In this document: piece by piece, positions 1 to 64,000 of the stretch
Layout of the letters: each line of letters starts with the position of its first letter
Position numbering within the stretch: the first letter of the stretch is position 1
IMG/VR virus record: IMGVR_UViG_3300042905_002309
Location: 62,001 to 126,000 of that record
Direction: 5' to 3' (one strand)
Origin: a virus
DNA length: 64,000 nucleotides
The notes under the pieces: model-generated
The model's database searches: none
The model's input: the letters and a program-made list of their open reading frames with translations, nothing else
Told to the model about the DNA's origin: nothing
Translations under genes and position numbers: made by a program

Positions 1-360
1 GTCAGTATGTTTTTTATTTAAATTTATATTTCTTAATTTTTCTTTTGTAGTCTCATTATGTAATCTAGGTGCTATTGGCATATCTACATTATATCCCAAA
101 TTACGATCAAAACTATTATAATAATTACACCAAAAGGTTTCTCGTTCTTTTAATTGCTCAAATTTACATTCTTCTATAATATCAAATTTAAAATTTTCTA
201 CCCCATGTTTCGTTATAGAACTTTGTATATATGTAGGATATTTTTTAGGATATTTTTTATGTTCTTTCCATCTACGTAAAATATTATTAGATGAACCTAT
301 ATAAATCTTATTATTAAGAATGTTTATTATTTTATAAATACCTGTAATTTTTGTTTTCAT
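1..360 (-). CDS. GIY-YIG homing endonuclease, 3' end outside window
   Basis: The visible 120 residues begin MKTKITGIYKI and show the GIY-YIG nuclease core: GIYKI at 7-11, KIYIGSS at 18-24, a conserved R near 29 and the EC/E region near 70-80. They are followed by LHNETTKEKLRN, which resembles a NUMOD3-type DNA-binding motif. The reading frame continues past base 1, so the C-terminus is missing. Free-standing GIY-YIG nucleases act as homing or intron-less mobile endonucleases in T4-like phages. It lies downstream of the capsid gene on the same strand, behind a strong terminator, and has its own late promoter exactly 5 nt before the ATG with no ribosome site, so its mRNA is predicted leaderless. 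Confidence 0.85.
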   Translation of the reverse strand, partial: MKTKITGIYKIINILNNKIYIGSSNNILRRWKEHKKYPKKYPTYIQSSITKHGVENFKFDIIEECKFEQLKERETFWCNYYNSFDRNLGYNVDMPIAPRLHNETTKEKLRNINLNKKHTD

Positions 361-365
361 ATAAC

Positions 366-373
366 TATTTATA
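366..373 (-). promoter_or_regulatory. late promoter, leaderless type, for the GIY-YIG gene
   Basis: Minus strand reads TATAAATA-gttat-ATG. The octamer is the exact T4 late consensus. With the usual late start about 6 nt after the octamer, transcription would begin on the A of the ATG. Confidence 0.7.
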
Positions 374-402
374 ATGTAATGTTCTAAAGTAAAGTAAAAA
401 AG

Positions 403-467
403 TATAAAAAAAGAAGAGGTTATTTCTAACCTCTTCGTAAAGAAAAGGGTTACTTTCATAACCCCTT
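403..467 (-). terminator. double terminator behind the capsid gene
   Basis: Two minus-strand hairpins follow the capsid stop codon. The first (441-466) pairs AAGGGGTTA with TAACCCTTTT imperfectly. The second (413-436) is a perfect 10 bp GAAGAGGTTA stem with a GAAA tetraloop, followed by a run of seven T. This is a classic strong intrinsic terminator for a highly expressed structural gene. Confidence 0.85.
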
Positions 468-480
468 GATCTACAATGAT

Positions 481-1944
481 TTACATGTAGACGTGTGCGG
501 CCCCGGGCACAAAGGCTTCACCAAGACCCTTGACTATCAACAAGTGATAGAACATAGAGCTTCCGAAGATATGATCTACAACACCATAACGTGTAAGCAA
601 ACCAACTCTTGGTGCAAAGTCATTAGGTCCAATTGTGCGTTGAATCATAACCGGGATGTAAGGACAGTATACCAAACCAGTGTCATAATAATCAGCACCC
701 TTGTATCCAAGCAATGCGTATTCTACGATAGCGGTACGTTGACCCTGTTGGTACTGGGCTTCTGTACGTGTATCTCTGTAGATATTAAAACGACCACCGA
801 CTGAACCAACCTTGGCAATACCCGTAGGCTGTGTATTGACAGTTCCATTCACTTGCATGAACTTGAACTCAGGAAGGTTTTCCAAGATTGAACACACTCT
901 TGGTGTTGCAATAATGAAGTTAGCAGGACCACGACGATTGTTGATAGCAATACGGTTTGCTTCAATAATGATACGGGCATACAAGTCACGATTACGTTCA
1001 CCGATCCAACGGGCATCAGCAGAACCAGCGTACCAGAATGAATAACCCTTACCCTTGTTTGTAGGTCCACCAGCGGTTAAGCAGATTTGAACCATACGCA
1101 TAATCATTTCACGGTCAATTTCAGCCTGAATTTCATAACTCATTGCATTGGTCATTTCTGAGTCAATGTCAATACCGTTCATGTTCTTCAAGTCTTGTTC
1201 CAACTCAACGCTCCACTTTGCAGCTAAACGTCTTGTACCAGCTTCAACGCTTGTCTTCTCCATACTGATAGTCATCTGAGGAATCTTACCAGACATTTCG
1301 AATTGAGCAAGAAGGGCTGCTACACCAGAGTCAACTCCATTGTATGCAGGATCAAATACTCCAGCTAAACCAACTAAGCTGTTTGAGCTTACGCCAGTAT
1401 GCATAGTATTAAGATTATTCCAACCAACTTCGGTCTGACCTGAAAGTACTGTATTACTAGTACCTGTCCAAGTATTACCACCAACGCCATTAGCTGTCCA
1501 ACCAGAAGGATCACGACCATCACTATTACCCGTATATCCACCAAGACTGTTATCATCATAGCGGTAACGAAGTGCGAAAGCCAAACCAACGGGTCCACTC
1601 ATAGGCTGAACACCGACGATTTCATTAGTAATCAATTCAGGGAAAGTACGACGAATCATGGGAATTAATACTTTAGGTAAACGTGCGTCACCTGGAGCAT
1701 AATTGTCACCAGAATAAGGAGTACCCATATTTCCACCGCTACCAAATACTCCACCTTGTCCAGCGAAGCTATTTTCGGTCAAATACTTTTCTTGGTTTTC
1801 CAAAAGTACGGCTGTACTTAAACGCTTGTGAGAATCTTCCAAAGCAGGAACCTTATCGGAGCTATAGTCCAAAACGGGTTTCCACTTTTCGAGCAATTGT
1901 GTTGCTCTACTGCGATCTACATATCCACTTGCTTGTGTTATCAT
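481..1944 (-). CDS. 23: major capsid protein precursor, T4 gp23-like
   Basis: 487 residues, close to the 521 of T4 gp23. It builds the hexameric head lattice on the gp22 core and is trimmed by the gp21 protease. The N-terminal region has the YLTE|N sequence (E57), matching the (L/I)xE prohead-protease rule, so the mature protein probably starts at N58. Next come SGDNYAPGDARLP (78-90) and PMIRRTFPELI, equivalent to the MVRRAIP segment of gp23, then VGVQPMSGP. The C-terminal part has YCPYIPV and the RYGVV motif typical of the family. It is last in the prohead operon (21-22-23 order as in T4), with its own late promoter and an AAAAAGGA ribosome site. A 46-residue stretch around the cleavage site recurs in the protein at 29596-30693. 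Confidence 0.95.
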   Translation of the reverse strand: MITQASGYVDRSRATQLLEKWKPVLDYSSDKVPALEDSHKRLSTAVLLENQEKYLTENSFAGQGGVFGSGGNMGTPYSGDNYAPGDARLPKVLIPMIRRTFPELITNEIVGVQPMSGPVGLAFALRYRYDDNSLGGYTGNSDGRDPSGWTANGVGGNTWTGTSNTVLSGQTEVGWNNLNTMHTGVSSNSLVGLAGVFDPAYNGVDSGVAALLAQFEMSGKIPQMTISMEKTSVEAGTRRLAAKWSVELEQDLKNMNGIDIDSEMTNAMSYEIQAEIDREMIMRMVQICLTAGGPTNKGKGYSFWYAGSADARWIGERNRDLYARIIIEANRIAINNRRGPANFIIATPRVCSILENLPEFKFMQVNGTVNTQPTGIAKVGSVGGRFNIYRDTRTEAQYQQGQRTAIVEYALLGYKGADYYDTGLVYCPYIPVMIQRTIGPNDFAPRVGLLTRYGVVDHIFGSSMFYHLLIVKGLGEAFVPGAAHVYM

Positions 1945-2009
1945 TTTTTATTTCCTTTTTCTATTTCTAAATGTCCAAACCATTGAACATTAAATTGTTT
2001 TCTTATAAT

Positions 2010-2017
2010 TATTTATC
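2010..2017 (-). promoter_or_regulatory. late promoter of the capsid gene
   Basis: GATAAATA on the minus strand, 65 nt before the capsid start codon, followed by a leader ending in an AAAAAGGA ribosome site. It conforms to the nnTAAATA late pattern seen throughout the window. Confidence 0.7.
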
Positions 2018-2056
2018 AAATTCAAAATCAATTCTGAGGTTTTTTCTGAATTTTTA

Positions 2057-2980
2057 TTAAACAATCTTTCTTTCGTTTACATCACCCTTCATATAATTAG
2101 CAATTTCTTGTACATAAGAGTACTCAGGAATTTCTCCAGCTTCTTCCTTCTTCTCAAGAATTACTTTAGGTGTATCAAATGTTTTCTGATCAACCTTGGT
2201 AGTTGCTTTTGAAGTTGCTTCTTCAATCTTCTTGGTTTCATCGTGTTCAAACATTTCAGTGACATACTTATAGTTTGATTCGATTTCACTTGGCTTCTTG
2301 CCTTCTAACATTTTCAACACATACTTCTTTTGTTCTGGTGACAAATCTTTGGTCTTCTTCTCAAGAATCAAAGTTGCCTCAGTAGCTTGAAGTTTCTGTT
2401 TAATTTCGGTAGATTCCTTAATTGTAGAATTAAGTTGCATACGAAGTTTTTCAATTGTGTCATGTCCATCTTTAAGTGCAGACTTGAAATTCTCACTAAT
2501 AAACTCAGGATCAACTGCAACAATTTTACGAATTTCGTCCAACATTGTACGAGCACGAATATTGTCACAAGCTTCTTTGAGTTGCTGTGTAGGCATAGCG
2601 GAATCCATATAAAGATCAACAAACTTAGAAACCTTTTCGATTAACTCAACACGGAGAGCTTCTGCTCCTGTTTTATAATCAGCGTCATACTTCTCAATTA
2701 CCTTCTGTAACTTAGCAGTATGTGCGGCATCTAATTGTTCAACGACCTTATGAAACTTAGCTGTATGATCTGCATCAATTGCTTCAATCAAAGAATCAAG
2801 TTTACTGGTATGATCTTCATCCATCTTAGCAAGTTCTGACTCAACTACTAATTGGACTTGGGCTTTGCTTTTCTCTTCAACAGCTTCGTTGAACATAGTA
2901 GCTAAAGTGGTTTTTGTTTCCTCAGTTAATATTTCAGAACTGATTGACTTTAATACATCTTCTATCTTTTTTGTTTCCAT
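2057..2980 (-). CDS. 22: prohead core scaffold protein, T4 gp22-like
   Basis: 307 residues, highly charged and predicted almost wholly helical. It sits between the protease and the capsid gene, the position of gp22 in T4. The internal core protein gp22 nucleates head assembly and is digested by gp21. A roughly 15-residue tandem repeat is visible at about residues 50-105, each unit containing DxDHTxKL or a variant and ending in an IExxD-type helix (about four units). Several (L/I)xE sites that gp21 could cut are present. Sequence similarity to gp22 is weak, so the assignment rests on position, composition and coiled-coil character. Confidence 0.8.
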   Translation of the reverse strand: METKKIEDVLKSISSEILTEETKTTLATMFNEAVEEKSKAQVQLVVESELAKMDEDHTSKLDSLIEAIDADHTAKFHKVVEQLDAAHTAKLQKVIEKYDADYKTGAEALRVELIEKVSKFVDLYMDSAMPTQQLKEACDNIRARTMLDEIRKIVAVDPEFISENFKSALKDGHDTIEKLRMQLNSTIKESTEIKQKLQATEATLILEKKTKDLSPEQKKYVLKMLEGKKPSEIESNYKYVTEMFEHDETKKIEEATSKATTKVDQKTFDTPKVILEKKEEAGEIPEYSYVQEIANYMKGDVNERKIV

Positions 2981-2982
2981 TG

Positions 2983-3144
2983 TTATTCTCCTTTAGAAAT
3001 TGATTCATCACTGTTGATCTGGTCACGCATTTTCTCTTTAATACGTTCTGTAACAGCATTTTGCAAACTTGCTTTGGCATCAGAATAGTTATCTTCGAAT
3101 ATATTCTTAATAAAAACTCCAATTTGTTCCTGTGATTTGGTCAT
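2983..3144 (-). CDS. small prohead core protein, gp67-like by position
   Basis: A 53-residue ORF starting MTKSQEQIGV and ending SKGE. The stop lies 2 nt before the gp22 start, and its own AAAGGAG end supplies the gp22 ribosome site. It has an AGGAAA ribosome site of its own and a late promoter at 3165-3172. The sequence has an amphipathic helix followed by a charged tail (DAKASLQNAVTERIKEKMRD), as in the short gp67-type core proteins of T4 relatives. T4 encodes gp67 and gp68 in this operon. I infer a minor core role; direct homology is not shown. Confidence 0.65.
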   Translation of the reverse strand: MTKSQEQIGVFIKNIFEDNYSDAKASLQNAVTERIKEKMRDQINSDESISKGE

Positions 3145-3164
3145 AATTACATTTCCTTTTCAAT

Positions 3165-3172
3165 TATTTAGT
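3165..3172 (-). promoter_or_regulatory. late promoter before the small core protein and gp22
   Basis: Minus strand ACTAAATA, 20 nt before the start codon at 3144, followed by attgaaaaggaaatg with a normal ribosome site. Confidence 0.65.
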
Positions 3173-3202
3173 AGAATTAAATACAATTCCATAAAGATTT
3201 GT

Positions 3203-3622
3203 TTAATTTTTGGGTATCCATGTGTCTCCACCCATTACAATCTTTTTAATACTACCCACTTTAAATGATCTTGTTACTTTTTGACCATTTCTCGTAACAC
3301 ATAATCTTAATACACCATTTCGGGCATATTGAACTTTGGTATCAAGATTGGGATTACGAGTTTGACTAATATTATGTGAGCCTTTACAAGCCCCTAAACG
3401 TCCTGTGAGAGTCATAAGATCACCAGCTTTTTTGCTAGGATCAGTCTTACTATCTAATTCTCTTACAGCAGTTATCGATAAAATGTCTTTACCAGCTTGT
3501 GTGTGTGCGAACAGAAAGTTCGAAATGTCACTCTCATCTGTTGAATCATCTGTAGTAATATTCTTACGATTTAATGAATATTCACGTAAAGCTTCAACAA
3601 ATAATGTGAAATCTGCTTTCAT
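3203..3622 (-). CDS. prohead operon protein with putative capsid-targeting N-terminus
   Basis: 139 residues of unknown fold. The first residues, MKADFTLFVE|AL, look like the short amphipathic capsid-targeting peptides of T4 internal proteins, with a possible gp21 cut after FVE. The C-terminal half is rich in beta-forming residues (GVLRLCVTRNGQKVTRSF, then SIKKIVMGG). The start codon overlaps the stop of the upstream zinc-finger gene (3622), so the two are translationally coupled within the protease-scaffold operon. A head-internal or core role is inferred from position and N-terminus only. Confidence 0.6.
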   Translation of the reverse strand: MKADFTLFVEALREYSLNRKNITTDDSTDESDISNFLFAHTQAGKDILSITAVRELDSKTDPSKKAGDLMTLTGRLGACKGSHNISQTRNPNLDTKVQYARNGVLRLCVTRNGQKVTRSFKVGSIKKIVMGGDTWIPKN

Positions 3623-4116
3623 TAGTCCTTCTTAATGCTTGGAGCAGAAATACCTTTTCCATCAACCTTCGTGGTAGCTTCTGGTGAGTAGGTTCTGTCA
3701 CAGTTTTGACAGTATTTGTAACCCTTCTTAGCCTTTTCTTCGTTGTGGTGCTTACCCATTGGTTTGTTGCATTTATCACATTTATGTGTGCCTTCGGTTA
3801 ATACTGCATCATCAGTTTTAACAGACTCCATTGCAGGGGTAGTTGGTGCAGGTGCTGACATCTTATCGAGTAAATTTGAGATCATACTCAAACTCTGTTT
3901 TAAATCATTTACGGTTGAAGTAGTCGTTAAACCTTGGTTCTTATATTCTACAAAGCGTCTTGCATCTACCATGAATAAACTCACTGCTGTCTTAAAGTTT
4001 CCAATATCGGATTTAACTTTAGGTAGTTTTGGTTTATCAAATCGAGTGTCATAAGGCTTGTCATTCACCAACTGTGATTTATATACTTCCATTATTTTTG
4101 TTGAATCATTATCCAT
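3622..4116 (-). CDS. prohead operon protein with C-terminal zinc ribbon
   Basis: 164 residues, not recognised. Residues about 112-140 hold a four-cysteine zinc ribbon: CDKCNKPMGKHH, then KYCQNCDRTYSP. The N-terminal 90 residues look helical and a short proline/threonine linker (SAPAPTTPAMES) joins the two parts. It lies between the protease and the core genes, with its ribosome site (AAGAGGAT) inside the end of the protease gene. It may occupy the place of T4 gp68, but no sequence relation is visible. A structural zinc site in a head-core protein would be unusual. Confidence 0.65.
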   Translation of the reverse strand: MDNDSTKIMEVYKSQLVNDKPYDTRFDKPKLPKVKSDIGNFKTAVSLFMVDARRFVEYKNQGLTTTSTVNDLKQSLSMISNLLDKMSAPAPTTPAMESVKTDDAVLTEGTHKCDKCNKPMGKHHNEEKAKKGYKYCQNCDRTYSPEATTKVDGKGISAPSIKKD

Positions 4117-4117
4117 A

Positions 4118-4789
4118 TTATCCTCTTAATGCTTTCATGAACTGTGCAAAACTCTCAACCATATAAGTATCTACGTCTTTCTTAGGAATAGCGTTAAGTC
4201 TGCATTGTAACGAATCACAAGCTAATTCAACGATTCTTCCACCCTCTGCAATGATATACTGACGATTTTCAGTAATACTTTCGAGAATAGCAGATTGGTA
4301 TGAAGGTTGATGAACAAGGTCAACTGCAATTAAATGGAAATTTTTAACCTTGTTGTACTTGCCTTCTTGAATCAATGAGCCAAGAGCACGACTAGAACAA
4401 CCAAGTTTCACACCATCAATAAGCAACTGCTTAACGATTACACCAGCAGGAGTAGAAAGAATTTTTGATCTACCGTAGAACACATTATCCTTCTGTTCTA
4501 ACTTGGTAATCATATGGCAAGCTTTGTCAAGAGATACGTCAGTAGATTCTTGAGGATGGTTTAATTCACCTAAAGCACGACTTTGTTTAATGAATTCTTT
4601 GTCATATCGGGTAACTTCATTAACCATTTCAGTTAAATCGTAGATACGGTTGTTCTGATTTGGTTGCGAAGCCAACATGTATGGCCCTTGAATATAAACA
4701 CTTCTTGGCTCGTTATTGTTCTTTTCTTCAACAATAACCTCTAAATCTTGGCTAAATTCGGTTTCTCTCAAATATTTTAATACTTGCAT
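4118..4789 (-). CDS. 21: prohead core maturation protease, T4 gp21-like
   Basis: 223 residues (T4 gp21 is 212). This serine protease digests the scaffold and trims the capsid protein and internal proteins after (L/I)xE sites. Catalytic features of the herpesvirus-like prohead protease fold are visible: the GELNHP motif with H78, and GCSSRALG with the nucleophile at S132 or S133. The segment between them (GRSKILSTPAGVIVKQLL) is typical of T4-type gp21. It is the first gene of the prohead operon, with a late promoter (CATAAATA) at 4827 and an AGGAG ribosome site. Confidence 0.92.
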   Translation of the reverse strand: MQVLKYLRETEFSQDLEVIVEEKNNNEPRSVYIQGPYMLASQPNQNNRIYDLTEMVNEVTRYDKEFIKQSRALGELNHPQESTDVSLDKACHMITKLEQKDNVFYGRSKILSTPAGVIVKQLLIDGVKLGCSSRALGSLIQEGKYNKVKNFHLIAVDLVHQPSYQSAILESITENRQYIIAEGGRIVELACDSLQCRLNAIPKKDVDTYMVESFAQFMKALRG

Positions 4790-4826
4790 ATGTTATTCTC
4801 CTGTGTAGAATCGCTTCTCTTTCAAG

Positions 4827-4834
4827 TATTTATG
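4827..4834 (-). promoter_or_regulatory. late promoter of the prohead operon
   Basis: Minus strand CATAAATA, 37 nt before the gp21 start codon, followed by a leader ending ACAGGAG. Confidence 0.65.
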
Positions 4835-4871
4835 TAAATAAATGTTAATTTCATCTTTTTTTATTAATCTA

Positions 4872-4899
4872 TTGACATTTAATACGAATGTGATATATT
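4872..4899 (+). promoter_or_regulatory. early sigma70-type promoter, leadered
   Basis: TTGACA, 16 bp spacer ending TGA, then TATATT. It drives the Ro60-like gene through a 57 nt leader ending in GAAAGG. The consensus -35 and extended -10 make it one of the best early promoters in the window. Confidence 0.7.
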
Positions 4900-4956
4900 A
4901 ATAAAGAATAGATTGAATACAGCAATAAAAATAATAACAGTCTGAAAGGTAAAAAA

Positions 4957-6369
4957 ATGAAAACAAACAGCAGAACATGTAACGGCGCAAACGCATTCGA
5001 ACACTCAGAAAACCATCTTTTGGAATTCTTTTCCAAGGCTGGATCATTATACACAAAGAAGGAGAGTTACTACGGTAATGAGTCTTCTGCTTTGGAATTG
5101 TTCAAAACTGCTTGGAGAGCAGATGCTGAAAAGGCTATGAAGTTGCTTTTCTGGTTGCGTGATTGCCGTGGTGGTGCAGGTAACAGAAGTGGTACAAGAG
5201 AAATCTTAACTTGGTTGGGCAATACTCACTCAGAATGGGTAAATGCCAATATCAACCTTATCCCTAAGTATGGTCGTTGGGATGATTTAACCGCTTTGTA
5301 TAACACTCCTTGTGAGAACTCAGCATTAGCTTGTTGGGAAACTGGTATCTTGGGTGATGATTCTGTTTGTGGTCTTGCTTCAAAGTGGGCTGATAGACAG
5401 GATGTAAAGCTTCGTAAGCATATGAAGCTTTCTCCAAAGGCTTTCAGAAAGCTTGTTGTACAGAAGACTAAGGTAGTTGAAACCATTATGTGTAATAACG
5501 AATGGGCTAATATCAACTATTCTACAGTTCCTTCTGTAGCTTCTGCTCGTTATAAGAACGCTTTCAAACGCCATGATGCACAGTATGAGGAATGGGTTAA
5601 GTCTTTGACAAAAGAAGGTACTGAAACCAAGGTCAATGCTGAAACATTGATGCCTCATGATATTGTAAGAATGGTACAGACTGACATCAATGATGCTACT
5701 ACTGGTGCATTAGCTGATGCTCAGTTGAAGGCTATGCCTAATTTCATGGAAGGTACTAATTACAGAATTATGCCTATTTGTGACTTCTCTGGTTCAATGC
5801 ATGTTCAAATGTCTGGATCAATTCAGGCATATGAGGTGTCTTTGGCATTAGGGTTGTATTGTTCTGAAAAGGTTGGTTCAGAGAATCCTTTCTACCGTAA
5901 GGTGATTCCATTCTCTACCGATTCTAAGATCGAGTCTTGGAAGAATAAGTCTTTTGCACAAGCTGTAAGAGATATTCCTAACGGGTATTGTGGTGGTACG
6001 AATATTCAGAAGGCTTTGAACAAGATTCTTGAAGCAGCTACTTTATTCAATGTTACGAATGATCAGATTCCTAACGTCTTGTTAATTCTTTCTGATATGC
6101 AGTTCGATCAGGGTGTTGAAGATTGTGGTACACCTGTAAACGAATCTTTGGCTAAGTGGAAGTCTGCTGGTTATGATATTCCAAAGGTAATCTATTGGAA
6201 TCTTGCTGGTAATGCTGGACAACCTGCTACTTGTGCAGACAAGAATGTTGCCTTGGTAAGTGGTTTCAGCCCATCAGTATTGAAGGCAGTATTGGGTGGA
6301 ACAGACTTTAGCCCTATTGCCATCATGAATAGTGCAATTAGTAAATATAATGTAGTAGTTCCAAACTAA
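4957..6369 (+). CDS. TROVE/Ro60-like protein with vWA domain
   Basis: 470 residues. The N-terminal ~250 residues are helical and HEAT-like, with the Ro60-type motif WLRDCRGGAGNR near 65-76 and YGRWDDL near 105. The C-terminal part is a von Willebrand A domain with a complete metal site: DFSGSM near 275-280, GGTN near 346 and LSDMQFD near 377-383. Ro60/TROVE and the related DUF2828-type proteins bind small RNAs (Y RNAs for Ro60) in RNA quality control. The gene has its own early promoter, faces away from the head operon and ends overlapping an HNH gene. Three small repeated transcription units lie 0.75-1.7 kb downstream. Its role in the phage is unknown; an RNA chaperone or host-RNP mimic is inference. 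Confidence 0.8.
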   Translation: MKTNSRTCNGANAFEHSENHLLEFFSKAGSLYTKKESYYGNESSALELFKTAWRADAEKAMKLLFWLRDCRGGAGNRSGTREILTWLGNTHSEWVNANINLIPKYGRWDDLTALYNTPCENSALACWETGILGDDSVCGLASKWADRQDVKLRKHMKLSPKAFRKLVVQKTKVVETIMCNNEWANINYSTVPSVASARYKNAFKRHDAQYEEWVKSLTKEGTETKVNAETLMPHDIVRMVQTDINDATTGALADAQLKAMPNFMEGTNYRIMPICDFSGSMHVQMSGSIQAYEVSLALGLYCSEKVGSENPFYRKVIPFSTDSKIESWKNKSFAQAVRDIPNGYCGGTNIQKALNKILEAATLFNVTNDQIPNVLLILSDMQFDQGVEDCGTPVNESLAKWKSAGYDIPKVIYWNLAGNAGQPATCADKNVALVSGFSPSVLKAVLGGTDFSPIAIMNSAISKYNVVVPN

Positions 6370-7067
6370 GATTTATATTTCACTATCTGCTTACATAATG
6401 CTATGAAGTCTGATTCATCAAGATCGGATTTCATAGCATTAATAGTTTTATGAACCCACTGTACATTGTCTTTAATATAACCAAACTTAGAGTTTATTCT
6501 ATCAAGTGATGCAGTTTGTGCTGAGTCTGTACTAAAAATTAAAGTGATTCCACTTAATGCACATAATTTGTTTTGTTTGATATATAATTCCCACATATAT
6601 TTCAATGTAATATTGAACGGTATTTTTCGTTTTTTTGCATTGGCTTTAATACTCGATAGATATCTTCCGCTTATACTCTCGTAACCTTTCCAATTGGCGT
6701 TATTGTTACCAGATAATTTAATACATCCACAAGAAAGTTGTTTTCCTCGTTTTAAATTTGATGCCAATACTTTACACTCGTTTCCACAATCACATTTACA
6801 TAACCATATTCTATGTCCACTTTTATCACATCCCTCTAGACTAATAGCAGTTAAATTATCAAATTTTTTACCAGTTAAATTATCTTTTTTATTAATAACA
6901 CTTTTATGTATAACTGGAACACCAATACCTTGTCTTATCTCTAACAATCTATTTCGATTCTTTTCATAATGGCATTTCTTACATATTGTACATCTCTTGT
7001 TTCTTGAGATATAATACTCGTCTTCGGATTTATCTTTACTACATTTTGAACATTTAATAACTTTCAT
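6366..7067 (-). CDS. HNH homing endonuclease with two zinc ribbons
   Basis: 233 residues. Residues 6-32 form a zinc finger (CSKCSKDK...CTICKKC), and 88-115 a second one (CKCDCGNECKV...SCGC) that resembles AP2/NUMOD-type DNA-binding segments. The C-terminal part (CALSGITL, SLDRINSKFGYIKDNVQWVH, NAMKSDLDESDF) is the HNH variant common in free-standing phage homing endonucleases. It is convergent with the Ro60-like gene and the two stop codons overlap in CTAA. It has its own late promoter at 7086 and a TAGGAG ribosome site. It lacks the three-way-junction leader of the three other zinc-finger HNH genes. Confidence 0.85.
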   Translation of the reverse strand: MKVIKCSKCSKDKSEDEYYISRNKRCTICKKCHYEKNRNRLLEIRQGIGVPVIHKSVINKKDNLTGKKFDNLTAISLEGCDKSGHRIWLCKCDCGNECKVLASNLKRGKQLSCGCIKLSGNNNANWKGYESISGRYLSSIKANAKKRKIPFNITLKYMWELYIKQNKLCALSGITLIFSTDSAQTASLDRINSKFGYIKDNVQWVHKTINAMKSDLDESDFIALCKQIVKYKS

Positions 7068-7085
7068 ATTTCATACTCCTATAAT

Positions 7086-7093
7086 TATTTAGT
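7086..7093 (-). promoter_or_regulatory. late promoter of the HNH gene at 6366-7067
   Basis: Minus strand ACTAAATA-attataggag, 18 nt before the ATG. It is leadered with a ribosome site. Confidence 0.65.
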
Positions 7094-7120
7094 AAAACGG
7101 TATATGAAATACGAAATTAT

Positions 7121-7214
7121 AAAACAAAAAACCCTCTAACCTTTCGGAAAGAGGGCTACCTTGTCGGGGTTGATATATCGAAGAAGCGTGTGAGAGAAAT
7201 CTTACACGCTTTTT
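7121..7214 (-). ncRNA. candidate small RNA / terminator unit, copy 1
   Basis: A TGTAAATA late-like box lies at 7220-7227. The predicted start at 7214 begins an RNA of about 90 nt with a GCGTGT/ACACGC hairpin, the unpaired core CCCCGACAAGGTAG, and the terminator hairpin CCCTCT...AGAGGG followed by six T. Bases 7121-7215 are identical to copy 2. Read on the plus strand, the GCGTGT hairpin is also followed by six T, so the block terminates transcription in both directions. It is certainly a terminator; an independent small RNA is inference. Confidence 0.55.
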
Positions 7215-7215
7215 T
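7121..7215. repeat. 95 bp perfect direct repeat, copy 1
   Basis: Identical over 95 bp to 7454-7548 (offset 333). It contains two outward-facing intrinsic terminators. The unit between the two copies holds the gene at 7219-7422 with its promoter, so gene and terminator together look like a cassette. Confidence 0.95.
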
Positions 7216-7218
7216 GTT

Positions 7219-7422
7219 TTATTTACAATCTTCGCAATATTTTTGATTCATTGGTATTTTTGTGTTGCATCCCTTACATTCGTGTTTCTGATTTGGACAT
7301 CCCTTTTCGTGGCAACGAACACCATTAATCATAGTTTCTTGACATTGATCACATTTTTCAGTCTTCTTTTTGGTTTCAGACATGCTCTCGTAAATTGCTT
7401 CTAGTTTTAAATCTCTATTCAT
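7219..7422 (-). CDS. small double zinc-ribbon protein
   Basis: 67 residues, not recognised by name. After a 20-residue helical start come CDQCQETMINGVRCHEKGCP (24-43) and CKGCNTKIPMNQKYCEDCK (49-67), giving two treble-clef or ribbon-like Cys clusters. Such short multi-zinc proteins are frequent in phages and may bind nucleic acid or protein. It has a late promoter at 7442 and a CGGAG ribosome site, and is flanked on both sides by the identical 95 bp terminator blocks. Confidence 0.7.
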   Translation of the reverse strand: MNRDLKLEAIYESMSETKKKTEKCDQCQETMINGVRCHEKGCPNQKHECKGCNTKIPMNQKYCEDCK

Positions 7423-7441
7423 AATTATTCTCCGTTTTAAT

Positions 7442-7449
7442 TATTTAGT
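7442..7449 (-). promoter_or_regulatory. late promoter of the double zinc-ribbon gene
   Basis: Minus strand ACTAAATA-attaaaacggag before the start codon at 7422. Confidence 0.65.
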
Positions 7450-7453
7450 ATTT

Positions 7454-7548
7454 AAAACAAAAAACCCTCTAACCTTTCGGAAAGAGGGCTACCTTGTCGG
7501 GGTTGATATATCGAAGAAGCGTGTGAGAGAAATCTTACACGCTTTTTT
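7454..7548. repeat. 95 bp perfect direct repeat, copy 2
   Basis: Identical to 7121-7215. Its right end overlaps the stop codon of the gene at 7547-8020. Confidence 0.95.
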
Positions 7549-7560
7549 ATTTTACATGTT
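7454..7560 (-). ncRNA. candidate small RNA / terminator unit, copy 2
   Basis: A TATAAATT box (7566-7573) inside the end of the upstream gene predicts a start at 7560 and a transcript of about 105 nt that ends at the CCCTCT...AGAGGG terminator. The unit has the same hairpin, CCCCGACAAGGTAG core and terminator as copy 1. It also serves as the terminator of the gene at 7547-8020. Confidence 0.5.
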
Positions 7561-8020
7561 CAACTAATTTATACAACCCTTCAATAGTGGTCGTGTTATA
7601 ATCATATTCTTTATCAGATAATGGGGTCTGAATTGCAGTGTATATCACTGAACAACCAGCGTCTTTTGCTAATTTATGTAATACTTCTAGATTATTTTTT
7701 ATCACTTCTTTTGTACCATCAATTGTCATATTTTTACGAATACTACTAATCCCATAAGTGGCTTTTGGTTCTTGGTTAATAGTAATGCGGAGAGCACCAT
7801 TATTAAATGCTTTCATATATAATTCTTCTTGTGTGAGCGTTGTTAAATCTGATCGTGATATACCAAATATTTTTGGGTGGTCTTTTAGATAACTTATATG
7901 TGAGAAATCTGGAACCTCAAGGATTTTACTAGGATAAGATATTATCCATGCATTATAACCACCAAAAGTACGTTCCTCTTTTAAAATTATATATAGATTG
8001 TAGAAAAAATTATCTCGCAT
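7547..8020 (-). CDS. hypothetical protein
   Basis: 157 residues, no family recognised. It reads as a mixed alpha/beta soluble protein (YNAWIISYPSKI, GALRITINQEPKATYG, LAKDAGCSVIYTAIQTPL) without signal peptide or membrane segment. It may be a small Rossmann-like domain, but no catalytic motif is visible. The late promoter ACTAAATA lies exactly 5 nt before the ATG with no ribosome site, so a leaderless late mRNA is predicted. The gene ends inside the second 95 bp terminator repeat. Confidence 0.65.
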   Translation of the reverse strand: MRDNFFYNLYIILKEERTFGGYNAWIISYPSKILEVPDFSHISYLKDHPKIFGISRSDLTTLTQEELYMKAFNNGALRITINQEPKATYGISSIRKNMTIDGTKEVIKNNLEVLHKLAKDAGCSVIYTAIQTPLSDKEYDYNTTTIEGLYKLVEHVK

Positions 8021-8025
8021 ATGAT

Positions 8026-8033
8026 TATTTAGT
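8026..8033 (-). promoter_or_regulatory. late promoter, leaderless type, for the gene at 7547-8020
   Basis: Minus strand ACTAAATA-atcat-ATG with a gap of exactly 5 nt and no ribosome site. Confidence 0.65.
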
Positions 8034-8042
8034 ATATAAACG

Positions 8043-8107
8043 AAAAAAAAACCCGACTCCTTGCGGAATCGGGCTACCTTGTCGGGTATCTGAAATTGTC
8101 TTCGTAT
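8043..8107 (-). ncRNA. candidate small RNA / terminator unit, divergent copy 3
   Basis: The late promoter ACTAAATA at 8113-8120 has no gene of its own, since the next ORF has its own promoter at 8026. The predicted start at 8107 gives a ~65 nt RNA containing ACCCGACAAGGTAG and then the terminator CCCGATTCC..GGAGTCGGG with nine T. The CCCGACAAGGTAG core and the layout match copies 1 and 2, while the hairpin sequence differs but still pairs. The upstream CCCGAC could alternatively pair with GTCGGG of the terminator. It also terminates the reductase gene. Confidence 0.55.
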
Positions 8108-8112
8108 ACAAC

Positions 8113-8120
8113 TATTTAGT
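8113..8120 (-). promoter_or_regulatory. late-type promoter with no ORF, serves candidate small RNA 3
   Basis: Minus strand ACTAAATA just after the reductase stop codon. The only thing downstream before the next promoter is the short hairpin unit. Confidence 0.55.
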
Positions 8121-8125
8121 AATTC

Positions 8126-10576
8126 TTATGAACACTTTGAGTTTCCACAATTCTTACAAATCTTGCAACCATCTTCAAAAACCAATTTAGAACCACATTT
8201 CTCACAATTACCACCAATTGTGCCATCTTTAATATACTTTTTTAATGCTCGTGCAATAGACTTACCAAAGCTGAACATATCACCTTCCGTCTTCAATAAT
8301 TGGTCTACAGTATATTGAAGAGGAACATGATGGCGAAGAGATAGTGATGTAAAACGAGTAAGCATATCTTCCTCTTCTGTTGTATTCTTGGTAATATCTT
8401 TAATTTCGCTACCATCTTCAAATATCAAATGATATCGCCCTTGGGTTTCACGTATAATCTTGCCTGTGGTTAATTTTTTGTCATATTTACCATTTTCGAT
8501 AGCAAAACATTCATATGGTACTCCTTCATCAAAACCAATCATAACCATATATTCGAATGTACGCACCTTATCTAATTTCTTTGTAACCTTAATGTGGTGG
8601 ATTTCACATGGAACAATTTTGGGGCGTTTCTTTGCTTCGTTCTTTTTAACTTCTTTATTACCAGTGTCATTTTCGTTTACCAACACACCTGAACGACTTC
8701 CATCACGGTAGAACGTCATACCCTTACATCCACCCTTCCAAGCTTTCATGTAAAGTTTTTCCACCATGTCCATACTCACAGATTTAGGGGCATTTGCTGT
8801 CTTTGAAACTGAATGTGAAATCCATTTCTGTACACTAGATTGAAGATCAATTGAGGATTCCAAATCGATGTCTTTAACAGTAGAACCATGATAAGGTGAC
8901 TTGGTAATATCCTTTGTAGGATTACTTTTAATCCACTTATTTAATCCTGTGTGATACATGATAAATTCCTGCCATCTATCACCCATATCGTCAACGAAAT
9001 CGACCTTAACTGTGCTATTCGTAGCATTGATTTTCTTTCTACGTTTGTAAGACAATTCAAACACAGGTTCAATACCAGAAGAAGTCTGTGTCAAGATTGA
9101 AACACTTCCTGTTGGTGAGCAAGTTGTAGGAGAAATATTTCTTCTACCGTACTTTGAGTGTAAATCTGCTACCTCTGGTGAAGCTTCAAAAATACGAGTG
9201 AGTAATGGAGAAGGATTATTATATTCAAGATCATGATTATAAAGAGGAAATGCACCCAATTCCTTCGCCATCTCACAAGATGATTTCATACTCGAAACCG
9301 CTAAACCCTTGAATACAGTATCAGTGATAGCCAATGATTCTTTTGAACCATACTTACATCCCATAGAAGCAAATACATCAGCTAAAGCCGTTACACCAAG
9401 ACCAGTTCTGCGACCTTTGATACAAGAATCTTTTATATTCAACCATGTATCCAATTCAATCTGTTTAATTTTATCTGTCTCTTTATCAGATTTAATTTTA
9501 TTGATAATTTCATCCAAGCATTCAAGTTCTAAATCAATAAGATCATCCATTAAACGTTGACCCATTTCAACCATCTTACCAAACTTACCATAGTTGAAAA
9601 ATGCTGTATCGGTAAACGGATGTTCAACAAAACTGATGAGATTTACAACAATCAAACGACAAGAATCAACTCCCATTACAATTTCACCACAAGGATTCGT
9701 TGTTCGATCATAGAAATTATTATCAATGGCTCCATAGCGATTTGATAAGCTATTATTAATCATTGTATCCCAAAACATACAACCGGGTTCTCCATTGTTG
9801 AAATTTGCTTCCATCATTAATTTCCAGATTGAACGAGCGTTCACTTTCTTAGAAATTTCTTTCTTTCCTGTCATAGGCCAGAATTGTTCATAATCAGTAT
9901 TAGCTTCAACAGCCTTCAAGAAATCATCTGTAAATCTTACTGAAATATTTGCACCAGTTACACGTTTCTTATCAGCTTTCATCAAGATAAATTTCTCAAT
10001 TTCAGGATGATGTACTGACATAGATAATAACAATGCACCACGACGACCACCTTGTGCAATTCCTCTAACAGTTTCACTAAATTTATCTGCGAATACACTG
10101 AATCCGTCTGTAGTACGTGCAGCATTTTCAACATGCATACCAGATGGACGAATATTGCTGATATCTACACCTACACCTGCTCTACGTTTCATAAGTTGAG
10201 CCATAACTTGATCCGTATAACATACACCACCAATTGAATCTACAACATTATCAATTACATAACAATTACCAAGGGTTTGTTTCTGATGTTTATTACCAAT
10301 TCCAGACATTGGTGAACCTTGTGGGACGATGTATTTAAATTTATCAAATGCATCAAAGATTTCTTTTTCTGTGAGGGGTTTCTTAAATTTCTTTTTCTCA
10401 ATTCGTGCAAATTCTTTTGCCATGCGCCAATGCATATCTTCTGGTGTCTTTTCGATTAGATTATCATCTTTATCACGTAGTGCGTATTTTTCAATCCAGA
10501 CGCTAGAGGCGAGTTCGTCACCATTAAAATATTTTAAGCATTCAATCATAGATTCTTCTTGTGTATATTTCTTCAT
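8126..10576 (-). CDS. nrdJ: adenosylcobalamin-dependent (class II) ribonucleotide reductase
   Basis: 816 residues. It reduces ribonucleotides to deoxyribonucleotides using a B12-generated thiyl radical, so no NrdB partner is needed. Motifs include GNCYVI near 104 (redox cysteine), NPCGEIV near 292 (radical cysteine loop), GRRNISPTTCSPTGSVS near 478-494 and a C-terminal zinc cluster CEKCGSKL...CKICKNCG, as in the zinc-containing NrdJ subgroup. The late promoter is exact TATAAATA with an AGGAG ribosome site, so expression would be late or continued rather than strictly early. No intein or intron interrupts it. It would tie phage DNA synthesis to host cobalamin supply. Confidence 0.93.
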   Translation of the reverse strand: MKKYTQEESMIECLKYFNGDELASSVWIEKYALRDKDDNLIEKTPEDMHWRMAKEFARIEKKKFKKPLTEKEIFDAFDKFKYIVPQGSPMSGIGNKHQKQTLGNCYVIDNVVDSIGGVCYTDQVMAQLMKRRAGVGVDISNIRPSGMHVENAARTTDGFSVFADKFSETVRGIAQGGRRGALLLSMSVHHPEIEKFILMKADKKRVTGANISVRFTDDFLKAVEANTDYEQFWPMTGKKEISKKVNARSIWKLMMEANFNNGEPGCMFWDTMINNSLSNRYGAIDNNFYDRTTNPCGEIVMGVDSCRLIVVNLISFVEHPFTDTAFFNYGKFGKMVEMGQRLMDDLIDLELECLDEIINKIKSDKETDKIKQIELDTWLNIKDSCIKGRRTGLGVTALADVFASMGCKYGSKESLAITDTVFKGLAVSSMKSSCEMAKELGAFPLYNHDLEYNNPSPLLTRIFEASPEVADLHSKYGRRNISPTTCSPTGSVSILTQTSSGIEPVFELSYKRRKKINATNSTVKVDFVDDMGDRWQEFIMYHTGLNKWIKSNPTKDITKSPYHGSTVKDIDLESSIDLQSSVQKWISHSVSKTANAPKSVSMDMVEKLYMKAWKGGCKGMTFYRDGSRSGVLVNENDTGNKEVKKNEAKKRPKIVPCEIHHIKVTKKLDKVRTFEYMVMIGFDEGVPYECFAIENGKYDKKLTTGKIIRETQGRYHLIFEDGSEIKDITKNTTEEEDMLTRFTSLSLRHHVPLQYTVDQLLKTEGDMFSFGKSIARALKKYIKDGTIGGNCEKCGSKLVFEDGCKICKNCGNSKCS

Positions 10577-10599
10577 TAATTTCTCCTAAAGTGTTCAAG

Positions 10600-10607
10600 T
10601 ATTTATA
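10600..10607 (-). promoter_or_regulatory. late promoter of the reductase gene
   Basis: Minus strand exact TATAAATA, 23 nt before the start, then TTTAGGAG ribosome site. Confidence 0.7.
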
Positions 10608-10745
10608 CCAATAAGTGTGTTTTACTATAGGTACTTTGGTATGTAGTCGTAACCTCTTATGTTTGTTCAGTTTATATGTTTATTATATAATTTATTCTTA
10701 TTACCCTTACAGTATAGCATTTTCTCAAGATTATTCAACTCTTTT

Positions 10746-10753
10746 GATAAATA
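10746..10753 (+). promoter_or_regulatory. late promoter of the neck genes
   Basis: GATAAATA-cttaaaaaggatttc before the gp13-like start at 10773. The rest of 10608-10745 is AT-rich with no feature I can support. Confidence 0.65.
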
Positions 10754-10772
10754 CTTAAAAAGGATTTCATTT

Positions 10773-12134
10773 ATGGCTAAATTTACAAATATTAATAATG
10801 CAACCATCGTACAAACTACAACAGCCGATGGATTTTGGCTACCAACTAAAATAAATACTCGTCAGGTTGGATTACAAGTTTACAGTTTTGATGACCCCGC
10901 TTTGGATATTATACCACCATCACCCGGTTTTGTAATAAATGATGCACATATCTATCAATCTTCTACTTTAGTTCCTAATGCTACTTCCTATGGTGTAGCT
11001 GTAGCATTTACTGTTAATGGTAGTGCTGTTGCTGTACCTTTATATCAAATTGAACAGAATAGTGAAATATATCCTTTATTAGACTTTAAAACTCCTACAT
11101 TGGTTGGTGGATTAACTTCAACTGGATCATTTATGGTAATGGGTATTGATAATGTTAATTATGGACTTTCTTTGTATAATTATGGTCAACTATTAAATCA
11201 ACAAAATAATACTTTCAGTGATATTACTACTGGAATAACTACTAATACTATTGTTGATGTGGGTAAACCTACCTTTGATATCACTACTGAGAGTGGTTCT
11301 ACATATCTTAATCCTAAAATTGAAGCTTATAGTGACTTATTGGAACGTATCAAACGTCTTCTTGGTTGGCCTTCTATCAATATTGATTTATGTGATGAAA
11401 ATATTGCTGCATTTATTGATAACGCCATTGAATTATATACAAAATATGCTGGTTACTCAGAAGAGTTTATGATTTTCAATACCAATATTTACAAACGAGG
11501 TATTGGTATTAAACTTGATGATATTTTCTCATTCACTCCTGAATTAAATGAGAAGACTAGTAATAATGCTAAAATCGGTTTTGATTATGATATGAAAGAT
11601 TATCGTAAAGTACTTGATGTCTGGTCTTTCGAACAAGGTGAATCAACTGGTATTAATACTTTATTCACGATGGAACAAGCGATGGTACAACAAGTTTATT
11701 ACGGAAATCTTTTAGGTAGTATGGGATTTGATTTGGTTACGTGGCATATTACTAAAGAATGGCTTGAAACTAGAGAGAAAGTATTGGCGCAAAAACCGTA
11801 TATCAGATTTAATGCTCGTTCACAATATATGACCATTCTTCCAGAACCAATGCCTAACCAGAACTATTTTGGTTGTATTGGTGCTAATGTAGAAAAACCT
11901 GTTCGTGATTTAATTTCAGAACCTTGGGTTGTATTCTATGTACAAGCTCTTTCAAAAATTGCTATCGGTAATCTTAGAACTAAGTTCCAAGGTCAGGTAT
12001 TATTCGGTGGTGGTACAGTTAATGGTACAGATTTATTAGGTCAAGGTCTTAAAGAAAAAGAAGAACTTGAAAAACAATTATTAACTGGTAGTGGATTTGT
12101 TGATGTAACACCTATTAGATTCTTCATGGGGTAA
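10773..12134 (+). CDS. 13: neck protein, T4 gp13-like, with long N-terminal extension
   Basis: 453 residues, against 309 in T4. The gp13 family signature begins near residue 180 (LLERIKRLLGWPSINIDLCDENI) and includes DYRKVLDVWSFEQG, GINTLFTMEQAMVQQ, FDLVTWHITKEWLETREKVLAQ and the C-terminal LFGGGTVNGTDLLGQGLKEKE. gp13 joins gp14 to complete the head and form the tail-docking neck. The first ~180 residues are rich in Ser/Thr/Gly/Val and beta-prone, with no recognised family. I chose the ATG at 10773 because it follows a late promoter and AAAGGA site; an upstream in-frame ATG has neither. Confidence 0.9.
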   Translation: MAKFTNINNATIVQTTTADGFWLPTKINTRQVGLQVYSFDDPALDIIPPSPGFVINDAHIYQSSTLVPNATSYGVAVAFTVNGSAVAVPLYQIEQNSEIYPLLDFKTPTLVGGLTSTGSFMVMGIDNVNYGLSLYNYGQLLNQQNNTFSDITTGITTNTIVDVGKPTFDITTESGSTYLNPKIEAYSDLLERIKRLLGWPSINIDLCDENIAAFIDNAIELYTKYAGYSEEFMIFNTNIYKRGIGIKLDDIFSFTPELNEKTSNNAKIGFDYDMKDYRKVLDVWSFEQGESTGINTLFTMEQAMVQQVYYGNLLGSMGFDLVTWHITKEWLETREKVLAQKPYIRFNARSQYMTILPEPMPNQNYFGCIGANVEKPVRDLISEPWVVFYVQALSKIAIGNLRTKFQGQVLFGGGTVNGTDLLGQGLKEKEELEKQLLTGSGFVDVTPIRFFMG

Positions 12135-12137
12135 AAA

Positions 12138-12983
12138 ATGAAATGTAATGGAACTAAACCAAGATTTGTAAATAAAAACACAAATGCCAATGAACGTAAG
12201 CTTATAGCCCAATGGTGGGAAGAAGCTACGCAATTATATGGAACCTCTGTATCCTATTTTACCAATCTTTACAGTTTAACTTCACATGATTTCTTATACG
12301 GTGAGAATCCTACTAAGGGATTTTCTTCACCTACCGAAATGATTGTATTAGCTCAAATGAATAACGATTCTCTTTTATTGAGTAAGTTTGGTATTCAAGC
12401 ACAGGGTGAATTGACAATTGTAATTCCCATCTCTCAATTCTCTACAGATATGAAGAATCCACGAGCAGAACCAAAAAGTGGTGATTTAATTCGTCTTGAT
12501 GAGGTTGGTTGGGATCGTCCAAATGGTGGGGGTTATCCAAATTCTTATCCTGATACACAATTAACAGGATTAAGTTCAATCGATTTCTGTACTATGAGCG
12601 ATCCTGATGGTAATAAAACATTAAATAGTGGTTATGTTAGCGGTGGTGGTTATAATCCTATCGATAGCTGGTTACGTGGACCAAATGTTTACGAAATTAC
12701 CGAAAGAAGAGATGAAAATATACCCGGGCAGATTAATCCTTTAATGGCTCATATCGTTTGGTATATTACTTGCAAGAGATTTGATTATTCTTACGAACCA
12801 AATGCTCCTATGGAAGCTGGTTCAAGTCAGGTTTCGGATTCGTCTATGTATGGTAAATTAAGTGGTGGTACGCCTACTGCGGAACCACCTAAACCTTATA
12901 CGCAAAATGATGAACTTGCTGCGAAACTCTCATGGGATTATACGCAACACGGCAATCTCGATTCTGTATACGGTAAATATTAA
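12138..12983 (+). CDS. 14: neck protein, T4 gp14-like
   Basis: 281 residues (T4 gp14 is 256). Family motifs seen are DFLYGENPTKGFSSPTEM, LLSKFGIQAQGELT, EPKSGDLIRLDE, YEITERRDENIPGQINPL, and KRFDYSYEPNAPME followed by QVSDSSMYGKL. gp14 pairs with gp13 in the neck. The start lies 3 nt after the gp13 stop, in the T4 gene order. The stop overlaps the stop of a convergent HNH gene (TTAA). Confidence 0.92.
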   Translation: MKCNGTKPRFVNKNTNANERKLIAQWWEEATQLYGTSVSYFTNLYSLTSHDFLYGENPTKGFSSPTEMIVLAQMNNDSLLLSKFGIQAQGELTIVIPISQFSTDMKNPRAEPKSGDLIRLDEVGWDRPNGGGYPNSYPDTQLTGLSSIDFCTMSDPDGNKTLNSGYVSGGGYNPIDSWLRGPNVYEITERRDENIPGQINPLMAHIVWYITCKRFDYSYEPNAPMEAGSSQVSDSSMYGKLSGGTPTAEPPKPYTQNDELAAKLSWDYTQHGNLDSVYGKY

Positions 12984-13252
12984 ATCTTAACATCGTTACG
13001 ATACCATAGTAACTCAGGTCCAATTGATGTTTGTTGCCAATCCTCAATTACAATTAAATCTTGATGTACTTCTGTATGACAATCTGCACAAATATAACAA
13101 AGATTCCATTTAGCATTAGCATCAGGTATTTTTCGACCATGTATATGATGTTCTTCTAAAATTTTCTTTTCTTCACAAAGATCACAAGGTTTGGTTTTGG
13201 AGCGTTTAATTTTTTGTAAACTTTTACGGGTTAAATCTGATTTTTTTCTCAT
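12980..13252 (-). CDS. small HNH endonuclease
   Basis: 90 residues with a complete zinc-HNH fold: CDLCEEKKILEEHHIHGRK (23-41) and CYICADCHTEVHQDL (57-71). The N-terminus is very basic (RKKSDLTRKSLQKIKRSKTK). It is a free-standing homing endonuclease or similar nuclease. It is convergent with gp14, with overlapping stop codons. The late promoter TATAAATA lies exactly 5 nt before the ATG, with no ribosome site, so a leaderless late mRNA is predicted. Confidence 0.85.
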   Translation of the reverse strand: MRKKSDLTRKSLQKIKRSKTKPCDLCEEKKILEEHHIHGRKIPDANAKWNLCYICADCHTEVHQDLIVIEDWQQTSIGPELLWYRNDVKI

Positions 13253-13257
13253 ATAAC

Positions 13258-13265
13258 TATTTATA
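13258..13265 (-). promoter_or_regulatory. late promoter, leaderless type, for the small HNH gene
   Basis: Minus strand TATAAATA-gttat-ATG, the same 16 nt arrangement as in front of the GIY-YIG gene at 1-360. Confidence 0.7.
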
Positions 13266-13290
13266 ATTTACCATATTCATTTACAATTTC

Positions 13291-13298
13291 AATAAATA
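13291..13298 (+). promoter_or_regulatory. late promoter of the small membrane protein gene
   Basis: AATAAATA-attatacagaggtaat before the start at 13318; leadered with a CAGAGG site. Confidence 0.6.
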
Positions 13299-13317
13299 AT
13301 TATACAGAGGTAATATT

Positions 13318-13521
13318 ATGCCATTTATAACTAAAAACATTGACGGTAAAAGTGAAGTACAAGTTCGTGCGATATTAGCAGGATTGTTCTCATTAGCTAT
13401 TATTGCTGGTTTCTTCTGTGCTTTAATCACTGCGGATTCATTTATGGGTATTGCTACAATGGCTATTACCTATTATTTTGCAAAAAGAAATACTGAGGAA
13501 GGTAAAACAATCAATAAATAA
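13318..13521 (+). CDS. small membrane protein
   Basis: 67 residues. Two hydrophobic stretches at about 25-43 (AILAGLFSLAIIAGFFCALI) and 48-60 (SFMGIATMAITYYF) suggest a two-pass or hairpin membrane protein, with short charged ends (KRNTEEGKTINK at the C-terminus). Size and topology would fit a holin or other small inner-membrane phage protein, but no family is recognised. It is the only convincing membrane protein in the window. The stop overlaps a convergent HNH gene. Confidence 0.7.
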   Translation: MPFITKNIDGKSEVQVRAILAGLFSLAIIAGFFCALITADSFMGIATMAITYYFAKRNTEEGKTINK

Positions 13522-14191
13522 AATTGGTCTTTTCTGGTACTTTATCGCCTTTAGATAGATTTTCACGTACTAATAATGGTTGAAGATTTCCCCAATGATT
13601 AGCTATCTTCTGATTGGTTTGGTCTATTAAATCATTATCCGCAAAGAACTGTAATGGTATTATATGATCTACATGCCATACTTTACCATAATTTTCTCTT
13701 GTCATTCCATCACGAAATTGTTTTTCTAAATGATTCCATACTTCTTCTATCGTACAACAAAAGGATTCTATTGTTGATGTGTATTTAGAATTATTTTTTA
13801 ATGCTTTATTACGTCTTCGTCTTAAATTATGTAATAACTTATAATTAGAATCAGTTTTTAATCTTGTTTTAACATATGAATTATCACGAGTCTGTTTTAT
13901 GGTTCTATTTTCTTTGTTATATTTCTTTACGTAATTTTTAATATGTAATCTATGTATTTCATTATTATCATATTTATCTTTTCGTTTTTCTTTTATTACT
14001 GTTTTATTTAAAACTCTATACTGACGAAGATAATCAATATTTTCAGTTCTATGTAGTAATCTATACTGTTTATTACAAAGTTTACAGTTGTTCTGGTGTC
14101 CGTCTAACGCTTTAGTGTATTTTGAGAAATCGTCTATAGATTTAATCTCATTACATTTAAAACATTTTTTGGTATCATTTTGACTTGTCAT
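13511..14191 (-). CDS. zinc-finger HNH endonuclease, family with RNA leader (copy C)
   Basis: 226 residues. The N-terminal zinc finger is CFKCNEIKSIDDFSKY...NCKLC. A long basic helical middle follows, and the C-terminal HNH domain is GKVWHVDHIIPLQFF with QKIANHWGNLQPLLVRENLSKGDKVP. The same domain order and wording appear in the proteins at 16749-17405 and 48616-49341. The gene has its own late promoter and the three-way-junction leader at 14219-14280. It converges on the small membrane protein with an 11 bp 3' overlap. The family is a free-standing homing endonuclease. Confidence 0.88.
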   Translation of the reverse strand: MTSQNDTKKCFKCNEIKSIDDFSKYTKALDGHQNNCKLCNKQYRLLHRTENIDYLRQYRVLNKTVIKEKRKDKYDNNEIHRLHIKNYVKKYNKENRTIKQTRDNSYVKTRLKTDSNYKLLHNLRRRRNKALKNNSKYTSTIESFCCTIEEVWNHLEKQFRDGMTRENYGKVWHVDHIIPLQFFADNDLIDQTNQKIANHWGNLQPLLVRENLSKGDKVPEKTNFIY

Positions 14192-14218
14192 TTAAACTCA
14201 CCTTTATAAATATTGATG

Positions 14219-14280
14219 TACAGGACAGCTATACTCACCTGTAGTTTCTATAAACAAACCACTGTTTATAGATTACTGTA
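14219..14280 (-). promoter_or_regulatory. three-way-junction leader RNA, copy C
   Basis: Minus strand, 5' to 3': P1 UACAG, UAAU, P2 CUAUAAAC/GUUUAUAG, AAA, P3 CUA/UAG, CUGUC, P1 CUGUA. The three junction strands UAAU, AAA and CUGUC are identical in copies A and B, while all stems differ in sequence yet still pair. It lies about 9 nt after the predicted late start site and 27 nt before the HNH start codon. Confidence 0.75.
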
Positions 14281-14294
14281 TCTCTTCTTTTAAT

Positions 14295-14302
14295 TATTTA
14301 GT
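14295..14302 (-). promoter_or_regulatory. late promoter of HNH cassette C
   Basis: Minus strand ACTAAATA-attaaaaga, feeding directly into the structured leader. Confidence 0.65.
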
Positions 14303-14305
14303 ATA

Positions 14306-14761
14306 TTAACATTTAATACCTAATTCTTTTTCGGTAATTATGGTAAACTTCATATTATGCTTCGCTGCATACTGTTTAGCTGCATCCCATTTACTACTAT
14401 TGATAGCATATTCTTCCATTTCATACATTAATGTCTTTGGGGCTTTTCTTTTACTTGGTAAAGGTTGTTTCAATTTCTTTGCTGGTTTGTATTCAATGAT
14501 GTATTTTTCTAAAGTACCTGTAGGTGTTCTTAAAATACAATTAAAATCTATAAAATATCTATGAACTTTTCCGTCAGTCGGTTTCAAATAAGGTATAACT
14601 ACACTTTCAGACCCCCATTCAATGATATTTGGATTTAAATCTAACCATCTGCATAATAAAAACTCAGGATGTGAGCGATAACACAAAGGCATCGACCCCT
14701 TATACTTCGATGTATTCTTTAAGGGATAGATGCCTTGTGAATAATATATGTCTTTAGCCAT
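14306..14761 (-). CDS. 4: head completion nuclease, T4 gp4 (50)-like
   Basis: 151 residues, the size of T4 gp4 (150). It shares the gp4 pattern throughout: KNTSKYKGS, CYRSHPEFLLCRWLDLNPNIIEWGSESVVIPY, RYFIDFNC, EKYIIEYKPAKKLKQP, and SSKWDAAKQYAAKHNMKFTIITE. The E/D/ExK spacing is that of a PD-(D/E)xK (TnsA-like) nuclease. In T4 it trims or completes DNA in the packaged head before tail joining. It directly follows the portal gene, separated by 8 nt. Confidence 0.92.
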   Translation of the reverse strand: MAKDIYYSQGIYPLKNTSKYKGSMPLCYRSHPEFLLCRWLDLNPNIIEWGSESVVIPYLKPTDGKVHRYFIDFNCILRTPTGTLEKYIIEYKPAKKLKQPLPSKRKAPKTLMYEMEEYAINSSKWDAAKQYAAKHNMKFTIITEKELGIKC

Positions 14762-14769
14762 ATATCACG

Positions 14770-16587
14770 TTATGCTACTGGTGGTACTGCTGTTGATGCG
14801 GGGGCTTCTGCGCCACCTGCGGGTGCCTGTGCGCCCTCACCACCTGCGGGTGCGACACCTTCTGCGGGTGCGGGAGTCGCTGCCTCTGGTGCGGCTCCAA
14901 ATTCTGGTGGTAATGCTGATCCACCACCCCCACCACCTGCTGGTGCTCCACCACCTTCTGCGGGTGCTCCACCACCAGCGGCTTCTGCGTCCTTCCAGTT
15001 TGGACCAGCTTCGCCAATCTTAGCTAATTCGTAAGCTAAAATAGCATCTTTACGTTTCCATTCACGGTTCTGTGCCATTTCATCATCAGTTAAACCAAGA
15101 TATTTCTTCTGTGCAAAACTGTTAGATACACCATCATTACTGCTCATGTTATTAAAGTTGTTGTATTTCAATTCGAAAATCTGATTCTGCTTCAACATCA
15201 TGTACATTGTAGGTAAATTAAACTCAAGTTCAAAACTATGTTCTTTAAGTTTGAAATTCTCCCACATCTTTCTAAGCTTTAAATGGGTAATAAAACTATC
15301 TTTTAATCCTGCTGCGAATTGTTTCTGAATACGTTGTAAGAATCTGGCAAAACGCAATTCTTCTCTGGTCATTGCATCACCATCTTTTACAACATTCTCA
15401 GGATCAAGGCGACCAATAGGAACTTTCATAGATTTATAAAGTGCTCTAAGGAAGTACATCAAGTCATCCAAACTTCCTAAGTTCATTCCACCTTCAAGAG
15501 CTTCTACTGTTGTACCTTCTGAGCCAGTTTTCTTAGGGAACCAATAAGAATCTAACATACTTTGCGGATCATACGTATTGGTAATACGACCAGTTGAAGT
15601 ATCATAAGTCTTTTTAGACCAATAATTCTGCATAAGACGCTTCATATAAGCTTCTGCTTTAGGTGGTGTAAGATTACCAACATCAACCTTGAATACTAAG
15701 CGTTGTGGCGCACGTACAAGTCTATGAATAACAATACTATCTTCAATTAAAGACAATTGTTTATATGATTTTCTTGCATTTTCAATATAAGGAACTTTGA
15801 AGTTGTTACCTTCACCCCATCTACCAGTATGAATATAAGTAACCTGTCTTGGTTCAAGAATAATCAACTGTTCCTTTTCTTGTTGATTTGATTTAGGATT
15901 AATAAGAGGTTTTCTTACTGCATATCCTTCGATGATATCATTCTGTTGATTTTTATAGAATGGATTAATCAATTCTGTGGGAACTGAAACTACACCTAAA
16001 ATACCGAATTCTGGATGGGTATCACTGATGACGTTTTCCCAAAATAATTCACCATCAACCATGAAATTATAACCACACTGCCAACCACGATCTTTCAACT
16101 TAAATAATTGGATATACTTATCCCACTCTTTTTGGATGGTTTCTTCAACAGCTTTACTAAAATCACCTTGAAGTTTTAAAAGTACAAAACGATTCTTTTC
16201 ATCTTCGGTAAATAATTCATCACAAATTTCCTCAAGACAGTCATTAAGAACTGAATATCCTGCCATTCTTCGATAATCTTGTAAACGTTTAATTTTATCA
16301 AGGTCGAGATTAGCATACATGAAGCGTTGATAATTTTTATCAGCTAGTAATGAACCCATTAAACCTTCTGTCTCGTCCTGTTGTTGACGAGTTATTGAAA
16401 GGTCATTAACTCTCTGATTACGGTCAATTACTAAATCTTGAAATGTTTCGTATTTTGGATTAAGTTGACTGATATTATCTAAAATCTGTACACCGAATGG
16501 TAAACGACTCATTACCGTAGAAAGAAAGCTTCTACCTGCACTTGTTGTCTGTGTTCCACCAACCCGGTTTGATCCTGTAGCATCCAT
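14770..16587 (-). CDS. 20: portal vertex protein, T4 gp20-like, with Gly/Ala/Pro tail
   Basis: 605 residues (T4 gp20 is 524). It forms the dodecameric portal for DNA packaging and tail attachment. Family motifs include GYSVLNDCLEEICDE, EKNRFVLLKL, VPTELINPFYK, SIVIHRLVRAPQRLVFKVDVGNL, PPKAEAYMKRLMQNYW, ITNTYDPQSMLDSYWFPKK, TTVEALEGGMNLGSLDDL and RFARFLQRIQKQF. The last ~75 residues are a low-complexity run of Gly, Ala, Pro and Glu not found in T4 gp20. This tail gives a local GC peak and open antisense frames. Late promoter TATAAATA at 16616 and a TAGGAG ribosome site. Confidence 0.95.
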   Translation of the reverse strand: MDATGSNRVGGTQTTSAGRSFLSTVMSRLPFGVQILDNISQLNPKYETFQDLVIDRNQRVNDLSITRQQQDETEGLMGSLLADKNYQRFMYANLDLDKIKRLQDYRRMAGYSVLNDCLEEICDELFTEDEKNRFVLLKLQGDFSKAVEETIQKEWDKYIQLFKLKDRGWQCGYNFMVDGELFWENVISDTHPEFGILGVVSVPTELINPFYKNQQNDIIEGYAVRKPLINPKSNQQEKEQLIILEPRQVTYIHTGRWGEGNNFKVPYIENARKSYKQLSLIEDSIVIHRLVRAPQRLVFKVDVGNLTPPKAEAYMKRLMQNYWSKKTYDTSTGRITNTYDPQSMLDSYWFPKKTGSEGTTVEALEGGMNLGSLDDLMYFLRALYKSMKVPIGRLDPENVVKDGDAMTREELRFARFLQRIQKQFAAGLKDSFITHLKLRKMWENFKLKEHSFELEFNLPTMYMMLKQNQIFELKYNNFNNMSSNDGVSNSFAQKKYLGLTDDEMAQNREWKRKDAILAYELAKIGEAGPNWKDAEAAGGGAPAEGGGAPAGGGGGGSALPPEFGAAPEAATPAPAEGVAPAGGEGAQAPAGGAEAPASTAVPPVA

Positions 16588-16615
16588 AATTTAAATTCTC
16601 CTATAATCTTTCAAA

Positions 16616-16623
16616 TATTTATA
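16616..16623 (-). promoter_or_regulatory. late promoter of the portal gene
   Basis: Minus strand exact TATAAATA, 28 nt before the portal start, followed by ATAGGAG. Confidence 0.7.
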
Positions 16624-16641
16624 GTAAAAGTATATAAATCT

Positions 16642-16649
16642 ACTAAATA
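16642..16649 (+). promoter_or_regulatory. late promoter of HNH cassette A
   Basis: ACTAAATA-attgaag. The predicted start is at about 16655, only 3 nt before the first pairing base of the structured leader. Confidence 0.65.
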
Positions 16650-16657
16650 ATTGAAGA

Positions 16658-16720
16658 AACAGTAATCAAGGAGCAACTAACTACCTTGAAACAGACGGGT
16701 TATCAATCTGCTGTCCTGTT
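16658..16720 (+). promoter_or_regulatory. three-way-junction leader RNA, copy A
   Basis: 5' to 3': P1 AACAG, UAAU, P2 CAAGG/CCUUG with a 12 nt loop, AAA, P3 CAGA/UCUG with an 11 nt loop, CUGUC, P1 CUGUU. Junction strands are identical to copies B and C. It lies 28 nt before the HNH start codon. Confidence 0.78.
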
Positions 16721-16748
16721 CCTAAAGTATTTAGAAAGGGTTATGCAA

Positions 16749-17405
16749 ATGGAAGAGATTACTACAAAAGTTTGTTCAAAATGTAAACAAGATAAGTCTA
16801 TCACAGAATTTTATATGGATAATAAAACTATTGATGGTTATAAAGTGTGGTGTAAAGACTGTTTTAAACTTTATAAACAAAAATATTATATGGATAATAA
16901 AATTGAAATTTCAATAAAACGCAAAGAATTCAAAATAAATAATAGTATTAAAGTTAAAAATCAGCGTAAAAAATCTGATATTAAAAATAAATTACATAAA
17001 AGGGATTATTCAAAATTATATTTTCAGCAAAATAAAACACAAATAAATCAGAAAAAACGATTAAAATATAAAACTGATTTTAATTATCGTTTAATTGTAA
17101 TTAATAGAAATCGAGTAAATGAAACAATTAAAAATAAAACATGTTCGTCTATTGATTTATTTTGTTGCACACCACAAGAAGTTAGAAATCATTTAGAGCA
17201 ACAATTCAGAGATGGTATGAATTGGATAAATTATGGATCATTATGGCATATTGATCATATAATTCCATTAGATTTCTTTGATTTAAATAATTCAACCGAA
17301 CAAAAGATTGCTAATCATTGGGGTAATTTACAACCGTTGTTAGTACACGAAAATATTTCAAAGGGTGATAATATACCAACACAAACTAATTTCAAATATT
17401 TATAA
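16749..17405 (+). CDS. zinc-finger HNH endonuclease, family with RNA leader (copy A)
   Basis: About 218 residues from MEEITTKV. Zinc finger CSKCKQDKSITEFYMDN...WCKDCF, a basic asparagine/lysine-rich middle, then GSLWHIDHIIPLDFF and QKIANHWGNLQPLLVHENISKGDNIP. It is closely related to the proteins at 13511-14191 and 48616-49341. I chose the ATG at 16749 because AAAGGG lies 8 nt upstream and copy B starts at the same place (MEE); the ATG at 16743 is the alternative. It is the only plus-strand gene among minus-strand structural genes, and its stop overlaps the stop of the gp15-like gene, so it looks like an inserted cassette. Confidence 0.88.
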   Translation: MEEITTKVCSKCKQDKSITEFYMDNKTIDGYKVWCKDCFKLYKQKYYMDNKIEISIKRKEFKINNSIKVKNQRKKSDIKNKLHKRDYSKLYFQQNKTQINQKKRLKYKTDFNYRLIVINRNRVNETIKNKTCSSIDLFCCTPQEVRNHLEQQFRDGMNWINYGSLWHIDHIIPLDFFDLNNSTEQKIANHWGNLQPLLVHENISKGDNIPTQTNFKYL

Positions 17406-18506
17406 AATCTGAATGCCACTAATATAAGGCCATTGTACAGTACTATTATGTGCTATGGCATCTTCTGTCAATTTACCTACACCTGCCATACCATACCCCA
17501 TAATATCAAAAAATCCTGATGTATTAATTTGTGGTAAAACAAATGTAATATTATTGTTATCTATGACAGTATATTCAGTGGATACCGCTGTAAATGCTGG
17601 ATAAATAGCTGATAATCTATGTGAAGAAACATAAGGATCAAATGTCTGATAACTTGATGCTTCGAATACACCGGATGTACCACTTAAAGTAATTCCAGAA
17701 AGATAATCAAACATGTTACCATGAATTGTGATTGTTTTGCCACTGTCAAAAGGCATGACTTGGTATGGTGCAACAGAATGTATGAATGGTCTACCTGATA
17801 TTTCCAAATAATCACTCGTAATGTCAGATTCCAAACTGTGCATATAATCGTAATTATCGAATAATGCTGAAACTGCATTGAAACTCATTGGAATATTATG
17901 AATGATACCTGAATTATTGTAGGCATTTCTGTACAACCACCCCTGTAAAGTGAATGTAGAATCTGCGACAATTCTATAGGGTTGTGTTCCAGCAATATCG
18001 AGAGGGTAGGTTAAATTAATAGCCTTATTCCACTCTAATTTACAACGAACTTCGTGTCCTAAATCAGGATGCTTGTATGAGATAATGATATATGGGTAAA
18101 AATAAGCAAAGATACAAGTCAAAATCTGATCGAGATCACGTTGATATCTTGTAAGGATGCTTAAATTTAAAGCGATTTCTACTGGAACTGGTTGAGGAAA
18201 ATCCCCACCATTTGGTGTGTAATTTTGGGCTACTGTAAAACCTTCAATTTTATTAAAAGCTCGTTTAGCGTCATAATTAATTGAACTCATAGTAAGTGCC
18301 ATTACTGGAACTTTAATGTGTTGTGCTTTATTGACTAAATCATGAATAACACGTTGTTTTGGTGCATAAGCCAATGACACTTGTATGCTGTCAGTATTAG
18401 TTTCTTCGTCAAGTTCATCCAAACGTCTAATCACAAGTCCATCTAAAGCAGCTAAGACTTGTGTTAATAATGTTCGTATTTCCTTATGATATGTATATTC
18501 ACGCAT
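17400..18506 (-). CDS. 15: tail completion / sheath stabiliser, T4 gp15-like, with TIG-like C-terminus
   Basis: 368 residues, against 272 in T4. Residues 1-220 follow the gp15 pattern: a start beginning with a Tyr-rich helix, VSLAYAPKQR (T4 VPITYASKEH), PVMALTMSSINYDAKRAFNK, VPVEIALNLSILTRYQRDLDQI (T4 YELSIFTRYEDDM), PYIII and TFTLQGWLYR. gp15 caps the tail tube and sheath at the neck. From about 245 on, MPFDSGKTITIHGNMFDYLSGITLSG resembles an IPT/TIG immunoglobulin-like repeat, which T4 gp15 lacks. The late promoter CATAAATA is exactly 5 nt before the ATG with no ribosome site. Confidence 0.82.
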   Translation of the reverse strand: MREYTYHKEIRTLLTQVLAALDGLVIRRLDELDEETNTDSIQVSLAYAPKQRVIHDLVNKAQHIKVPVMALTMSSINYDAKRAFNKIEGFTVAQNYTPNGGDFPQPVPVEIALNLSILTRYQRDLDQILTCIFAYFYPYIIISYKHPDLGHEVRCKLEWNKAINLTYPLDIAGTQPYRIVADSTFTLQGWLYRNAYNNSGIIHNIPMSFNAVSALFDNYDYMHSLESDITSDYLEISGRPFIHSVAPYQVMPFDSGKTITIHGNMFDYLSGITLSGTSGVFEASSYQTFDPYVSSHRLSAIYPAFTAVSTEYTVIDNNNITFVLPQINTSGFFDIMGYGMAGVGKLTEDAIAHNSTVQWPYISGIQIL

Positions 18507-18510
18507 GTAA

Positions 18511-18771
18511 TTATTTATGTAAACGTGGCATTTCTATTACCATTTCACTAATTTTAAATCCGTCCATGAAAGATTTTGTGGTACATTTGCATAGGTGATG
18601 AAGTCCATTTTGTGGATCAATTGATTCCCAACCTCTACCAAAACATTTATTACAACTCGATTTTGGTAGTTTTTTTAATGGTATCTGATACTTGAAAAGT
18701 GTGGGTACATCATCTTGTTGTATTTTAAATGTATCACCTGTTACAATGCTTATTGCGTATAATTGGTTCAT
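18511..18771 (-). CDS. small zinc-binding protein, gp15 neighbour
   Basis: 86 residues. After a beta-rich 35-residue start comes CNKCFGRGWESIDPQNGLHHLCKC (40-63), a DnaJ-like CxxCxGxG half-site with a closing CxC, probably one zinc. Function unknown. It lies between two unrecognised tail-region genes and overlaps the upstream start by 4 nt (ATGA arrangement), so it is translationally coupled. Its 3' end carries the leaderless promoter of the gp15-like gene. Confidence 0.65.
   Translation of the reverse strand: MNQLYAISIVTGDTFKIQQDDVPTLFKYQIPLKKLPKSSCNKCFGRGWESIDPQNGLHHLCKCTTKSFMDGFKISEMVIEMPRLHK
18512..18519 (-). promoter_or_regulatory. late promoter, leaderless type, for the gp15-like gene
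   Basis: Minus strand CATAAATA-attac-ATG, gap exactly 5 nt. It overlaps the stop codon of the preceding gene. Confidence 0.65.
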
Positions 18772-19118
18772 GTTGTTACCTCAAATGTTAATACTTTATC
18801 ATAGAATTTCGATATACAAGTCTTTTTCATGCTATTAATAAGCGTTTCCATATCTTTATTATTCTTTGTAAAAGTCTTAATACGATAATCAAATGTAATA
18901 ATATTATATTTTTGGGACGCTTCAAAGGGTAAAGGAATCTTTAAGAGCTCGTTCTTAATCTTCTTCTTATTTTTGATATTAACGTTTAAATTAAAGAAGT
19001 TGTATCCAAAGGAGATTAAAGTGCCTTCTTTATAATTATTACCATCTAGTTTGATTATGACATGTGACAAAATAGCGGTTTTTAGTAGTTCATCGAGATA
19101 AATAGTGTATTCATTCAT
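18768..19118 (-). CDS. hypothetical protein in the tail region
   Basis: 116 residues, no family recognised. It has a mixed alpha/beta pattern with a lysine-rich middle (NIKNKKKIKNELLK) and no cysteine cluster or membrane segment. A late-type box TATAAATT lies exactly 5 nt before the ATG, with no ribosome site. Its position next to gp15 suggests a tail or baseplate role, but nothing in the sequence proves it. Confidence 0.6.
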   Translation of the reverse strand: MNEYTIYLDELLKTAILSHVIIKLDGNNYKEGTLISFGYNFFNLNVNIKNKKKIKNELLKIPLPFEASQKYNIITFDYRIKTFTKNNKDMETLINSMKKTCISKFYDKVLTFEVTT

Positions 19119-19123
19119 ATAAG

Positions 19124-19131
19124 AATTTATA
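19124..19131 (-). promoter_or_regulatory. late-type promoter, leaderless type, for the gene at 18768-19118
   Basis: Minus strand TATAAATT-cttat-ATG. The last base departs from the octamer; the 5 nt gap is as in the other leaderless late genes. Confidence 0.5.
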
Positions 19132-19150
19132 CATCTAATTGTAATTGCAA

Positions 19151-19561
19151 CTACTTAGCCATAAATTTCAATTTATCAGCAGCACTCATCTTAGCAAAAA
19201 ATCCTTCGAATAGCGTCCAGAATTTCTCTTGATCTTTTTGTGTATGTACAGGTATGGCTGTAATTACGATAACATATTCAACTGGTATGGCACGCCAATC
19301 TTGCCATAATATATCCCAACAGAATACCACATTTTTCTCGACTGGATTATAAGCTGGTGGATTAATTGGTATCTGATAATTAAGGGTAAATCGTCCGGGT
19401 AAACTCTGTAATAAATTTCCATCTAGTGTACATAACATTCTACGGACATGAGGATTCTGTCCACGTACACCTAATTTCTCGTTTCTACGTACAAAGGATA
19501 GCTCTACTACATGAGTCTGTAGTAAAGCTTTTAATCCATCTCTTGATAATCTTCGTGCCAT
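19151..19561 (-). CDS. SH3/Sm-like barrel protein, WYL_2 type
   Basis: 136 residues. The run VVELSFVRRNEKLGVRG...VRRMLCTLDGNLLQSLP followed by VVFCWDILWQDWRAIPVEYV resembles the small WYL_2 (DUF2693) proteins of T4-like phages, where a beta-barrel strand V-x-F-xx-x-G is followed by RxMxCTL and a final VWDLxxxxWR strand. Here the two halves are spaced further apart than usual. No function is established for these proteins. The late promoter TCTAAATA is exactly 5 nt before the ATG, with no ribosome site. Confidence 0.55.
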   Translation of the reverse strand: MARRLSRDGLKALLQTHVVELSFVRRNEKLGVRGQNPHVRRMLCTLDGNLLQSLPGRFTLNYQIPINPPAYNPVEKNVVFCWDILWQDWRAIPVEYVIVITAIPVHTQKDQEKFWTLFEGFFAKMSAADKLKFMAK

Positions 19562-19566
19562 ATAAC

Positions 19567-19574
19567 TATTTAGA
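19567..19574 (-). promoter_or_regulatory. late promoter, leaderless type, for the gene at 19151-19561
   Basis: Minus strand TCTAAATA-gttat-ATG, gap exactly 5 nt. Confidence 0.62.
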
Positions 19575-19576
19575 GA

Positions 19577-20089
19577 TTACACCCACAATGACGTATCTAA
19601 TCTACCTGCATCAACTTCATCCAAATACTTAAACATATTATCCCATGTTGGGAAAAAATGATGTTCTTTCACGAATACACCTATCCAAGGATTGAATTTA
19701 TCCAACTGTGATTTATTATATTTCAAAAGAATAGGCTTCTTTTCAAAAGAGGCAACTACCATCTCATGAATTGTTCCGACAGTTGATACTTCTGGATTAT
19801 AATCAACAATTATAAAATCTGCTACATCTACTGAACGTAAATCCCAACGAACTACAGGCCAAAACTCTTCTTTAAGTGTTTTCCAATCTTCACGCATGAT
19901 AATGTCTTTGAATTTCTTCTTAGCATCGCCAATCTCTTCATCTCCATTAGCCTTCTTACAAGGGTCTAATACACCTAGACCATATTGTTTCAATCTAGGT
20001 GTAATTAAATCTCTCCAAGATGTACCATCATCAGATACATCTTTGATTGGTCCTGCTAAGTACACAACTCTATCTTGTAAGTAGTTCAT
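19577..20089 (-). CDS. nucleoside 2-deoxyribosyltransferase-like protein
   Basis: 170 residues. YLAGPIKDVSDDGTSWRD near 10-27, RWDLRSVDVADFIIVDYNPE near 86-105 and GTIHEMVVA near 110-118 (candidate catalytic Glu) are the signatures of the Rossmann-like 2-deoxyribosyltransferase family, which exchanges bases on deoxynucleosides or hydrolyses them. It would belong to nucleotide salvage. The start overlaps the stop of no gene; its own end is upstream of the leaderless barrel gene, and the co-chaperonin gene overlaps its start by 4 nt. Confidence 0.82.
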   Translation of the reverse strand: MNYLQDRVVYLAGPIKDVSDDGTSWRDLITPRLKQYGLGVLDPCKKANGDEEIGDAKKKFKDIIMREDWKTLKEEFWPVVRWDLRSVDVADFIIVDYNPEVSTVGTIHEMVVASFEKKPILLKYNKSQLDKFNPWIGVFVKEHHFFPTWDNMFKYLDEVDAGRLDTSLWV

Positions 20090-20478
20090 GCCTTTTCTTT
20101 CAAGATTGCAAAGATTCTTGATTCATTTAAGAAGATAACTTTCTTCTTACCAAATGCTACCATTCCAATACCTTTATCATTGGGGTAGAGAATTAATGTA
20201 CCAACTTGGATACTCTTTGAAACTTGTGGACCAACGTTTAACACCTTACCGACACGCCATGCTTTTGTTCCAGCGGCTTCGGAAATAATAATACCACCAC
20301 GAGTAACTAAACCATCACCGACTTCATCTACATTTTCAAGACAGATGATGTCACCAAGTACACCATCGATTTCATAATCCATTGGAGTACCACCATAACC
20401 CTTACACGCTTCTAAATCAAGTGGTGCATAACCACCGACTCTATCTTCAACTGCTTCTCTGTATTCTTTTTCGCTCAT
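20086..20478 (-). CDS. 31: GroES-like co-chaperonin, gp31 analogue
   Basis: 130 residues. From about 40 onward it reads as a GroES beta-barrel: GDIICLENVDEVGDGLVTRGGIII (mobile-loop region), RVGKVLNVGPQ, VGTLILYPNDKGIG and KVIFLNESRIFAIL. T4 gp31 replaces host GroES so that GroEL can fold gp23. An N-terminal ~40 residues (with a PLDLEACKGYGG segment) are additional. It is in an operon with the deoxyribosyltransferase (4 nt overlap). The co-chaperonin fold is well supported, the equivalence to gp31 less so. Confidence 0.78.
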   Translation of the reverse strand: MSEKEYREAVEDRVGGYAPLDLEACKGYGGTPMDYEIDGVLGDIICLENVDEVGDGLVTRGGIIISEAAGTKAWRVGKVLNVGPQVSKSIQVGTLILYPNDKGIGMVAFGKKKVIFLNESRIFAILKEKA

Positions 20479-20489
20479 ATTGTTATTCC

Positions 20490-20735
20490 TTAATCTAAAA
20501 AGTTAACTATCAAATTTTTCTTGGTTAAATCCTCTTGATTTTTAGAAGCTCTGGCTTCTGCAATTTTGATAGCGGATTCGGTAAATAATAAACATCGTTC
20601 ATTTTTACCGTTTGCATCTTCAACCCAAATTGCTATATATGTTTCGTTGGCGTTTGTGAATTTTGGTTTCTCTGTATTCCAAACTTTAATCAATCTTCCA
20701 TTCTTTATGGTATTCTTATCTATTTTATTGCTCAT
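20490..20735 (-). CDS. hypothetical protein
   Basis: 81 residues, not recognised. The middle (RLIKVWNTEKPKFTNANETYIAIWVEDANGK) is beta-rich, and the remainder is helical and charged. There is an AAGGAATAAC start context. It lies in the minus-strand operon between the co-chaperonin and a small basic zinc-like protein, with 4 nt to the next gene. No function can be stated. Confidence 0.6.
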   Translation of the reverse strand: MSNKIDKNTIKNGRLIKVWNTEKPKFTNANETYIAIWVEDANGKNERCLLFTESAIKIAEARASKNQEDLTKKNLIVNFLD

Positions 20736-20739
20736 ATTG

Positions 20740-20955
20740 TTATTCCTTTGTGTCTATACTATCATTATTAAATGCATTGTCAACACTCTTTCGATAATGA
20801 TTACATAATTTACATGTTTTGGAGCCTTGTTCGTAGATATGTTTACCATACTGCCCATTTGATTGTCGGTTTTTCTTACAAAAGACATTTTTATTGATCT
20901 TTTTCTTAAACGACTTCTTATCGTCGCTATTAACCCATTTATCCCAACTAGGCAT
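20740..20955 (-). CDS. small basic cysteine-containing protein
   Basis: 71 residues, strongly basic (SFKKKINKNVFCKKNRQSNG) with one CxxC (KTCKLCNHYRK, 47-57) plus a Cys near 26, possibly a zinc site. Function unknown. The start follows the gp62-like gene by 1 nt and the downstream gene begins 4 nt after its stop, so it is a tightly packed operon member. Confidence 0.6.
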   Translation of the reverse strand: MPSWDKWVNSDDKKSFKKKINKNVFCKKNRQSNGQYGKHIYEQGSKTCKLCNHYRKSVDNAFNNDSIDTKE

Positions 20956-20956
20956 G

Positions 20957-21352
20957 TTATGTTTCTCCCTGATTCATCGACTCAATTTGTTTCATTCTAT
21001 TTTCAGCTTCTTTCTTAGATATTTCGTATCGTCTTGCTAACTCTGCAATCATCTTATCTCTATCCTCATTAACAACTTTCTTATCTCGTTTCAAATAACG
21101 AATCTTCTTATATGATTTACTCTTATCAACCAATGTTAAGTAGAGTTTGTACCACATTTCCTTATCATCCGAAAGTCCTTTACAAAGTTTATTAGTGGTT
21201 TCGGATACAAGTAAAGCATTTTGAGTTGAATTCATGCTAACCCAACGTTGTAACATATAAGGACTTTGTAAAGCGTCATTGAACTCATTATTATTTATAA
21301 GTTCTCCGGTTTTATTTCGGAAGATATCATCAAGTATGTTGAAAATAGTCAT
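20957..21352 (-). CDS. 62: sliding clamp loader small subunit, T4 gp62-like
   Basis: 131 residues. The layout matches the shorter gp62 proteins of cyanophage-type T4 relatives: NEFNDALQSPYMLQRWVSM, then TNKLCKGLSDDKEMWYKLYLTLVDKSKSYKKIRYLKRDKK, then ELARRYEISKKEAENRMKQIE. gp62 joins gp44 to load the gp45 clamp. In T4 genes 45-44-62-43 are contiguous; here gp62 lies 37 kb from gp45 and gp43 and gp44 is not in the window. Homology is by pattern, so confidence is moderate. Confidence 0.68.
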   Translation of the reverse strand: MTIFNILDDIFRNKTGELINNNEFNDALQSPYMLQRWVSMNSTQNALLVSETTNKLCKGLSDDKEMWYKLYLTLVDKSKSYKKIRYLKRDKKVVNEDRDKMIAELARRYEISKKEAENRMKQIESMNQGET

Positions 21353-21353
21353 A

Positions 21354-21914
21354 TTACATCTTTGTTGTATTTATAAAGAGGTTATTCACTAGGTTGTAAA
21401 ACATCCCATTTACCTCATCCATAAACTTATAGCATAATTCCTGTTCTAAATGCAAGGAAAAAGCTCTTGGAATTGCAGATTCTCCTGCATCATTATATAA
21501 TCCAAGATAAATTAGGATGGTTCCGTTAAGATTCTTGATATAATTCATTGATACGACACCATCTAATTGATTGATGCCACCATGTGAATGTTCCTTTTTC
21601 ACAATGATATCCGTGTTCATAATTTCCATTGGTGAATCTGTATACACCTTCTTGGAAAGTATGTTACCTACATTGGTGATAAATAGTTGTTGAATTGCCA
21701 CACCAGCGTAATTAGTTGATTCGGGTATCTCTAAACAGAAGTTTAATGATTGGGTACTTTCACAAACCTTTTCATTTATAATCATTTTAACAGGTGAAAT
21801 AAATGATACTATATTACCAATTCGTAAAGTATGTCTATCAGAGTGATATTTATTAGCGAACTTCTTATTGAAAAAGTCGTTATCTAACAACTTAGGACTA
21901 TTTGGTATAATCAT
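21354..21914 (-). CDS. hypothetical protein
   Basis: 186 residues, no family recognised. It reads as a soluble beta-rich protein (RIGNIVSFISPVKMIIN, GTILIYLGLYNDAG) with a C-terminal helix (ELCYKFMDEVNGMFYNLVNN). Its start overlaps the dCMP deaminase stop by 4 nt and its stop lies 1 nt before gp62, so it is coupled to nucleotide-metabolism and replication genes. Confidence 0.6.
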   Translation of the reverse strand: MIIPNSPKLLDNDFFNKKFANKYHSDRHTLRIGNIVSFISPVKMIINEKVCESTQSLNFCLEIPESTNYAGVAIQQLFITNVGNILSKKVYTDSPMEIMNTDIIVKKEHSHGGINQLDGVVSMNYIKNLNGTILIYLGLYNDAGESAIPRAFSLHLEQELCYKFMDEVNGMFYNLVNNLFINTTKM

Positions 21915-22429
21915 GTTTGCTCCAAAATACGTATAATTACCCCTGCTCGATCAAAAATGTGTAAGGTATGATCCCAATTGTATTCTTTTGTTGACTCTTT
22001 AATAGCGGTTTTCATCACTACTTCAAAGATATCACTTTGTGCAATCATTCTAGCGCATGTGGAGCATGGGTAATAACCCTTTTCTGAAAATAGGTATAAA
22101 GTTGAACCTGTTAAATCTTGTTTGGCATTTACAATAGCATTTTCTTCACTATGTACGGCATATGGGTATTTATTTTCTTTAGACCAATAATCGAATACTA
22201 ATCCTTCTTTAGGCATTAAACTTGGAAGCATTTTATCTGTATTATAAATAACATGAAATCCATCATCATCAAATCCTTTTGGTAATCCATTGTATCCGAT
22301 GGAAAGTACTTTATTATCCCTTACAATACAGCTACCATGCCTTGTAGAGGGGTCTTTGGAACGTTTTGATGCCAACTCCGCTATGCCCATAAACAATTCG
22401 TCCCAACTAATGTAATCATTTCTCTTCAT
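21911..22429 (-). CDS. cd: deoxycytidylate deaminase
   Basis: 172 residues from MKRNDYISWDELF, the usual start of phage dCMP deaminases. It converts dCMP to dUMP for thymidylate synthesis (here by ThyX). Zinc ligands are H93 in AVHSEENAI (with E95 catalytic), C122 and C125 in PCSTCARM. SKDPSTRHG near 25-32 and GYNGLPKGFDDD near 45-56 are further family motifs. An in-frame ATG 26 codons upstream is rejected because it lies before the promoter. The promoter at 22437-22464 leaves only 7 nt to the ATG and no ribosome site, so a leaderless mRNA is predicted. Confidence 0.92.
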   Translation of the reverse strand: MKRNDYISWDELFMGIAELASKRSKDPSTRHGSCIVRDNKVLSIGYNGLPKGFDDDGFHVIYNTDKMLPSLMPKEGLVFDYWSKENKYPYAVHSEENAIVNAKQDLTGSTLYLFSEKGYYPCSTCARMIAQSDIFEVVMKTAIKESTKEYNWDHTLHIFDRAGVIIRILEQT

Positions 22430-22436
22430 GTTTAAT

Positions 22437-22464
22437 AATTTAACATATTTTGCTTGAATTGCAA
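22437..22464 (-). promoter_or_regulatory. early promoter, leaderless type, for dCMP deaminase
   Basis: Minus strand TTGCAA, 16 bp ending TGT, TAAATT, 7 nt, ATG. It sits back to back with a plus-strand late promoter at 22473. Confidence 0.65.
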
Positions 22465-22472
22465 GTCTAAAT

Positions 22473-22480
22473 GATAAATA
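22473..22480 (+). promoter_or_regulatory. late promoter of the internal-protein gene at 22510
   Basis: GATAAATA-cttataaag, then ACAGGAG and ATG; leadered. Confidence 0.65.
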
Positions 22481-22509
22481 CTTATAAAGATTTACACAGG
22501 AGTACACTT

Positions 22510-22947
22510 ATGGCAACAAAATTTGAAAAATACTTTAGCAAAACATTGATTAACGAAGCTGTTCCCGCACCTATGAATGATGCGGCTGCGCTTGATGCTT
22601 CCATTGAAAACCCTGCTGATAGAGCAAAATTAGGACAAGAAGTGTCTAATGTGGCTGTTGGTGCTGATAATGTCAACTCAAACGTTGAAGAACTCCGTGG
22701 TATTGCTGATGGTTATGCACAAGAATTGAATTCCATCTTGGAACGTGTTGTTGCCATCCATAATGATATTACTACTGGTTCATTAGCTCAACTTGGTATC
22801 AAAGTAGGTTCAAATATCCTTACAGGTATTCGTGCAGACTTGAGCAAATTAGCACAGGTTATTGGTGGTGGCGCAAATGACGCTATTATTAAACAAGAAT
22901 CTGATAGAGCTAAAGAAGCTACAAAAACTGCTCCTACTAAAGTATAA
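22510..22947 (+). CDS. putative internal head protein with capsid-targeting N-terminus
   Basis: 145 residues. The start MATKFEKYFSKTLINE|AVPAP shows a short amphipathic peptide ending in (L/I)xE|A, the rule for capsid-targeting sequences removed by the prohead protease. The remainder is Ala-rich and helical (VSNVAVGADNVNSNVEEL, LNSILERVVAIHN). The translation start at 22510 is fixed by an ACAGGAG site and a late promoter; an in-frame ATG at 22471 precedes the promoter. The role as an encapsidated protein is inferred from the N-terminus shared with at least five other proteins here. Confidence 0.65.
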   Translation: MATKFEKYFSKTLINEAVPAPMNDAAALDASIENPADRAKLGQEVSNVAVGADNVNSNVEELRGIADGYAQELNSILERVVAIHNDITTGSLAQLGIKVGSNILTGIRADLSKLAQVIGGGANDAIIKQESDRAKEATKTAPTKV

Positions 22948-22950
22948 CGA

Positions 22951-22978
22951 TTGACTTCAATATAAAATATGTTATCCT
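22951..22978 (+). promoter_or_regulatory. early promoter, leaderless type, for primase
   Basis: TTGACT, 16 bp ending TGT, TATCCT, 7 nt (actaggg), ATG. Confidence 0.7.
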
Positions 22979-22985
22979 ACTAGGG

Positions 22986-23993
22986 ATGAAACAATTGCCT
23001 TTCAATTTAGTAGAGAAATATTTTAATATTTACGCAGGACAACCTAAGAAACTCGCAAAGGGTGATTTAAATGGTGGTTGTTGGCATTGCAGAGAAGGTA
23101 AATCTTGGGGTAAAAAACAAAGACTTTGGTTCTTACCTGATAAGGATTTAATTTACTGCTTCAATTGTAACATGTCATGGAATCCTCTAAACTGGATTAA
23201 ACAAGTCTCAGGATTGAATTACAAAGAAATCCTTGAAGAAGCAAATGGCTTTGATCACTTTTATTCAGAGGATGCCGAAGAAGTGTTCACACCCGCTAAA
23301 AAAATGTCTACATTACCACTAGACTCAATTAATTTATCTGATCCAGTTCAAGTTAAGTATTACAGTGATAGTTATGTAGTTCAAGAAGCATTAAAAATCA
23401 TTCATGAACGTAAACTAGATACTTGTGCAAATACTGCTGAATTGTACATCAGTTTGAAGGATTATGTTCATAAAAATCGTATATGTATACCCTTTAAAGA
23501 TAGTGATAATAAAATACGATTTTATCAAACACGAGCAATCTTTCAAAATGACGCAAATCGTGCAAAATATCTTTCCAAAGCTAATGCAGACAAGACTATT
23601 TTCGGGTTGAATAAAATCGATCCAGAATTTGAGTACTTATTAATCACAGAAGGTCCGATTGATAGTATGTTTATTGGTAAGAATGGTGTATCTATGGCAG
23701 GATTAACTATTACCGATCATCAGAAGTCTTTATTAAGTAAGTATATAACTTTTCAGAGGATTTGGATATTGGATAATCAACTTGATAATGAAGATGTAGT
23801 TGAAAAGTACCAGAATCTTATTAAACAAAAAGAACGTGTTTTTATCTGGCCGAAAACTTATAAAGCCTTCAAAGATATTAATGAATTATGTTGCAAGGTA
23901 AATCTCAACTCAATTAAACCTGAATTCTTTATTGATAATTCGTATACAGATTTAAATGCGACATTACGATTGAATGAATCTATTAACCGTTAA
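22986..23993 (+). CDS. 61: DNA primase, T4 gp61-like
   Basis: 335 residues (T4 gp61 is 342). It makes RNA primers with the gp41 helicase. Zinc-binding N-terminus: CWHCREGKS (C32, C35) and YCFNCNMSWN (C58, C61). The TOPRIM fold is at about 217-260 with LLITEGPIDSMF and RIWILDNQLDNED (acidic metal ligands). The leaderless-type promoter lies immediately upstream. The stop overlaps the convergent proline-rich gene by 11 bp. Confidence 0.92.
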   Translation: MKQLPFNLVEKYFNIYAGQPKKLAKGDLNGGCWHCREGKSWGKKQRLWFLPDKDLIYCFNCNMSWNPLNWIKQVSGLNYKEILEEANGFDHFYSEDAEEVFTPAKKMSTLPLDSINLSDPVQVKYYSDSYVVQEALKIIHERKLDTCANTAELYISLKDYVHKNRICIPFKDSDNKIRFYQTRAIFQNDANRAKYLSKANADKTIFGLNKIDPEFEYLLITEGPIDSMFIGKNGVSMAGLTITDHQKSLLSKYITFQRIWILDNQLDNEDVVEKYQNLIKQKERVFIWPKTYKAFKDINELCCKVNLNSIKPEFFIDNSYTDLNATLRLNESINR

Positions 23994-24465
23994 GATATCG
24001 GTAATAATCATCGAAAGGTAAATATAATGATGCATTTATTGGACTATCACTCTTCTTAATAAATTGTCCACTTTTTCTTGGTTGCAATTTAGATCGTCTT
24101 ATTTTTTGAACTCTTGGTGAACTAGTAATTTGTTCTATTTCCGCACTTCTATCAGGTTTTGGTGGTGGTTGCGTCTGAGCTAATCTTAATGAAGATTTTC
24201 CAACAGGTGGAGCTACAACTTTAGGTGTTTGTTCTACTGCTGGTGCAGGTTTCGATGCAGGTGTAGAAACAACTGGTGCAGGTGCAGGTACATTTAAATC
24301 AGGTGTCTCTTCGTCCGATCCAACTCCTTTATCATGAGTTGATTCACCTTCTATCTCATTAAATATATCTACAAACTCTTTTCCATCCTTAGCAAAATCT
24401 GCTGGTCCAATTGGTGGAATTTCAACAGGATTTGATTTATTTTGTATTTTATCTTCTGTATTCAT
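23983..24465 (-). CDS. proline/alanine-rich disordered protein
   Basis: 160 residues. The centre (residues about 50-105) is a low-complexity run of Pro, Ala and Val (NVPAPAPVVSTPASKPAPAV) followed by a basic segment (QKIRRSKLQPRKSGQFIKK). No domain is recognised. It lacks the capsid-targeting N-terminus but is the 3' neighbour of two proteins that have it, and its Ala/Pro composition resembles their linkers and the portal tail. A head-associated role is inferred. Confidence 0.6.
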   Translation of the reverse strand: MNTEDKIQNKSNPVEIPPIGPADFAKDGKEFVDIFNEIEGESTHDKGVGSDEETPDLNVPAPAPVVSTPASKPAPAVEQTPKVVAPPVGKSSLRLAQTQPPPKPDRSAEIEQITSSPRVQKIRRSKLQPRKSGQFIKKSDSPINASLYLPFDDYYRYLNG

Positions 24466-24473
24466 TTTACACC

Positions 24474-25382
24474 TTACAATGTCATATTCGGACCTTTTGT
24501 ATAGGTCTTAATATCACCACCAATAGCTTGTTTAGTTTTATTCCACATTCTACTAAGCGTATCACCTTTTTCTTCTTGTTTATCATATTCTAAAGCTTTT
24601 GCTCTAGTAATATAAATGATTTTAGGTAATTTCGAATTTGCTTGTTCTTGTCGTTTAATATAATCCATCATTGATAATTGGGCAGTTCTCATATTAATAA
24701 TAGGTTCACCTAACTTAGTTTTAATACTATATTTTGCTCTTGATCTAATTTCCATATCAACAAAGTCACTTATTTTTGCATAATTTTGATTTTGTTGATG
24801 TATAACACCAGCAAAAGTTTTATATATTAATAATGGTAACGTTGTATATCCTGCATTAAAGGTTGTTGTATCAGTTATAGCTGGATTACCTTTTATTGTG
24901 CCATCTTCGTCAAATGGTTCACTTATTGCTGCTAATTGACTTTCTAATAATTCTAATAAACGTGTGAGTATAGTCTTACGTTTAGTATAAGTCGCTATGT
25001 TAGCTCTATGACGTTTAGAATTTGCTGTATTTAGATTAATGATAGCACGTTCTAGGTGATCTTGTACATACTCAATCTTTTTCTGTAAATAACCTGTCTC
25101 ATTATTAAATGCATTTTCACGATTTTTAAGTTTATATCCCTTACCTAATGCATCTAAACTTTCACTTCCACCTACCAAATAAAATACACTACTAGCGTTA
25201 TACTTTTCCGCCTTTTTAAATCCTATCCAATCATTACCTCTACCCTTTTTACTCCAATAAGCTTCAAGACTACCCAAAAGATCAAGAGGATTAGATACAG
25301 CAGGAGTACCATCAGCTTCTAATAAAACTGATGGCTCTATGCATTTCTTGGTCTTTTCGATGCTTTGGTTGAACTTATCCAT
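24474..25382 (-). CDS. putative internal head protein with capsid-targeting N-terminus
   Basis: 302 residues. It starts MDKFNQSIEKTKKCIEPSVL and continues LE|ADG, the same (K)F...IE...LLE|AD layout as the protein at 26573-27130. The body is helical with a long basic coiled-coil-like part (EYVQDHLERAIINLNTANSKRHRANI) and no catalytic motif. The start overlaps the stop of the upstream gene (25382). It is predicted to be packaged with DNA or embedded in the core and trimmed after the LLE site. Confidence 0.6.
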   Translation of the reverse strand: MDKFNQSIEKTKKCIEPSVLLEADGTPAVSNPLDLLGSLEAYWSKKGRGNDWIGFKKAEKYNASSVFYLVGGSESLDALGKGYKLKNRENAFNNETGYLQKKIEYVQDHLERAIINLNTANSKRHRANIATYTKRKTILTRLLELLESQLAAISEPFDEDGTIKGNPAITDTTTFNAGYTTLPLLIYKTFAGVIHQQNQNYAKISDFVDMEIRSRAKYSIKTKLGEPIINMRTAQLSMMDYIKRQEQANSKLPKIIYITRAKALEYDKQEEKGDTLSRMWNKTKQAIGGDIKTYTKGPNMTL

Positions 25383-25894
25383 TAATCACCATAATCATAG
25401 TTTTCAGGATCAGCAAATGGGTCTTCTTCAATTTCAGGATTTACACCAAGGGCTTTGGCTTCTTCTGATGACATACTTCCAAGTTGTCTACCTTCACCAG
25501 CACCACCCTCTTCATCTCTATGACCCTTCATTCCAGATGGAGTCTCTTCTTTTGCAAGATTCTTCTCGTACTGATGCTGATCATAAAACTTCTCAACTTC
25601 ATCAAAAGCTGCTGATGGTGAAATTTGACCGTTCTTAACCTGTCCAACAAGTCCCATACCAATCAAAAGCTTAGAATAATTCTTGCGTTCATCATGTGAT
25701 AAATCCACTGATTGCAATGCAAGTACTTCGTGTGCGTCAAACATGTCTTTAGGTCTGTACTTTCTTGACAAGATTGTAGCAACATCTACATCTGCACCTT
25801 CTGCTTCATCTGCAATATCTCCACCTTCAACAGGGGTTGGTTCTGCTGTTAAAGCCTCATTTACCATAATTTTATACAATTGATCAAATTTCAT
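25382..25894 (-). CDS. putative internal head protein with capsid-targeting N-terminus
   Basis: 170 residues. The start MKFDQLYKIMVNE|ALTAEP again ends in a xxE|A protease-type site. It is followed by an acidic, Ala/Gly-rich segment, a helical centre (LSRKYRPKDMFDAHEVLALQ) and a Gly/Glu-rich acidic tail (PEIEEDPFADPENYDYGD). It has a late promoter AATAAATA and an AATGGAG ribosome site. It is translationally coupled to the next internal-protein candidate. Confidence 0.62.
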   Translation of the reverse strand: MKFDQLYKIMVNEALTAEPTPVEGGDIADEAEGADVDVATILSRKYRPKDMFDAHEVLALQSVDLSHDERKNYSKLLIGMGLVGQVKNGQISPSAAFDEVEKFYDQHQYEKNLAKEETPSGMKGHRDEEGGAGEGRQLGSMSSEEAKALGVNPEIEEDPFADPENYDYGD

Positions 25895-25914
25895 GTGTTA
25901 TTCTCCATTTTAAT

Positions 25915-25922
25915 TATTTATT
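25915..25922 (-). promoter_or_regulatory. late promoter of the internal-protein gene at 25382-25894
   Basis: Minus strand AATAAATA-attaaaatggag. It overlaps the stop codon of the upstream gene. Confidence 0.6.
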
Positions 25923-26529
25923 GAATTGCTTCACTAATAAGCGAATCTTTCTCAGAATAAGCTTCACCATCAGGAGTTAAATATAATTTAATTTGCTCTA
26001 TCTTCTCTGGAATACTACCAAAAATCTCAATCATAGGACAAGAACCACCGACTTCATTGAACGGAAATATCCAACTTCGTCCCTTTGTATACGATTCTAA
26101 GATAACACTGTAGAAATTATCACATTCTACATCCTTTTGTTCAACTTTAGCATCATTCTCACCTTTTGCCATGAGTGGAAAATATAATAATACATCATAA
26201 AATGACATACACTGCTTTGTCAACATAATAGCTCTTTGGATCGTAATATCATCAAATCCTGCTTCATCTTTCGAAGCTTTCCAGAAAATATCCACCAAAC
26301 TATCCAAAGATGTATTTAAATGCACTACATTCTTTGTTTTATTATACTCCATTGCTTTATCAATTCTGGCATTTAAAACTTTTAGTTGATCTTTTACTAC
26401 ATCGTCAGGATCACCGAAAGTTAATACAGAACTACCGAAATCGATTTTATAACTAGGCCAAACTTTCTTGAATGCATCAATAAATTCTGCCTGATCTGAT
26501 TGTTTTACTCCACAAAATCCTATTCTCAT
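25918..26529 (-). CDS. P-loop-kinase-like protein with degenerate Walker A
   Basis: 203 residues. The start MRIGFCGVKQSDQAEFIDAFKKVWP looks like the first strand, loop and helix of the nucleoside-kinase-like AAA_28/NadR-type phage proteins, but the loop (GVKQSDQ) lacks the GKS/T of a working Walker A motif. FYDVLLYFPLMAKG (near 112-125) resembles the YDxxIYFP strand of those proteins. It is possibly an inactivated nucleotide kinase used structurally, or a different Rossmann fold. It has a late-type promoter (GATAAATT) and an AAAGGAAAC site and sits inside the internal-protein cluster. Confidence 0.55.
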   Translation of the reverse strand: MRIGFCGVKQSDQAEFIDAFKKVWPSYKIDFGSSVLTFGDPDDVVKDQLKVLNARIDKAMEYNKTKNVVHLNTSLDSLVDIFWKASKDEAGFDDITIQRAIMLTKQCMSFYDVLLYFPLMAKGENDAKVEQKDVECDNFYSVILESYTKGRSWIFPFNEVGGSCPMIEIFGSIPEKIEQIKLYLTPDGEAYSEKDSLISEAIQ

Positions 26530-26548
26530 AATTTGTTTCCTTTACAAG

Positions 26549-26556
26549 AATTTATC
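26549..26556 (-). promoter_or_regulatory. late-type promoter of the gene at 25918-26529
   Basis: Minus strand GATAAATT-cttgtaaagg; the last base departs from the octamer. Confidence 0.45.
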
Positions 26557-26572
26557 ATACTTTGTGGATTAA

Positions 26573-27130
26573 TCAAGTATAATCCTCAGATGTTAAACTT
26601 AATGCTAGTGATAAATCTTTATAAGCATCTTCTGCATTGTCAACAGTTACTTCTTTATATTTTGAAGCAATTTCAGGATTTACTTCGACAGATGATTTAT
26701 CAAACATAGCTTTCCAAGCTAATTTAATCAATTCAAGCTTTTCACCAACTTCAACACCACCTTTTCCACCTTTACCAAAGTTTTTATTAAAATGTCTGTT
26801 GGCAGTAGGTGGTAAACGCTTCTGAATATCTTGTAAAACTTTATCTGCATTATGAATGTTTATTTGATCTGCATTAGTGATCAACATTTTACTCAAATTT
26901 GGTTCAGGTTCGATGTAAGCAGAAACGGCTGTTTGAATTAAAGCTGCTCGTGCTTGAGATGTTGGTTCTTTTTCAACTGGTTCAGGTGCAGGAGCTTCTG
27001 GTGCAGGATTTTCGGCAGGAGCTTCTGTTGCTGCTGGTGCAGTTCCCATATCGGGTGCTGGATTCACTGTAGGTAAATCAGCTTCCAATAACATCTTAAA
27101 TTGTTCGATTAATGTGTCAAATTTACTCAT
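26573..27130 (-). CDS. putative internal head protein with capsid-targeting N-terminus
   Basis: 185 residues. MSKFDTLIEQFKMLLE|AD is a targeting peptide ending in LLE|A. A ~45-residue Ala/Pro/Glu linker (PAPDMGTAPAATEAPAENP) follows, then a helical C-terminal domain (AALIQTAVSAYI, DKVLQDIQKRLPP, GEKLELIKLAWKAMF). The start abuts the stop of the paralogue-like gene at 27131 (1 nt). Packaging inside the head is inferred. Confidence 0.65.
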   Translation of the reverse strand: MSKFDTLIEQFKMLLEADLPTVNPAPDMGTAPAATEAPAENPAPEAPAPEPVEKEPTSQARAALIQTAVSAYIEPEPNLSKMLITNADQINIHNADKVLQDIQKRLPPTANRHFNKNFGKGGKGGVEVGEKLELIKLAWKAMFDKSSVEVNPEIASKYKEVTVDNAEDAYKDLSLALSLTSEDYT

Positions 27131-27685
27131 TTAGACTCCTGTTGTGGGTGCTGGTGCGACTGTGCCAGTTGGTGCAGGTGTGGCAGGTGCTTTTGCTTTT
27201 AATTTTGTAAGATAATCAGAAAAAGTCTTCTGCATAGTCGTATCACCCATAATTTTATCCATAACACTTGGAAGATTTTCGGCTGTTATACCATCTGCAA
27301 CAACGGGTTGACCAGTTTTTGCATCAGTTGGAACAACATTTTGTTTTGGAACACCAGATGTACCCGGTGAAGATGCTGCTGTAGGTGCTGTTACTGGCAC
27401 AGTTGGTGTTATTGCTCTACCTGTTTTTGGATCAATTTGTGGTGTCGTAGGGGAATTTGGTTGAGTTTCTGTGGTTGCTGGTGATCCTGCAATTGGTGAT
27501 ACCGCAGCTTGTCCAGCACCAGTTGTAGCACTAGTGGTGGTATTCGGTGTTGATTGTGCCACTACAGGTTGACCTGTCTTGGGATCAATTTGCGTTGCTG
27601 TTTTAGGTGCGTTAGGTGCTGATACTTGTCCTACAGCTTCATAAATCTTCATTTTTTGTTCAATAGCTCTGTCAAATTTTCTCAT
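27131..27685 (-). CDS. putative internal head protein with repeats and capsid-targeting N-terminus
   Basis: 184 residues. The start MRKFDRAIEQKMKIYE|AV parallels its neighbour (KFD..IEQ.K). Most of the protein is Pro/Thr/Ala-rich and contains three copies of a short motif: IDPKTGQPVV (near 33), IDPKTGRAIT (near 84) and TDAKTGQPVV (near 118). A helical segment (LPSVMDKIMGDTTMQKTFSDYL) follows before a Pro/Ala/Thr tail. It has a late promoter GATAAATA and a CAGGAG site. It is first gene of a two-gene unit. It may be a flexible head filler or decoration, but no enzyme is indicated. Confidence 0.62.
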   Translation of the reverse strand: MRKFDRAIEQKMKIYEAVGQVSAPNAPKTATQIDPKTGQPVVAQSTPNTTTSATTGAGQAAVSPIAGSPATTETQPNSPTTPQIDPKTGRAITPTVPVTAPTAASSPGTSGVPKQNVVPTDAKTGQPVVADGITAENLPSVMDKIMGDTTMQKTFSDYLTKLKAKAPATPAPTGTVAPAPTTGV

Positions 27686-27706
27686 AAATTTCTCCTGTGT
27701 TTAAAG

Positions 27707-27714
27707 TATTTATC
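27707..27714 (-). promoter_or_regulatory. late promoter of the internal-protein pair
   Basis: Minus strand GATAAATA-ctttaaacacaggag before 27685. Confidence 0.62.
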
Positions 27715-27794
27715 AAATGTTCTGCTAAATTACAACTCCAAAAGTATATCTTTGGTATTCTCTGAGCAAAGCGCAGCGTTTATTCAGCTTTGAA

Positions 27795-27990
27795 AATTGA
27801 AAACCTTTTCTTCATTCTTTCTTTCTCTTTTTCTTTATACTTTCTTATTCTCTTTCTTTCTTACTTCTTTGGGAAAGCTTTATAACAGCTTTATAAAGCT
27901 TTATACAGCTTTACAAAAATTTATACAGCTTTATAAAGCTTTGTGCTTTAATTCTTAAAGCTATTATGTATTTATAAAGCTTTAAGGGCT
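27795..27990. repeat. intergenic pyrimidine tract plus AGCTTT repeats
   Basis: The only gene-free stretch over 300 bp (27686-27995). Its plus strand has a long C/T-rich tract (about 27797-27868) followed at 27872-27985 by seven copies of AGCTTT, mostly as aAAGCTTTATAa or cAGCTTTATA, several forming the palindrome TATAAAGCTTTATA. No ORF or canonical promoter was found inside. It could be a replication origin, a protein-binding array or a recombination hot spot; the sequence alone does not decide. Confidence 0.6.
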
Positions 27991-27995
27991 TTATT

Positions 27996-28436
27996 TCATA
28001 GTCTGAACTGGTGGATCGAATGAAAGACTTGTGCGACAAGATCAGGATTCGTCATGAAGGTGTCTCGTTTGCCCAAGAATATTAGATCGGGGTGCGACCT
28101 AGACAAGGACTTGAGTACACCCCTCAAACATTTTCTAAGGCATGAGATATCCACATATTCATATATGCACATATTCGGATTATTGAATATGTTATCCTCA
28201 CGCAAAATGTCGGGAAATGCGACAAATACTTCTTTGATGGTTGGATCAGCAGGTTTATGTTGAATTAAATAATAAATCACAAAATTCGTAAAAAGTTGTT
28301 TTGCTTCACGATTGCGTAAATTAATTTTACCATTTTCGAATAGATTATATGCGTAAATAGAATCCATAATTGTGTTATGGATTTTTTCACGATAAAAATG
28401 ATCAAAATCTATTAATTTAATACTCTGACTTAACAT
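27996..28436 (-). CDS. hypothetical early protein
   Basis: 146 residues, not recognised. It reads as a compact helical protein (QSIKLIDFDHFYREKIHNTIMD, CLRKCLRGVLKSLSRSHPD) without membrane or zinc motif. It has an early-type promoter (TTGAAT-16-TATACT) that leaves 6 nt to the ATG, so it is one of the predicted leaderless early genes. It precedes the repeat-rich intergenic region, which could make it a replication-associated protein, but that is only context. Confidence 0.62.
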   Translation of the reverse strand: MLSQSIKLIDFDHFYREKIHNTIMDSIYAYNLFENGKINLRNREAKQLFTNFVIYYLIQHKPADPTIKEVFVAFPDILREDNIFNNPNMCIYEYVDISCLRKCLRGVLKSLSRSHPDLIFLGKRDTFMTNPDLVAQVFHSIHQFRL

Positions 28437-28442
28437 GCTAAC

Positions 28443-28470
28443 AGTATAGCAGTTTACATGAAAGATTCAA
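28443..28470 (-). promoter_or_regulatory. early promoter, leaderless type, for the gene at 27996-28436
   Basis: Minus strand TTGAAT, 16 bp ending TGC, TATACT, 6 nt (gttagc), ATG. It lies against the stop of the upstream gene. Confidence 0.62.
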
Positions 28471-28915
28471 GTACTATTTTCTCGATGAGTTCTGTTGGAA
28501 GATGTTGGGAATTAGCTTCTTGTAAACACTGTTTAAAATGTTTAGCAATAATGGATAATTCATGTTTGAAGGCTAATTCCTTTTCGTATAATTCGATAGG
28601 AAGTTTTGAAACATCTGTAGCCTTTTCAAGGTAAATATTATGGTTTAAAAGTTCTGTTTTAGAACCAAGCATTTTCTTAACTTTGGTGATATAAGAATCG
28701 ATTGAAGTGTAGGATAATTTTTCTTCAAGTGTTACGGGTTTGTGAATTAAATTACCATTTGCATCAATAACGCCAAGTTTGAATGCATCAGTATTTTTAA
28801 ATGGTTCAGCCAATTTTTTCATAACATATGCAGTTAAAAACGCCTCATTGAGATTGAGTGTTGGATTACTTGCATCACTTTTGCCACATAAAAGACATTT
28901 TTCGTTACTTTTCAT
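28454..28915 (-). CDS. phage protein with FKLGVIDxxG motif
   Basis: 153 residues. It begins with a small CxxC (CLLCGKSD). The stretch KLAEPFKNTDAFKLGVIDANGNLIHKPVTLEEKLSYTSIDSYITKVKKMLG resembles, from memory, a family of uncharacterised myophage proteins with (F/Y)KLG(I/V)ID-x-x-G and a following EExxYT; here it is shown only in outline and is not a proof of function. The remainder is helical. Late-type box TCTAAATA at 28943. Confidence 0.55.
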   Translation of the reverse strand: MKSNEKCLLCGKSDASNPTLNLNEAFLTAYVMKKLAEPFKNTDAFKLGVIDANGNLIHKPVTLEEKLSYTSIDSYITKVKKMLGSKTELLNHNIYLEKATDVSKLPIELYEKELAFKHELSIIAKHFKQCLQEANSQHLPTELIEKIVLESFM

Positions 28916-29357
28916 CGATTATTTCCTTCGCTTCGTTTAAAGTATTTAGAGTTTTTGTTAGATTTTCGATCAAAATTTGCATAGATTCTATCGTAAGTTC
29001 GACAGGTGTGTTATAAACTTGCAATAAGTAAGCATAACGTTCAGGATATTTCTTCATGAACCAATCTGAGAAAATAATACCACCCTTATGTGCGCCAGTG
29101 GCACTAAATTTATGACAATAACAACATAAACTTACAGAATTTAAAATATCCCAAGATAATGCATAATTTTCTCGTCCTATAACATGGTGAGAATTTAATA
29201 TGGTAGGTTTACCCCTTATATTAATTTCTTTATATTTTATTCCACAAAGTTCGCAATAACCTTTATGTCTTCCTATTAACGACCATAATTTCCATGCGTG
29301 TTTTTTTAGTTTTGAAATTGATATTTTTTTATTTATTTTTTTTGGCATATGGTCCAC
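28905..29357 (-). CDS. HNH endonuclease
   Basis: 150 residues from a GTG start (MDHMPKK..., alternative ATG 9 nt later). It has a zinc-HNH layout: YCELCGIKYKE (35-45), ILNSHHVIGREN (52-64) and CCYCHKFSATGAHKGG (77-93). The N-terminus is basic (KKINKKISISKLKKHAWK). It overlaps the GIY-YIG gene at 29329-29580 by 29 nt on the same strand and the next gene by 11 nt, making a two-nuclease mobile block. AGGAAAG upstream suits the GTG. Confidence 0.8.
   Translation of the reverse strand: MDHMPKKINKKISISKLKKHAWKLWSLIGRHKGYCELCGIKYKEINIRGKPTILNSHHVIGRENYALSWDILNSVSLCCYCHKFSATGAHKGGIIFSDWFMKKYPERYAYLLQVYNTPVELTIESMQILIENLTKTLNTLNEAKEIIDEK
28943..28950 (-). promoter_or_regulatory. late-type promoter of the gene at 28454-28915
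   Basis: Minus strand TCTAAATA inside the HNH gene end, 27 nt before the start codon, with GAAGGAAA leader. Confidence 0.5.
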
Positions 29358-29580
29358 GTTTCTTTCCTAGTTGCAATTCTGATCTTTTATGGCATACCTC
29401 TAATGATCTAATTTTACCTTTATTTAAATTATATGCATTTTGTAAAAAAGAATTAGTATGTTTATTATAATATAACGAATGTTTATGAGCATTAATACGT
29501 TTTCTACAATCGATACTCTGACCAATATAACACTTATTATTGATTGTATTTGTTATTTTGTATATACCACATATCTTCAT
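29329..29580 (-). CDS. small GIY-YIG endonuclease
   Basis: 83 residues. The GIY-YIG core is seen as MKICGIYKITNTINNKCYIGQS and DCRKRINAHKHSL, but the protein ends soon after (GKKRGPYAKKNK), shorter than the 1-360 gene. It may be a minimal nuclease domain or a truncated form whose C-terminal DNA-binding part was lost to the overlapping HNH gene. The late-type box TCTAAATA is 6 nt before the ATG, with no ribosome site. Confidence 0.78.
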   Translation of the reverse strand: MKICGIYKITNTINNKCYIGQSIDCRKRINAHKHSLYYNKHTNSFLQNAYNLNKGKIRSLEVCHKRSELQLGKKRGPYAKKNK

Positions 29581-29586
29581 GACAAT

Positions 29587-29594
29587 TATTTAGA
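29587..29594 (-). promoter_or_regulatory. late promoter, near-leaderless type, for small GIY-YIG
   Basis: Minus strand TCTAAATA-attgtc-ATG, gap 6 nt. Confidence 0.55.
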
Positions 29595-29595
29595 A

Positions 29596-30693
29596 TTAAA
29601 TACCTAAAGTCAATTGTCCACCAGTACCTGCGGGTGTGCCATCAATAACGGGTTTAGGGCCACCAACCGATGGAGCAGGATTAGTTCTGTGTGAAAATCT
29701 TGAATCAATTTTATCTTTAATTTCTGGTGTTAATTCTACTGCATCAAAGTTACCCCAATTTGATTTACCTTGTGCTAACATTTTCTTACGATAAATTGCA
29801 ATAGCTTGTAAAGGATTAAATGCCCAAGAAACAGCATAACCACGATAGTCTCTATCAGATGAACCATCTCTGAGTGATATACCATCTTTTCTGATTAAAA
29901 ATGGAGTTTTGGATACGAGAGCTTCATTTAAACGTTTTAAATATTCATGACCTTCTGGTAGACATTTTACTTTATAACCAATACCATATTTTTCCATACT
30001 TCTTGCAACAGGACCACCTCTACCTTTGGCAATATCATCTGGTGAACTTACTGCAAATACAACAACATTTTTATTATCTAAAATTAATCGTTCACCAACT
30101 TTTGGTGGATTTACCCCAACAGGAATATCAAGCGTAAAATATTGACTACCATAACTTTCAGGAGTTGATGTTAAAAATTTGTTATACTCTTTTGACTCAC
30201 GCACAAGCGTTCTGCGAATCATAGGAGTTTTCTGTTTCTTCTTTTTACCCTTACCCTTCGAACCAAATCCTAAAATCTTAGGCATACGAGCATCACCGGG
30301 TGCGTAATTATCACCACTAAATGGTGTAGCTGTAGTTACAACATTAGGGCCAAACATACTACCAGCACCACCTGCCATTGTGTTTTCTTTTAAATCTTTT
30401 GCATCCATTTCAGCAACCATATCTTTAAAACTCTGCTTAACACCCCTTTTAAGTTTGCCTTCCATTTTGTCCAATTCTTTGTAATAATCGGAACCGATTT
30501 TAGAGTCTTTCTTCTTCGGAAATTCGGCTGTATGCTGTTTTGCAATTTTTTCGGCTTTTTTCTGATCATCGGTGTGCTCTTTTTCTATTTTAGAACCTTT
30601 TTTAATCATTTTAGGATCGAAATCTGAGGTTTTAGTGCCTAATAGGTCTACTACTTCATTTAAATGTGCTTTAAAAATGTCTAAAAATTTCAT
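29596..30693 (-). CDS. internal-head-type protein carrying a capsid-protein N-arm copy
   Basis: 365 residues from MKFLDIFKAHLNE|VV, a targeting-type N-terminus. After a Lys-rich coiled segment comes LKE|NTMAGGAG (E103), then SGDNYAPGDARMPKIL (126-141), a basic insert GFGSKGKGKKKKQK and TPMIRRTL. This repeats the capsid protein's LTE|NSFAGQGG, SGDNYAPGDARLPKVL and PMIRRTF in the same order. The C-terminal ~190 residues (YFTLDIPVGVNPPKVGERLIL, DDIAKGRGGPVARSMEKYG, YRGYAVSWAFNPLQA) form an unrecognised domain. The start at 30693 follows an AGAGGATAA site; an upstream ATG is rejected. A capsid-bound or packaged cargo is inferred. Confidence 0.72.
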   Translation of the reverse strand: MKFLDIFKAHLNEVVDLLGTKTSDFDPKMIKKGSKIEKEHTDDQKKAEKIAKQHTAEFPKKKDSKIGSDYYKELDKMEGKLKRGVKQSFKDMVAEMDAKDLKENTMAGGAGSMFGPNVVTTATPFSGDNYAPGDARMPKILGFGSKGKGKKKKQKTPMIRRTLVRESKEYNKFLTSTPESYGSQYFTLDIPVGVNPPKVGERLILDNKNVVVFAVSSPDDIAKGRGGPVARSMEKYGIGYKVKCLPEGHEYLKRLNEALVSKTPFLIRKDGISLRDGSSDRDYRGYAVSWAFNPLQAIAIYRKKMLAQGKSNWGNFDAVELTPEIKDKIDSRFSHRTNPAPSVGGPKPVIDGTPAGTGGQLTLGI

Positions 30694-30725
30694 TGACTTA
30701 TCCTCTTTTCGTGATACTATGAAAC

Positions 30726-30733
30726 TATTTAGT
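30726..30733 (-). promoter_or_regulatory. late promoter of the N-arm protein gene
   Basis: Minus strand ACTAAATA-gtttc, 32 nt before 30693. The complementary strand right beside it carries AGGAG for the divergent plus gene at 30748. Confidence 0.62.
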
Positions 30734-30747
30734 AGGAGAATAAACAA

Positions 30748-30939
30748 ATGAGTAAAACAAATGCTGATTTTTGGATGGAAGACGTTACTACGATTTCTTT
30801 AAAAGCTATGGAAGTCATTGAAGAAGCACTTAAAGAGTACGGAATAACGTTAGAAGCTGGTGTAGATGATGAAATTTATTTACCTATGTTTTCTGTATTA
30901 GAACGTTTATCGAATGGGAATTATAGACATGAACACTAA
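30748..30939 (+). CDS. hypothetical small acidic protein
   Basis: 63 residues, acidic and helical (TISLKAMEVIEEALKEYGITLE, VLERLSNGNY). No family. TAGGAG lies 9 nt upstream of the ATG. It opens the plus-strand block that runs into the recombination genes and overlaps the next gene by 11 nt. Confidence 0.6.
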   Translation: MSKTNADFWMEDVTTISLKAMEVIEEALKEYGITLEAGVDDEIYLPMFSVLERLSNGNYRHEH

Positions 30940-31159
30940 AAAGACTCCCATGAGGGCTTTAAAAATCGTTTTTAATGATGGTACTGATCCAAAAGAGATC
31001 GAGATTGGTAAATATACACAGATTCTCAAACCACTTAACAAAGTATTATTTCACATGGATAAACTTGATGATGGTAAAATCCTTTTGATTGTAGGTGCAG
31101 ATTTTGTGGAAGACTTTCGTAAAGTCGATAGAATTGAAGTAGTAAGGAATGACATATGA
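30929..31159 (+). CDS. hypothetical small protein upstream of uvsY
   Basis: 76 residues from MNTKKTPMRALKIVFNDG. It is beta-rich (LKIVFNDGTDPKEIEIGKYTQI, KILLIVGADFVEDF), a likely small barrel or sandwich. It overlaps uvsY by 4 nt (ATGA). A function in recombination is suggested only by coupling. Confidence 0.6.
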   Translation: MNTKKTPMRALKIVFNDGTDPKEIEIGKYTQILKPLNKVLFHMDKLDDGKILLIVGADFVEDFRKVDRIEVVRNDI

Positions 31160-31563
31160 GTACACTTAAAGAAACGTTAGCAAAATACACAGCAGAGATA
31201 AATGAAGACATACATTTAGATAGAGTAAATGTGTCGGATATGGTTTTAAAGGTACCCGGAATTAAACATAAATGGGTTGCACGTTTAATGAATCATAAAG
31301 CAGATGTATTAGAATTAATTGAAGCACGAGAGACAGCAATTTCACATCTTATTAAGAAAATTAAATCCGAATCACCAGTAACCATCAACGATTTACTTGC
31401 CAGTAAAGAAGCTGAAAGACATGAATTAATCACTAAAGTCGATAAAGAAATGCGTGATCAGCGTAATATTATCGAATATCTTGAAAAGGTAGAAAAACTC
31501 ATGTCACAGATTACTTTTGATATTAAAAATCTCACTGAATTAAATAAACAAGAGACAATGTAG
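31156..31563 (+). CDS. uvsY: recombination mediator, UvsY-like
   Basis: 135 residues (T4 UvsY is 137), highly helical. UvsY loads UvsX on gp32-coated ssDNA. The pattern is LDRVNVSDMVLKVPGIKHKWVARLMNHKADVLELIEAR, then a linker, then KVDKEMRDQRNIIEYLEKVEKLMSQITFDIKNLTEL, matching the two-helix-block layout of UvsY proteins of T4 relatives. It directly precedes uvsW as in T4. Assignment rests on size, pattern and synteny. Confidence 0.75.
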   Translation: MSTLKETLAKYTAEINEDIHLDRVNVSDMVLKVPGIKHKWVARLMNHKADVLELIEARETAISHLIKKIKSESPVTINDLLASKEAERHELITKVDKEMRDQRNIIEYLEKVEKLMSQITFDIKNLTELNKQETM

Positions 31564-31573
31564 TAAATAATTC

Positions 31574-31601
31574 TTGACTTCTTATTTTTGTATGTTAATA
31601 T
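31574..31601 (+). promoter_or_regulatory. early promoter, leaderless type, for uvsW
   Basis: TTGACT, 16 bp ending TGT, TAATAT, 6 nt (atagaa), ATG. Confidence 0.7.
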
Positions 31602-31607
31602 ATAGAA

Positions 31608-33257
31608 ATGCACATAGTAATAGATTTAGATTCAGTAAGGGATAAAGGCATTATAAAGAGTGATTCACTCGATATGATACGTGAATTCTTTTCTGAGGCT
31701 GACCCAAAGGCCAGTTTGATGAAGAATCTTTACAAATCAAAGGCACGTTTTATACCATCACGAAAGTATGCTATTACAGAAGCAGGACGTTTTGAATTAG
31801 GTTTATTGGTTGATATAATCAATTACATAAAGAGTTTAAATGCCCCATTCAGAATTATATTTTCTGAACAATTTAAAGCTCGTTATCTATCAGCATATCC
31901 CTTTGCAGAAGAACCATTAACAAAATTGAGTTTGGAATTATATGATTTCCAGCGTATAGGTGTAGTTAAAGCATTGAAGAATGGAAATGGATTACTTATT
32001 GAACCTACTGGTGCAGGTAAGACTTTAATGCAAGGAACTATTATTGCTACTGTAATGGCTCACAAACCAGAAAGCAGAGTATTATTAATCACACTCACAC
32101 ATTTAATTGACCAAATTTACAACGAATTGGTATCATACGGTATTGATCCAATTAATATTTCAAGATGGTCTGGTGGACACGAATTAGATCGTAGTAAAAG
32201 TATTGTAATATGTGGACCAAATATTCTTTACAGTAAAATAGATAATGTAGAACTTGAGATGAAAAAGGTGAAGATTATTTTTCTTACTATGAAAAAAACC
32301 TATGATACAGATCAAAGTCTATCACCTGCCGCTAAATCGAAGTTACAACTACAAATGCGTGAAGCGAAGGATAAACTTGAGTCACTTGAAGTGAAACTTA
32401 CAGAGAATAAAGTTATCCATAATTTCCTTGGTGAGATTGATTTACTTATTGCAGATGAAATCCATTCATGGAAAAAGGACGGAGAAATCACCAACGTTTT
32501 GAAGTACATAAACACACGTAATCGCTTCGGGTTTACTGGCACGTTACCAGAAATGAAGATCGATCAATGGAGTATTATTGGACATTTTGGCCCTATTGTC
32601 CATGAATCTAAACGTGAACAACTTGTAGCTGATAAACACATTTCTGATACAGATGTACGTATTATATTATTAGAGCATAAGAGTCCACCAAACTTCAAGC
32701 CACCACATATAAGTGAGCGTGAGGAAGATGAAACTTCAACGGAATATTATGAACGTGAATTGGAGTATATTCATCATAACGTATTCAGAAACAATGTAAT
32801 TAAAAAGATTGCCGATAAAACTGCAAAGAACACATTAATTTTGATAGATCGTCTTGAACATGGTGATTATCTATATGAATTTTTGAAATCAAATTTACCT
32901 AATAAAGAGGTTTATTATATTAAAGGAGAAGTTGAAGATGAGGAACGTTCAAAGATAACCGCTTTAATGGAGAAGCAAGACAACGTTGTTTGTATTGCTA
33001 TGTCGAGAATATTCAGCACAGGTGTAAACATCAAAAACTTGCATTATATTGTGTTCACTTCGGCAGGAAAAGCCAAAGTAAAAAACATTCAGAGTATCGG
33101 GCGTGGAGTCCGTAAGTTAGAGGGTAAGATTAAGGTAGTTATTTTCGATTTATGCGATAACCTTTTCTACTCTATGAGACATTTAGATCAAAGGACTAAA
33201 GTATATGACAATGACCAAATCAGTTACCAAATCACCAAAATTAAAGAAAGTACTTAA
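31608..33257 (+). CDS. uvsW: DNA/RNA helicase UvsW
   Basis: 549 residues (T4 UvsW 503). This SF2 helicase unwinds R-loops and branched DNA and helps switch T4 to recombination-dependent replication. Visible motifs: Q-like LYDFQRIGV near 117, Walker A EPTGAGKT near 131-138, Walker B ADEIHSW near 282, motif III GFTGTLP near 307 and motif VI QSIGRGVRK near 499. An insertion with a coiled coil lies between Ia and II (KSKLQLQMREAKDKLESLEVKL). It overlaps the sigma factor gene by 53 nt. Confidence 0.93.
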   Translation: MHIVIDLDSVRDKGIIKSDSLDMIREFFSEADPKASLMKNLYKSKARFIPSRKYAITEAGRFELGLLVDIINYIKSLNAPFRIIFSEQFKARYLSAYPFAEEPLTKLSLELYDFQRIGVVKALKNGNGLLIEPTGAGKTLMQGTIIATVMAHKPESRVLLITLTHLIDQIYNELVSYGIDPINISRWSGGHELDRSKSIVICGPNILYSKIDNVELEMKKVKIIFLTMKKTYDTDQSLSPAAKSKLQLQMREAKDKLESLEVKLTENKVIHNFLGEIDLLIADEIHSWKKDGEITNVLKYINTRNRFGFTGTLPEMKIDQWSIIGHFGPIVHESKREQLVADKHISDTDVRIILLEHKSPPNFKPPHISEREEDETSTEYYERELEYIHHNVFRNNVIKKIADKTAKNTLILIDRLEHGDYLYEFLKSNLPNKEVYYIKGEVEDEERSKITALMEKQDNVVCIAMSRIFSTGVNIKNLHYIVFTSAGKAKVKNIQSIGRGVRKLEGKIKVVIFDLCDNLFYSMRHLDQRTKVYDNDQISYQITKIKEST

Positions 33258-33867
33258 AGTAAAGACGCTTAAATTATCAGCAGGAACCAAGAGACATAAT
33301 AAAGTTATGGATTTTGATAAAGAAGTCTGTGTAGATAATTCTGTAGATGTAGACTATCATCTTTATGATCCAGAACATTTAGAAGAATCTGAAATAGTCC
33401 ATTCAGATGAAATTGAAGAAATTCCTGCTGCTGTTATTTCAAAAATTAAAAAGATTAAAATTAAAGAAGAAAAGAAAAAGTATTATGTGGATAATGATAC
33501 ATTTGAAACACTAATTCAGGACTTCTATGATACTGATAAATTCTCTGATGAATTGGCTATGATTCTGTATAATATTGCGAATCGTGTAGCATTTATGCCA
33601 AATTTCATCAATTATAGTTATAAAGATGAAATGATTGGGGATGGATTACTTAAAGAAATTCAGACTATTAAATCTAAGAAGTTTGATGTTAAACGTGGTA
33701 AAGCATTCAATTATTTTACTACAATCGTATGGAATGCATTTATTGGTCGAATTAAAAGTGAACAAAAAGAACACACACTTTTAAAGGAACATCAAGAGCG
33801 TGAATATGATATTTTAACTAGTGGAAGAAGAATCACAGTTAACGATCATGTAGATACTTGCGACTAA
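33205..33867 (+). CDS. 55: late-promoter sigma factor, T4 gp55-like
   Basis: 220 residues (T4 185). gp55 directs host RNA polymerase to TATAAATA late promoters together with the gp45 clamp. The core AMILYNIANRVAFMPNFINYSYKDEMIGDGLLKEI followed by KFDVKRGKAFNYFTTIVWNAFIGRIKSEQK matches the region-2-like gp55 domain. The first ~90 residues are a charged extension with long Lys/Glu runs. The start at 33205 lies inside uvsW; a later start at 33310 (MDFDKEV) cannot be excluded. Its presence agrees with the many nnTAAATA promoters here. Confidence 0.88.
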   Translation: MTMTKSVTKSPKLKKVLKVKTLKLSAGTKRHNKVMDFDKEVCVDNSVDVDYHLYDPEHLEESEIVHSDEIEEIPAAVISKIKKIKIKEEKKKYYVDNDTFETLIQDFYDTDKFSDELAMILYNIANRVAFMPNFINYSYKDEMIGDGLLKEIQTIKSKKFDVKRGKAFNYFTTIVWNAFIGRIKSEQKEHTLLKEHQEREYDILTSGRRITVNDHVDTCD

Positions 33868-33869
33868 GA

Positions 33870-33897
33870 TTGACTTTATCGAATCTTTTGATATTAT
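33870..33897 (+). promoter_or_regulatory. early promoter, leaderless type, for gp47
   Basis: TTGACT, 16 bp ending TGA, TATTAT, 6 nt (agggac), ATG. Confidence 0.72.
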
Positions 33898-33903
33898 AGG
33901 GAC

Positions 33904-34983
33904 ATGATAAATATCTACAACCCAAAAATTGCTTTAATTTCTGACATCCATCTTGGAATTCATACTAACAGTGAGGTATGGCATAAGATTATGTTGGATT
34001 ATGCTGTATGGTTACGTGATGAACTTATTACCAAAGGTATTAAAGATATCTTTGTATTAGGTGATATTTTTAATGATCGTTCAGATATAGGTGTGCAAAC
34101 CCTTCATGTAGCCGAATCTTTCTTTAAGACTTTTACTGATGGATTGTACAATTTTAATGTAGTATTAATAACTGGTAATCACGACAGTTTCTTTCATGAT
34201 AAAGCAGATGTGAATAGTATTAGTATCTTAAAAGGTTGGAAAAATATCACAGTTGTAGACAAATTGGAGATAGCTGAATGGTCAGGTAAGAAATACGCTT
34301 TTGTACCGTGGGGTGTTGATATTAACACACTACCTAACGATTTATCTGGAATATTTGGACACTTCGAAATTAATACATTTAAAGTCAATAACAATAAGAT
34401 TTGTGAACATGGTGTTGATTCTGATCTATTACTATCAAAGGCACCAAATGTTTATAGTGGTCATTATCACACTCCACAAGCAAGAAAATACCCCAACGGT
34501 AAGATTCTATATTTAGGTTGTCCATATGCACAACGATGGAGTGATGTAGACGATACTAAAGGCTATTATATCATGGACATCAAGACTGATGATATTGACT
34601 TCTTTCCGAACAATGTTAGTCCAAAATATTACAAGATTAAGTTATCAGATTTAATGGATAAAGAAAAACGTCCAGAAATCAAGTGCAGAATACCGGGTAA
34701 TTTCATTAAAATTATTGTCGATAAGAAATTAGATTATGAGATGTTTGAAAAATTACAAACTAGTCTTAATGCGTTGAAACCAATGGATTTAGGTAGTGAT
34801 TTTAGTGAACGAAGCACTATTGAGACACCAGAAGTTTATGAAGCAGTTGATATGGATATACCTGTTCTTATACCAGAATATGTAGATTTACTTGATAAAC
34901 CAGATTTACGTGATAAGATAATTGCTGAAATGGATGAGATTTATAACACAGCTTTAACTAAAGTAAAGATTGAGAGCAACTAA
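33904..34983 (+). CDS. 47: recombination nuclease subunit, T4 gp47 (SbcD/Mre11)-like
   Basis: 359 residues (T4 339). With gp46 it resects DNA ends for recombination-dependent replication. Metallophosphoesterase motifs: SDIHLG near 13-18, GDIFNDR near 58-64, GNHDS near 93-97 and SGHYHTPQ near 191-198. The downstream glycosyltransferase gene starts in the stop codon (TAATG). In T4, 46 and 47 are neighbours; here an island of glycan and nucleotide genes separates them by 8.7 kb. Confidence 0.94.
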   Translation: MINIYNPKIALISDIHLGIHTNSEVWHKIMLDYAVWLRDELITKGIKDIFVLGDIFNDRSDIGVQTLHVAESFFKTFTDGLYNFNVVLITGNHDSFFHDKADVNSISILKGWKNITVVDKLEIAEWSGKKYAFVPWGVDINTLPNDLSGIFGHFEINTFKVNNNKICEHGVDSDLLLSKAPNVYSGHYHTPQARKYPNGKILYLGCPYAQRWSDVDDTKGYYIMDIKTDDIDFFPNNVSPKYYKIKLSDLMDKEKRPEIKCRIPGNFIKIIVDKKLDYEMFEKLQTSLNALKPMDLGSDFSERSTIETPEVYEAVDMDIPVLIPEYVDLLDKPDLRDKIIAEMDEIYNTALTKVKIESN

Positions 34984-35843
34984 TGAATAATAAAATCGGA
35001 ATTGGTGTAGTGACCTACAATAGAGTGGATTTTTTCAAACAATGTATTAATACTATCCCTGATGGAGTTGGTACACTAGTCGTTATTAATGACGGTACAC
35101 CATATTCAAGTGATGCATATCCATCAAAAATCAAAGAAGTTATTCAACATACAACAAATAAATGCGTAGGTGTTTCAAAAAACGAAGCCCTACGCTACTT
35201 AAAACAAGACGGTTGCGAACATCTATTCCTAATCGAAGATGATATGCTTATCAAGCGTCCTGATGTCTTTGAAACATATATCAAAGCTGCAAGTAAATCA
35301 GGTATTTGGCATATGAACTATGGTCCGGGAAGTCCTTTAAATCGTGTCCAAGACCCTGAAATTCTTAAACTCGATCTAGCTGGTAGAGATAAGTGGGATA
35401 AACATTCCCCAATTAATCCAAGATGTATTATCGATTATGGTGATGGAGTTCAAATTGCTTTATACAAGCATACAGTAGCTATGTTCTCATATTTCTTAAA
35501 GGGAGTTATCACAAACTGTGGTTATTTTGATGAACGATTCCAAAACGCATGGGAACACGTTGAACATACTTACAGGATTATCAAAGCTGGATTACATCCC
35601 CCATTCTGGAATTTTGCTGATATCTATGACAGTACGGAATATCTTCAAGAAATTGAAGGAGCTATCGAAAATTCTAGTATTACTAAGGATGATGCTAAAT
35701 GGAAACGTAATATCCATAACGGTGCCGAGTTGTACCAACATTTACATGGACATTATCCTGCACAGATAAAAGACGCTTCACCAGAAGAAGTTCAGGAAAC
35801 ATTAAGACATATCAAGACTAATTATTCCAGAGAATTGACATGA
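34983..35843 (+). CDS. family 2-type glycosyltransferase
   Basis: 286 residues. A GT-A fold is indicated by IGVVTYNRVDFFKQCINTIPDG (start), LVVINDGTPY, GVSKNEALRYL and the metal-binding LIEDDML near 93-99. Donor and acceptor are unknown. No signal or membrane segment, so it acts in the cytoplasm. It is translationally coupled to gp47 (TAATG) and to the next glycosyltransferase (ATGA). Confidence 0.82.
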   Translation: MNNKIGIGVVTYNRVDFFKQCINTIPDGVGTLVVINDGTPYSSDAYPSKIKEVIQHTTNKCVGVSKNEALRYLKQDGCEHLFLIEDDMLIKRPDVFETYIKAASKSGIWHMNYGPGSPLNRVQDPEILKLDLAGRDKWDKHSPINPRCIIDYGDGVQIALYKHTVAMFSYFLKGVITNCGYFDERFQNAWEHVEHTYRIIKAGLHPPFWNFADIYDSTEYLQEIEGAIENSSITKDDAKWKRNIHNGAELYQHLHGHYPAQIKDASPEEVQETLRHIKTNYSRELT

Positions 35844-36625
35844 AAATAACTATAGGAACCAATTATTTTAATACATATGATCGTCAGACACGAGCACAAG
35901 AATGTTTACGGGAATTAAAACGTAGACATTCTGAAATATCTCTTTATGATGTACAATTCATGGATGATTTTTCTGGTCTTATTGATGATTTCAAAACTTT
36001 ACCTGTATTAACCAGATCAAGTAGAGATGTGACAGATGGTAAGAAAAAGCTACCATTCGTTAATGATATTTTCAACGTACTTAGCGAAACTGATGCTGAT
36101 TATTTTGTATTCACTAATAGCGATATTTTGATAACTGAACCACTAATCACTAAAATATTATCAGAACAAATTAAAGCTACACCATGTAATAGATTAGATA
36201 TTTATCCCTTGAAATCGTTAACAAGTGAGATAATACCTTACAGATGGGAGATCGGTGGATTTGATACGTTTGTATTCAATAATAACTGGTATAAAGCTAA
36301 TAAACATCATTTTGAAGACTTCTTAATGGGTTCTGTATGGTTTGATCATCATTATGCAGGAATCATGAAAAAGTTGACTAACGATCCTTTACAGAACACA
36401 TTTCCACCGTCAATATTACATGAGATGCACAATAAGAATTGGTCTTTTGATGATGTGGAATCTAAATTCAATGCGAAACAGTATGAAAATTCAAAATACA
36501 AACATCTAAGTAAAGTATGGGATGATTATTTTGCACAATATTTAAAGAACAGTCGTCAAAACGGATTCGTATTGATTCCAGAGGATCATGAGAAACTTCT
36601 AGAGAAAGATTTTTTCAAAACATGA
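35840..36625 (+). CDS. glycosyltransferase-like protein (GT-A fold)
   Basis: 261 residues. The start MKITIGTNYFNTYDRQTRAQECLREL, then VLSETDADYFVFTNSDILIT, resembles the nucleotide-sugar domain with a DxD-like NSD site. KWYKANKH and WFDHHYAGIMKKL lie further on. No exact family is named. It is coupled by ATGA overlaps at both ends within the island. Confidence 0.68.
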   Translation: MKITIGTNYFNTYDRQTRAQECLRELKRRHSEISLYDVQFMDDFSGLIDDFKTLPVLTRSSRDVTDGKKKLPFVNDIFNVLSETDADYFVFTNSDILITEPLITKILSEQIKATPCNRLDIYPLKSLTSEIIPYRWEIGGFDTFVFNNNWYKANKHHFEDFLMGSVWFDHHYAGIMKKLTNDPLQNTFPPSILHEMHNKNWSFDDVESKFNAKQYENSKYKHLSKVWDDYFAQYLKNSRQNGFVLIPEDHEKLLEKDFFKT

Positions 36626-37344
36626 GTACATTAGGTATAATACAGCCAATGCGTATAGGTGACATTATCATATGTTTACCTATCGCAAAATATTATAAAG
36701 AGCAAGGTTACGATATAATCTGGCCTATTCTAAAGCCTTATATTAATATGTTTAAACGACATGTTGATTATGTTGATTTTTTACCTATTGAACCAAGTTG
36801 GCATATGTGTGTGCATGATTCTAGAGTAGCTGTTAAAGAACATCAAAAATTAGAATTGATATTTCATTATCCACAGACACAACAATTAACCCAACAATAC
36901 ACACAACAGGATTTATGGAGTTTTGATGAATTTAAGTATAAATTATCCAATGTACCATTCGATTTAAAATGGAAATTAGATATCAAGAGAGATTATGATA
37001 GAGAATTAGATTTATACAATAAATTAATTAAAAACCCTGATTACGTAGTTTACCAGAAAAAATCATCAGATTGTCAATCAGATGTGGTGTTAAATTTAAA
37101 CGGAAAACCATATGATATCATCGAATTAAATGAATATACGGATGATATATTTGATTGGCTAACGATTTTAGAACGAGCGAAGAAACTTGTATTAATTGAA
37201 AGTTGTTTCAGTAATTTAGTCGATCAATTACAAATAAAAACAGATAAAGTACTCATAACAAAAACAGGATATTATGACGCAAAATTACAAGATGGCACAC
37301 ACAAAGGTATGCCTAGATTGCGTGGAAATTGGGAGATAATATGA
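36622..37344 (+). CDS. GT-B / heptosyltransferase-like protein
   Basis: 240 residues. The first segment MSTLGIIQPMRIGDIIICLPIAKYYKEQGYDI is typical of GT9 heptosyltransferase-like proteins (R-x-GD-x-xxxLP), and LERAKKLVLIESCFSNLVDQL recalls the acceptor-side motif (SxxxH is not complete). It is shorter than full heptosyltransferases (about 320-350), so it may be reduced. It is coupled to both neighbours by ATGA. Confidence 0.65.
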   Translation: MSTLGIIQPMRIGDIIICLPIAKYYKEQGYDIIWPILKPYINMFKRHVDYVDFLPIEPSWHMCVHDSRVAVKEHQKLELIFHYPQTQQLTQQYTQQDLWSFDEFKYKLSNVPFDLKWKLDIKRDYDRELDLYNKLIKNPDYVVYQKKSSDCQSDVVLNLNGKPYDIIELNEYTDDIFDWLTILERAKKLVLIESCFSNLVDQLQIKTDKVLITKTGYYDAKLQDGTHKGMPRLRGNWEII

Positions 37345-38741
37345 AGAAGGTAGCATTTACGTTGATTTTAAATGGTATGCCGTTTATTAAAGAGCAGGTG
37401 AATATCATACCCAAAATGTTCGATAAGTGGTACATTATAGAGGGTGTGGCTAATCCTGTTGGCGATACGGGATGGTGCAAGAAGTTACCAGACGAATTTC
37501 ATAAAAACGGTTTATCGATTGATGGTACGACTGAATACCTAGATTCTATCAAATCCGATAAAATCGTAGTTATCCGTAGTCAAAGCGGTTTTTGGAATGG
37601 TAAAACTGAAATGTGTAACACCTTTATGCATGAAGTTGAGAATGCTATTTTAATGCAGATTGATATGGATGAATTTTGGGATATACCAACTCTAACATCA
37701 CTATTCACCTTTTGTGAGAATAATCCAAACGATTTTAATGCTATGTTTTTCAAATGTAATTTCTTTGTCGGAAAACATCTTATAACACAAGGCGAGAATT
37801 GTTATGGTGATAACTCGTATGAGTGGGTTAGACTTTGGATCATTAAAAATAGTACAAGATTCGTTACACACGAACCACCCGTAGTTGCTGGTTCAGAAAA
37901 ATATTTAACCAAGAATTTTACTTCACAAAATAAATGGATATTTAATCATTATGCGTATGCATTAGAAGAACAATTGAAGTTAAAAGAAAAGTATTACGGA
38001 TACACCAATGCAGTAGAACACTGGAAACGATTACAGGGAGTTACACAATTTCCTGTAAAATTACGTGATTATTTTTCATGGGTACACGACGAATCTCTTG
38101 TAATTTCGTTAAATCAGGATAAATTATTGAAGGAGAATAATATGTTTAAAGATTTTGAGTTAGTCGTATTACAATTAAATCAATTTGGATTAGGTGAAGG
38201 TGCGTTAGGGTTTAATCCTAACAAACTCGCAGGACGAGAAGAACAATTAAATTATTTGAAACGTAAGTTGTTGGAAATAAAACCTGAATATATCCTAGAA
38301 GTCGGTACAGAACTTGGACATTTTTGTTGCTTCTGTAAATTAATTTTACCTGATTGTACTATTGTTACACTGGGTATACAAAATAAATCCAAACAAGCTA
38401 CTGATTTTTTGAATAAATTATATGGAAACTACATCACCTATTTACACGGTGATAGTAAAGTAATTTTACCACAAACCAAAACAGATAAGGCTATTACTTT
38501 TGCTTGGGTAGATGGTGGACACGATTACAATACGGCTTATAGCGACTTAATTAATTGTGATAAATTGGGTGTCACTAATATATTTGTTGATGATTTTGTT
38601 GGCATTAAAGAGGTTAATAAAGCAGTTTATGATTTTATTAAGAACTTTCCTATGTATAAAATTGTTGACACTAACAATACTAAATTAGATGATGATCGTG
38701 GTATAGTCCACATAAAGAGAGAATGTATATGGCCGAAATAA
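37341..38741 (+). CDS. fusion: glycosyltransferase-like domain plus class I methyltransferase
   Basis: 466 residues from MKKVAFTLILNGMPFI. The N-terminal ~265 residues contain FTLILNGMPFIKEQVNIIPKMFDKWYIIEG and MQIDMDEFWD, a GT17-like pattern with a DxD. The C-terminal ~200 residues read EYILEVGTELGHFCCFCKL, then ITFAWVDGGHDYNTAYSDL, the SAM-binding and acidic motifs of a Methyltransf_24-type enzyme. The join is near residue 280 (AGREEQLNYLKRKL). It is probably a sugar transferase that also methylates the product. The GGGAG site suits the 37341 ATG. Confidence 0.75.
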   Translation: MKKVAFTLILNGMPFIKEQVNIIPKMFDKWYIIEGVANPVGDTGWCKKLPDEFHKNGLSIDGTTEYLDSIKSDKIVVIRSQSGFWNGKTEMCNTFMHEVENAILMQIDMDEFWDIPTLTSLFTFCENNPNDFNAMFFKCNFFVGKHLITQGENCYGDNSYEWVRLWIIKNSTRFVTHEPPVVAGSEKYLTKNFTSQNKWIFNHYAYALEEQLKLKEKYYGYTNAVEHWKRLQGVTQFPVKLRDYFSWVHDESLVISLNQDKLLKENNMFKDFELVVLQLNQFGLGEGALGFNPNKLAGREEQLNYLKRKLLEIKPEYILEVGTELGHFCCFCKLILPDCTIVTLGIQNKSKQATDFLNKLYGNYITYLHGDSKVILPQTKTDKAITFAWVDGGHDYNTAYSDLINCDKLGVTNIFVDDFVGIKEVNKAVYDFIKNFPMYKIVDTNNTKLDDDRGIVHIKRECIWPK

Positions 38742-39379
38742 CCTTAAATGACGAATTTGGACAAGCTATCAGAGACACTATAATAGAGCATAAATATTGC
38801 ACTAATCTAGAAATAGGTTCTTGGGATGGTAGTGGCTCGACACAATGTTTTATAGCAGGAATGAATAAATTAGATAAACCTAAAGTATTACAATGTGTAG
38901 AAATTAATCACGATAGATTTAAAATTTTAGTAGATACAGTAAAAGAAGAATATGTAGACCGACATCTTATGAGTAGTGTTGATAAGTATACATTTCTACC
39001 AAAATCGTTTGATGATGTTTGGTTATCCCCATACAACAAAATATCACTAACCTATTCAAGAGCATTAGTAAAATCTTGGTTTGATCATGATGTACAACAT
39101 TTACCAGATATAGGATTTTTAACATCTGAATATGTGTTACCAAAATATGATGCAGTATTGATTGACGGTAGTGAGTTTACGGGATATAGTGAATTTATGT
39201 TATTGAAAGATAAAACTACTTGTTTTATGTTGGATGATGTATTTAGTGCATATAAATGTAATCAGATATTTCACGAACTCATTCGAAACGATTCATGGTC
39301 ATTAATTAAGAGTAATCAAAATTTACGAAACGGGTATGCTATATTTATAAATAATGGAGTAAAAGAGAACTACACATGA
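38729..39379 (+). CDS. class I methyltransferase-like protein
   Basis: About 216 residues. NLEIGSWDGSGSTQCFIAGMNK fits a SAM-binding loop, VLQCVEINHDRF the ribose-binding acidic residue, and YDAVLIDGSEFTGYSEF an acidic motif as in the second half of the preceding fusion protein. The ATG at 38723 is an alternative; AAAGAGAGA lies better for 38729. It overlaps its neighbours. Target unknown, probably a sugar in the glycan made by the island. Confidence 0.68.
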   Translation: MAEITLNDEFGQAIRDTIIEHKYCTNLEIGSWDGSGSTQCFIAGMNKLDKPKVLQCVEINHDRFKILVDTVKEEYVDRHLMSSVDKYTFLPKSFDDVWLSPYNKISLTYSRALVKSWFDHDVQHLPDIGFLTSEYVLPKYDAVLIDGSEFTGYSEFMLLKDKTTCFMLDDVFSAYKCNQIFHELIRNDSWSLIKSNQNLRNGYAIFINNGVKENYT

Positions 39380-40038
39380 AATATAACATTTATACAGGAT
39401 ATGTAGATAATATTATTTCACCAAAACACGGAAATATTTCCGCAATTAGTTTTTTTGATATTTGGTATCAAAATACAATGAAATATACCAAAGAAAATAT
39501 TTATCTTGTTGGACCACATTCTCCAGATTTAAATGATAAATTGAATGTACATAGTCTTGCGGTTTATGATAATTTAGGTCATGTTGGAGATTATATAACT
39601 GCTAAACGCACAGGTAGGTTGTGTGGATGGACTTCTGGTGTTGTATATGGGATGATACATGCTTATGTAAACGGAGTTGATTTTATTTATAAAGAACAGG
39701 ATTGTTTGTGGTTTGGTGATTGTATTGAAACTATGTATAACGAAATAAAAGATAATGGTATTATATATGGAAACAATAAGGTTATGGGCGTGGCACAATC
39801 TCTATTTTTAGTAAAACGAGATTACATACCAAGTATGATCGCTGAATTATCAACTGCAAATGATGCCGATGTTTTACCAGAAACGAAATTTGCGGGGGCT
39901 TCAAAGGGTACAAAATTTTCGTTTGGTTACGATAGAGATAGACCATTTAATATTAAGGATCACTGTTGGTATATACAACAAATAACAGATATAGAATTAC
40001 AAGCATTAAAATCGGAGAATTTAATTAATTATGAATAA
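39376..40038 (+). CDS. glycosyltransferase-like protein
   Basis: 220 residues. MKYNIYTGYVDNI, FFDIWYQNTMKYTKENIYLVG, and VNGVDFIYKEQDCLWFGDC with a ExD-like site suggest a GT-A type domain of the kind found in T4-like and giant-phage glycan islands. No exact family named. It overlaps both neighbours (ATGA; 8 nt). Confidence 0.58.
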   Translation: MKYNIYTGYVDNIISPKHGNISAISFFDIWYQNTMKYTKENIYLVGPHSPDLNDKLNVHSLAVYDNLGHVGDYITAKRTGRLCGWTSGVVYGMIHAYVNGVDFIYKEQDCLWFGDCIETMYNEIKDNGIIYGNNKVMGVAQSLFLVKRDYIPSMIAELSTANDADVLPETKFAGASKGTKFSFGYDRDRPFNIKDHCWYIQQITDIELQALKSENLINYE

Positions 40039-40543
40039 GAAAATACAATTTGGTTGTGGTGGTAACAGATTACAAGGGTGGGAAAATTACGACATGGATG
40101 TTGATATAACAAAACCATTACCATTTAGTGATAATAGTGTTGATGCTATATTAATTGAACATACTTTAGAACATGTGACAATACATGATGCTTGGAATTT
40201 TATTGAAGATTGTTATAGAATATTACGTATTGATGGAATATTACGAATTTCTGTTCCATCTGTCAGTAAAATATACAATAATTATGATCAAAACTATTTA
40301 AATTTTATTAGAGATAATCATTGGGGTAATGCTACTATTAAAGACGCAATAAAATCCATTATATTTAATCACGAACACAAAACAATTTGGGAATATGAAT
40401 CATTAAAAGTTATTGGTCTAGTAAATAATTTTAAAATTTTGACCGAAGAACCCTCTATAATGAAAAATACACTAAATCATCATAAAATAACAATGAATAA
40501 TATAGATGATATAGAATCAATTGTAATTGATTTAATGAAATAA
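40031..40543 (+). CDS. class I SAM methyltransferase (type 11)
   Basis: 170 residues. IQFGCGGNRLQGWENYDMDVDITKPLPFSDNSVDAILIEHTLEHV carries motif I (FGCGGN), the acidic YDMDVD, and the EHTLEH motif of type 11 methyltransferases; YRILRIDGILRISVPSV is the post-motif strand. The C-terminus is short, so the enzyme may be a catalytic core only. It is the last gene of the island before a new promoter. Confidence 0.85.
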   Translation: MNKKIQFGCGGNRLQGWENYDMDVDITKPLPFSDNSVDAILIEHTLEHVTIHDAWNFIEDCYRILRIDGILRISVPSVSKIYNNYDQNYLNFIRDNHWGNATIKDAIKSIIFNHEHKTIWEYESLKVIGLVNNFKILTEEPSIMKNTLNHHKITMNNIDDIESIVIDLMK

Positions 40544-40546
40544 TTC

Positions 40547-40574
40547 TTGATCTTTCTATTCTTTCTGATATACT
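40547..40574 (+). promoter_or_regulatory. early promoter, leaderless type, for GMP reductase
   Basis: TTGATC, 16 bp ending TGA, TATACT, 7 nt (gatatgt), ATG. Confidence 0.68.
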
Positions 40575-40581
40575 GATATGT

Positions 40582-41520
40582 ATGAATAAAGAATATCAAT
40601 TTTCAGAAATATTTCTAAAACCTAAAAAGACTATTGTATCTTCACGCAAAGAGTGCGATCCATCGATTAAATTCGGTAATCATACATTTACTACTCCTAT
40701 TATTCCTGCTAATATGAAAAGTGTCGTAAGTGATGATACTTGCGAATACTTAGCACAAAAGGGTTGGTTCTATGTAAATCATCGTTTCGGTGTAGATACC
40801 CTACCATTCTTGGAACGTATGGAGAATAAGGGGTTAATTAAATCAATCAGTGTCGGTGTTAATGATGATAGTTATGAAACCCTTAGAAAAATTGAAAAGG
40901 AATGTTTATGTCCAGATTATATCACACTAGATATTGCCAATGGATATAGCACCAAAGGTGAAGCTATGGTTAAATACATTAAAGATTACTTTGATGCATT
41001 TTTAATCGTAGGAAACTGTTGTACTGCCGAAGCTGTTATAGAATTACAGAGTTGGGGTGCTGATGCAATCAAGGCGGGAATAAGTAATGGTAACGTTTGT
41101 ACCACTTATAATGCCACAGGATTTGGTAGACCACAGTTTAGCACCGTCTTAGATTGTGTTAGCGTAGCCAAGGTGCCAATTATATCTGACGGTGGCTGTA
41201 AGGAGATAGGTGACTTCAATAAAGCCTTTGTAGGGGGTGCTATAATGGTTATGGCAGGTAGTTTATTTGCTGGTTTTGACGAATCCGCAGGTGAAATCAT
41301 CGAAATCGAGAAAAAGAAGTACAAACAGTACTTTGGTTCAGCCTCATATAATAATAAACTTCACAGAGGAAATGTCGAAGGTAAATGTATTTTGGTTGAT
41401 TATAAGGGTAAGATGGAATATTATCTTGAAGATGTCGAAGATGGCATCCGATCAGGTATCAGTTATGCAGGTGGAAGAGATTTGAGTGCGTTTAATGGTG
41501 TAGAATGGAGTACACGATAA
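40582..41520 (+). CDS. guaC: GMP reductase
   Basis: 312 residues. It converts GMP to IMP with NADPH. The TIM barrel is full length: TPIIPANMKSVVSDDT near the start, ADAIKAGISNGNVCTTYNATGFGRPQFSTV with catalytic C173, IISDGGCKEIGDFNKAFVGGAIMVMAGSLFAGFDESAGE and the phosphate-binding run, then KKYKQYFGSASYN, GNVEGK and YLEDVEDGIRSGISYAGGRDL. No CBS insert, and the FAG...SAGE and KYKQYFG wording is GMPR rather than IMPDH. Why a phage lowers GMP or raises IMP is not known. It is coupled to the next gene (TAATG). Confidence 0.9.
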   Translation: MNKEYQFSEIFLKPKKTIVSSRKECDPSIKFGNHTFTTPIIPANMKSVVSDDTCEYLAQKGWFYVNHRFGVDTLPFLERMENKGLIKSISVGVNDDSYETLRKIEKECLCPDYITLDIANGYSTKGEAMVKYIKDYFDAFLIVGNCCTAEAVIELQSWGADAIKAGISNGNVCTTYNATGFGRPQFSTVLDCVSVAKVPIISDGGCKEIGDFNKAFVGGAIMVMAGSLFAGFDESAGEIIEIEKKKYKQYFGSASYNNKLHRGNVEGKCILVDYKGKMEYYLEDVEDGIRSGISYAGGRDLSAFNGVEWSTR

Positions 41521-41891
41521 TGGAATACATATTAAATCCAGAATCCATTCAACATTACTACGACAATTATAAAGATACTAAGAACAAGATTGATACATTG
41601 CCAGAAGTAATTAAGGAAAGTGTATATCCACTCATGGTGGAATTTCTTGAAATGTTTCCAGATATGATGTCCACCACAGACAAACCATTAGTATTCTTAC
41701 CTACAGGTGATGATAAACGTAGTGCGGGTTCTATTATGTTTATTGTAGGGCCACCTATGAGTAAAACTGAAGTTATGGTTGTATTCAAGGTTGGAATTAC
41801 ACAGAAAAATGGTGAAATTGAAGCAAGTGTAATGTGTTTTTGTTTGGAACACGATAAGTTAGATATGTTGAAACCGAAAGGGAATGCGTAA
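41520..41891 (+). CDS. hypothetical protein
   Basis: 123 residues from MEYILNPES, starting in the GMP reductase stop (TAATGG). It has a GGAG site 9 nt upstream. It is mostly helical at the start (HYYDNYKDTKNKIDTL) and beta-rich later (SAGSIMFIVGPPMSKTEVMVVFKVGI). No family recognised. Confidence 0.6.
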   Translation: MEYILNPESIQHYYDNYKDTKNKIDTLPEVIKESVYPLMVEFLEMFPDMMSTTDKPLVFLPTGDDKRSAGSIMFIVGPPMSKTEVMVVFKVGITQKNGEIEASVMCFCLEHDKLDMLKPKGNA

Positions 41892-41895
41892 TATT

Positions 41896-42045
41896 ATGGC
41901 AGGAAAAGGATCAAGACCAAGAGCAGTTAAGAAAGCAACATTCGATGCTAATTTTGGTGAAATTAGTAAGAATCCAGAGGCAGATAAAGATTTTAAACTT
42001 GTTCGTGTACGTGGTAAACTCGTACAGAGAAAGGTATACAAGTAA
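41896..42045 (+). CDS. small basic protein
   Basis: A 49-residue ORF starting MAGKGSRPRAVKKATFDANF and ending KLVQRKVYK. The stop overlaps the next start (TAATG), and it begins 5 nt after the previous stop, so it is a genuine operon member. It has Lys/Arg at both ends with FGEI in between. The MAGKGSxPR start is common in short phage proteins. Function unknown. Confidence 0.65.
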   Translation: MAGKGSRPRAVKKATFDANFGEISKNPEADKDFKLVRVRGKLVQRKVYK

Positions 42046-42614
42046 TGACACCAACATTTAAACAGTGGGATAAAATGGAAGATCATTTTGTTAATCGTAC
42101 TAAACGACATATTAATTTAGTACGTAAATATACTGAAAAGATTGAATCAAAATATCCGAAATCGTTAGCAGGATTACATGAACAGAGTTTAGTCCATGAT
42201 GCTAGTAAGTTTGAGGAACCCGAATATTCTCCTTACTTGCATATTGCTTGGAAATATAAATTACAAGCCGAAGGTCAAACATATGATCCACCTTCTAGTA
42301 TCAAAGATGATATGACTAAGGCTACAGAACATCATGTTAAATCTAATAAACATCATCCTGAATATTGGACAGATCAGGTCAACACAATTAATCCTGATAA
42401 TAGGGATGCTCCACCAGAGGAAATGGTAGATGCATCAAAAATGCCTGATGTAAGTTTGGCAGAGATGTGTGCTGATTGGATGGCAATGGCAGAAGAGAAG
42501 GGAACAAATCCCTTGACTTGGGCTGAAAAGAATGTTAATATTCGCTGGAAGTTTACCGAAGGTCAGACAAAGAAAATTTACGAGATTTTAAATACGATAT
42601 GGAAGCAGGATTAA
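42045..42614 (+). CDS. HD-like protein of the DUF5662 type
   Basis: 189 residues. A His/Asp pattern of a helical HD-like hydrolase is visible: KRHINLVRKY, HDASKFEEPEYSPY near 45-58, EHHVKSNKHHPEYW near 90-103 and EMCADWMAMAEEKGTNPLTWA near 135-157. DUF5662 phage proteins carry this HHxPEYW wording. It may act on nucleotides, but no substrate is known. It lies 1 nt before thyX. Confidence 0.8.
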   Translation: MTPTFKQWDKMEDHFVNRTKRHINLVRKYTEKIESKYPKSLAGLHEQSLVHDASKFEEPEYSPYLHIAWKYKLQAEGQTYDPPSSIKDDMTKATEHHVKSNKHHPEYWTDQVNTINPDNRDAPPEEMVDASKMPDVSLAEMCADWMAMAEEKGTNPLTWAEKNVNIRWKFTEGQTKKIYEILNTIWKQD

Positions 42615-42615
42615 T

Positions 42616-43218
42616 ATGGAAATTACATTAGATTGGATTACACCTAACTCAGAAGCAGGTATTGAGAAAAAGGGCAGAATTTGTTGGCAGAGTGTTAAAG
42701 GTGAAAATGACGAGGACGGAGACTTAATTTCAAAGTTAATTAGAATGGGTCACACTAGTCAATTAGAACATGCGTGTGCTAGTTTCACTATTGATGGTAT
42801 GTCGAGAGCTTGTTCACATCAACTTGTGCGTCATAGACTTGCAAGTTATTCACAAAAAAGTCAACGATATGTTAAAGAGTCGCAATTTGAGTATGTTATT
42901 CCACCACAAATTAAAAACTTAGGAGATGACTCTATTTACGATTTTAAAAAACAAATGTCAATAATTCAGGGTATGTATGAATACTGGAAATCTAAAGGTA
43001 TTAAAAACGAAGATGCTAGATTTGTTTTACCTAACGCATGTACTACTCAAATTGGTATGACTACTAATTTTAGAGAATGGAGAAGTATTTTTGAACTTCG
43101 TTGTGATCGTCATGCACAATGGGAAATCAGAGAAATGTGTTGCAAAATTTTAGAAATCTTGTATAGTAATGCACCTAAAGTATTTGAAGATCAATATAAC
43201 AAATTTATTAAAGGATAA
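42616..43218 (+). CDS. thyX: flavin-dependent thymidylate synthase
   Basis: 200 residues. ThyX methylates dUMP to dTMP using FAD and methylenetetrahydrofolate. The signature RHRLASYSQKSQRYV (RHR-x7-S type) is near 72-86, with EHACASFTIDGMSRAC before it and ELRCDRHAQWEIREMC near 157-172. A slightly short but complete enzyme. It works with the dCMP deaminase and thymidylate kinase encoded nearby. Confidence 0.93.
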   Translation: MEITLDWITPNSEAGIEKKGRICWQSVKGENDEDGDLISKLIRMGHTSQLEHACASFTIDGMSRACSHQLVRHRLASYSQKSQRYVKESQFEYVIPPQIKNLGDDSIYDFKKQMSIIQGMYEYWKSKGIKNEDARFVLPNACTTQIGMTTNFREWRSIFELRCDRHAQWEIREMCCKILEILYSNAPKVFEDQYNKFIKG

Positions 43219-43220
43219 CT

Positions 43221-43523
43221 ATGAACGTGCGAGAACATTTATTAACGTGTTTGATTGAAGAATGCTCAGAAATTCAGAAATGTGCAACAAAGATATTGCG
43301 TTTTGGAGAGAACGATAGATTTCCCAATCCGCAGTTCCCTAATGCCACCTCATCTAATGTACAGGATATTTCAGATGAAATTGATGATTTAATTGGTGTT
43401 ATGGTTCTTTTGAAGGATGAAGGTGTATTATTACGTAATCCAGATCAAGCTAAGATTTCTGCAAAGAAAATCAAAGTGAAGAAGTACATGGATTATGCTA
43501 GAGAACATGGGTCATTAATATGA
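43221..43523 (+). CDS. MazG-like nucleotide pyrophosphohydrolase
   Basis: 100 residues. The helical all-alpha NTP pyrophosphatase pattern is present: LIEECSEIQKCATKIL (EExxE) near 11-26 and ISDEIDDLIGVMVLL (ExxD) near 53-68. Small phage MazG-like proteins hydrolyse (d)NTPs or alarmones. It starts 2 nt after thyX and overlaps the next ORF (ATGA). Confidence 0.78.
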   Translation: MNVREHLLTCLIEECSEIQKCATKILRFGENDRFPNPQFPNATSSNVQDISDEIDDLIGVMVLLKDEGVLLRNPDQAKISAKKIKVKKYMDYAREHGSLI

Positions 43524-43690
43524 AAGCAACAGCAGTAATAACAATAGATTCGTATACAGATGTAGATGGCAAGATTTTTGAGAAACTTATCAAATTGGCA
43601 CATATCGAAGTATCTGAAGAGTTCTTCGATGATTTTAATGATCTAACTAGAGATAAGCAATTTAAAGTACATTTTGAAAGAGAAACGTGA
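43520..43690 (+). CDS. hypothetical 56-residue protein
   Basis: It starts MKATAVITIDSYTDVDGKI and ends VHFERET. Its ATG overlaps the MazG-like stop and its TGA overlaps the GTG of gene 46 (GTGA), so it is coupled on both sides. It looks like a small alpha/beta ferredoxin-type half (beta strand, helix KLIKLAHIEVSEEFF, strand). No family recognised. Confidence 0.62.
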   Translation: MKATAVITIDSYTDVDGKIFEKLIKLAHIEVSEEFFDDFNDLTRDKQFKVHFERET

Positions 43691-45789
43691 AAAGAGTAAC
43701 ATTTAAAGAATTAGTCATTCAAAATTTCTTGTCTATCGGTAAACCTGTAATAATCCCTCTTACTGAGGGTATTACGGTTATCACAGGTAAAAATCTTGAT
43801 AAAGATGATGGCAATGGTGTAGGCAAAAGCACCATTTGTGACGCATTTTACTTCGCATTATTTGGAGAAACACTTCGAAATATAACAAAAGAACGCATCG
43901 TCAATGAAATTGCCAAGAAGAATTGTGAAGTAAATCTTTATTTTGAAATTGATAAGAATGGTACAACTACCAAGTATCGTATTGAACGTGGATTAGCTCC
44001 TTCATTCTGTCGAATCTATGTCGATGATATCCTAGATGATGATAAAACTCGTTCCACAATTCCTGAAACCAATCTCTATATATTGAACCTTATTAACTCT
44101 ACTAAAGCAGTATTTAAGAATACAATTACTACCAGTTTGAATAATTCCAAACCTTTCATGTCACAGAAAAAGAATGAAAAACGTGAATTTATTGAGGGAA
44201 TCTTACGTTTGGAAATCTTTAAAGCTATGACTAAGGTTGCTAAAGAGAAGTATGATGCAATTTTCAAGGAATATGAACTCAATTTAAGATTAGCACAAGA
44301 AAATGAGGCTAATATTAAGCTTTATGAAATCCGTAAAGCTGACCATGACAAGAGTAATGACATTATTATCAAAGATATCAACAATAAAATTGTAGATAAA
44401 CGTGACATTATCGAATCAATTAAAAAGACTTTGGTTCCTACAGATGCCAGTAACTTAACTGAGATTACACAGAAGGAACAAGAGAATGCGTCTATACTTG
44501 CAAATATTAAAGTTAAGTATAATAGTCTCTTAACTAATAATGGAATGTTAAACGGTAAAAAGATCGTTAATGATTCACAAATTACTAAATTACAAGTCGC
44601 TGTACATGGATTTGATATAAATAAATTGGAATTTTCTTTAGAAAGTGATTATCATACTGCTATACATACTGAGGAAGATAAAATAGAAACTGCTGAAAAT
44701 TTTAAGCTTAATTTATTAGACGATACAAGAGATTTAGAAAAAGAAAATCGAATGTTGTTAAATCTTGGTGATAAATGTGTTACGTGTAAAAGACCTTATC
44801 CTGATCAAGATGTTCAGCAGAATCAGATCACTATTAAAAAGAATAATGATCAACTCTTAGCAAATAAAACCTTAATGCAGGAGAGTATTAAGACTATTAC
44901 TAATTCTGAGAAACTTATTAAAGGTTACGAATTAACTATTAATTTATTTGGATATCAACAACAGTTGAAAGAGTTGGAACAGATTAATCAACAACAGATT
45001 AAGGCTATTAAAGATAATCAGACAGAATTAAAAGACCTTGAGGCGACATTGACTGATACTAATACTGCTATCAAAGCACTTCAAGAACAGAAAACTAGTA
45101 TCAAAATGGCAATTCAATCCTATAACTACGGATTAGAAACTATCAAAAACTACGAGAAAGAGATTATACATTGGGAAAATTCTATCATAAAAATAGAAGC
45201 TGTAAAGAATCCGTTTGATGATTTGATTAAAACCGCAGAAGCAAAGAAGATCGAATTAGCAGTTCTTATTGCAGGATTCAAGGAAAAGATTGCAATCTAT
45301 GATGTAATTAAACATATTGTTTCTGACGAAGGTATTAAGTCATTCATCATCAAAAAACTTTTGGGTGTATTGAATGAACGTATTAATCATTATTTGGTTA
45401 AAATGGATGCAAATTGTACGTTAATGTTTGATGAACATTTTGAAGATAAGATCATTAATGACCGTGGAATTGAATGTGATTACGAAAGATTCTCAGGTGG
45501 TGAGCGTAAACGTATTGATCTTGCCATCCTATTTGCCTTTAGTGACCTACGAAGATTACAAGGTGATGTTAGCTTCAACTTAGGGTTTTATGACGAATTA
45601 TTGGACTCTGCTATCTCTGTAGAATGTTCTGCAAAAGTATTTGAAATCTTGAAGGAACGTTATACAGAGTACAATGAAAGTTCATATATCATAACTCATA
45701 AAACAGAAAACTTGAAAAACCCTAACATTGATGCTATAATATACCTTGTTAAAAGTGGTGGTATAACAAAAATAAAGGATAAGGTATGA
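43687..45789 (+). CDS. 46: recombination nuclease ATPase, T4 gp46 (SbcC/Rad50)-like
   Basis: 700 residues (T4 560) from a GTG start. Walker A GNGVGKST near 44-51, a long coiled coil, zinc hook CVTCKRPYP near 364-372, a second coil, signature FSGGERKRIDLAILFAFSDL near 603-622 and FYDELLDSA (Walker B/D loop) near 638-646. With gp47 it forms the end-resection complex. The coil arms are longer than in T4. Confidence 0.95.
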   Translation: MKRVTFKELVIQNFLSIGKPVIIPLTEGITVITGKNLDKDDGNGVGKSTICDAFYFALFGETLRNITKERIVNEIAKKNCEVNLYFEIDKNGTTTKYRIERGLAPSFCRIYVDDILDDDKTRSTIPETNLYILNLINSTKAVFKNTITTSLNNSKPFMSQKKNEKREFIEGILRLEIFKAMTKVAKEKYDAIFKEYELNLRLAQENEANIKLYEIRKADHDKSNDIIIKDINNKIVDKRDIIESIKKTLVPTDASNLTEITQKEQENASILANIKVKYNSLLTNNGMLNGKKIVNDSQITKLQVAVHGFDINKLEFSLESDYHTAIHTEEDKIETAENFKLNLLDDTRDLEKENRMLLNLGDKCVTCKRPYPDQDVQQNQITIKKNNDQLLANKTLMQESIKTITNSEKLIKGYELTINLFGYQQQLKELEQINQQQIKAIKDNQTELKDLEATLTDTNTAIKALQEQKTSIKMAIQSYNYGLETIKNYEKEIIHWENSIIKIEAVKNPFDDLIKTAEAKKIELAVLIAGFKEKIAIYDVIKHIVSDEGIKSFIIKKLLGVLNERINHYLVKMDANCTLMFDEHFEDKIINDRGIECDYERFSGGERKRIDLAILFAFSDLRRLQGDVSFNLGFYDELLDSAISVECSAKVFEILKERYTEYNESSYIITHKTENLKNPNIDAIIYLVKSGGITKIKDKV

Positions 45790-46040
45790 CAACAATAGAA
45801 GAGGCTACAGAATTAAATGAAGAAATGATTAAAATGGACGGATTTGATGATTGCGTTTTAGGAATTTGTCATAGATATGGGCAACCACCAATTCTTGCTT
45901 ATGACTTTGATAAAGTAATTCTTAAACTTATGGATGATGGTATGACTTATGAAGAAGCTATCGAATATTGGGATTATAATCAGATTGGTGCGTATATAGG
46001 TGAATCAACACCGTGTTTTGTTGAAAGGATTAAATTATGA
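45786..46040 (+). CDS. conserved phage hypothetical protein
   Basis: 84 residues, acidic. MDGFDDCVLGICHRYGQPPILAYDFDKVILKLMDDGMTYEEAIEYWDYN and TPCFVERI recall a small uncharacterised protein common in myophages and some prophages. No function known. It overlaps both gene 46 and the thymidylate kinase (ATGA). Confidence 0.7.
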   Translation: MTTIEEATELNEEMIKMDGFDDCVLGICHRYGQPPILAYDFDKVILKLMDDGMTYEEAIEYWDYNQIGAYIGESTPCFVERIKL

Positions 46041-46642
46041 GTTTTGTAGTAGTAGAAGGTCCAAATGGTGCAGGTAAGACCACTTTAATCAAGAATCTTG
46101 CTAAAGCAGGTATCAAAACCTTATCAAGTCCTAATGGAACTCCCTTGGCAAGTATGCTTCGTCCTGCTTGTAGAGGTACAGACCCTTGGACTAAAATTGA
46201 TAAACAAGTTCAATTCTTATTATTTTCCGCAGCACGACTAGATGAATACATAAATTTAGTTAAACCTTCCAAAGAGTTAATCGTTGCTGATCGTTGGCAT
46301 ACATCAACATTCGTCTATCAATGTTGTCTTGAAGGATTCAGTACTGAATTTCTTGAATATACTATTGCACCTGATGAAAAGATCGACTTATGCATCTTAT
46401 TAGATGGTAATGATGATGTGTTGATTGAACGTGTTAGAGTAGAACGTGAAAAGAATTCGACACATGGTGTCTGTACTTGGACTCAAAATACTGATACCAT
46501 GAAAGAATTAATCAATTTGTATCGTACTAAGTTACCAGAATTTTTGAATAGACGTAATATTACTCATGTGAGTATTGATACGACATATCAGAATGCAGAA
46601 CAAATTTTCGAAACAGTTAAAATATTGTTACCGAAAGGTTAA
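46037..46642 (+). CDS. tmk: thymidylate kinase
   Basis: 201 residues. Walker A VEGPNGAGKTTL near 6-17, DRWHTSTFVYQ near 83-93 (dTMP kinase DR motif) and ILLDGNDDVLIERVRVEREK near 117-136 (LID start). It phosphorylates dTMP to dTDP. It completes, with dCMP deaminase and ThyX, a dCMP-to-dTDP path encoded in this window. Confidence 0.9.
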   Translation: MSFVVVEGPNGAGKTTLIKNLAKAGIKTLSSPNGTPLASMLRPACRGTDPWTKIDKQVQFLLFSAARLDEYINLVKPSKELIVADRWHTSTFVYQCCLEGFSTEFLEYTIAPDEKIDLCILLDGNDDVLIERVRVEREKNSTHGVCTWTQNTDTMKELINLYRTKLPEFLNRRNITHVSIDTTYQNAEQIFETVKILLPKG

Positions 46643-46643
46643 T

Positions 46644-47312
46644 ATGAAAGAAATTGAAGTCATATCCGCTACAAAGCATGAAGCCGTAGGTGGTGGTAAT
46701 TGTCTTATGGAGAAATATCAAAATAAGAAACAATGTTCAGTATACATTGAATACTACAACACTGACGCTTTAGCAAAGGTATATAACCGATTTATATGTG
46801 AAGAAAATCGTGATAAAATTATCGTGTTCTGTCATGATGATTGTATTATCGAAGATTTATTCTTGAAAGAGAAATTAAATCAGGCTATGCAAACATATGA
46901 TATTGTTGGTCTAGCTGGAATCAAAGACCCAATCACCATCAAGAAACCCGCACTATGGCATCTCATGGGCGACAGGAGCCAATATTCAGGGGCAGTGGCA
47001 CACTTCACTGGCACAGACGATAATGAACGCTTTATGACTCCTTTTGGCACCACTCCCTCAAGAGTTATAATGCTTGATGGTGTGTTTTTAGCTGTCAACG
47101 TAGAGAAATGTCTTGAAACAGGCGTTAAGTTTGACGAATCAAATCCTGCACGATTCCATTATTATGATCTCGATTTCTGTTTAAATGCTAATAAGGCAGG
47201 ATTAAAGTTAACAACATATCCTATATTTTGTAGTCACCGATCTCACGGATTAACTAAACCAGATGAAGAATTTTATAAAGGTCAAAAATGGTTTATCAAT
47301 AAATGGACTTGA
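46644..47312 (+). CDS. glycosyltransferase-like protein
   Basis: 222 residues from MKEIEVISATKHEAVGG. NRDKIIVFCHDDCIIEDLFLKEKL contains a DD metal site, and MLDGVFLAVNVEKC, RFHYYDLDFCLNANKAGLKLTTYPIFCSHRSHG is the usual acceptor half of GT2-like phage enzymes. I chose the ATG after the kinase stop; an earlier frame start would lie inside the kinase. Target unknown. Confidence 0.72.
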   Translation: MKEIEVISATKHEAVGGGNCLMEKYQNKKQCSVYIEYYNTDALAKVYNRFICEENRDKIIVFCHDDCIIEDLFLKEKLNQAMQTYDIVGLAGIKDPITIKKPALWHLMGDRSQYSGAVAHFTGTDDNERFMTPFGTTPSRVIMLDGVFLAVNVEKCLETGVKFDESNPARFHYYDLDFCLNANKAGLKLTTYPIFCSHRSHGLTKPDEEFYKGQKWFINKWT

Positions 47313-47336
47313 TATTTAAGTAAAGTGTGGTAAATT
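47309..47336 (+). promoter_or_regulatory. early promoter, leadered
   Basis: TTGATA, 16 bp ending TGG, TAAATT, then a 21 nt stretch with ACAAAGGA before the ATG at 47358. Confidence 0.6.
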
Positions 47337-47357
47337 GTTACAAAGGATTAATTAATT

Positions 47358-48623
47358 ATGGCTGAGAAGCAATACGGAAATTTAAATTACGAAGTTATTG
47401 ATATAGGATATCCTTATTGTCCTTATTTACCTATTGGTGCTAAACCAATTACTAGAGCTTTAATGACCAGAACAAATGTAGCTCCACCACCTTTAGCAAT
47501 GCCGGGTTCTGATTTACCACGAGTTATTAACTATCTTGCAGATTATTCTGGTTGTGGTTACTGGCGTATCGGCGCACCTGAAATGTTATTAAACTATGGT
47601 GGTAAGATGGTTGTGAATACTCTTACATCTATGGTTATCGATCCAAGATTTTATCTCACTGGTTATAAAGCTATCAAGATTCAAAGACAAGCTACTCCTG
47701 TACAAAAGGAATTTGCTAAATTCTTGAGAATGATGGGTAGTAATCACGATTTCAAAGTTATTTATGAAGTCGATGATATCGTCTTTGGTGAAGATATTCC
47801 TCTTTATAATCGTTGCAGAAGTGCTTTCGTTGATCCTGAAATTAGACAGAGTATTGAAGATATTATTCATATGTGTGGTGAAATGATGGTTGTTTCCGAC
47901 TATATGAAGGAATATTACAAGAGTAAGTTAAATATCAAGAATGTTACAACTATTCCTAATTATGCTCCTAAATTCTGGTTTGATCGTTTCTACAATGAAG
48001 AAAAGATTTTAAAAGATTATCAGGCTAATAAAGCTCGTCCTAAGATTTTAATCACTGCATCCGGGACACACTTTGATTGTGTAAATGCAACTGGACAAAA
48101 GGATGATTATTCTCATGTCTTACAAAGTATTATTAAATCACGTAAAGATTTTCAATGGATTTTTCTTGGTGGACACCCATTGTTATTACGTCCTTACATT
48201 GATAATGGAGACATTCAATTTGTACCTTGGGCGCAGTTGTTAGATTTCCCAAATACAATTAGTAAAATGTCGCCACAAATGACTATGGCTGCATTAGAAT
48301 CCAATCACTTTAATAGAGCAAAAAGTAATATTAAATTAACGGAATCCTGTCATTTAGGTATCCCGTTTTTCGGACAAAAACTTGAACCTTATAAAGATGC
48401 TTTTCATCAATTCAATACAGGTAGCGAAATGATTGATCAGATGAAAAGTGTGGTAATTGATGTAGATACTTACATGGCTGATGTTAAACGTCATAGAGCG
48501 TTTGGTGATAATTTATGGTTGGACGACCATCTCCAGGAACACGTAGAAATGTACACACTACCATTTGGACACCAAGATCGCAAGGCTATCATTAAACTTA
48601 ATCCTGAACAGTTGATTAAATAA
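47358..48623 (+). CDS. GT-B glycosyltransferase-like protein
   Basis: 421 residues. YLADYSGCGYWRIGAPEMLL near the start, VIYEVDDIVFGEDIPLYN near 138, MMVVSDYMKEYY near 175, TTIPNYAPKFWFD near 197 and ILITASGTHFD near 231 give the two-Rossmann layout of GT4-like transferases. The first 40 residues contain DIGYPYCPYLPIG, which resembles the capsid protein DTGLVYCPYIPV. Its stop overlaps a convergent HNH gene. Acceptor unknown; may be host surface, phage DNA or virion. Confidence 0.75.
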   Translation: MAEKQYGNLNYEVIDIGYPYCPYLPIGAKPITRALMTRTNVAPPPLAMPGSDLPRVINYLADYSGCGYWRIGAPEMLLNYGGKMVVNTLTSMVIDPRFYLTGYKAIKIQRQATPVQKEFAKFLRMMGSNHDFKVIYEVDDIVFGEDIPLYNRCRSAFVDPEIRQSIEDIIHMCGEMMVVSDYMKEYYKSKLNIKNVTTIPNYAPKFWFDRFYNEEKILKDYQANKARPKILITASGTHFDCVNATGQKDDYSHVLQSIIKSRKDFQWIFLGGHPLLLRPYIDNGDIQFVPWAQLLDFPNTISKMSPQMTMAALESNHFNRAKSNIKLTESCHLGIPFFGQKLEPYKDAFHQFNTGSEMIDQMKSVVIDVDTYMADVKRHRAFGDNLWLDDHLQEHVEMYTLPFGHQDRKAIIKLNPEQLIK

Positions 48624-49341
48624 ATGGTGTTTGGTTATTAAAATTTATATCAAGTATCTTATTACTTTTCTGTATATTTGTAGTTGCTAACATTGGTCTA
48701 GTATTTTGATAATTAAAACATTGAAACTGTTCAGTAGTATCAAGTAAATTGAAAAATGTTATCGGAATTATGTGGTCGATATGCCACACTTTACCATAAT
48801 TTTCCCATGACATATTATCATTAAATTGTAATTCTAAATAATGTTTATAGTTGTTTATAGAAATACCAAGTAGTTGTAAACTATGACCAGATTTGATATT
48901 ATTTTTTAATCCTTTATTTATTCTATCTCTAAGCGTTACAGAAAGTTTGAATGATACATCATTTTGTTTTCTAATTTTTTGATAATCTTTGTGATAATTA
49001 GGATTACGTTTATCCCAATTTTTATTATTCTGTTTTCTATTTATTGGATTATTTATTATCCAGCTTTTACTACGAGCTTTACATAAATCAGCATTTTCTG
49101 AATAATATTTTCTATTATAATTATCTTTATAATCAGGATTTAATTCGTGCCATCGATTTAAATTCTTTTGTATTTTCTCTGGATTATTTTTACGATATTG
49201 TATATTAGCAAGTTTACAACATTTTTTACACTCAGTACTTAAACCATCCCATTTGGATTTATTTTTATTAAATTCACTAATCGGTTTAGAAATTTTACAT
49301 TTAGAACAAACTTTAGTAACTTCTTGAATCTTCTCTTCCAT
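48616..49341 (-). CDS. zinc-finger HNH endonuclease, family with RNA leader (copy B)
   Basis: About 241 residues from MEEKIQEVTKVCSKC. Zinc finger CSKCKISKPISEFNKNK...ECKKC, an Asn/Lys-rich basic middle, then GKVWHIDHIIPITFF and a divergent tail (QCFNYQNTRPMLATTNIQKSNK in place of the QKIANHWGNLQPLL block). It is the only minus gene in a long plus-strand block, with its own promoter, structured leader and AAGGAG site, and its stop overlaps the glycosyltransferase stop by 8 bp. It has the look of a self-contained cassette. Confidence 0.88.
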   Translation of the reverse strand: MEEKIQEVTKVCSKCKISKPISEFNKNKSKWDGLSTECKKCCKLANIQYRKNNPEKIQKNLNRWHELNPDYKDNYNRKYYSENADLCKARSKSWIINNPINRKQNNKNWDKRNPNYHKDYQKIRKQNDVSFKLSVTLRDRINKGLKNNIKSGHSLQLLGISINNYKHYLELQFNDNMSWENYGKVWHIDHIIPITFFNLLDTTEQFQCFNYQNTRPMLATTNIQKSNKILDINFNNQTPFI

Positions 49342-49366
49342 TTTGACATACTCCTTATAAATATTT

Positions 49367-49432
49367 GAGCAGGACAGCAAGTAGTTTACTCCGCTTGTTT
49401 CAAGGTGATTGCAAGTCCCTTGATTACTGCTC
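49367..49432 (-). promoter_or_regulatory. three-way-junction leader RNA, copy B
   Basis: Minus strand, 5' to 3': P1 GAGCAG, UAAU, P2 CAAGG/CCUUG, AAA, P3 CAAG/CUUG, CUGUC, P1 CUGCUC. P1 is a perfect 6 bp helix here. Junction strands are identical to copies A and C. It lies 2 nt after the predicted late start and 25 nt before the start codon. Confidence 0.8.
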
Positions 49433-49439
49433 TTTTAAT

Positions 49440-49447
49440 TATTTAGT
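49440..49447 (-). promoter_or_regulatory. late promoter of HNH cassette B
   Basis: Minus strand ACTAAATA-attaaaagag running straight into P1 of the leader. Confidence 0.65.
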
Positions 49448-49455
49448 AAAATGCC

Positions 49456-49483
49456 TTGCAATTCAAGTTAAGTATGATAATCT
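49456..49483 (+). promoter_or_regulatory. early promoter, leadered
   Basis: TTGCAA, 16 bp ending TGA, TAATCT, 25 nt before the ATG at 49509. Confidence 0.6.
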
Positions 49484-49508
49484 TATATGAAGAAAGAGAA
49501 AATAAATT

Positions 49509-49649
49509 ATGACAACAATATATACACAAGACGAAAAAGATACTGATCTAAATAAAATGGAACGTTTAATAAATAAATTGACGATTTTACAATTAGAAGA
49601 TGAAATTCGTAGATTAGAAGGGTTGCGTAAATTAAACGATCCATCATGA
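49509..49649 (+). CDS. small coiled-coil protein
   Basis: 46 residues starting MTTIYTQDEKDTDLNKMERL. The second half is one leucine-rich amphipathic helix (LQLEDEIRRLEGLRKLNDPS) able to coil. It follows an early promoter, with AGAAAGAGAAA as a weak ribosome site. Function unknown. Confidence 0.55.
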   Translation: MTTIYTQDEKDTDLNKMERLINKLTILQLEDEIRRLEGLRKLNDPS

Positions 49650-49673
49650 ATCCAGAACAGAAAGTAAATTAAT

Positions 49674-49982
49674 ATGAGTAGAATTTTCTATGATACAAGT
49701 GCAAATATGTGGAAAGTTGCTGATGCATTGTTAAACGATATTAAAAATTTACCAGAAACATCTGACACAAGACCATCACCAAAAGATGATACACCTGTTA
49801 CAGCCTTTGATGGTACGACAGCAATAAAAATATTAGTCACTATAAATAATGTTACATTATGTACGGAACTATCTATAGGAACAGTTCAGGATATGTTAGT
49901 CATGGATTCTACAATAGACCTAGAAAAGATGTTTGGTAAATGTGTACTTGAACATATTAATGCTTTGACGAAAAGACATTGA
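49674..49982 (+). CDS. hypothetical protein
   Basis: 102 residues, starts MSRIFYDTSANMWKVADALL. Mixed alpha/beta (GTTAIKILVTINNVTLCTELSIGT). No family recognised. The start codon lies 24 nt after the small coiled-coil gene. Confidence 0.55.
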   Translation: MSRIFYDTSANMWKVADALLNDIKNLPETSDTRPSPKDDTPVTAFDGTTAIKILVTINNVTLCTELSIGTVQDMLVMDSTIDLEKMFGKCVLEHINALTKRH

Positions 49983-50006
49983 CACAACCCTATAATATGA
50001 TATGAT
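49979..50006 (+). promoter_or_regulatory. early promoter, leaderless type, for DNA polymerase
   Basis: TTGACA, 16 bp ending TGA, TATGAT, 6 nt (gttcgt), ATG. Near-consensus. Confidence 0.75.
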
Positions 50007-50012
50007 GTTCGT

Positions 50013-52571
50013 ATGTACAGAAATATAGTATACAGTAATTATAACAAAGATATCACACTTTGGACTTGGGATTCAGAAGGTAATAGGGTTATGGAAAAAT
50101 ACCCCTTTAAACCTTATCTTTATGTAGATGATCCCAATGGTAAAGATGGTGTGTCTTTATATGGAGCAACACTCCGCAAAATGGAATTTGCTGATAAAAG
50201 ACTTCGTGATAAGTTTTGTTTATCAACTGCAAAAGTTTATGGTAAGCTTCCACCTGCCCAACAATTCCTCATTGATAAGTACAACGGTCAAAATAAAAAA
50301 GACGATTTCGATCTTTATCCATTGAAAATTTATTCAATCGATATTGAAACATATTCTGTCAATGGATTCCCCGATCCTAAATTAGCAAATGATCCAATCA
50401 CTCTTATTAGTATACATAATTCAATTGATGATGGTATTTACACCTTCGCATTAGGTAATGATTATCATACATCTGATGATAAGGTTATCTATAAGTGTTA
50501 TGAGACAGAAGAAGAAATGTTAAAGGCGTTTATCAAATTCTGGCGTAAAGACTTTCCAGATGTCGTAACAGGTTGGTATATTGATGGATTCGATATTCCA
50601 TACATCTGTAATCGTATCAATAGAATTTATGGCGAAGATGATGCTTGTAATCGTTTATCACCAACTGGTAGAGCTTGGAAACAAGATAATGTTAAAAAGC
50701 GTTTGCAGGATTATGATCAACTTTGGACAATCGAAGGCATCAGTATTCTCGACTATCAATACGTTTATAAAGTATTCACCAGAGAAAAACGTGAATCTTA
50801 TTCATTAAATGCTATTGGTGAAGAAGAATTAGGTTCAGGTAAATTACAGTATGATGCTGTATCTTTAAGTGAACTTGCTACAAAAGATTGGCATAAATTC
50901 GTAGATTACAATATTCAAGATGTAAAACTTCTAGTAGAATTAGAGGCTAAATTGAAGTATTTGAAGACTTGTAGATCACTTTCATATAAAGGATTGGCAG
51001 GTTTACCTGCTAGTGTAAGCACTATTGCCATTGTAGACGGTCTAGCGACACAACAAGCTTTACTTGATGGTAAGATACTACCAACCTTCAAGAATGGTGG
51101 TAAAGAGGATTTTGGTGGTGGTTTCGTGCGTCCTACACAAGAAGGATTACATAAATCTATTCTTTATTACGATGCAGATTCTTTGTATCCTAATACGATT
51201 GTAACGTTAAATATTTCACCTGAAACTAAATTGGGTAAAGTGCTTCGAATGGATGTTGAAAAAGATGAATACGAGTTCATGACTACATCTGGCAGAAAGC
51301 ATACGTTCAATAAAATGCAGTTTGATGAATATATTAGACGAGAGGAAATTTGTATTTCTAAGTCCAATATTATGTTTACACAGAAGACTAGAGGTATTTT
51401 CTCTGAAATTATTGAAGAGATTTATGCAGAACGTGTAAAAATCAAAACCGAAATGAAGCGTATTAGCGATCTAAACGCAACCCATCCTGATGATGTTATT
51501 AAGAATAACTACCAGATGGAACAGTTGGATACTGCACAATATACTATTAAGATTTTGCTTAATCGTATTTATGGTTATTTCGCACAGGAACATGCAGCTT
51601 TATATGACATTGATCTAGCTTCCTCAGTTACTTTAACTGGTCAAGCAGGTATTAAAATTGCAGCAAAATTCGGTAATGATTATCTAGTAGCCAAAGGTGG
51701 TTTGGAATATGATAGTGTAATCATGGGTGATACAGATAGCGTAGTGTTTGGTATTCAACCCATCCTAGATGCTAAGAAAGAACCATTCTTTATTGGTGAT
51801 AAGATTAATCCATACGTCTTTGAACTTGCTGATGGACTTGGAAAAGAAATCGATACTGTTGTTAGAGCATGGGCTAAAGATGAATTACATTCAACCCATT
51901 GTACCTACCACTTTAAACGTGAAAACATTTCCAGTTCAGGTATCTTCTTGGGTAAGAAAATGTACATTTTGAATATTATTCAAGACGATAAGTATAAAAT
52001 CGTTGACAAATTCAAATATACTGGTGTAGCTGTTGTTAAAGTTGCTACCCCAAAGAAAGTTAAACCACTTATCAAGAAAGCTATTCAATCCATTATTAAA
52101 AGTGGTGATAAGAAGGCTGTAAATAAAATCATTAAAGATACATGGGAAACTTATCAGACGTTTTCAATTGAAGAGATGTCTTCTGCTAAATCATTGAATA
52201 ACTACGACAAATATTTAGAAAAGTCTTGTGATCTTGTTATGGGTAAGGGTACACCTGCACAAAATAAAGCTGCAATTGCATATAATTTGTTATTGAAACG
52301 TTATAAATTAGAAAATAAGTACGAATCTCTTAAAAGTGGGGATAAACTTAAATTCTTTTATGTACGATCTAATAAATGGGGATTAAGTGCAATATCATTT
52401 CCTTACAAATTTCCAGAAGAGTTCAAGAAAGACTTTAATATTGATACACAGAAGATGTATATTAATACATTATTAAATCCCATTAAGGCTGTTTTTGATG
52501 TAATTGGTTGGGAAATTAAAAATCCAACTAATGAAGAAAAAATTGATTTATTAGACTTGTTTGGGGCTTGA
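50013..52571 (+). CDS. 43: replicative DNA polymerase, T4 gp43-like family B
   Basis: 852 residues (T4 898). Exonuclease motif I YSIDIETYSVNGF near 107-119, ExoIII-like FVDYNIQDVKLLVELE near 302; polymerase DADSLYPNTIVTLNISPET near 388-406, KILLNRIYGYFAQ near 512-524 and MGDTDSVVFG near 571-580. The C-terminus ends IDLLDLFGA, a short hydrophobic clamp-binding-like tail (T4 gp43 ends ...FDMFDF). No intein. It starts in the canonical place with no ribosome site (leaderless type). Confidence 0.96.
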   Translation: MYRNIVYSNYNKDITLWTWDSEGNRVMEKYPFKPYLYVDDPNGKDGVSLYGATLRKMEFADKRLRDKFCLSTAKVYGKLPPAQQFLIDKYNGQNKKDDFDLYPLKIYSIDIETYSVNGFPDPKLANDPITLISIHNSIDDGIYTFALGNDYHTSDDKVIYKCYETEEEMLKAFIKFWRKDFPDVVTGWYIDGFDIPYICNRINRIYGEDDACNRLSPTGRAWKQDNVKKRLQDYDQLWTIEGISILDYQYVYKVFTREKRESYSLNAIGEEELGSGKLQYDAVSLSELATKDWHKFVDYNIQDVKLLVELEAKLKYLKTCRSLSYKGLAGLPASVSTIAIVDGLATQQALLDGKILPTFKNGGKEDFGGGFVRPTQEGLHKSILYYDADSLYPNTIVTLNISPETKLGKVLRMDVEKDEYEFMTTSGRKHTFNKMQFDEYIRREEICISKSNIMFTQKTRGIFSEIIEEIYAERVKIKTEMKRISDLNATHPDDVIKNNYQMEQLDTAQYTIKILLNRIYGYFAQEHAALYDIDLASSVTLTGQAGIKIAAKFGNDYLVAKGGLEYDSVIMGDTDSVVFGIQPILDAKKEPFFIGDKINPYVFELADGLGKEIDTVVRAWAKDELHSTHCTYHFKRENISSSGIFLGKKMYILNIIQDDKYKIVDKFKYTGVAVVKVATPKKVKPLIKKAIQSIIKSGDKKAVNKIIKDTWETYQTFSIEEMSSAKSLNNYDKYLEKSCDLVMGKGTPAQNKAAIAYNLLLKRYKLENKYESLKSGDKLKFFYVRSNKWGLSAISFPYKFPEEFKKDFNIDTQKMYINTLLNPIKAVFDVIGWEIKNPTNEEKIDLLDLFGA

Positions 52572-52595
52572 AAAACACCAAACTGATGATAAGAT
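52568..52595 (+). promoter_or_regulatory. early promoter, leadered, for the 52617 gene and uvsX
   Basis: TTGAAA, 16 bp ending TGA, TAAGAT, then TGTAAAGGA before the ATG. It overlaps the polymerase stop. Confidence 0.62.
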
Positions 52596-52616
52596 ATTGT
52601 AAAGGATAAATTAAGT

Positions 52617-53024
52617 ATGACAAAAGAAAATCATGTAATGTTTGTAGACACGTTGGGTAGATTATTGCTTGGTAAGTTACCCGTAACCGAAGGTGAAGAA
52701 GGTTCTGATATTGTGAAGATCAAGAATCCTGCTATTATTCATGCGACACATAAACAAGAGGGTGGATTGACTATTACAGTTATTCCTATTGTTTTCCGTG
52801 AGTTCCTTGCCGATAAGGATGAAGCGACTATGTTTAATTATGCAAGATCATCAATCAGTATTGCCGATGCTCCTATTTTGGATGCAAGAATTATTGGACA
52901 GTATGAGAATATGTTTGCTCCTGTTAAAGATATGATCAATGTTCCTCAACTCGCCCCTCCACCTGCAAATCAGAGTGTAGTACCTAAGACTCAACCGATT
53001 ATCAATTTATTTGATAAGAAGTAA
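52617..53024 (+). CDS. conserved phage hypothetical protein
   Basis: 135 residues. It is beta-rich (HVMFVDTLGRLLLGKL, VKIKNPAIIHATHKQEGGLTITVIPIVFREFL) and ends in a flexible Pro-rich tail (PQLAPPPANQSVVPK) with NLFDKK. It lies between gp43 and uvsX, where many T4 relatives have a small replication-associated gene. No function known. Confidence 0.68.
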   Translation: MTKENHVMFVDTLGRLLLGKLPVTEGEEGSDIVKIKNPAIIHATHKQEGGLTITVIPIVFREFLADKDEATMFNYARSSISIADAPILDARIIGQYENMFAPVKDMINVPQLAPPPANQSVVPKTQPIINLFDKK

Positions 53025-53032
53025 GGTGTATT

Positions 53033-53170
53033 ATGGCTTGTAAGACTTGTGGTAAAGGTAAACCGAAAGAGAAACCAAAGACCGTTAATACAAAGAACAT
53101 CAAAGATATTGTTAAACAGATAAAAGAACAAAGAAATATACCCGAAGGTAAATGCGGGTTTTGTGACTAA
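53033..53170 (+). CDS. 45-residue double-CxxC protein
   Basis: MACKTCGKGKPKEKPKTVNT at the start and KCGFCD at the end give two CxxC pairs, joined by a basic helical segment (NIKDIVKQIKEQRN). It probably binds one zinc and forms a hairpin. AAGGTG precedes the ATG, and it ends 9 nt before uvsX, so it is an operon member. Confidence 0.6.
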   Translation: MACKTCGKGKPKEKPKTVNTKNIKDIVKQIKEQRNIPEGKCGFCD

Positions 53171-53179
53171 AGGAAAAAT

Positions 53180-54322
53180 ATGGCTAAGAAAAAACAAGTA
53201 GAAGAAGAAGTAACAATGAGTGATAAAGAATCCGCTAAAATATTAGCTGATGCTATGGGATCAATCGATAAACTTAATCCTGATGCAACTGAACTAAGTG
53301 AGGATTCTTTATCGAATGTTAATGATTGGATTGATACTGGATGTTATTCATTAAATGGTATCATATCTGGATCATTATTTGGTGGTATTCCTGTAGGTCG
53401 TGTAACTGGTATCGTGGGTCTTTCTGGTACTGGTAAAACTCTTATCATGAATAAGATTATGGCTAACGCTATCAGAAAGGGTTACAAGCCTGTTTATTTT
53501 GATTCAGAGAGTGCATTAGACCATCTTACAGCAGAACGTCTTGGTTGTGATATTACTAAGATTAAACACTGTCCAATTGAGTTCATTGAAGATTGTAAGA
53601 ATCAAATTGTTACACTTTTAAGTAAACTTATTGAAGCTAATATGAAGCGTAAAGTTATCGTATTTATTGATTCTTTAGGCAATCTTGTAACAAGAAAAGA
53701 AGTTGACGATTCTCTTGAAAATAGTGGTGCTAGTGATATGGGTTCAAAGGCTAAGATGTTAGGTAGTCTTATTAGACAAGTTACACATAAGGCAGCAAAA
53801 GCAGAAGTTCCTGTAATTTTTTCTAATCATTTAATTATGAATCCTGCTGAAAAGTTCCCTAATATTGTCAAATTACAACCCGGTGGTTTGAAGTGTACCT
53901 ACTTGCCATCTATTGTATTACAATTATCTACTACAACTGAAAAGGTTGAAGATATGGCAGAAGATAATAAAGCTTCCAAATTATCAGAAAATATTTCTGG
54001 TGTACACTTGAGAGCTTTGACTACTAAGAATCGTTTTGCCCCACCTTTTGTGGAAACTACTATGATGCTTAATTATAAGACAGGTTTAAGTAAGTATATC
54101 GGATTACTTGAAATGGCTAAGAAATTAGAGCTATTTACTAAAGATGGACATCAATACGTTATGGATGGAGTTAAGATTGGATTCGCCAAGAACTTCCAAG
54201 ACAGCGCAGAATTTTGGGAAAACGGCCCACTTCAAAAATTGGATGTTTTAATCAAAAAAGAACTTACTTATTCAAATGAAAATCTTACAAAGATACAGGA
54301 AGAAGTGGAGAAGCAAGGATAA
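53180..54322 (+). CDS. uvsX: RecA-like recombinase UvsX
   Basis: 380 residues (T4 391). UvsX pairs homologous strands for recombination-dependent replication. Walker A VGLSGTGKTL near 79-88, Walker B VIVFIDSLGNLV near 157-168, and the loop/NHL region with PVIFSNHLIMNPAEKFPN and KLQPGGLKCTYLPSIVLQLS near 215-255. A TTAAAGGA-like site precedes the start. Confidence 0.94.
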   Translation: MAKKKQVEEEVTMSDKESAKILADAMGSIDKLNPDATELSEDSLSNVNDWIDTGCYSLNGIISGSLFGGIPVGRVTGIVGLSGTGKTLIMNKIMANAIRKGYKPVYFDSESALDHLTAERLGCDITKIKHCPIEFIEDCKNQIVTLLSKLIEANMKRKVIVFIDSLGNLVTRKEVDDSLENSGASDMGSKAKMLGSLIRQVTHKAAKAEVPVIFSNHLIMNPAEKFPNIVKLQPGGLKCTYLPSIVLQLSTTTEKVEDMAEDNKASKLSENISGVHLRALTTKNRFAPPFVETTMMLNYKTGLSKYIGLLEMAKKLELFTKDGHQYVMDGVKIGFAKNFQDSAEFWENGPLQKLDVLIKKELTYSNENLTKIQEEVEKQG

Positions 54323-54325
54323 CCC

Positions 54326-54354
54326 TTGCTTTTCTCTCCAATCTGTAGTATTGT
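54326..54354 (+). promoter_or_regulatory. possible weak early promoter for gp41
   Basis: TTGCTT, 17 bp, TATTGT, upstream of 54382. It departs from the 16 bp spacing of the others, so it is weak. Confidence 0.35.
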
Positions 54355-54381
54355 ATAAAGATATGAAATTTGAAAGGTTAC

Positions 54382-55806
54382 ATGATTAAACTAGACAAAA
54401 AGTTGTTCGAATATGTGATTTGTAAAAATGCCATGTTCGACGCAGAGTATTTGAGTTCCATCGTAGATCATTACAATCCACTTTATTTCGATAATGAAGA
54501 TGTTCGATGCATCTTATCGATTATTGTTGATTTCTTTGGTAAACACAACAAAATACCCAACATGACTGAAATCAAAGTCCTTTTGACTGATGATACACAA
54601 AAGGAACACATTAGAAGTCTTTTAGCTATTTTGAAGACCATTGATGATGCTAAAGATTATAACGGAGATGAATTGATCGAAAATACCGAACAATTTCTTC
54701 GTGAACGTGCAGTTTATATGGCATTGTTACGTACCACTGAGAATTTATCAAACTCCAATATTATTGATACAAGTGCAATCTTAGAGACTTTCAATCAAGC
54801 TTGTACGATTTCTTTAGTCGATGATCTTGGGTTTGATTACTTTGAACGTGTTGATGATCATCTTAATGATTTGAATAAACCAAATAATGTAATTCCTATT
54901 GGATGGAGTTTTATTGATGAACGTATTGGTGGTGGTATTCAGGCAGAAGGTAAGGCATTATATGTCTTTACGGGATTTACTAATGTAGGTAAATCAATCT
55001 TTCTTGGTAATATTGCTATGAATATCGTCAAACAAAATAAGGTAGTTTTACTTATAAGTCTTGAAATGTCTGAACAGATGTATTCAAAACGTATTAGTAG
55101 TTCAATTTCACAAATACCTTATTCGATTATTCATGAACATGTGGACGAATTAAAGACCCACATTATGACGTTCAAAGATAATCATAATGCTAAATTAATC
55201 ATTAAGGAATTTCCTACCAAAGGTGTTACAGTTAATCATCTTAACAGTTATATCAGCAAATTAATCAAGCGTGGTATCAAACCTGATGTATTGGTTGTAG
55301 ATTATGTAAATCTTTTCAAGAGTAATAAGAAAAATGTCGGCCTTTATGATGAAGTAAAAGATATTGCCGAACAACTTAGAGGAACTACATACAAGTTTAA
55401 ATGTCCTTGTATAACAGCTTCACAGTTAGGTAGAAGTGCGGCAGGTGTTTCAGAACCGGGTATGGAAAAGACTTCTGAATCTATTGGTTTACCTTTTACG
55501 GCTGATGCACAATTTTCTATTTGGAGTGAAGAGGGTGATAAACAAGCAGGATTAATCCATTTAGGTATTCAGAAGAACCGATTTGGTGTTAATTTTGGTC
55601 ATACCACATTAGATATTGTATATGAGACTTTAACAATTAAAGAACGTCCAATATTCACAACTATGACTAACGCTACTGTAAAATCATCTGATGATACAAT
55701 TGATGATATTCAAAAAGCATTATCAGCTTCTAAGACTCCTATACCAGCGAAAGCCCCTACATCAGTATCAACTGATCCAACTGATCCCTTGGGTTTACCA
55801 TATTAA
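54382..55806 (+). CDS. 41: replicative helicase, T4 gp41 (DnaB)-like
   Basis: 474 residues from MIKLDKKLFEY (a TTG 12 nt upstream is a weaker start; GAAAGG suits the ATG). Helical N-terminal domain, then RecA-like core with Walker A TGFTNVGKS near 196-204, LLISLEMSEQMYSKR near 223, Walker B VLVVDYVNLFKS near 304-315 and a DnaB-type ITASQLGRS near 344. It unwinds ahead of gp43 and works with the gp61 primase. Confidence 0.93.
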   Translation: MIKLDKKLFEYVICKNAMFDAEYLSSIVDHYNPLYFDNEDVRCILSIIVDFFGKHNKIPNMTEIKVLLTDDTQKEHIRSLLAILKTIDDAKDYNGDELIENTEQFLRERAVYMALLRTTENLSNSNIIDTSAILETFNQACTISLVDDLGFDYFERVDDHLNDLNKPNNVIPIGWSFIDERIGGGIQAEGKALYVFTGFTNVGKSIFLGNIAMNIVKQNKVVLLISLEMSEQMYSKRISSSISQIPYSIIHEHVDELKTHIMTFKDNHNAKLIIKEFPTKGVTVNHLNSYISKLIKRGIKPDVLVVDYVNLFKSNKKNVGLYDEVKDIAEQLRGTTYKFKCPCITASQLGRSAAGVSEPGMEKTSESIGLPFTADAQFSIWSEEGDKQAGLIHLGIQKNRFGVNFGHTTLDIVYETLTIKERPIFTTMTNATVKSSDDTIDDIQKALSASKTPIPAKAPTSVSTDPTDPLGLPY

Positions 55807-55844
55807 ATTTATGATAAAAAGTACTTGAAAAGTGATGTAGAAAG

Positions 55845-55852
55845 TATAAATA
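55845..55852 (+). promoter_or_regulatory. late promoter, leaderless type, for the gene at 55858
   Basis: Exact TATAAATA-gttac-ATG, gap 5 nt, no ribosome site. Confidence 0.65.
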
Positions 55853-55857
55853 GTTAC

Positions 55858-56256
55858 ATGGAAAAAGATAATGCTATAAAGCCTTTTATGAAAGATTGTC
55901 CTGTCGTTCTTTTAAGTGAACGAGAGTACGAAAAATCATTAATGAAATTTGGCAGTTTCTTATACCTAATAAATAATAAAAATATAAACCCAACGTTTAT
56001 CTTCATAAATTTAGTAAAAGAAGAGAAACTACAAAAAATATTCATGGAAATTACAGGGGCAAACACCCTAACAGAAATACTACAAAAGTTATTGACATTT
56101 TACCCGAATTTGATAAAGTCAAAGATGGTAAAGGAACAGTGTATAAAGATTGTTAAAAATAAACAACGAAATAAACAGAGAGCAAAAAATGCTAACAGAC
56201 CTACAAAAAACTATTTACAACACGCATCTAGCAGCAAGTCGTTCACATCAAAATAA
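55858..56256 (+). CDS. hypothetical basic protein between gp41 and gp32
   Basis: 132 residues from MEKDNAIKPF. It has an alpha/beta first half and a highly basic end (IVKNKQRNKQRAKNANRPTKNYLQHASSSKSFTSK). In T4, 59 and 33 precede 32; no similarity to either is visible. The late-type, leaderless start differs from the early genes around it. It overlaps the next ORF by 68 nt. Confidence 0.55.
   Translation: MEKDNAIKPFMKDCPVVLLSEREYEKSLMKFGSFLYLINNKNINPTFIFINLVKEEKLQKIFMEITGANTLTEILQKLLTFYPNLIKSKMVKEQCIKIVKNKQRNKQRAKNANRPTKNYLQHASSSKSFTSK
56092..56119 (+). promoter_or_regulatory. early promoter inside the 55858 gene
   Basis: TTGACA, 16 bp ending TGA, TAAAGT, about 70 nt before the start at 56189. 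Confidence 0.6.
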
Positions 56257-56866
56257 ACCGTTCACTATCCGCAAAGATTTTGAGAATTTTGAAACAGAAA
56301 AATCAGAAGAATACTTAGCTATTCTAAAGATTGAACAGATTATCAAGACTAGTAATTTAAATACCAAGGTATACATTAACGCCCCTTATCTCGTTTATGC
56401 TGATACCAAATATTTTGATTTACCATTTTACACCACACAAAAAGCTATTAAAGCTTATACCGTTCATATTAAAAGTATGCAATTTAAATTACCCGATGAT
56501 AAGGAACAATTGGAATTTATTAAAGATTCTCTTATTTTCATTAAAGATTATTGCATCAAAGAAGGTATAGTATTAGATAAGTATTTCTCACAAATGGAAG
56601 GCATTGCACCTGCATGGGCAAACCATATTGTGACATACAAACTATCAATCTATCTATTTATTGGTTTCGAACTTTTAGGGGTTCCTATACGAGATATCAT
56701 GTATGATTTACATCCAGATGATAGAGAGATGTATCTAGGTAACATAGATGAAACGTACCCTAGATATAAAGCGAATATAAACAATTCAATTATAGCTAAA
56801 AAATTGATAAAGGAAGGGGTGGCACGAATAAACACATTGATTAGTGCAGAATGTTTACCGTTCTAA
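56189..56866 (+). CDS. hypothetical protein, position of the helicase loader
   Basis: 225 residues from MLTDLQKTIYN. Helical protein with KPFTIRKDFENFETEKSEEYLAILKIEQI and NAPYLVYADTKYFDLPFYTTQKAIKAYTVHI, which reads like an uncharacterised phage family seen near replication genes. T4 gp59 (217 residues, also helical, adjacent to 32) is the positional counterpart, but no sequence match is visible. AGAGAGC precedes the start; an ATG 39 nt upstream is less good. Confidence 0.6.
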   Translation: MLTDLQKTIYNTHLAASRSHQNKPFTIRKDFENFETEKSEEYLAILKIEQIIKTSNLNTKVYINAPYLVYADTKYFDLPFYTTQKAIKAYTVHIKSMQFKLPDDKEQLEFIKDSLIFIKDYCIKEGIVLDKYFSQMEGIAPAWANHIVTYKLSIYLFIGFELLGVPIRDIMYDLHPDDREMYLGNIDETYPRYKANINNSIIAKKLIKEGVARINTLISAECLPF

Positions 56867-56894
56867 AAAGAACAAAAATAAATAAAGTTTGGAC

Positions 56895-56922
56895 TTGAAA
56901 AGTCCTAAAAAAATGATATGAT
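56895..56922 (+). promoter_or_regulatory. early promoter, leadered, for gp32
   Basis: TTGAAA, 16 bp ending TGA, TATGAT, then a 54 nt purine-rich leader (AAAGAAAGAAAAAG...) ending AAAGGA before 56977. T4 gene 32 also has an A/G-rich leader that gp32 binds to repress itself; the same could apply here. Confidence 0.65.
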
Positions 56923-56976
56923 CTTAATATAGATCGAACAAGGTATAATAAAAGAAAGAAAAAGAAAAAGGAAATT

Positions 56977-57870
56977 ATGATTAATTACGAAGAAATGTTG
57001 AATAATATTGTTAGTATTAAAGAGAAGATGAACGATGGTATCACCAAGCATATCTTGAAAACAGATACAATTGGTAATGTTATCACAGGAAGATTGCTTC
57101 CTAACATTAAAGATATAGACCCTGAAACAGGAGCAATTCCTACTGAATATTCTTACTACTGCCATTTCGTGCGAAGTAAGATTGACAATTCTAATATCTA
57201 TGTGAATTGTTTAAATACTCTTGGTAATCCCTGCCCTATCTGTAAAAAGAGTATTGAAATGTGGAAAAGTGGTGACGAAAGTAAGAAGAAACGTTCCGAA
57301 GGTATTCGTCGTCAACACAACTTCGTTACTAACTTTTATGTTATTAATGATGTGAAGAATCCTGCTAATAATGGTAAGGTTATGTTGCTCAAGTATGGTA
57401 AACAGATCGATATGAAGATCAAGGGTGCGCTTGAGGGTGAACTTGCTGAGTTTTATGGTAAACGTATCTATAGACTTGATGAACAAGGTTGTACGTTTAT
57501 GATTAAGGCTGAGAAGAATGCTGATAATAAGAATAGTAAAAATTCTTATGTCACGTATACAAATTCAACCTTCTTACCTGCGGGTCCGATTGTTGGCATG
57601 ACACCGGAGAAGATGAATGAGATTATGTCAGCTACTCATTGTTTGTCTGCACCTCACAAGGTTTGTAAGACTCCCCAAGAGCTTATTGATCTTTTGAATA
57701 AGCATTATTTCATTAATGATGTTCAACAGACATCAAATGCTGATGTTGAGACATTCACTGGTAATGTTGGCAGTTCTACTGCAACTTCCACTGTAACCAC
57801 AGAGAAAAAGAGTGATACAGTTAGTGTTGATGAAGCTACCTTAGATGATATGATTAAGGAATTGGGTTAA
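56977..57870 (+). CDS. 32: single-stranded DNA-binding protein, T4 gp32-like
   Basis: 297 residues (T4 301). It coats ssDNA and organises replication proteins. Basic N-terminal helix, then the zinc site YCHFV...NCLNTLGNPCPIC (H63, C78, C86, C89), as in T4 gp32. FVTNFYVINDVKNPANNGKVMLLKYG is the core strand. The acidic C-terminal tail is DEATLDDMIKELG after a Ser/Thr-rich linker, the partner-binding end. It has an early promoter and purine-rich leader. Confidence 0.94.
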   Translation: MINYEEMLNNIVSIKEKMNDGITKHILKTDTIGNVITGRLLPNIKDIDPETGAIPTEYSYYCHFVRSKIDNSNIYVNCLNTLGNPCPICKKSIEMWKSGDESKKKRSEGIRRQHNFVTNFYVINDVKNPANNGKVMLLKYGKQIDMKIKGALEGELAEFYGKRIYRLDEQGCTFMIKAEKNADNKNSKNSYVTYTNSTFLPAGPIVGMTPEKMNEIMSATHCLSAPHKVCKTPQELIDLLNKHYFINDVQQTSNADVETFTGNVGSSTATSTVTTEKKSDTVSVDEATLDDMIKELG

Positions 57871-57872
57871 AT

Positions 57873-58448
57873 ATGAACCAAGACGACCTAACTGATTTAC
57901 TTGCTTTAGGTGGTGCTGTCAGTCAACAGATCAATGCTTCAAATAGCATGAGAATGGAATATGACAAAGCCATACCTAGATTAGACCCAAGAAGATTAAT
58001 TCAGGACGCTACAGGGGGGTTTGGGCAACCAACCCCCTCTCATTATCAACATAATGGTAATTCTGTGCAAATGACTAACGCACCTGCCATTATTAATGAT
58101 GTTGACTTTAAAGAAGTGCGTGTATCTCCTATGATGGGATTAATACCCGTAGATGAGGCTTTAACGGATGATATGCGTAAGAGAGGCATCACTGGTGCAG
58201 ATTTTGTTAATAGAGGCACCACAGGCACACCAGCCCACTTACAAGCTGCTAGAATAGCTGGTAATATACAACCTGTAATTAAAGAAGATAAAGATCAAAT
58301 GCAGTTTACTTTCTTGGAAAAACTTGATAATCCTCGTAAGCAAACCCAAATGGAATATTTTGATGAAAAATTCTTATTACTCGATGTAAAACTTGATAAG
58401 ATGATGGAAAAACTTAACATCTTACTTGGTAAGAAGAAAAAGATTTAA
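57873..58448 (+). CDS. hypothetical protein
   Basis: 191 residues, 2 nt after gp32. Flexible first half (Gln/Asn/Pro-rich), then beta-prone KEVRVSPMMGLIPVDEALTDDMRKRGI and a C-terminal helix ending DKMMEKLNILLGKKKKI. No family. It may be an accessory of the gp32-gp45 block. Confidence 0.55.
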   Translation: MNQDDLTDLLALGGAVSQQINASNSMRMEYDKAIPRLDPRRLIQDATGGFGQPTPSHYQHNGNSVQMTNAPAIINDVDFKEVRVSPMMGLIPVDEALTDDMRKRGITGADFVNRGTTGTPAHLQAARIAGNIQPVIKEDKDQMQFTFLEKLDNPRKQTQMEYFDEKFLLLDVKLDKMMEKLNILLGKKKKI

Positions 58449-58449
58449 T

Positions 58450-58707
58450 ATGACACCCGATGTAACAAATCCAGAAGCAGATTTAGAAGCACTTTATCGA
58501 ATTGCTGGAAGTCGATTGAAAAATCCACTAAAGCCACTTGATAAATCAGTAAAGCATGATATGATGGATATCAAAGTGATGAAGGAAAGTATCAAAGATT
58601 TAACTGAGCGTGTTGAAAATTTAGAAAGAATATTACGTAAATCTACAAAGAATGTAAAAGCAATGCAAGTTAACAATCAAAATCCAACCCCAAAGAAGAA
58701 AGTTTAA
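58450..58707 (+). CDS. small coiled-coil protein upstream of the clamp
   Basis: 85 residues from MTPDVTNPEADLEALYRIAG. A long amphipathic helix (MKESIKDLTERVENLERILRKSTKNVKAMQ) and a basic Pro/Lys tail. It lies 1 nt after the previous gene and 1 nt before the clamp. T4 has RpbA and 45.x small genes near 45, but no similarity is claimed. Confidence 0.6.
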   Translation: MTPDVTNPEADLEALYRIAGSRLKNPLKPLDKSVKHDMMDIKVMKESIKDLTERVENLERILRKSTKNVKAMQVNNQNPTPKKKV

Positions 58708-58708
58708 A

Positions 58709-59446
58709 ATGGAAATCATTGTCAATAAGAAGACGATTCTTACGAAGTTTTTAATCCCTATTAGTAAATTTACCGATCAGGCTACTTTAACGCTTACAAA
58801 AGACTCAATTCATTGTGTGTCATATTCTACAAGCGAAAAACAAACTGTAATTCTTTACACCAAATTAGATGTAAAGACTGATACTACAGAAAATGAAATC
58901 ATTCTTAATATTGGTAGCGTAAAACGCCTTATCAATGCTTTTAATTGTATTTCAGAAGATATTATAAAGCTTATTATTGACAGTAATAGCATCAGTTATA
59001 TATCAGCTAGTACGAACTTCAAGTTTCATTTGAAAGAAGATGGAACAATTGAAAAGGCTCCTATTAGTCTCGATAAGATTGCTCAAATCCAATATAATAC
59101 TTGGTTTACACTTACAAATGATAAGATCAATGAAATTCTTCAAGCATCTAACTTTAGTGCAGAAACCAATAAGGTTTACATCTATCTCAAGGATAACAAT
59201 CTTTATGGTGAAATGACAGATAAGACGATTCAGAATCTTGATAGTATGACAGTATTACTTAGTGATGCTGTTATGGGTGATAGATTGTCCGAAATGATTG
59301 CTTTGAAGATAGATATTTTCAAGATCATCAGCACACTTAAAATGCCTACATTAACTGTAAAGATCAATACTAAAGGCGTAATCATGTTTGAGATTAAAGA
59401 AGCAGATTTTTTACTTCAATATATAACCAGTTCGTTAGTAAAATAA
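58709..59446 (+). CDS. 45: sliding clamp, T4 gp45-like
   Basis: 245 residues (T4 228). The trimeric clamp for gp43, also the mobile enhancer of late transcription with gp55 and gp33. Clamp-fold wording: ILTKFLIPISKFTDQATLTLTKDSIHCVSYSTSE at the start, LNIGSVKRLINAFNCI near 70, WFTLTNDKINEILQASNF near 128 and MIALKIDIFKIISTLKMPTLTVKINTKGVIMFEI near the end. Weakly similar but consistent in length and neighbours. Confidence 0.85.
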   Translation: MEIIVNKKTILTKFLIPISKFTDQATLTLTKDSIHCVSYSTSEKQTVILYTKLDVKTDTTENEIILNIGSVKRLINAFNCISEDIIKLIIDSNSISYISASTNFKFHLKEDGTIEKAPISLDKIAQIQYNTWFTLTNDKINEILQASNFSAETNKVYIYLKDNNLYGEMTDKTIQNLDSMTVLLSDAVMGDRLSEMIALKIDIFKIISTLKMPTLTVKINTKGVIMFEIKEADFLLQYITSSLVK

Positions 59447-59453
59447 GGAATCT

Positions 59454-59741
59454 ATGATAACTAAAGAAGAAATATTATGTGGTAGTAGAGATGAATTAAT
59501 TGAGTATTTTCATAACAACTTCAAATTTAGTGATATTGTAAATCCTTTTGGTGTAATTTATTATTTTATGCCTGAATTTGGTAGTATCGAAACCCAAGTT
59601 GATAGAATTAAAAACTCAGGAGTTATATTTTTTAATAAAGCTTATAAGAATCAAGATTACAGCATTGATGATGTCATTATACAAAAATTTTGGGTGTTTG
59701 TAAGAACACCTAAGACAAACGATGCAGATGCATCACATTAA
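59454..59741 (+). CDS. hypothetical protein
   Basis: 95 residues, helical then beta (EILCGSRDELIEYFHNNFKF, VIIQKFWVFVRTPK). 7 nt after gp45 with AAGGAA site. No family recognised. Confidence 0.55.
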   Translation: MITKEEILCGSRDELIEYFHNNFKFSDIVNPFGVIYYFMPEFGSIETQVDRIKNSGVIFFNKAYKNQDYSIDDVIIQKFWVFVRTPKTNDADASH

Positions 59742-59768
59742 ACATAAACCGCAAATAGAAAGATACAC

Positions 59769-59894
59769 ATGAAGACTATAGTAAAAAAGACAGTTAGAAA
59801 GACACGCAAGATTGCTAAGAAGCATAATGTTAGAAATAGCATTGGTCGTTTTACCAAGCAATTGAAACGTGACCGTCTTGGTCGTTTCACTTAA
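59769..59894 (+). CDS. 41-residue highly basic protein with GRFT repeats
   Basis: Starts MKTIVKKTVRKTRKIAKKH, then NSIGRFTKQ and RDRLGRFT: about 40 percent Lys/Arg with two (N/D)-x-x-GRFT units. The x-GRF(T/V) unit recalls NUMOD-like DNA-binding motifs and some phage basic proteins. It probably binds nucleic acid. AGAAAGATA precedes the ATG. Confidence 0.6.
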   Translation: MKTIVKKTVRKTRKIAKKHNVRNSIGRFTKQLKRDRLGRFT

Positions 59895-59927
59895 ACCATT
59901 AACCCCTAACAAAGAAAGGATAATATT

Positions 59928-60254
59928 ATGAGTAGTAAACCCACAACATGCGGATATTTTATGATGCGTATGAGAGATAGTGGATACCGTGTTGAAAAGG
60001 TATTCGAAGACTATGCTCCAACTGATCCTAGATCATGGACAGTAGTGATTGATCCCGGTTTCGCCACAATCTTCTGTACGTGTTTTATAAATCGTACTGA
60101 CTTAGGTGATAATCACTTTGAGTTTTATGATGGTGGTCAATTCTTACCCAATATTAAAGTTAAGACAGCATCAATTGATGTCTTGATTGAAACATTGGTT
60201 AAGTACGGCATTAATCATAAGGTTGGTAATTACGAAAAGTTTGCCAAAACCTGA
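59928..60254 (+). CDS. hypothetical protein
   Basis: 108 residues. MMRMRDSGYRVEKVFEDYAPTDPRSWTVVIDPGFATIFCTCFINR looks like an alpha/beta single-domain protein; FYDGGQFLPNIKVKTASIDVLIETL follows. No family. Strong AAAGGA ribosome site. Confidence 0.6.
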   Translation: MSSKPTTCGYFMMRMRDSGYRVEKVFEDYAPTDPRSWTVVIDPGFATIFCTCFINRTDLGDNHFEFYDGGQFLPNIKVKTASIDVLIETLVKYGINHKVGNYEKFAKT

Positions 60255-60262
60255 TAGTAAAT

Positions 60263-60270
60263 GATAAATA
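60263..60270 (+). promoter_or_regulatory. late promoter of the 60288 gene
   Basis: GATAAATA-gttaaggagtaggagtt, start codon at 60288; leadered with two AGGAG sites. Confidence 0.62.
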
Positions 60271-60287
60271 GTTAAGGAGTAGGAGTT

Positions 60288-60647
60288 ATGAATATGACCA
60301 GAAAGAAAAAAATTTCTAAGGATGTAGTTAAGACTCCTATTCCTGCTATTACCGCTACAGATAAACCTAAACTATCTGATACTGAAATGAAATCTTTTAC
60401 GGAATTTGTTAAGAAAATTAATCTTAAAACCCCTAAATCAGAAGAAGGTGAAATTAAACATCTTAATAACATGATAAAAGAATACACAAGTTGTTATCTA
60501 TTATTAGGTTATAATACAAAACATGAGGCATTTGTGTTGTCACATGTGAACCATATGCAAGATTCCAATGCTATTGATGAATTATTACGTCAAGTATTCA
60601 TGAATAATATGGATGGTACTGATGGTAATCAAGAAGAAGACGAGTAA
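60288..60647 (+). CDS. hypothetical protein with acidic tail
   Basis: 119 residues. Basic start (MNMTRKKKISKDVVK), helical middle (MKSFTEFVKKINLK, HLNNMIKEYTSCYLLLGYN) and an acidic end (DGNQEEDE). No family recognised. It is the last gene before a terminator and the spike module. Confidence 0.58.
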   Translation: MNMTRKKKISKDVVKTPIPAITATDKPKLSDTEMKSFTEFVKKINLKTPKSEEGEIKHLNNMIKEYTSCYLLLGYNTKHEAFVLSHVNHMQDSNAIDELLRQVFMNNMDGTDGNQEEDE

Positions 60648-60675
60648 TCGTACTTACATTTTAATCAATTTTATT

Positions 60676-60707
60676 AACTAGGTCGAGTAATTGACCTAGT
60701 TTTTTTG
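60676..60707 (+). terminator. intrinsic terminator before the spike module
   Basis: Perfect 9 bp stem AACTAGGTC/GACCTAGTT with an 8 nt loop, followed by seven T. It separates the replication block from the late structural genes. Confidence 0.88.
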
Positions 60708-60715
60708 CTTTGGTG

Positions 60716-60723
60716 TATAAATA
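60716..60723 (+). promoter_or_regulatory. late promoter of the spike module
   Basis: Exact TATAAATA-attacaaggaatatt, 18 nt before 60742. Confidence 0.75.
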
Positions 60724-60741
60724 ATTACAAGGAATATTAAT

Positions 60742-63279
60742 ATGGAAAAGGATTTTGGAATATATGTAGGTGTTTGTGTGCAAAATAATGACCCCGAAAT
60801 GCGTGGTCGTATTAAGATATATATTCCTCAATTATCACCAAATATTACAAGTTTGAATATAAATGTAGATAAATTCTTCAATTTTATTGATAAGAATAAT
60901 CCAGATATTACCTCTGCACTTACAGATTTAAAAGAAATACTTCCTTGGGCTGAATATGCTGGACCAATGTTTGGTGGCTGTGCTAGTGGTCGTTTTAATG
61001 CCTCTAACGGACAAGCTACGACTTCTGATTCAAATGCTTGGGATGGTGACAAGGTTGCTGATGGGGCTAGACCTGCGAACAATTTTGTAGGTTCAGATAC
61101 GTATCCTGATGCATTCACACAGACAATGGGACAACAAAACCGTAAAGTAAACGACTATGCCTACCAATACACACCATCTAATTATTCAAATTTAGCTAGA
61201 GGTGTATTCAGTATTCCTAACGTAGGTTCCCATTTATACACCTTCTTTATTAATGGTGATAGAAATTTCCCTGTTTATTTTGCATCAGCATATAGTGAAG
61301 AAGATGTTAAACGCATTTTTACTATGGCACAAGATGTTAATAATAATGCAAGTACTGATTATCCTCAATCCTACGAAAATAGAAAATTAAATCTAAGCGA
61401 ATCATCCGACTCTAAAACTTTCAGATCAAAAAGCGTATTCAATAGTAATAAACATACAATTGAAATGATCGACACAGATTTAAGAGAAATATTGAAATTT
61501 ACACATTATTCTGGATCATTTAAAGAATTTAATAATTATTCCACAATTGAATTAGCGACTAATAATGATCAAAAAATGGTTCTAGGTAATCAATTTTTAA
61601 CAACACAGAAAAATAAGAGCGAGTTTGTAAAGTATGATAACGAACAAATTATTTTTGGCGATCATTATAAAACTGTTGGTAATCCTAAACCCGATGTAGT
61701 GAATAAGATTTTAACTATTCAGAAAAACATTCACGAATTAAAGATGTTGTTTGACATGCAAAGAACTTCGTATACAACAATACCAACTAATTTAGATACT
61801 GCAACGATACCACAGAAATTTTTATCAATATATCAACAAAAACTTCCAATGATACATAATGTTGTATGTCCAGTTTGTAAAGGTTTGCCATATTTAGCTA
61901 TCTTTCCTGATCCTTTATACAGATTTGCCCCATTTGGATTGACCACGAATCCAGACCCACTAGGATTAAATAACTGGAAAGAAAACGCAAGATATGGTGG
62001 ATCGTGTTGGGATCGTACTACAAAACTTACTTTCGATGCAGACGGACATTTAGGATCATCAACCGAAGGTGTTGAAGGTTCTGGTATGACACTAGAAGAT
62101 ATGTTTGGTAGCGCAGAAGCAATGGCAGCAATTTTTGGTCCCGAAGGAGCTAATTCACAATTTATTCCGGGTTGTAACACATACTTTATACCGGGTGTTT
62201 CTGATAGTCCATATAATATGTACGGACCACCCTTTACTTGTGAACCCATACCTACACACATTTTAGATGGTTGTTATGGGGTATTTGCAGGACAATTTTG
62301 TAAATGTTGTAATCCAAAAGGTCAAATGGTTAAGAATCAATCCGCTGCATACGCACTTGGTATAGGATTATCACCATCATCCGAAGGTACTACATTCTTA
62401 CCTGAACCAAAGAAGTTACCAAATGGTGCATTAGATCAATTGATTATAACTACTGCACCAGCATTAACCGAATTGGAAAATAGTTTAGGTAGAGGTGGAG
62501 ATGAGATTATACAAATTACATCTAATAAAATTGAAACTATTGGAACAGTAATGAACGATTTGAAATCCATCAGAATTGACCCTATCGGTAAATTAAAAAT
62601 TGATGGATGTGTTGTAGCCGCACAAGGTACATATAATAATTTTAAACCTTCTCCACATGTTGAATATGTTGATGTAGTTGATTTACCAGGTGATTATATT
62701 TTAACTGCTATGAATAAATATAAATTACTAGTGGGGTCTAAAGGTGTAAATATTCAAACAACTGGACCAATTGATATCTATGGCACAATTGTTAATATCA
62801 CTGGTGAACAATTAAATATATCATCTGAAAATGAAATTATTGTTGATGGTGGTGAACGTTTAACATTAAGAGCTAGAAAAATAACATTATTACCAGTTGA
62901 ACATAATGCTGTTGTAGTTGAAGGGCAATTACACGTAACAAGAAATACTATCATACAAGGTGGACTTATGTGTGAAGGGGAAGTTGGTTTATTACATGTT
63001 ACTGCACCTATTGAATGGCAGAAAACTGAAATTGGTGCTTGGAATTTATTTCCTGATTGCGAACCTATTTTATGTAAGATTAATGGGGAATTTGCTACAG
63101 TAATATTACCTACACATTCACATTGGTTCAAAAATATTCCAATAAGATTTAAGCAACATAATGAAGCTGTACGTGAAGGTATGATTGAATTAGGTATTAA
63201 TTCTAGAAATAAGACAGCAACTTTATTACCTGCTGAATTAGGAGAAGCATTAACCACCACAGGATGGCAGCTTTCATAA
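60742..63279 (+). CDS. 5: baseplate hub / spike protein, T4 gp5-like without lysozyme
   Basis: 845 residues. The N-terminal OB-fold wording of gp5-type hubs is clear: GIYVGVCVQNNDPEMRGRIKIYIPQL, ILPWAEYAGPMFGG and GVFSIPNVGSHLYTFFINGDRNFPVYFASAY. A Cys-rich region (VVCPVCKGLPY near 376, GQFCKCCNPKG near 518) follows, then an IQITSNKIETIG / VNIQTTGPIDIYGTIVNITGEQLNISSENEI part that looks like a triple-stranded beta-helix spike. No lysozyme catalytic motif is seen. It ends with ILPTHSHWFKNIPI and a short globular tip. Probably the puncturing spike. Confidence 0.85.
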   Translation: MEKDFGIYVGVCVQNNDPEMRGRIKIYIPQLSPNITSLNINVDKFFNFIDKNNPDITSALTDLKEILPWAEYAGPMFGGCASGRFNASNGQATTSDSNAWDGDKVADGARPANNFVGSDTYPDAFTQTMGQQNRKVNDYAYQYTPSNYSNLARGVFSIPNVGSHLYTFFINGDRNFPVYFASAYSEEDVKRIFTMAQDVNNNASTDYPQSYENRKLNLSESSDSKTFRSKSVFNSNKHTIEMIDTDLREILKFTHYSGSFKEFNNYSTIELATNNDQKMVLGNQFLTTQKNKSEFVKYDNEQIIFGDHYKTVGNPKPDVVNKILTIQKNIHELKMLFDMQRTSYTTIPTNLDTATIPQKFLSIYQQKLPMIHNVVCPVCKGLPYLAIFPDPLYRFAPFGLTTNPDPLGLNNWKENARYGGSCWDRTTKLTFDADGHLGSSTEGVEGSGMTLEDMFGSAEAMAAIFGPEGANSQFIPGCNTYFIPGVSDSPYNMYGPPFTCEPIPTHILDGCYGVFAGQFCKCCNPKGQMVKNQSAAYALGIGLSPSSEGTTFLPEPKKLPNGALDQLIITTAPALTELENSLGRGGDEIIQITSNKIETIGTVMNDLKSIRIDPIGKLKIDGCVVAAQGTYNNFKPSPHVEYVDVVDLPGDYILTAMNKYKLLVGSKGVNIQTTGPIDIYGTIVNITGEQLNISSENEIIVDGGERLTLRARKITLLPVEHNAVVVEGQLHVTRNTIIQGGLMCEGEVGLLHVTAPIEWQKTEIGAWNLFPDCEPILCKINGEFATVILPTHSHWFKNIPIRFKQHNEAVREGMIELGINSRNKTATLLPAELGEALTTTGWQLS

Positions 63280-63281
63280 TT

Positions 63282-63824
63282 ATGAGTACAATTAAGAATA
63301 ATTTTATACAAAGAAACAACAACAAAAACACTAACAGTTTTTTTGATGCGGGTAAATATATTGACGAAATATTAGCAAATGATAAATATGCATATATCAT
63401 ACCTAATTCTTCATTGTACAATCTAGCCGTTAAACAGTATAATACTAATATCGAAAATACATTAATTCGACCATCAGTACCATCTTGGTTTTGTGGTAAG
63501 ATTAATCCAGCTACAGGAGAATTGATATCGACTTTAACGGACGAAGAACTTAGAGTTATTGGTGGGGTAAGTCCAACTAATGCAAATACCCAACCACCTT
63601 TATCTTCCCTTATAAATTTATGGCCTGTTGATGAATGTTTAAGTACTGGATTACCCGGTTCTACTGGATATAGCACATGTGAATCTGTGGATGAAATAAT
63701 AGATTCTACTACTGACTACAATAGTTCAGTAGATTCCTATCCACACGAACCAATTTTTATTAAAGGTGATAAACGACATTTCGATGATGTAGTAGGTGAT
63801 ATCATCAGTGGAAATTGGTGGTAA
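63282..63824 (+). CDS. hypothetical protein after the spike
   Basis: 180 residues from MSTIKNNFIQ (a start 18 nt upstream would overlap the spike stop). Hydrophilic, Asn/Ser-rich, WFCGKINPATGELISTLTDEELRVIGG and NLWPVDECLSTGLPG are its distinctive parts. Two Cys pairs are possible. A spike tip or baseplate accessory is likely by position only. Confidence 0.58.
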   Translation: MSTIKNNFIQRNNNKNTNSFFDAGKYIDEILANDKYAYIIPNSSLYNLAVKQYNTNIENTLIRPSVPSWFCGKINPATGELISTLTDEELRVIGGVSPTNANTQPPLSSLINLWPVDECLSTGLPGSTGYSTCESVDEIIDSTTDYNSSVDSYPHEPIFIKGDKRHFDDVVGDIISGNWW

Positions 63825-63832
63825 GGAGAAAT

Positions 63833-64000
63833 ATGAGTACAGAAAAAGTAACACCAGTTGAACCAACCGAAGTAATAACAACACCAGCAAAACCAGTTAA
63901 TGCGACTGATAGACTTGGTTGTTTAAAAACTCTAGCAGGATTAAATCAAAGTAAAACTGTTACATTTAAAGAACGTGCAGTAATGTTACGAGATTTAGCA
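63833..64000 (+). CDS. hypothetical protein, cut by window end
   Basis: First 56 residues visible: MSTEKVTPVEPTEVITTPAK then NATDRLGCLKTLAGLNQSKTVTFKERAVMLRDL. A flexible Pro/Thr start leads to a helical domain. AAGGAG precedes the ATG. The gene runs on beyond base 64000, so no function can be given. Confidence 0.6.
   Translation, partial: MSTEKVTPVEPTEVITTPAKPVNATDRLGCLKTLAGLNQSKTVTFKERAVMLRDLA

Follow-up and report, generated by a model that had tools for sequence, protein, structure and literature searches.

What is a conserved, structured element doing in front of a DNA-cutting enzyme? This question is raised by a 64,000 nt stretch of viral DNA (the window; positions 62,001 to 126,000 of IMG/VR record IMGVR_UViG_3300042905_002309), in which the original prediction recognised three copies of a three-way junction, A at 16658-16720 (+), B at 49367-49432 (-) and C at 14219-14280 (-). 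Re-reading of the sequence gave the same positions. The order P1, UAAU, P2, AAA, P3, CUGUC, P1 was confirmed, the junction strands being identical in the three copies, and so were the stems, which differ yet still pair: AACAG/CUGUU (A), GAGCAG/CUGCUC (B) and UACAG/CUGUA (C) for P1; CAAGG/CCUUG in A and B and a different paired stem in C for P2; CAGA/UCUG (A), CAAG/CUUG (B) and CUA/UAG (C) for P3. The proposed spacing, 2-9 nt past the predicted late start and 25-28 nt before the start codon, is about right in all of them. As claimed, each copy is followed by one of three related HNH genes (35-49% identity to HEG-A):

16749..17405 (alternative start 16743), plus strand: HEG-A, HNH endonuclease; inserted cassette, absent at this site in the relative L461
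48616..49341, minus strand: HEG-B, HNH endonuclease
13511..14191, minus strand: HEG-C, HNH endonuclease

The pattern CAGTAATC-N-GAAAC-N-CTGTCCTG occurs 3 times in the window vs 0 times in 100 shuffles, and the parent virus record (248 kb) carries six copies of the element, three more than could be seen in the window. Beyond what had been noticed, we observed a late-promoter box on the opposite strand, an SD-region copy within the P3 loop, and a second arrangement of the element, each described below.

The covarying junction is real. A covariance model built from 19 outside sequences, with the window copies excluded, found A, B and C at E values of 1e-5, 1e-5 and 2e-4, respectively, and gave 109 matches in 100 sources. 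Pattern scans of IMG/VR gave copies in excess of chance, and a structural filter, which let nothing pass in shuffled control sequences, left at least 150 distinct ones. The proposed search beyond the window thus returned further covariation-supported copies linked to nucleases, HNH genes included. Among 108 distinct sequences, 90.9% of cells pair and 11 of the 13 pairs show changes on both sides. The covariation score was 0.77 vs 0.18 for shuffled sequences and 0.08-0.17 with slid pairing, and the third P1 pair is CG in 29, GC in 28, AU in 25 and UA in 25, with zero wobbles. Covariation in the collected copies is overwhelming. About 12 junction bases and the three closing pairs are essentially invariant, and the junctions UAAU/AAA/CUGUC (GACAG/UUU/AUUA on the other strand) are invariant in A2 and A3. 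In all elements, P1 positions 2-4 take every Watson-Crick type with almost no G-U, which is unusual for RNA helices.

The fold, which had not been recognised initially, matches no Rfam 15 family. At the gathering threshold there was no match to the element in the window or in ten element-bearing loci, where the sole matches were group I introns in locus L033; relaxing the threshold to E up to 10 brought, in eight other loci, nothing but chance matches to eukaryotic families, away from the elements. No match to the element was found in T4, Aeh1, S-PM2, P-SSM2, SPO1, Twort and other cultured phages, and BLAST of the elements against 50,697 phage records returned no clear copy; the element thus has no cultured representative yet. 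A scan of genome contigs gave mostly chance matches, the only real ones being L062 (same contig as L005) and L066. A literature search, with subscription papers and supplements outside its reach, found the element described nowhere. We rate the element as a new RNA family.

We then call P the strand on which the element was originally read and M its reverse complement, with the layout P1-GACAG-P3-UUU-P2-AUUA-P1. Among the at least 150 copies, a gene start lies 24-48 nt away on the P strand in 47, including those of the window (class P), on the M strand in 73 (class M), on both strands in 8 and on neither in 22. The P strand had been taken as the folded RNA, and this did not hold: in class P, the MFE structure closes all three junction pairs in 74% of cases for the M strand vs 12% for the P strand. 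Similarly, the figures for class M are 64% vs 32%. Copies A, B and C all fold correctly on the M strand, and C fails on the P strand. The count of wobble-type pairs also speaks for the M strand (58 vs 29), while at bridging mismatches the wobble asymmetry was uninformative, with no signal separating the strands. The MFE strand preference and the wobble bias thus point to the M-strand RNA as the folded RNA in both classes. On this strand, the elements of the window are:

16656..16722, minus strand: element A, three-way-junction RNA, antisense to HEG-A; covariance model E 1e-5; MFE structure is the junction, -20.4 kcal/mol
49366..49433, plus strand: element B, three-way-junction RNA, antisense to HEG-B; covariance model E 1e-5; MFE structure is the junction, -23.2
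14217..14282, plus strand: element C, three-way-junction RNA, antisense to HEG-C; covariance model E 2e-4; the plus strand folds into the junction and the minus strand does not

The loops of these elements were compared with the start regions of the adjacent genes:

16697..16703, minus strand: element A P3 loop, reverse complement of GGGTTAT, the SD region of HEG-A (7-nt match)
16738..16744, plus strand: HEG-A SD region GGGTTAT, predicted target of the antisense P3 loop
49387..49392, plus strand: element B P3 loop, anti-SD copy (GGAGTA on the minus strand)
49349..49354, minus strand: HEG-B SD region GGAGTA
14233..14240, plus strand: element C P3 loop, anti-SD copy (AGGTGAGT on the minus strand)
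14196..14203, minus strand: HEG-C SD region AGGTGAGT

In class P, the antisense P3 loop carries 6-10 nt complementary to the SD region of the adjacent gene in 84-87% of cases (chance about 11-16%); when all loops and flanks were compared, a match of at least 6 nt was seen in 87% (control 16%). In class M, it is the P2 loop that is complementary to the SD of its own gene, in 86% (control 23%). The remaining loop/flank combinations stayed at control level in class P and class M alike, and no partner was found for the class P P2 loop. The own-gene match was 7.02 nt in class P and 6.35 nt in class M, vs 4.26 and 4.14 nt, respectively, upon permutation, and 0 of 2000 permutations reached the observed value in either case. 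The loop therefore fits the start of its own gene and not SDs in general; about 13-16% of members show no 6-nt match. In leaders devoid of an SD (L388, L407, L546 and L551), it is the bases immediately preceding the AUG that recur in the loop (e.g. ACACTTTAAAA followed by TG in L407), which rules out a 16S rRNA decoy. On the class P mRNA strand, from -400 to +700, we found neither a cis partner for the P3 segment nor a complement of the gene's own SD. A structured leader with predicted SD pairing in cis, as in translational riboswitches, was seen in class M only; complementarity to the target's translation start, as in antisense control, was present in class P, SD-less starts included. The M-strand RNA carries an anti-initiation loop in both classes, P2 in cis and P3 for a target on the opposite strand.

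Class M P3 loops are also palindromic, over at least 6 nt in 60% vs 8% of controls, which suggests that they could form kissing-loop dimers. On the folded strand the palindromes include TTGCAA, TTCGAA, TCATGA, CTGCAG and TCCGGA (e.g. L171, L190, L204, L209, L229 and L303).

Each element of the window lies between two late-promoter boxes facing each other:

16643..16649, plus strand: late-promoter box CTAAATA of the HEG-A mRNA
16728..16734, minus strand: opposing late-promoter box CTAAATA at element A, antisense RNA predicted to begin near 16722, where P1 ends
49440..49446, minus strand: late-promoter box CTAAATA of the HEG-B mRNA
49356..49363, plus strand: opposing late-promoter box TATAAATA for the element B antisense RNA
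14295..14301, minus strand: late-promoter box CTAAATA of the HEG-C mRNA
14205..14212, plus strand: opposing late-promoter box TATAAATA for the element C antisense RNA

This arrangement recurs in class P. A P-strand TAAATA box stands upstream of the element, at a fixed distance, in 90% (11% in shuffled sequences), and an M-strand TAAATA box lies between the element and the SD in 80% (shuffled 3.6%), again at a fixed distance, mostly 8-13 nt from the junction. In class M, the P-strand box is at chance level. TATTTA was present in 40 of 50 class P leaders vs 18 of 402 (4.5%) other genes of the same loci; it was found in 0 of 37 HNH relatives without the element. The box-to-start spacing of T4 late promoters is established, and for copy A it places the predicted starts near 16655 and 16722, at either end of P1. 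The stretch shared by the predicted sense and antisense transcripts coincides almost exactly with the element. For the antisense RNA, the predicted start falls downstream of the SD complement; in copy A that RNA would thus lack the complement of 16738-16744, and the P3 loop (16697-16703) supplies precisely that. A source of antisense RNA in which the M strand is simply the operon strand holds for most loci, but exceptions exist, and these are explained by a dedicated opposing promoter: at L231, L251, L295, L413 and L417 the gene runs with its neighbours and the opposing box is still present. The sequence ACTAAATAATT occurs exactly at window positions 14292-14302, 16642-16652, 49437-49447, 3162-3172, 7083-7093 and 7439-7449 and is probably the late-promoter consensus of the window phage.

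The linkage to HNH genes stood in so far as copies do precede such genes, but it is not specific: GIY-YIG, DUF723/DUF7487 and TnpB-like proteins and tail chaperones are found as well, and also a DnaB. Nor is the element a property of the HNH family first considered, since among its 80 best HNH relatives only the copies of the same phage carry it. Class P genes encode GIY-YIG, NUMOD, HNH, DUF723, DUF7487 and endonuclease-VII-like proteins, together with TnpB-like proteins carrying a Cas12f1-like TNB domain (L388, L407 and L546). The leaders of these TnpB/Cas12f-like genes (L388:8507-10108, L407:209-1420 and L546:5927-7546) lack an SD. In class M these kinds of gene are joined by tail assembly chaperones, primase-polymerases, a DnaB and others. 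The partners are mostly HNH, GIY-YIG, DUF723/DUF7487 and TnpB-like nucleases. The majority of class P genes run antisense to the genes on either side, their stop codon abutting that of the neighbour, or are placed antisense within tRNA arrays.

A relative, L461 (portal 81% identical), has a short intergenic region at the HEG-A site, with no endonuclease, element or P-strand promoter, and its portal gene keeps its own late box. From this single example, endonuclease, element and promoter apparently entered together or were lost together. L359/L392, considered as a second empty site, both carry the cassette. Downstream of the L461 portal gene, positions 4820-4990 hold the C-terminal remnant of an HNH gene related to HEG-A and HEG-C, a decaying endonuclease cassette.

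We consider it likely that these elements form a family of small structured RNAs repressing translation of phage mobile nucleases, as antisense RNA in class P and in cis in class M. The class P RNA appears to be made from the strand opposite the nuclease gene, and as its loop matches the translation start of that gene, it probably restrains the nuclease; more generally, the element RNA probably keeps the neighbouring DNA-cutting enzyme in check. In class P, two late promoters would face each other across the element, one making the nuclease mRNA and the second an antisense RNA from the outer end of P1. This RNA would start too late to contain the SD complement, hence the separate anti-SD copy in its P3 loop, which would pair with the nuclease SD in trans. 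The shared 60-70 nt of sense and antisense RNAs would permit further pairing, so that binding would involve loop-loop contacts plus the P3 loop at the SD and would block ribosome entry. Class M genes sit on the M strand itself; here a pseudoknot between the P2 loop and the SD would form in cis and likewise keep ribosomes out. Directly supported are the fold, its covariation, the strand preference, box placement, the match between loop and initiation site, the nuclease linkage and the absence of the whole cassette at one site in a relative; antisense transcription, RNA-RNA pairing, repression and its timing we infer, the antisense RNA and its promoter being predicted from sequence. Of the functions originally suggested, a translational switch comes closest: the translational role is our best reading, but it is predicted to operate via the opposite-strand RNA and not via the strand first read. 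A broader and tentative extension is that one junction scaffold serves as a general 'safety catch' for unrelated mobile nucleases, in cis (P2) or as antisense in trans (P3), with the cis form dimerising via its palindromic P3 loops. Repression would then be concentration-dependent, following that of the RNA and hence phage copy number.

Could the element instead act within the nuclease mRNA as its own 5′ leader, for example as a translational switch whose P3 copy of the SD is a ribosome decoy or standby site? The mRNA is indeed predicted to start at P1, which makes the element its 5′ end. However, junction folding on the P strand is limited to those 12% of class P and fails in copy C, the mRNA offers no cis partner, and the opposing promoter box is left unaccounted for. 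The loop moreover follows the context of its own gene, SD-less leaders included, for which 16S pairing cannot account. We regard such a leader as improbable. Since class P genes mostly point the opposite way from the genes on both sides, with stops that abut the upstream gene, the main role of the opposing promoter might be to drive the next host gene: a replacement promoter, with an M-strand RNA giving a protective 5′ structure, would favour retention of the cassette, and nuclease control would be secondary. Promoters are known to occur inside homing endonuclease genes of T4 (PMC2988022). This is unlikely in our judgement, as it does not account for the gene-specific anti-SD loop, the box persists in copy C and at five further loci although the next gene is off that strand, and the portal gene of L461 has a late box of its own.

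The near-invariance of about 12 junction bases and three closing pairs is more than a scaffold seems to need, and a binding pocket or catalytic core would explain it if the element were a ligand-binding riboswitch or a self-cleaving ribozyme that also gates the SD. Both had been suggested and we found nothing in their support: no Rfam riboswitch or ribozyme matched, and the linked genes share no metabolite logic and suggest no ligand. A hammerhead was rejected, the junctions UAAU/AAA/CUGUC differing from its core CUGANGA/GAAA/NUH, with CUGANGA absent and no Rfam match. Either identity thus seems doubtful. Recognition by the endonuclease itself, the last of the earlier suggestions, is unlikely because one junction is common to unrelated nucleases and non-nucleases. 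A feature acting at the DNA level, a cruciform or a folded single strand that serves as a recognition site during homing, replication or packaging, would fit the almost purely Watson-Crick helices and the very few G-U pairs in P1. This purity extends to class M, where one strand only should matter, and counts against the repression reading, as do the partnerless P2 loop of class P, the palindromic P3 loops of class M, the bridging mismatches that do not separate the strands and the 13-16% of members lacking a 6-nt match. Nevertheless, both loop relations aim at the translation start, the folding strand preference is clear and the element also precedes tail and replication genes, which makes a DNA feature highly improbable.

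Translational repression of the nuclease, the reading we prefer, has partial parallels. Few selfish genes are commoner in phages than homing endonucleases, and the quieting of their unrelated families has been studied case by case in T4. In IS10, transcription from an opposing promoter yields the antisense RNA-OUT, which pairs with RNA-IN where translation of the mobile-element gene begins. The predicted class P RNA is similar, as an opposing-promoter antisense pairing with the start of a DNA-cutting gene; RNA-OUT, however, is a hairpin overlapping the start region directly, whereas the element's antisense RNA would miss the SD and carry a copy of its complement in a three-way-junction loop. 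The preQ1 and SAM-II translational riboswitches are pseudoknots in which an upstream loop pairs with the SD, as predicted for class M, but the element has no known ligand, no Rfam 15 match and no common metabolite among its partners. HEARO and OMEGA RNAs are non-coding RNAs beside the HNH/TnpB nucleases IscB and TnpB in mobile elements. The element likewise adjoins HNH or TnpB nucleases in mobile elements, but it has no Rfam match, lies 5′ of the gene, is common to GIY-YIG and HNH homing endonucleases that use no guide, and aims its matching loop at the gene's own start and not at a DNA target. In T4-type homing endonuclease genes (I-TevI, SegB, Aeh1 MobE), hairpins hide the RBS on early read-through transcripts in cis (PMC2988022). 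There too, RNA structure limits translation of a phage homing endonuclease and a late promoter lies beside the gene, as predicted for the element. Those hairpins were described individually and in cis, in contrast to one conserved junction for unrelated nucleases, on the antisense strand in class P; the class P mRNA, with no complement of its SD from -400 to +700, is not predicted to fold over its own RBS, whereas class M would do so via the junction pseudoknot.

That the element accompanies HNH, GIY-YIG, DUF723/DUF7487 and TnpB-like nucleases across very diverse phages suggests that mobile cassettes bring along a shared, portable module of RNA control. If true, it would be a rare case of a single RNA fold serving both in cis and as antisense RNA. 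The model offers precise predictions (two start sites, loop/start-site pairing and compensatory rescue), and the element provides a motif for annotating mobile nucleases in viral metagenomes.

Finally, in L208, L219, L229, L241, L285, L289, L290, L293, L303, L306, L307 and other loci, a class M element precedes what appear to be tail assembly chaperone genes, and that side carries no endonuclease; there the element may be a domesticated regulator or a remnant. In L033, two group I introns (3283-3565 and 4591-4885) lie near a class M element and endonuclease genes.

Follow-up and report, generated by a model that had tools for sequence, protein, structure and literature searches.

The window analysed here is a stretch of 64,000 nucleotides within a virus record of 248,016 bases. 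The record is T4-like, and gp23, gp20, gp21 and gp22 were recognised in it. The best matches of its gp23 in the phage collection reached about 34-35% identity, and the virus therefore appears to belong to a lineage without a close isolate there. The genes concerned are listed below; ORFs are called by their first coordinate, the short N-terminal peptide of a tagged protein is its tag, and an arrow marks the predicted cut.

481..1944, minus strand: gp23 major capsid protein (phrog_138 7.2e-88), predicted cut YLTE57↓N58
2057..2980, minus strand: gp22 scaffold (phrog_237 7.6e-4; PF25623 5.6e-6, just below cut-off)
3203..3622, minus strand: 139-aa protein between genes 21 and 22, tag MKADFTLFVE↓A
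4118..4789, minus strand: gp21 prohead protease (Peptidase_S77; PF03420 5.7e-21, phrog_207 6.4e-50)
22510..22947, plus strand: 145-aa tagged protein, tag MATKFEKYFSKTLINE↓A, acidic mature part
24474..25382, minus strand: 302-aa tagged protein, tag MDKFNQSIEKTKKCIEPSVLLE↓A, basic mature part (pI 9.5)
25382..25894, minus strand: 170-aa tagged protein, tag MKFDQLYKIMVNE↓A, acidic mature part
26573..27130, minus strand: 185-aa tagged protein, tag MSKFDTLIEQFKMLLE↓A, Pro/Ala-rich linker and helical domain
27131..27685, minus strand: 184-aa tagged protein, tag MRKFDRAIEQKMKIYE↓A, low-complexity body with DPKTGQPVV-type repeats
29596..30693, minus strand: 365-aa tagged protein, tag MKFLDIFKAHLNE↓V, then DUF5661, gp23-arm copy and C-terminal domain
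31156..31563, plus strand: uvsY (PF11056 above cut-off), syntenic anchor
31608..33257, plus strand: uvsW helicase, syntenic anchor used for fetching relatives

The preliminary description had proposed that six or seven ORFs of the window begin with a short amphipathic peptide and a prohead-protease site. All seven ORFs and the junctions quoted for them were present, each with a short N-terminal segment leading to hydrophobic-x-Glu and a small residue. This gp21-type site is also the type found in gp23 of relatives, and gp21 at 4118..4789 is the presumed processing enzyme of the tagged proteins. The propeptides measure 10-16 aa in six of the proteins and 22 aa in 24474 (T4-type range about 10-19 residues); in T4, propeptides of 10-19 residues on the internal proteins (IPs) act as capsid-targeting sequences, CTS (PMC9026906). 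The statement that several members share KFD..IEQ was slightly generous: the motif is exact in 26573 and 27131, whereas 24474 carries a relaxed KFNxxIEK and 25382 has KFDQLYK. A Shine-Dalgarno-like sequence precedes most of the seven starts; none is obvious before 24474, whose start overlaps the stop of 25382. As a possible sign of late expression, an octamer resembling TATAAATA with one mismatch lies before 22510 (TATAAAGA, 27 nt upstream), 25382 (AATAAATA, 28 nt upstream) and 27131 (GATAAATA, about 29 nt upstream); in the whole record, 36 of 291 genes carry such an octamer.

Library profile searches found no defence-related domain among the tagged proteins of the window and no match that would point to the suggested injection or action against host defences. 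Searches of cultured phages returned no match for 22510, 24474, 25382, 26573 or 29596, and viral contigs gave only identical copies of 24474, 25382 and 29596, plus a DUF5661 match for 29596. An apparent match of 22510 in L236/L237 was rejected as spurious, being an unrelated short frame.

The 29596 protein is composed of the following parts, all on the minus strand.

30655..30693: N-terminal tag MKFLDIFKAHLNE, 13 aa, read from the sequence
30457..30618: DUF5661 domain, residues 26-79 (PF18905 E=3.8e-5)
30205..30384: gp23 maturation junction and N-arm copy, residues 104-163 (BLASTP, phmmer, alignment)
30229..30270: lysine-rich insert of 14 residues (142-155) within the arm copy, seen as a gap when gp23 is aligned by BLASTP
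29599..30204: C-terminal domain, residues 164-365 (no Pfam or PDB relatives)

The arm copy, which the preliminary description had missed, is the most informative feature; it reads LKE↓NTMAGGAGSMFG...SGDNYAPGDARMPK, with a second predicted cut at KE103↓N104, and its source is the phage's own gp23. BLASTP aligned the two proteins with E=8e-10 and 54% over 41 columns, interrupted by the K-rich insert; the match covers only residues 123-163, and the junction is visible from residue 103. The copy also matched a 73-aa protein of a relative at the same locus (phmmer 7.8e-17). Whole-length homology to the capsid protein is absent, with no Pfam gp23 match, and no second gp23-family match was found in the 248-kb record. 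The DUF5661 domain scored 24.4 of the 27 bits of its curated cut-off, just below it, and passed in the whole-genome search (27.6 bits with neighbours). It lies between the tag and the arm, and exposure of the arm would therefore need the second cut. For the C-terminal domain, no relatives were found in PDB sequences, Pfam or the genome contigs, and AlphaFold gave a pLDDT of 36. Next to 29596 lie an HNH-type gene (28905-29348, minus strand; PF01844 7.1e-4, just below cut-off) and a short GIY-YIG gene (29329-29580, minus strand), a pair that occupies the place of a GIY-YIG-like gene of about 138 aa (GHW...FGFIY) in relatives.

When 29596 was compared with related records, two kinds of sequence matched: the gp23 of relatives, and small ORFs 73-90 codons long. 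The small proteins share one design: an amphipathic tag, LxE, a start like that of mature gp23 (DNTAGxGGVFG...SGDNYAPGDARIP) and a polybasic tail. In many of the relatives fetched with uvsW as the anchor the gene is divergent from uvsY (uvsY-uvsW), the same place as that of 29596. With an HMM built on the small proteins, 58 short ORFs were retrieved (57 judged true) together with 67 long ORFs; among the matches listed, 12 of 12 long ORFs were gp23 aligned at exactly the arm region. At the protease junction of the small proteins, the amphipathic peptide stands where gp23 has its propeptide; these tags end in E with a hydrophobic residue at P3. In gp23 itself, LxE↓[N/A/S/G/D] stands directly before the arm in most of 33 relatives. 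Tags of the family such as MSKFDLLYNTLME↓S and MSKFNKLFSLFME↓E resemble those of the window, for example that of 26573; P1' is Ala in the window cluster and mostly Asp, Glu or Asn in the family, and the junction is less tidy in some members. The mature small forms have 55-108 aa, a median pI of 10.5 and a median net charge of +10.

The stand-alone form has been kept at the same locus, with the same architecture, in about 57 diverse relatives, which makes it very unlikely that the copy in 29596 is a functionless relic of gene duplication, even though a longer protein surrounds it there and an insert splits it. The arms fit the gp23 of their own phage better than that of others (permutation P=5e-5, 12 records with both genes; GQYGNQFPSQNDTAYAPGDARIPK vs GAYGNQFPSQNDNAYAPGDARLPK), a fit that is confounded by shared descent and in which the own gp23 ranked first in only 4 of 12 pairs. 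Extended members also occur. The arm-copy proteins at L173:418-1035 and L195:3297-3920, about 206 aa long, carry a further domain at the C-terminus; these domains looked ADP-ribosyltransferase-like by eye (YRG, SYVS), an assignment that found no support in Pfam or PDB. Those at L190:2924-3343 and L146:1984-2553 are extended by a Cys/basic segment, DUF5872-like by eye.

Least credence is given to the idea that the arm copy acts as a decoy or effector towards a gp23-recognising host factor, for example a Lit/Gol-type EF-Tu system, and is not a capsid part. The copies of some relatives finish with a PIIRRTF-type segment, which may overlap the Gol activator region. In T4 gp23 this activator occupies a short stretch of the first quarter (PMC3014915), whereas the copy mainly covers the stretch just past the cleavage site. 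Moreover, the C-terminal feature that the copies share is a polybasic tail, the cleavable head tag suggests a location in the head, and no host factor is known for this phage.

In cultured phages, two tblastn queries with arm copies returned nothing and missed gp23 itself, the low-complexity filter or the query length being limiting. Small genes near gp23 or uvsY in S-WAM1, S-SCSM2R, HTVC008M, S-SSM7, DSL-LC03, P-RSM1 and Cr30 were inspected and are not arm copies, and the regions of AG-345-L05, D479 and Aswh_1 were covered by an automatic motif scan only. Because the queries missed gp23 too and only a few regions were examined, the case for absence of the arm copy from cultured phages is weak.

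The preliminary description had called for a search for the N-terminal motif in the rest of the genome. We counted [LIVMF]xE↓[AS] with E at residue 9-23 in the 291 ORFs of at least 80 aa of the 248-kb record, with the expectation taken from protein interiors. The motif was found in 23 genes against 10.6 expected (P=6e-4). By itself it is thus a real but weak signal, enriched about twofold genome-wide; about half of the isolated matches are chance, and a single occurrence means little. In the region of the window cluster the tag is present in 6 of 13 genes. A score matrix trained on 45 tags of relatives (hand-filtered, with five set aside and a few re-entered by hand) was modestly enriched in this genome, and most window members ranked middling. 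In the syntenic block of relatives the motif occurred in 38 of 115 gene clusters vs 13 of 92 on the opposite strand (P=0.001).

A Glu-rich proteome will contain many short amphipathic starts with Glu, and the twofold excess, the weak matrix enrichment and the motif-bearing clusters of the opposite strand would all fit N-terminal motifs that are mostly chance. We consider this improbable in view of their concentration in one syntenic block, their recurrence in relatives and, in dozens of phages, the fusion of peptides of this kind to the gp23 junction. The reading of the window peptides as gp21-removable targeting tags is strong, on indirect support, because the arm-copy proteins of relatives join like tags to the gp23 maturation junction; it is this comparison, not the motif alone, that makes capsid targeting a strong reading.

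Tag-like starts also occur outside the window. A second set, with Ser after every site, spans genome positions 140,852-154,168 (L005:16852-17812, L006:2254-4863, L006:10386-11168): MKTFKQFILE↓S at 140,852, MKTFKQFMLE↓S at 141,432, MKTFSEFINE↓S at 146,220 and MNLFEQMYKDVLLNE↓S at 153,386. This set includes one GNAT acetyltransferase (Acetyltransf_7 1.4e-7) and one weak nucleotidyltransferase match. A poly(A) polymerase/CCA-adding-type protein (L010:12272-13732, genome 231,272-232,732; PF01743 1.2e-28) begins with MNTFNKLYNSLTE↓A, which may be a chance tag. The N-terminal part ASQELVDKWLPMMNYSSDSW of a 182-aa protein (L010:2758-3306, genome 221,758-222,306) recalls the gp23 propeptide ATQLLEKWKPVLDYSSDKV.

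Among the window proteins, 26573 has a family of 36 tagged ORFs in relatives, beside the arm-copy gene; the family HMM matched 26573 with E=2e-9, the only convincing match in the record. Structure prediction was informative only for this protein. The AlphaFold model has an N-terminal helix (residues 3-17) that stops at the predicted cut, with block means of pLDDT of 88 and 76, and a fold search with it returned nothing significant. In relatives, other tagged genes are also found in the block next to the arm-copy gene. Tag-like starts such as MKTFKQFVTE↓A and MKTFKQFFFE↓E were seen in relatives at L205:2868-3416, L174:1315-1914, L175:1151-1753, L207:1312-1923 and L207:1920-3173, on nucleotidyltransferase-like and DUF6267 proteins. 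For L207:1312 (CTP_transf_like) and L207:1920 (DUF6267) the assignment has Pfam support; the remaining ones were assigned by eye, and L205:2868 has no Pfam match.

The mature parts of 22510, 25382 and 26573 are acidic (pI 4.4-4.8), and those of 29596, 24474, 27131 and 3203 are basic. T4 internal proteins are basic. Because the three acidic mature parts are unlike these, 22510, 25382 and 26573 are no less likely to be core or filler proteins. The 3203 protein, which has a homologue at L046:3318-3782 (N-terminus MSKGKKNRFEDVFVSLVLE↓A), may be a core protein, judging from its position between genes 21 and 22. The tagged proteins might then mostly be scaffold or core components like gp67 and gp68, which are targeted, cut by gp21 and degraded, and neither kept nor injected. 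Degradation by gp21 is the fate of gp22, gp67 and gp68 in T4 (PMC9958956), and the low-complexity body of 27131 would also suit this role. We nevertheless regard it as unlikely for the set as a whole, though worth weighing, as 29596 and 24474 are basic with large bodies and the tag is carried in relatives by a cytidylyltransferase-like enzyme and a DUF6267 protein, which would be odd for a scaffold.

The suggestion that the window holds a head-targeted set with gp21-type removable N-termini, larger than T4's handful, agrees with the presence of gp21, gp22, gp23 and gp20 and with the joining of relatives' tags to the gp23 junction. A gp21-processed set of tagged head proteins is well supported as a prediction from sequence. 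The best explanation of the whole, which we think is probably correct, is that the cluster encodes late, tagged head proteins that are cut by gp21, with docking through the arm and a polybasic hold on DNA. The amphipathic peptide would serve as a capsid-targeting sequence and bring each protein into the gp22 core. After the cut behind Glu by gp21, the mature part would stay in the head with the DNA or be degraded as core. The 29596 protein would be an enlarged form of the clade-wide arm-copy protein, and once cut, its N-terminus would be nearly that of mature gp23. In T4, this N-terminus forms the N-fist and N-arm upon expansion (PMC9958956), and the N-fists facing the portal are disordered (PMC7136217). 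The arm may dock into the gp23 lattice at an N-fist/N-arm site; the surroundings of a vertex or of the portal, where arms are without partners, would be one such place. In T4, DNA is contacted by lysines of internal proteins (PMC3012670); the polybasic stretch here would hold the packaged DNA and link the shell to the genome. In 29596, the arm would also anchor an extra domain as cargo.

As in T4 IPI, IPII, IPIII and Alt, a short N-terminal peptide leads to a gp21-type Glu site, the bodies vary and there are several genes per phage (PMC9026906). Unlike them, the window set is larger, several bodies are acidic and one member copies the gp23 arm; no similarity of body sequence was found. The CTS has been suggested to let T4-like phages pack varied proteins (PMC9026906). 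Like the T4 vertex protein gp24, the arm copy is a second gp23-related protein with a (predicted) N-terminal gp21 cut, but gp24 has the whole capsid fold and the copy has only the arm and the polybasic tail. In phiKZ/SPN3US-type heads, many proteins have propeptides cut after Glu and are packed with DNA (PMC9026906), as is predicted here from sequence; these phages are a different lineage, and no arm copy was found in the literature searched.

The new element appears to be the cleavable gp23-arm copy with a polybasic tail, of which a limited literature search found no description. We tentatively propose, at somewhat less than even confidence, that in a clade of T4-like phages such copies make up a dedicated class of proteins inside the head: the capsid-maturing protease would expose a like N-terminus on them and on gp23, so that the small protein docks to the shell and ties it to DNA, and some, such as 29596, would mount cargo domains. 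Fusions of tag and gp23 junction, seen in dozens of phages, argue strongly at the level of sequence for removal of the tag by the capsid protease, and this would make the tagged proteins predictable across an entire uncultured clade. Should the proposed docking hold, the arm-copy protein would be a new link from shell to DNA and might serve as an anchor by which cargo is loaded into heads.

Follow-up and report, generated by a model that had tools for sequence, protein, structure and literature searches.

The window analyzed in this study, a stretch of 64,000 nucleotides (positions 62,001 to 126,000 of the 248-kb IMG/VR virus record IMGVR_UViG_3300042905_002309), contained a minus-strand gene at 29596..30693, with ATG at 30693 and the stop codon at 29596-29598, encoding a protein of 365 aa. 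Residues 1-13 (30655..30693) form a targeting-type leader, MKFLDIFKAHLNE↓V (arrows mark putative cleavage points), which ends in an L-x-E site and whose function is inferred from the sequence. Residues 26-79 (30457..30618) resemble DUF5661 (Pfam PF18905, E 3.8e-5), with a score of 24.4 bits against the curated cut-off of 27. Residues 104-141 (30271..30384) follow an LKE↓N site and copy the mature N-terminus of the major capsid protein, residues 142-155 (30229..30270) form a lysine-rich insert of 14 residues, and residues 157-162 (PMIRRT, 30208..30225) continue the capsid arm after the insert. Residues 163-365 (29599..30207) form a C-terminal domain without a Pfam hit, the last part of which is kept in L010 (L numbers are our labels for sequences of the related uncultured phages, and G numbers for their genomes).

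The major capsid protein of gp23 type is encoded on the minus strand at 481..1944 (487 aa, Pfam Gp23 4.6e-89), and was the only Gp23-family gene found in the record; the arm-copy protein itself gave no Gp23 (PF07068) hit. The repeated segment, capsid residues 55-103, lies at 1636..1782 (minus strand) and includes the maturation site LTE↓N. A prohead protease of gp21 type, the presumed cutter of both proteins, is encoded at 4118..4789 (minus strand; Pfam Peptidase_S77 5.7e-21, PHROG head maturation protease). Two small genes without useful PHROG matches lie between the protease and scaffold genes (3203-4116, minus strand), in the region where T4-type core proteins would be expected. Upstream of the arm gene, on the plus strand, are a UvsY-like gene (31156..31563; PHROG 231, 3e-6) and UvsW-like, gp55-like, and gp47-like genes (31608..34983), followed by a cluster of genes that read like glycosyltransferases, methyltransferases, and other sugar or capsule-type enzymes (34983-40543). 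Downstream of the arm gene, on the minus strand, are an HNH and a GIY-YIG-like endonuclease gene (28905-29580), the place of which is taken in most relatives by one GIY-YIG-like gene of about 140 aa, and gene c9 (28454..28915; PHROG 2086 positions 11-71).

A preliminary description of the sequence had stated that residues 101-165 of this protein repeat capsid residues 55-103 in order, split by a basic insert of 14 residues, and we found this observation to be correct. BLASTP aligned protein residues 92-162 with capsid residues 46-100 (32/71 identical, E 2e-11), with a 14-residue gap at the basic insert, and the local score of 124 was compared with 36.5 +/- 5.2 for 2000 shuffled sequences (maximum 68), ruling out chance similarity. 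LKE↓N (103/104) against LTE↓N (57/58), AG, SGDNYAPGDAR(M/L)PK(I/V)L, and PMIRRT were all present in order, although cleavage at either site is inferred from the motif. No match was detected at the DNA level and synonymous codons differed freely, indicating that the copy is old and kept at the protein level. The possibility that the segment is common to unrelated proteins, which had been named beforehand as a ground for rejection, was not supported, since whole-record searches, including a profile search, found only the capsid and the arm gene. Several further proteins of the window (22471-22947 on the plus strand; 25382-25894, 26573-27130, and 27131-27685 on the minus strand) have targeting-type leaders ending in an x-E-A or similar site but no arm copy, and are candidates for other packaged proteins.

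Searches of IMG/VR with the arm region returned not only capsids but also many small proteins, and about 57 distinct members were collected. These are usually stand-alone proteins of 70-90 aa, such as MNLEQLVLQVLEE↓DNVAGGAGSAFGPGVTSTATPFSGDNYAKGDARNLFGG...KKKKK, with a short leader, an L/I-x-E prohead-protease-type site (L-T-D in the L020-L023 group), the capsid-arm copy, and a polybasic stretch placed either at the C-terminus or, as in the window protein, between the arm and an RR(T/N/R) motif. Some members keep the capsid continuation almost whole (IPKVLGGIIRRNLPKD in L013, against LPKVLIPMIRRTFPEL). The pI is mostly about 10, and 81% of the members contain a 20-residue stretch with a net charge of +10 or more, compared with 5% of neighboring ORFs. 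The small proteins matched no Pfam, PHROG, or NCBIfam family, a search of Rfam gave nothing, a scan of bacterial genomes gave no confirmed relative, and structure predictions of the protein and the capsid were too poor for fold searches.

In the surveyed loci with an assigned arm gene (about 23), the gene has the same neighbors, being divergent to a UvsY-like gene that is followed by UvsW-like, gp55-like, and gp47-like genes. The window gene is also in this place, and is therefore a probable ortholog of the small proteins, enlarged by the DUF5661-like module, which is absent from the small orthologs, and the C-terminal domain. In a less biased check of records fetched by capsid only, 8 of those probed held uvsY and all 8 had the arm gene beside it, whereas the 8 records without the arm gene also lacked uvsY and are presumably incomplete. 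Absence of the gene from part of the group was therefore not supported. One of the eight with uvsY, G062, had been missed by the profile, and its ORF beside uvsY turned out to be a diverged arm protein. Additionally, a late-promoter-like TAAATA was found within 60 nt upstream in 43 of 56 family members, against 8 in shuffles, and lies at 30726..30731 (minus strand) before the window gene. In the window the same element precedes the capsid, protease, portal, and several head-type genes, and of the replication, recombination, and sigma-factor genes checked only uvsW has it.

Capsid arms vary strongly between these phages. The N-fist region (L024-L103, L225-L378) is far more variable in this uncultured group than in Straboviridae, although the following RRTFPELI(T/S)NEIVGVQPM is almost invariant. 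In 22 genomes holding both genes, the summed similarity of the arm copy and the own capsid arm was 2050, against 1380 +/- 93 for random pairings, and none of 200,000 permutations reached it. Within nine phages whose capsid bodies are about 80-94% identical, the exact p was 5e-5, and arm-copy similarity still correlated with capsid-arm similarity after removing capsid-body identity (partial r 0.43, none of 5000 permutations); as related phages are not independent, these p-values are guides. Examples are GNQFPSQND in both proteins of G065, G057, G061, and G059, FNPP in both of G001 and G043, and SGDTYATGDAR in both of G027. G062, which was found blind by gene order, has an arm copy nearly identical to its own unusual capsid arm, with GGSLGTFQTSDWKDNPSGTPGKDKYAEGDFR in the arm protein and GGSLGTFQTSNWVNNPAGTPGTDTYAAGDYR in the capsid, and a score of 154 against at most 71 to other capsids. 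However, tracking is not complete: the own capsid was the best match in only 6 and among the top three in 12 of 22, and several genomes (G003, G018, G023, G037, G045, and G063) did not track by score.

At identical residues of the two proteins the same codon was used 182 times, against 194 +/- 10 expected by independent choice, indicating that selection at the protein level keeps the match. Recent duplication or gene conversion was therefore rejected as its cause, although old conversions cannot be excluded. A chance or relic duplication without function, for which the frequent recombination between phage genes and the genomes that do not track could be cited, is highly unlikely in view of the conserved locus, constant architecture, co-variation, and randomized codons with preserved residues, as well as the 1386 phage records with a gp61.1 match described below.

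Alignment to T4 gp23, although gapped there, placed the segment at the gp21 cleavage site and the mature N-terminus, that is, the N-fist (66-91) and N-arm. The T4 N-fist contacts four subunits in two capsomers, is disordered inside the prohead, moves to the outer face on expansion, helps form Soc sites, and is disordered in the five subunits facing the portal (PMC9958956, PMC7136217). In ten records of the group only one Gp23-family gene was found, and therefore no gp24.

The gene first appeared to be confined to this group, as tblastn searches of phage records with the small proteins were empty and three cyanophages lacked a second arm copy, but this was overturned when T4 gp23 was searched against the T4 genome, which returned gp24 and a third hit, gene 61.1. 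The 54-aa gp61.1 (NP_049649.1; PHROG 1823 and the end of PHROG 2086, unknown function) reads MKTFKEFIKE↓DMVAGDSGGNPENISIGTTSGAVVNKGPEQIPKKKKEESKEKEE, with a leader, an I-K-E site, a gp23 N-fist copy, and a lysine-rich end; 17 of 37 residues match gp23 57-93, with a score of 82 against a shuffled mean of 29 and a maximum of 53 in 5000. By tblastn, matches were found in 1386 phage records, mostly annotated as hypothetical and a few as capsid-like, although some of the weakest hits, such as IME13, are gp23 itself. A profile of ten gp61.1 proteins hit gp23 59-102 at 94.6%, and seven of ten other gp61.1 loci were also hit directly by T4 gp23. In several Straboviridae gp61.1 is longer, with an N-terminal domain that matches gene c9 of the window group (BLASTP 7e-12 for Ac42), and PHROG 2086 covers both parts; in the window group c9 is a separate gene close downstream of the arm gene, and T4 gp61.2 was rejected as the c9 counterpart. 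This fusion supports, but does not prove, that the arm gene and gp61.1 are the same gene lineage. No PHROG hit was obtained for the window protein, or above chance for the small members, the direct profile match between the families is modest (hhalign 81% over 20 columns), and gp61.1 lies beside the gene 61 primase in most Straboviridae examined rather than beside uvsY, so that the arm proteins resemble gp61.1 without established membership in its family (PHROG 1823/2086). Because gp23 arms hardly vary in Straboviridae, tracking was not visible there (p 0.38). Two papers were found to name gp61.1, both only in gene tables, and no functional study was found, although the literature searched was partial and work in subscription journals cannot be excluded.

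Taken together, these results suggest that the gene is the local, enlarged version of an old T4-type head-protein family, whose core is a detached copy of the N-fist and N-arm of the capsid protein joined to a polylysine stretch. In this view, which we consider about as likely as not, the leader would direct the protein into the prohead core, the gp21-type protease would cut it at the same kind of site as in the capsid, and the freed arm copy would dock where a capsid N-fist docks on neighboring subunits, while the lysine stretch would bind DNA, thus coupling shell and genome or stabilizing the expanding shell in trans. Our analyses demonstrate the repeat, the conserved locus, the architecture, the tracking of the own capsid arm, the lack of silent-site similarity, and the T4 gp61.1 counterpart, whereas targeting, packaging, cleavage, the binding site, and DNA binding are inferred, without direct evidence. 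The outward movement of the T4 N-fist on expansion (PMC9958956) fits poorly with a simple inner-wall tether; positions without a native N-fist neighbor, such as the portal vertex or pentons, are our preferred sites, also without direct evidence. As T4 has both gp24 and gp61.1, filling gp24-less pentons cannot be the general role.

The strongest alternative, although doubtful, is that the segment is a recognition patch read by a third partner in the prohead (scaffold, protease, or a chaperone), through which the capsid and the arm-basic protein co-vary. The segment spans the maturation site in both proteins, the capsid N-termini are disordered inside the prohead before expansion (PMC9958956), and co-variation fits any shared partner. 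However, in T4 a 10-residue CTS and an L/I-x-E motif are enough for targeting and cutting (PMC9026906), the other proteins of the window with such leaders lack the arm, and conservation reaches about 40 residues past the site, as far as the RR motif. It is unlikely, though possible, that the protein is an assembly regulator, in which the arm copy competes with the capsid's own N-fist and so times expansion or sets shell geometry, with the basic tail only holding it in the acidic core. Reuse of a capsid-binding motif to redirect assembly is known from SaPI1 CpmB (PMC5644958), and adenovirus VII competes for hexon sites (PMC8156859), but nothing in the sequence points to size or timing control, and the constant, strongly basic stretch suggests nucleic acid or core binding as part of the role.

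In the window protein, two L-x-E sites at 13 and 103 flank the DUF5661-like module and would release it separately if both are cut, and the arm may also dock cargo. Extra domains occur independently in three lineages, in two of them between two L-x-E-type sites. In L020 and L021 (arm ORF around 5962-6495), a C-terminal extension shows a weak, below-cut-off match to an ADP-ribosyltransferase catalytic domain (E 0.003), which recalls the packaged Alt of T4, whereas L022 and L023 from near relatives lack it. In L141, L142, and L143 (182 aa), a partly hydrophobic module of about 110 residues lies between a leader-type site and a second S-E site before the arm copy, as an insertion independent of that in the window protein. 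That the family is mainly a cargo carrier, with the arm-basic unit as a docking tag and these modules as delivered functions, is nevertheless very unlikely, since most members, and T4 gp61.1, carry no extra module.

The preliminary description had proposed that the protein holds signals for both core entry and capsid-type maturation, and that it may bind the lattice in place of the arm, act as a tether or size factor, or present cargo on the inner capsid surface. This interpretation is partly supported: a functional capsid-arm mimic on a packaged-type protein, possibly a lattice binder or tether, gains strong evolutionary support from the family's presence wherever its locus was seen in this group, its tracking of the own capsid arm, the constant basic stretch, and the layout of gp61.1, but nothing supports a role in size control specifically. 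The origin also differs, as the arm was not copied into a cargo-type protein here; an old small arm-plus-lysine protein appears to have been enlarged.

A broader reading, which remains tentative and less likely than not, is that T4-like phages, T4 included, make a detached capsid N-fist as a separate packaged protein that completes or locks the arm network of the shell in trans and anchors the genome or cargo to it, as a general but overlooked component of the gp23-type head that co-evolves with the capsid. The T4 head is among the best-studied viral shells, yet its genome appears to encode a separate small protein, filed as hypothetical, that copies the capsid's own N-terminal fist. If the protein docks in the lattice, it would give phages a way to link shell and DNA, or to lock expanded shells, that current head models do not include. 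It would also suggest a function for hypothetical proteins in more than a thousand sequenced phages, and a natural docking tag for loading proteins into T4 heads.

Among known systems, T4 gp61.1 shares with the window protein the leader ending in an L/I-x-E site, the copy of the own gp23 N-fist, the lysine-rich end, and the link to the c9 domain, but has neither the DUF5661-like module nor the long C-terminal domain. The T4 internal head proteins IPI-IPIII, which have a capsid targeting sequence, are likewise basic with a short leader cut at L/I-x-E (PMC9026906), a leader motif that the window protein carries, with its packaging inferred; no copy of the capsid arm has been reported in the IPs. 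T4 gp24 is another gp23-derived head protein cut by gp21, but is a full capsid-fold paralog. Phage P1 DarA and Hdf are packaged proteins that bind the inner shell and DNA, with DarA cut by the prohead protease, but are large folded proteins at penton-hexon junctions and are not described as copies of the capsid arm (PMC12810830). SaPI1 CpmB, a small protein, reuses a motif by which another head protein binds the capsid, but it copies the scaffold's hook rather than the capsid's own arm and comes from a satellite (PMC5644958). Adenovirus core protein VII, from an unrelated virus and comparable by analogy only, is basic, is cut by a protease near its N-terminus, and binds DNA and, by its N-terminal peptide, the hexon wall in competition with protein VI, but does not copy hexon's own sequence (PMC8156859).
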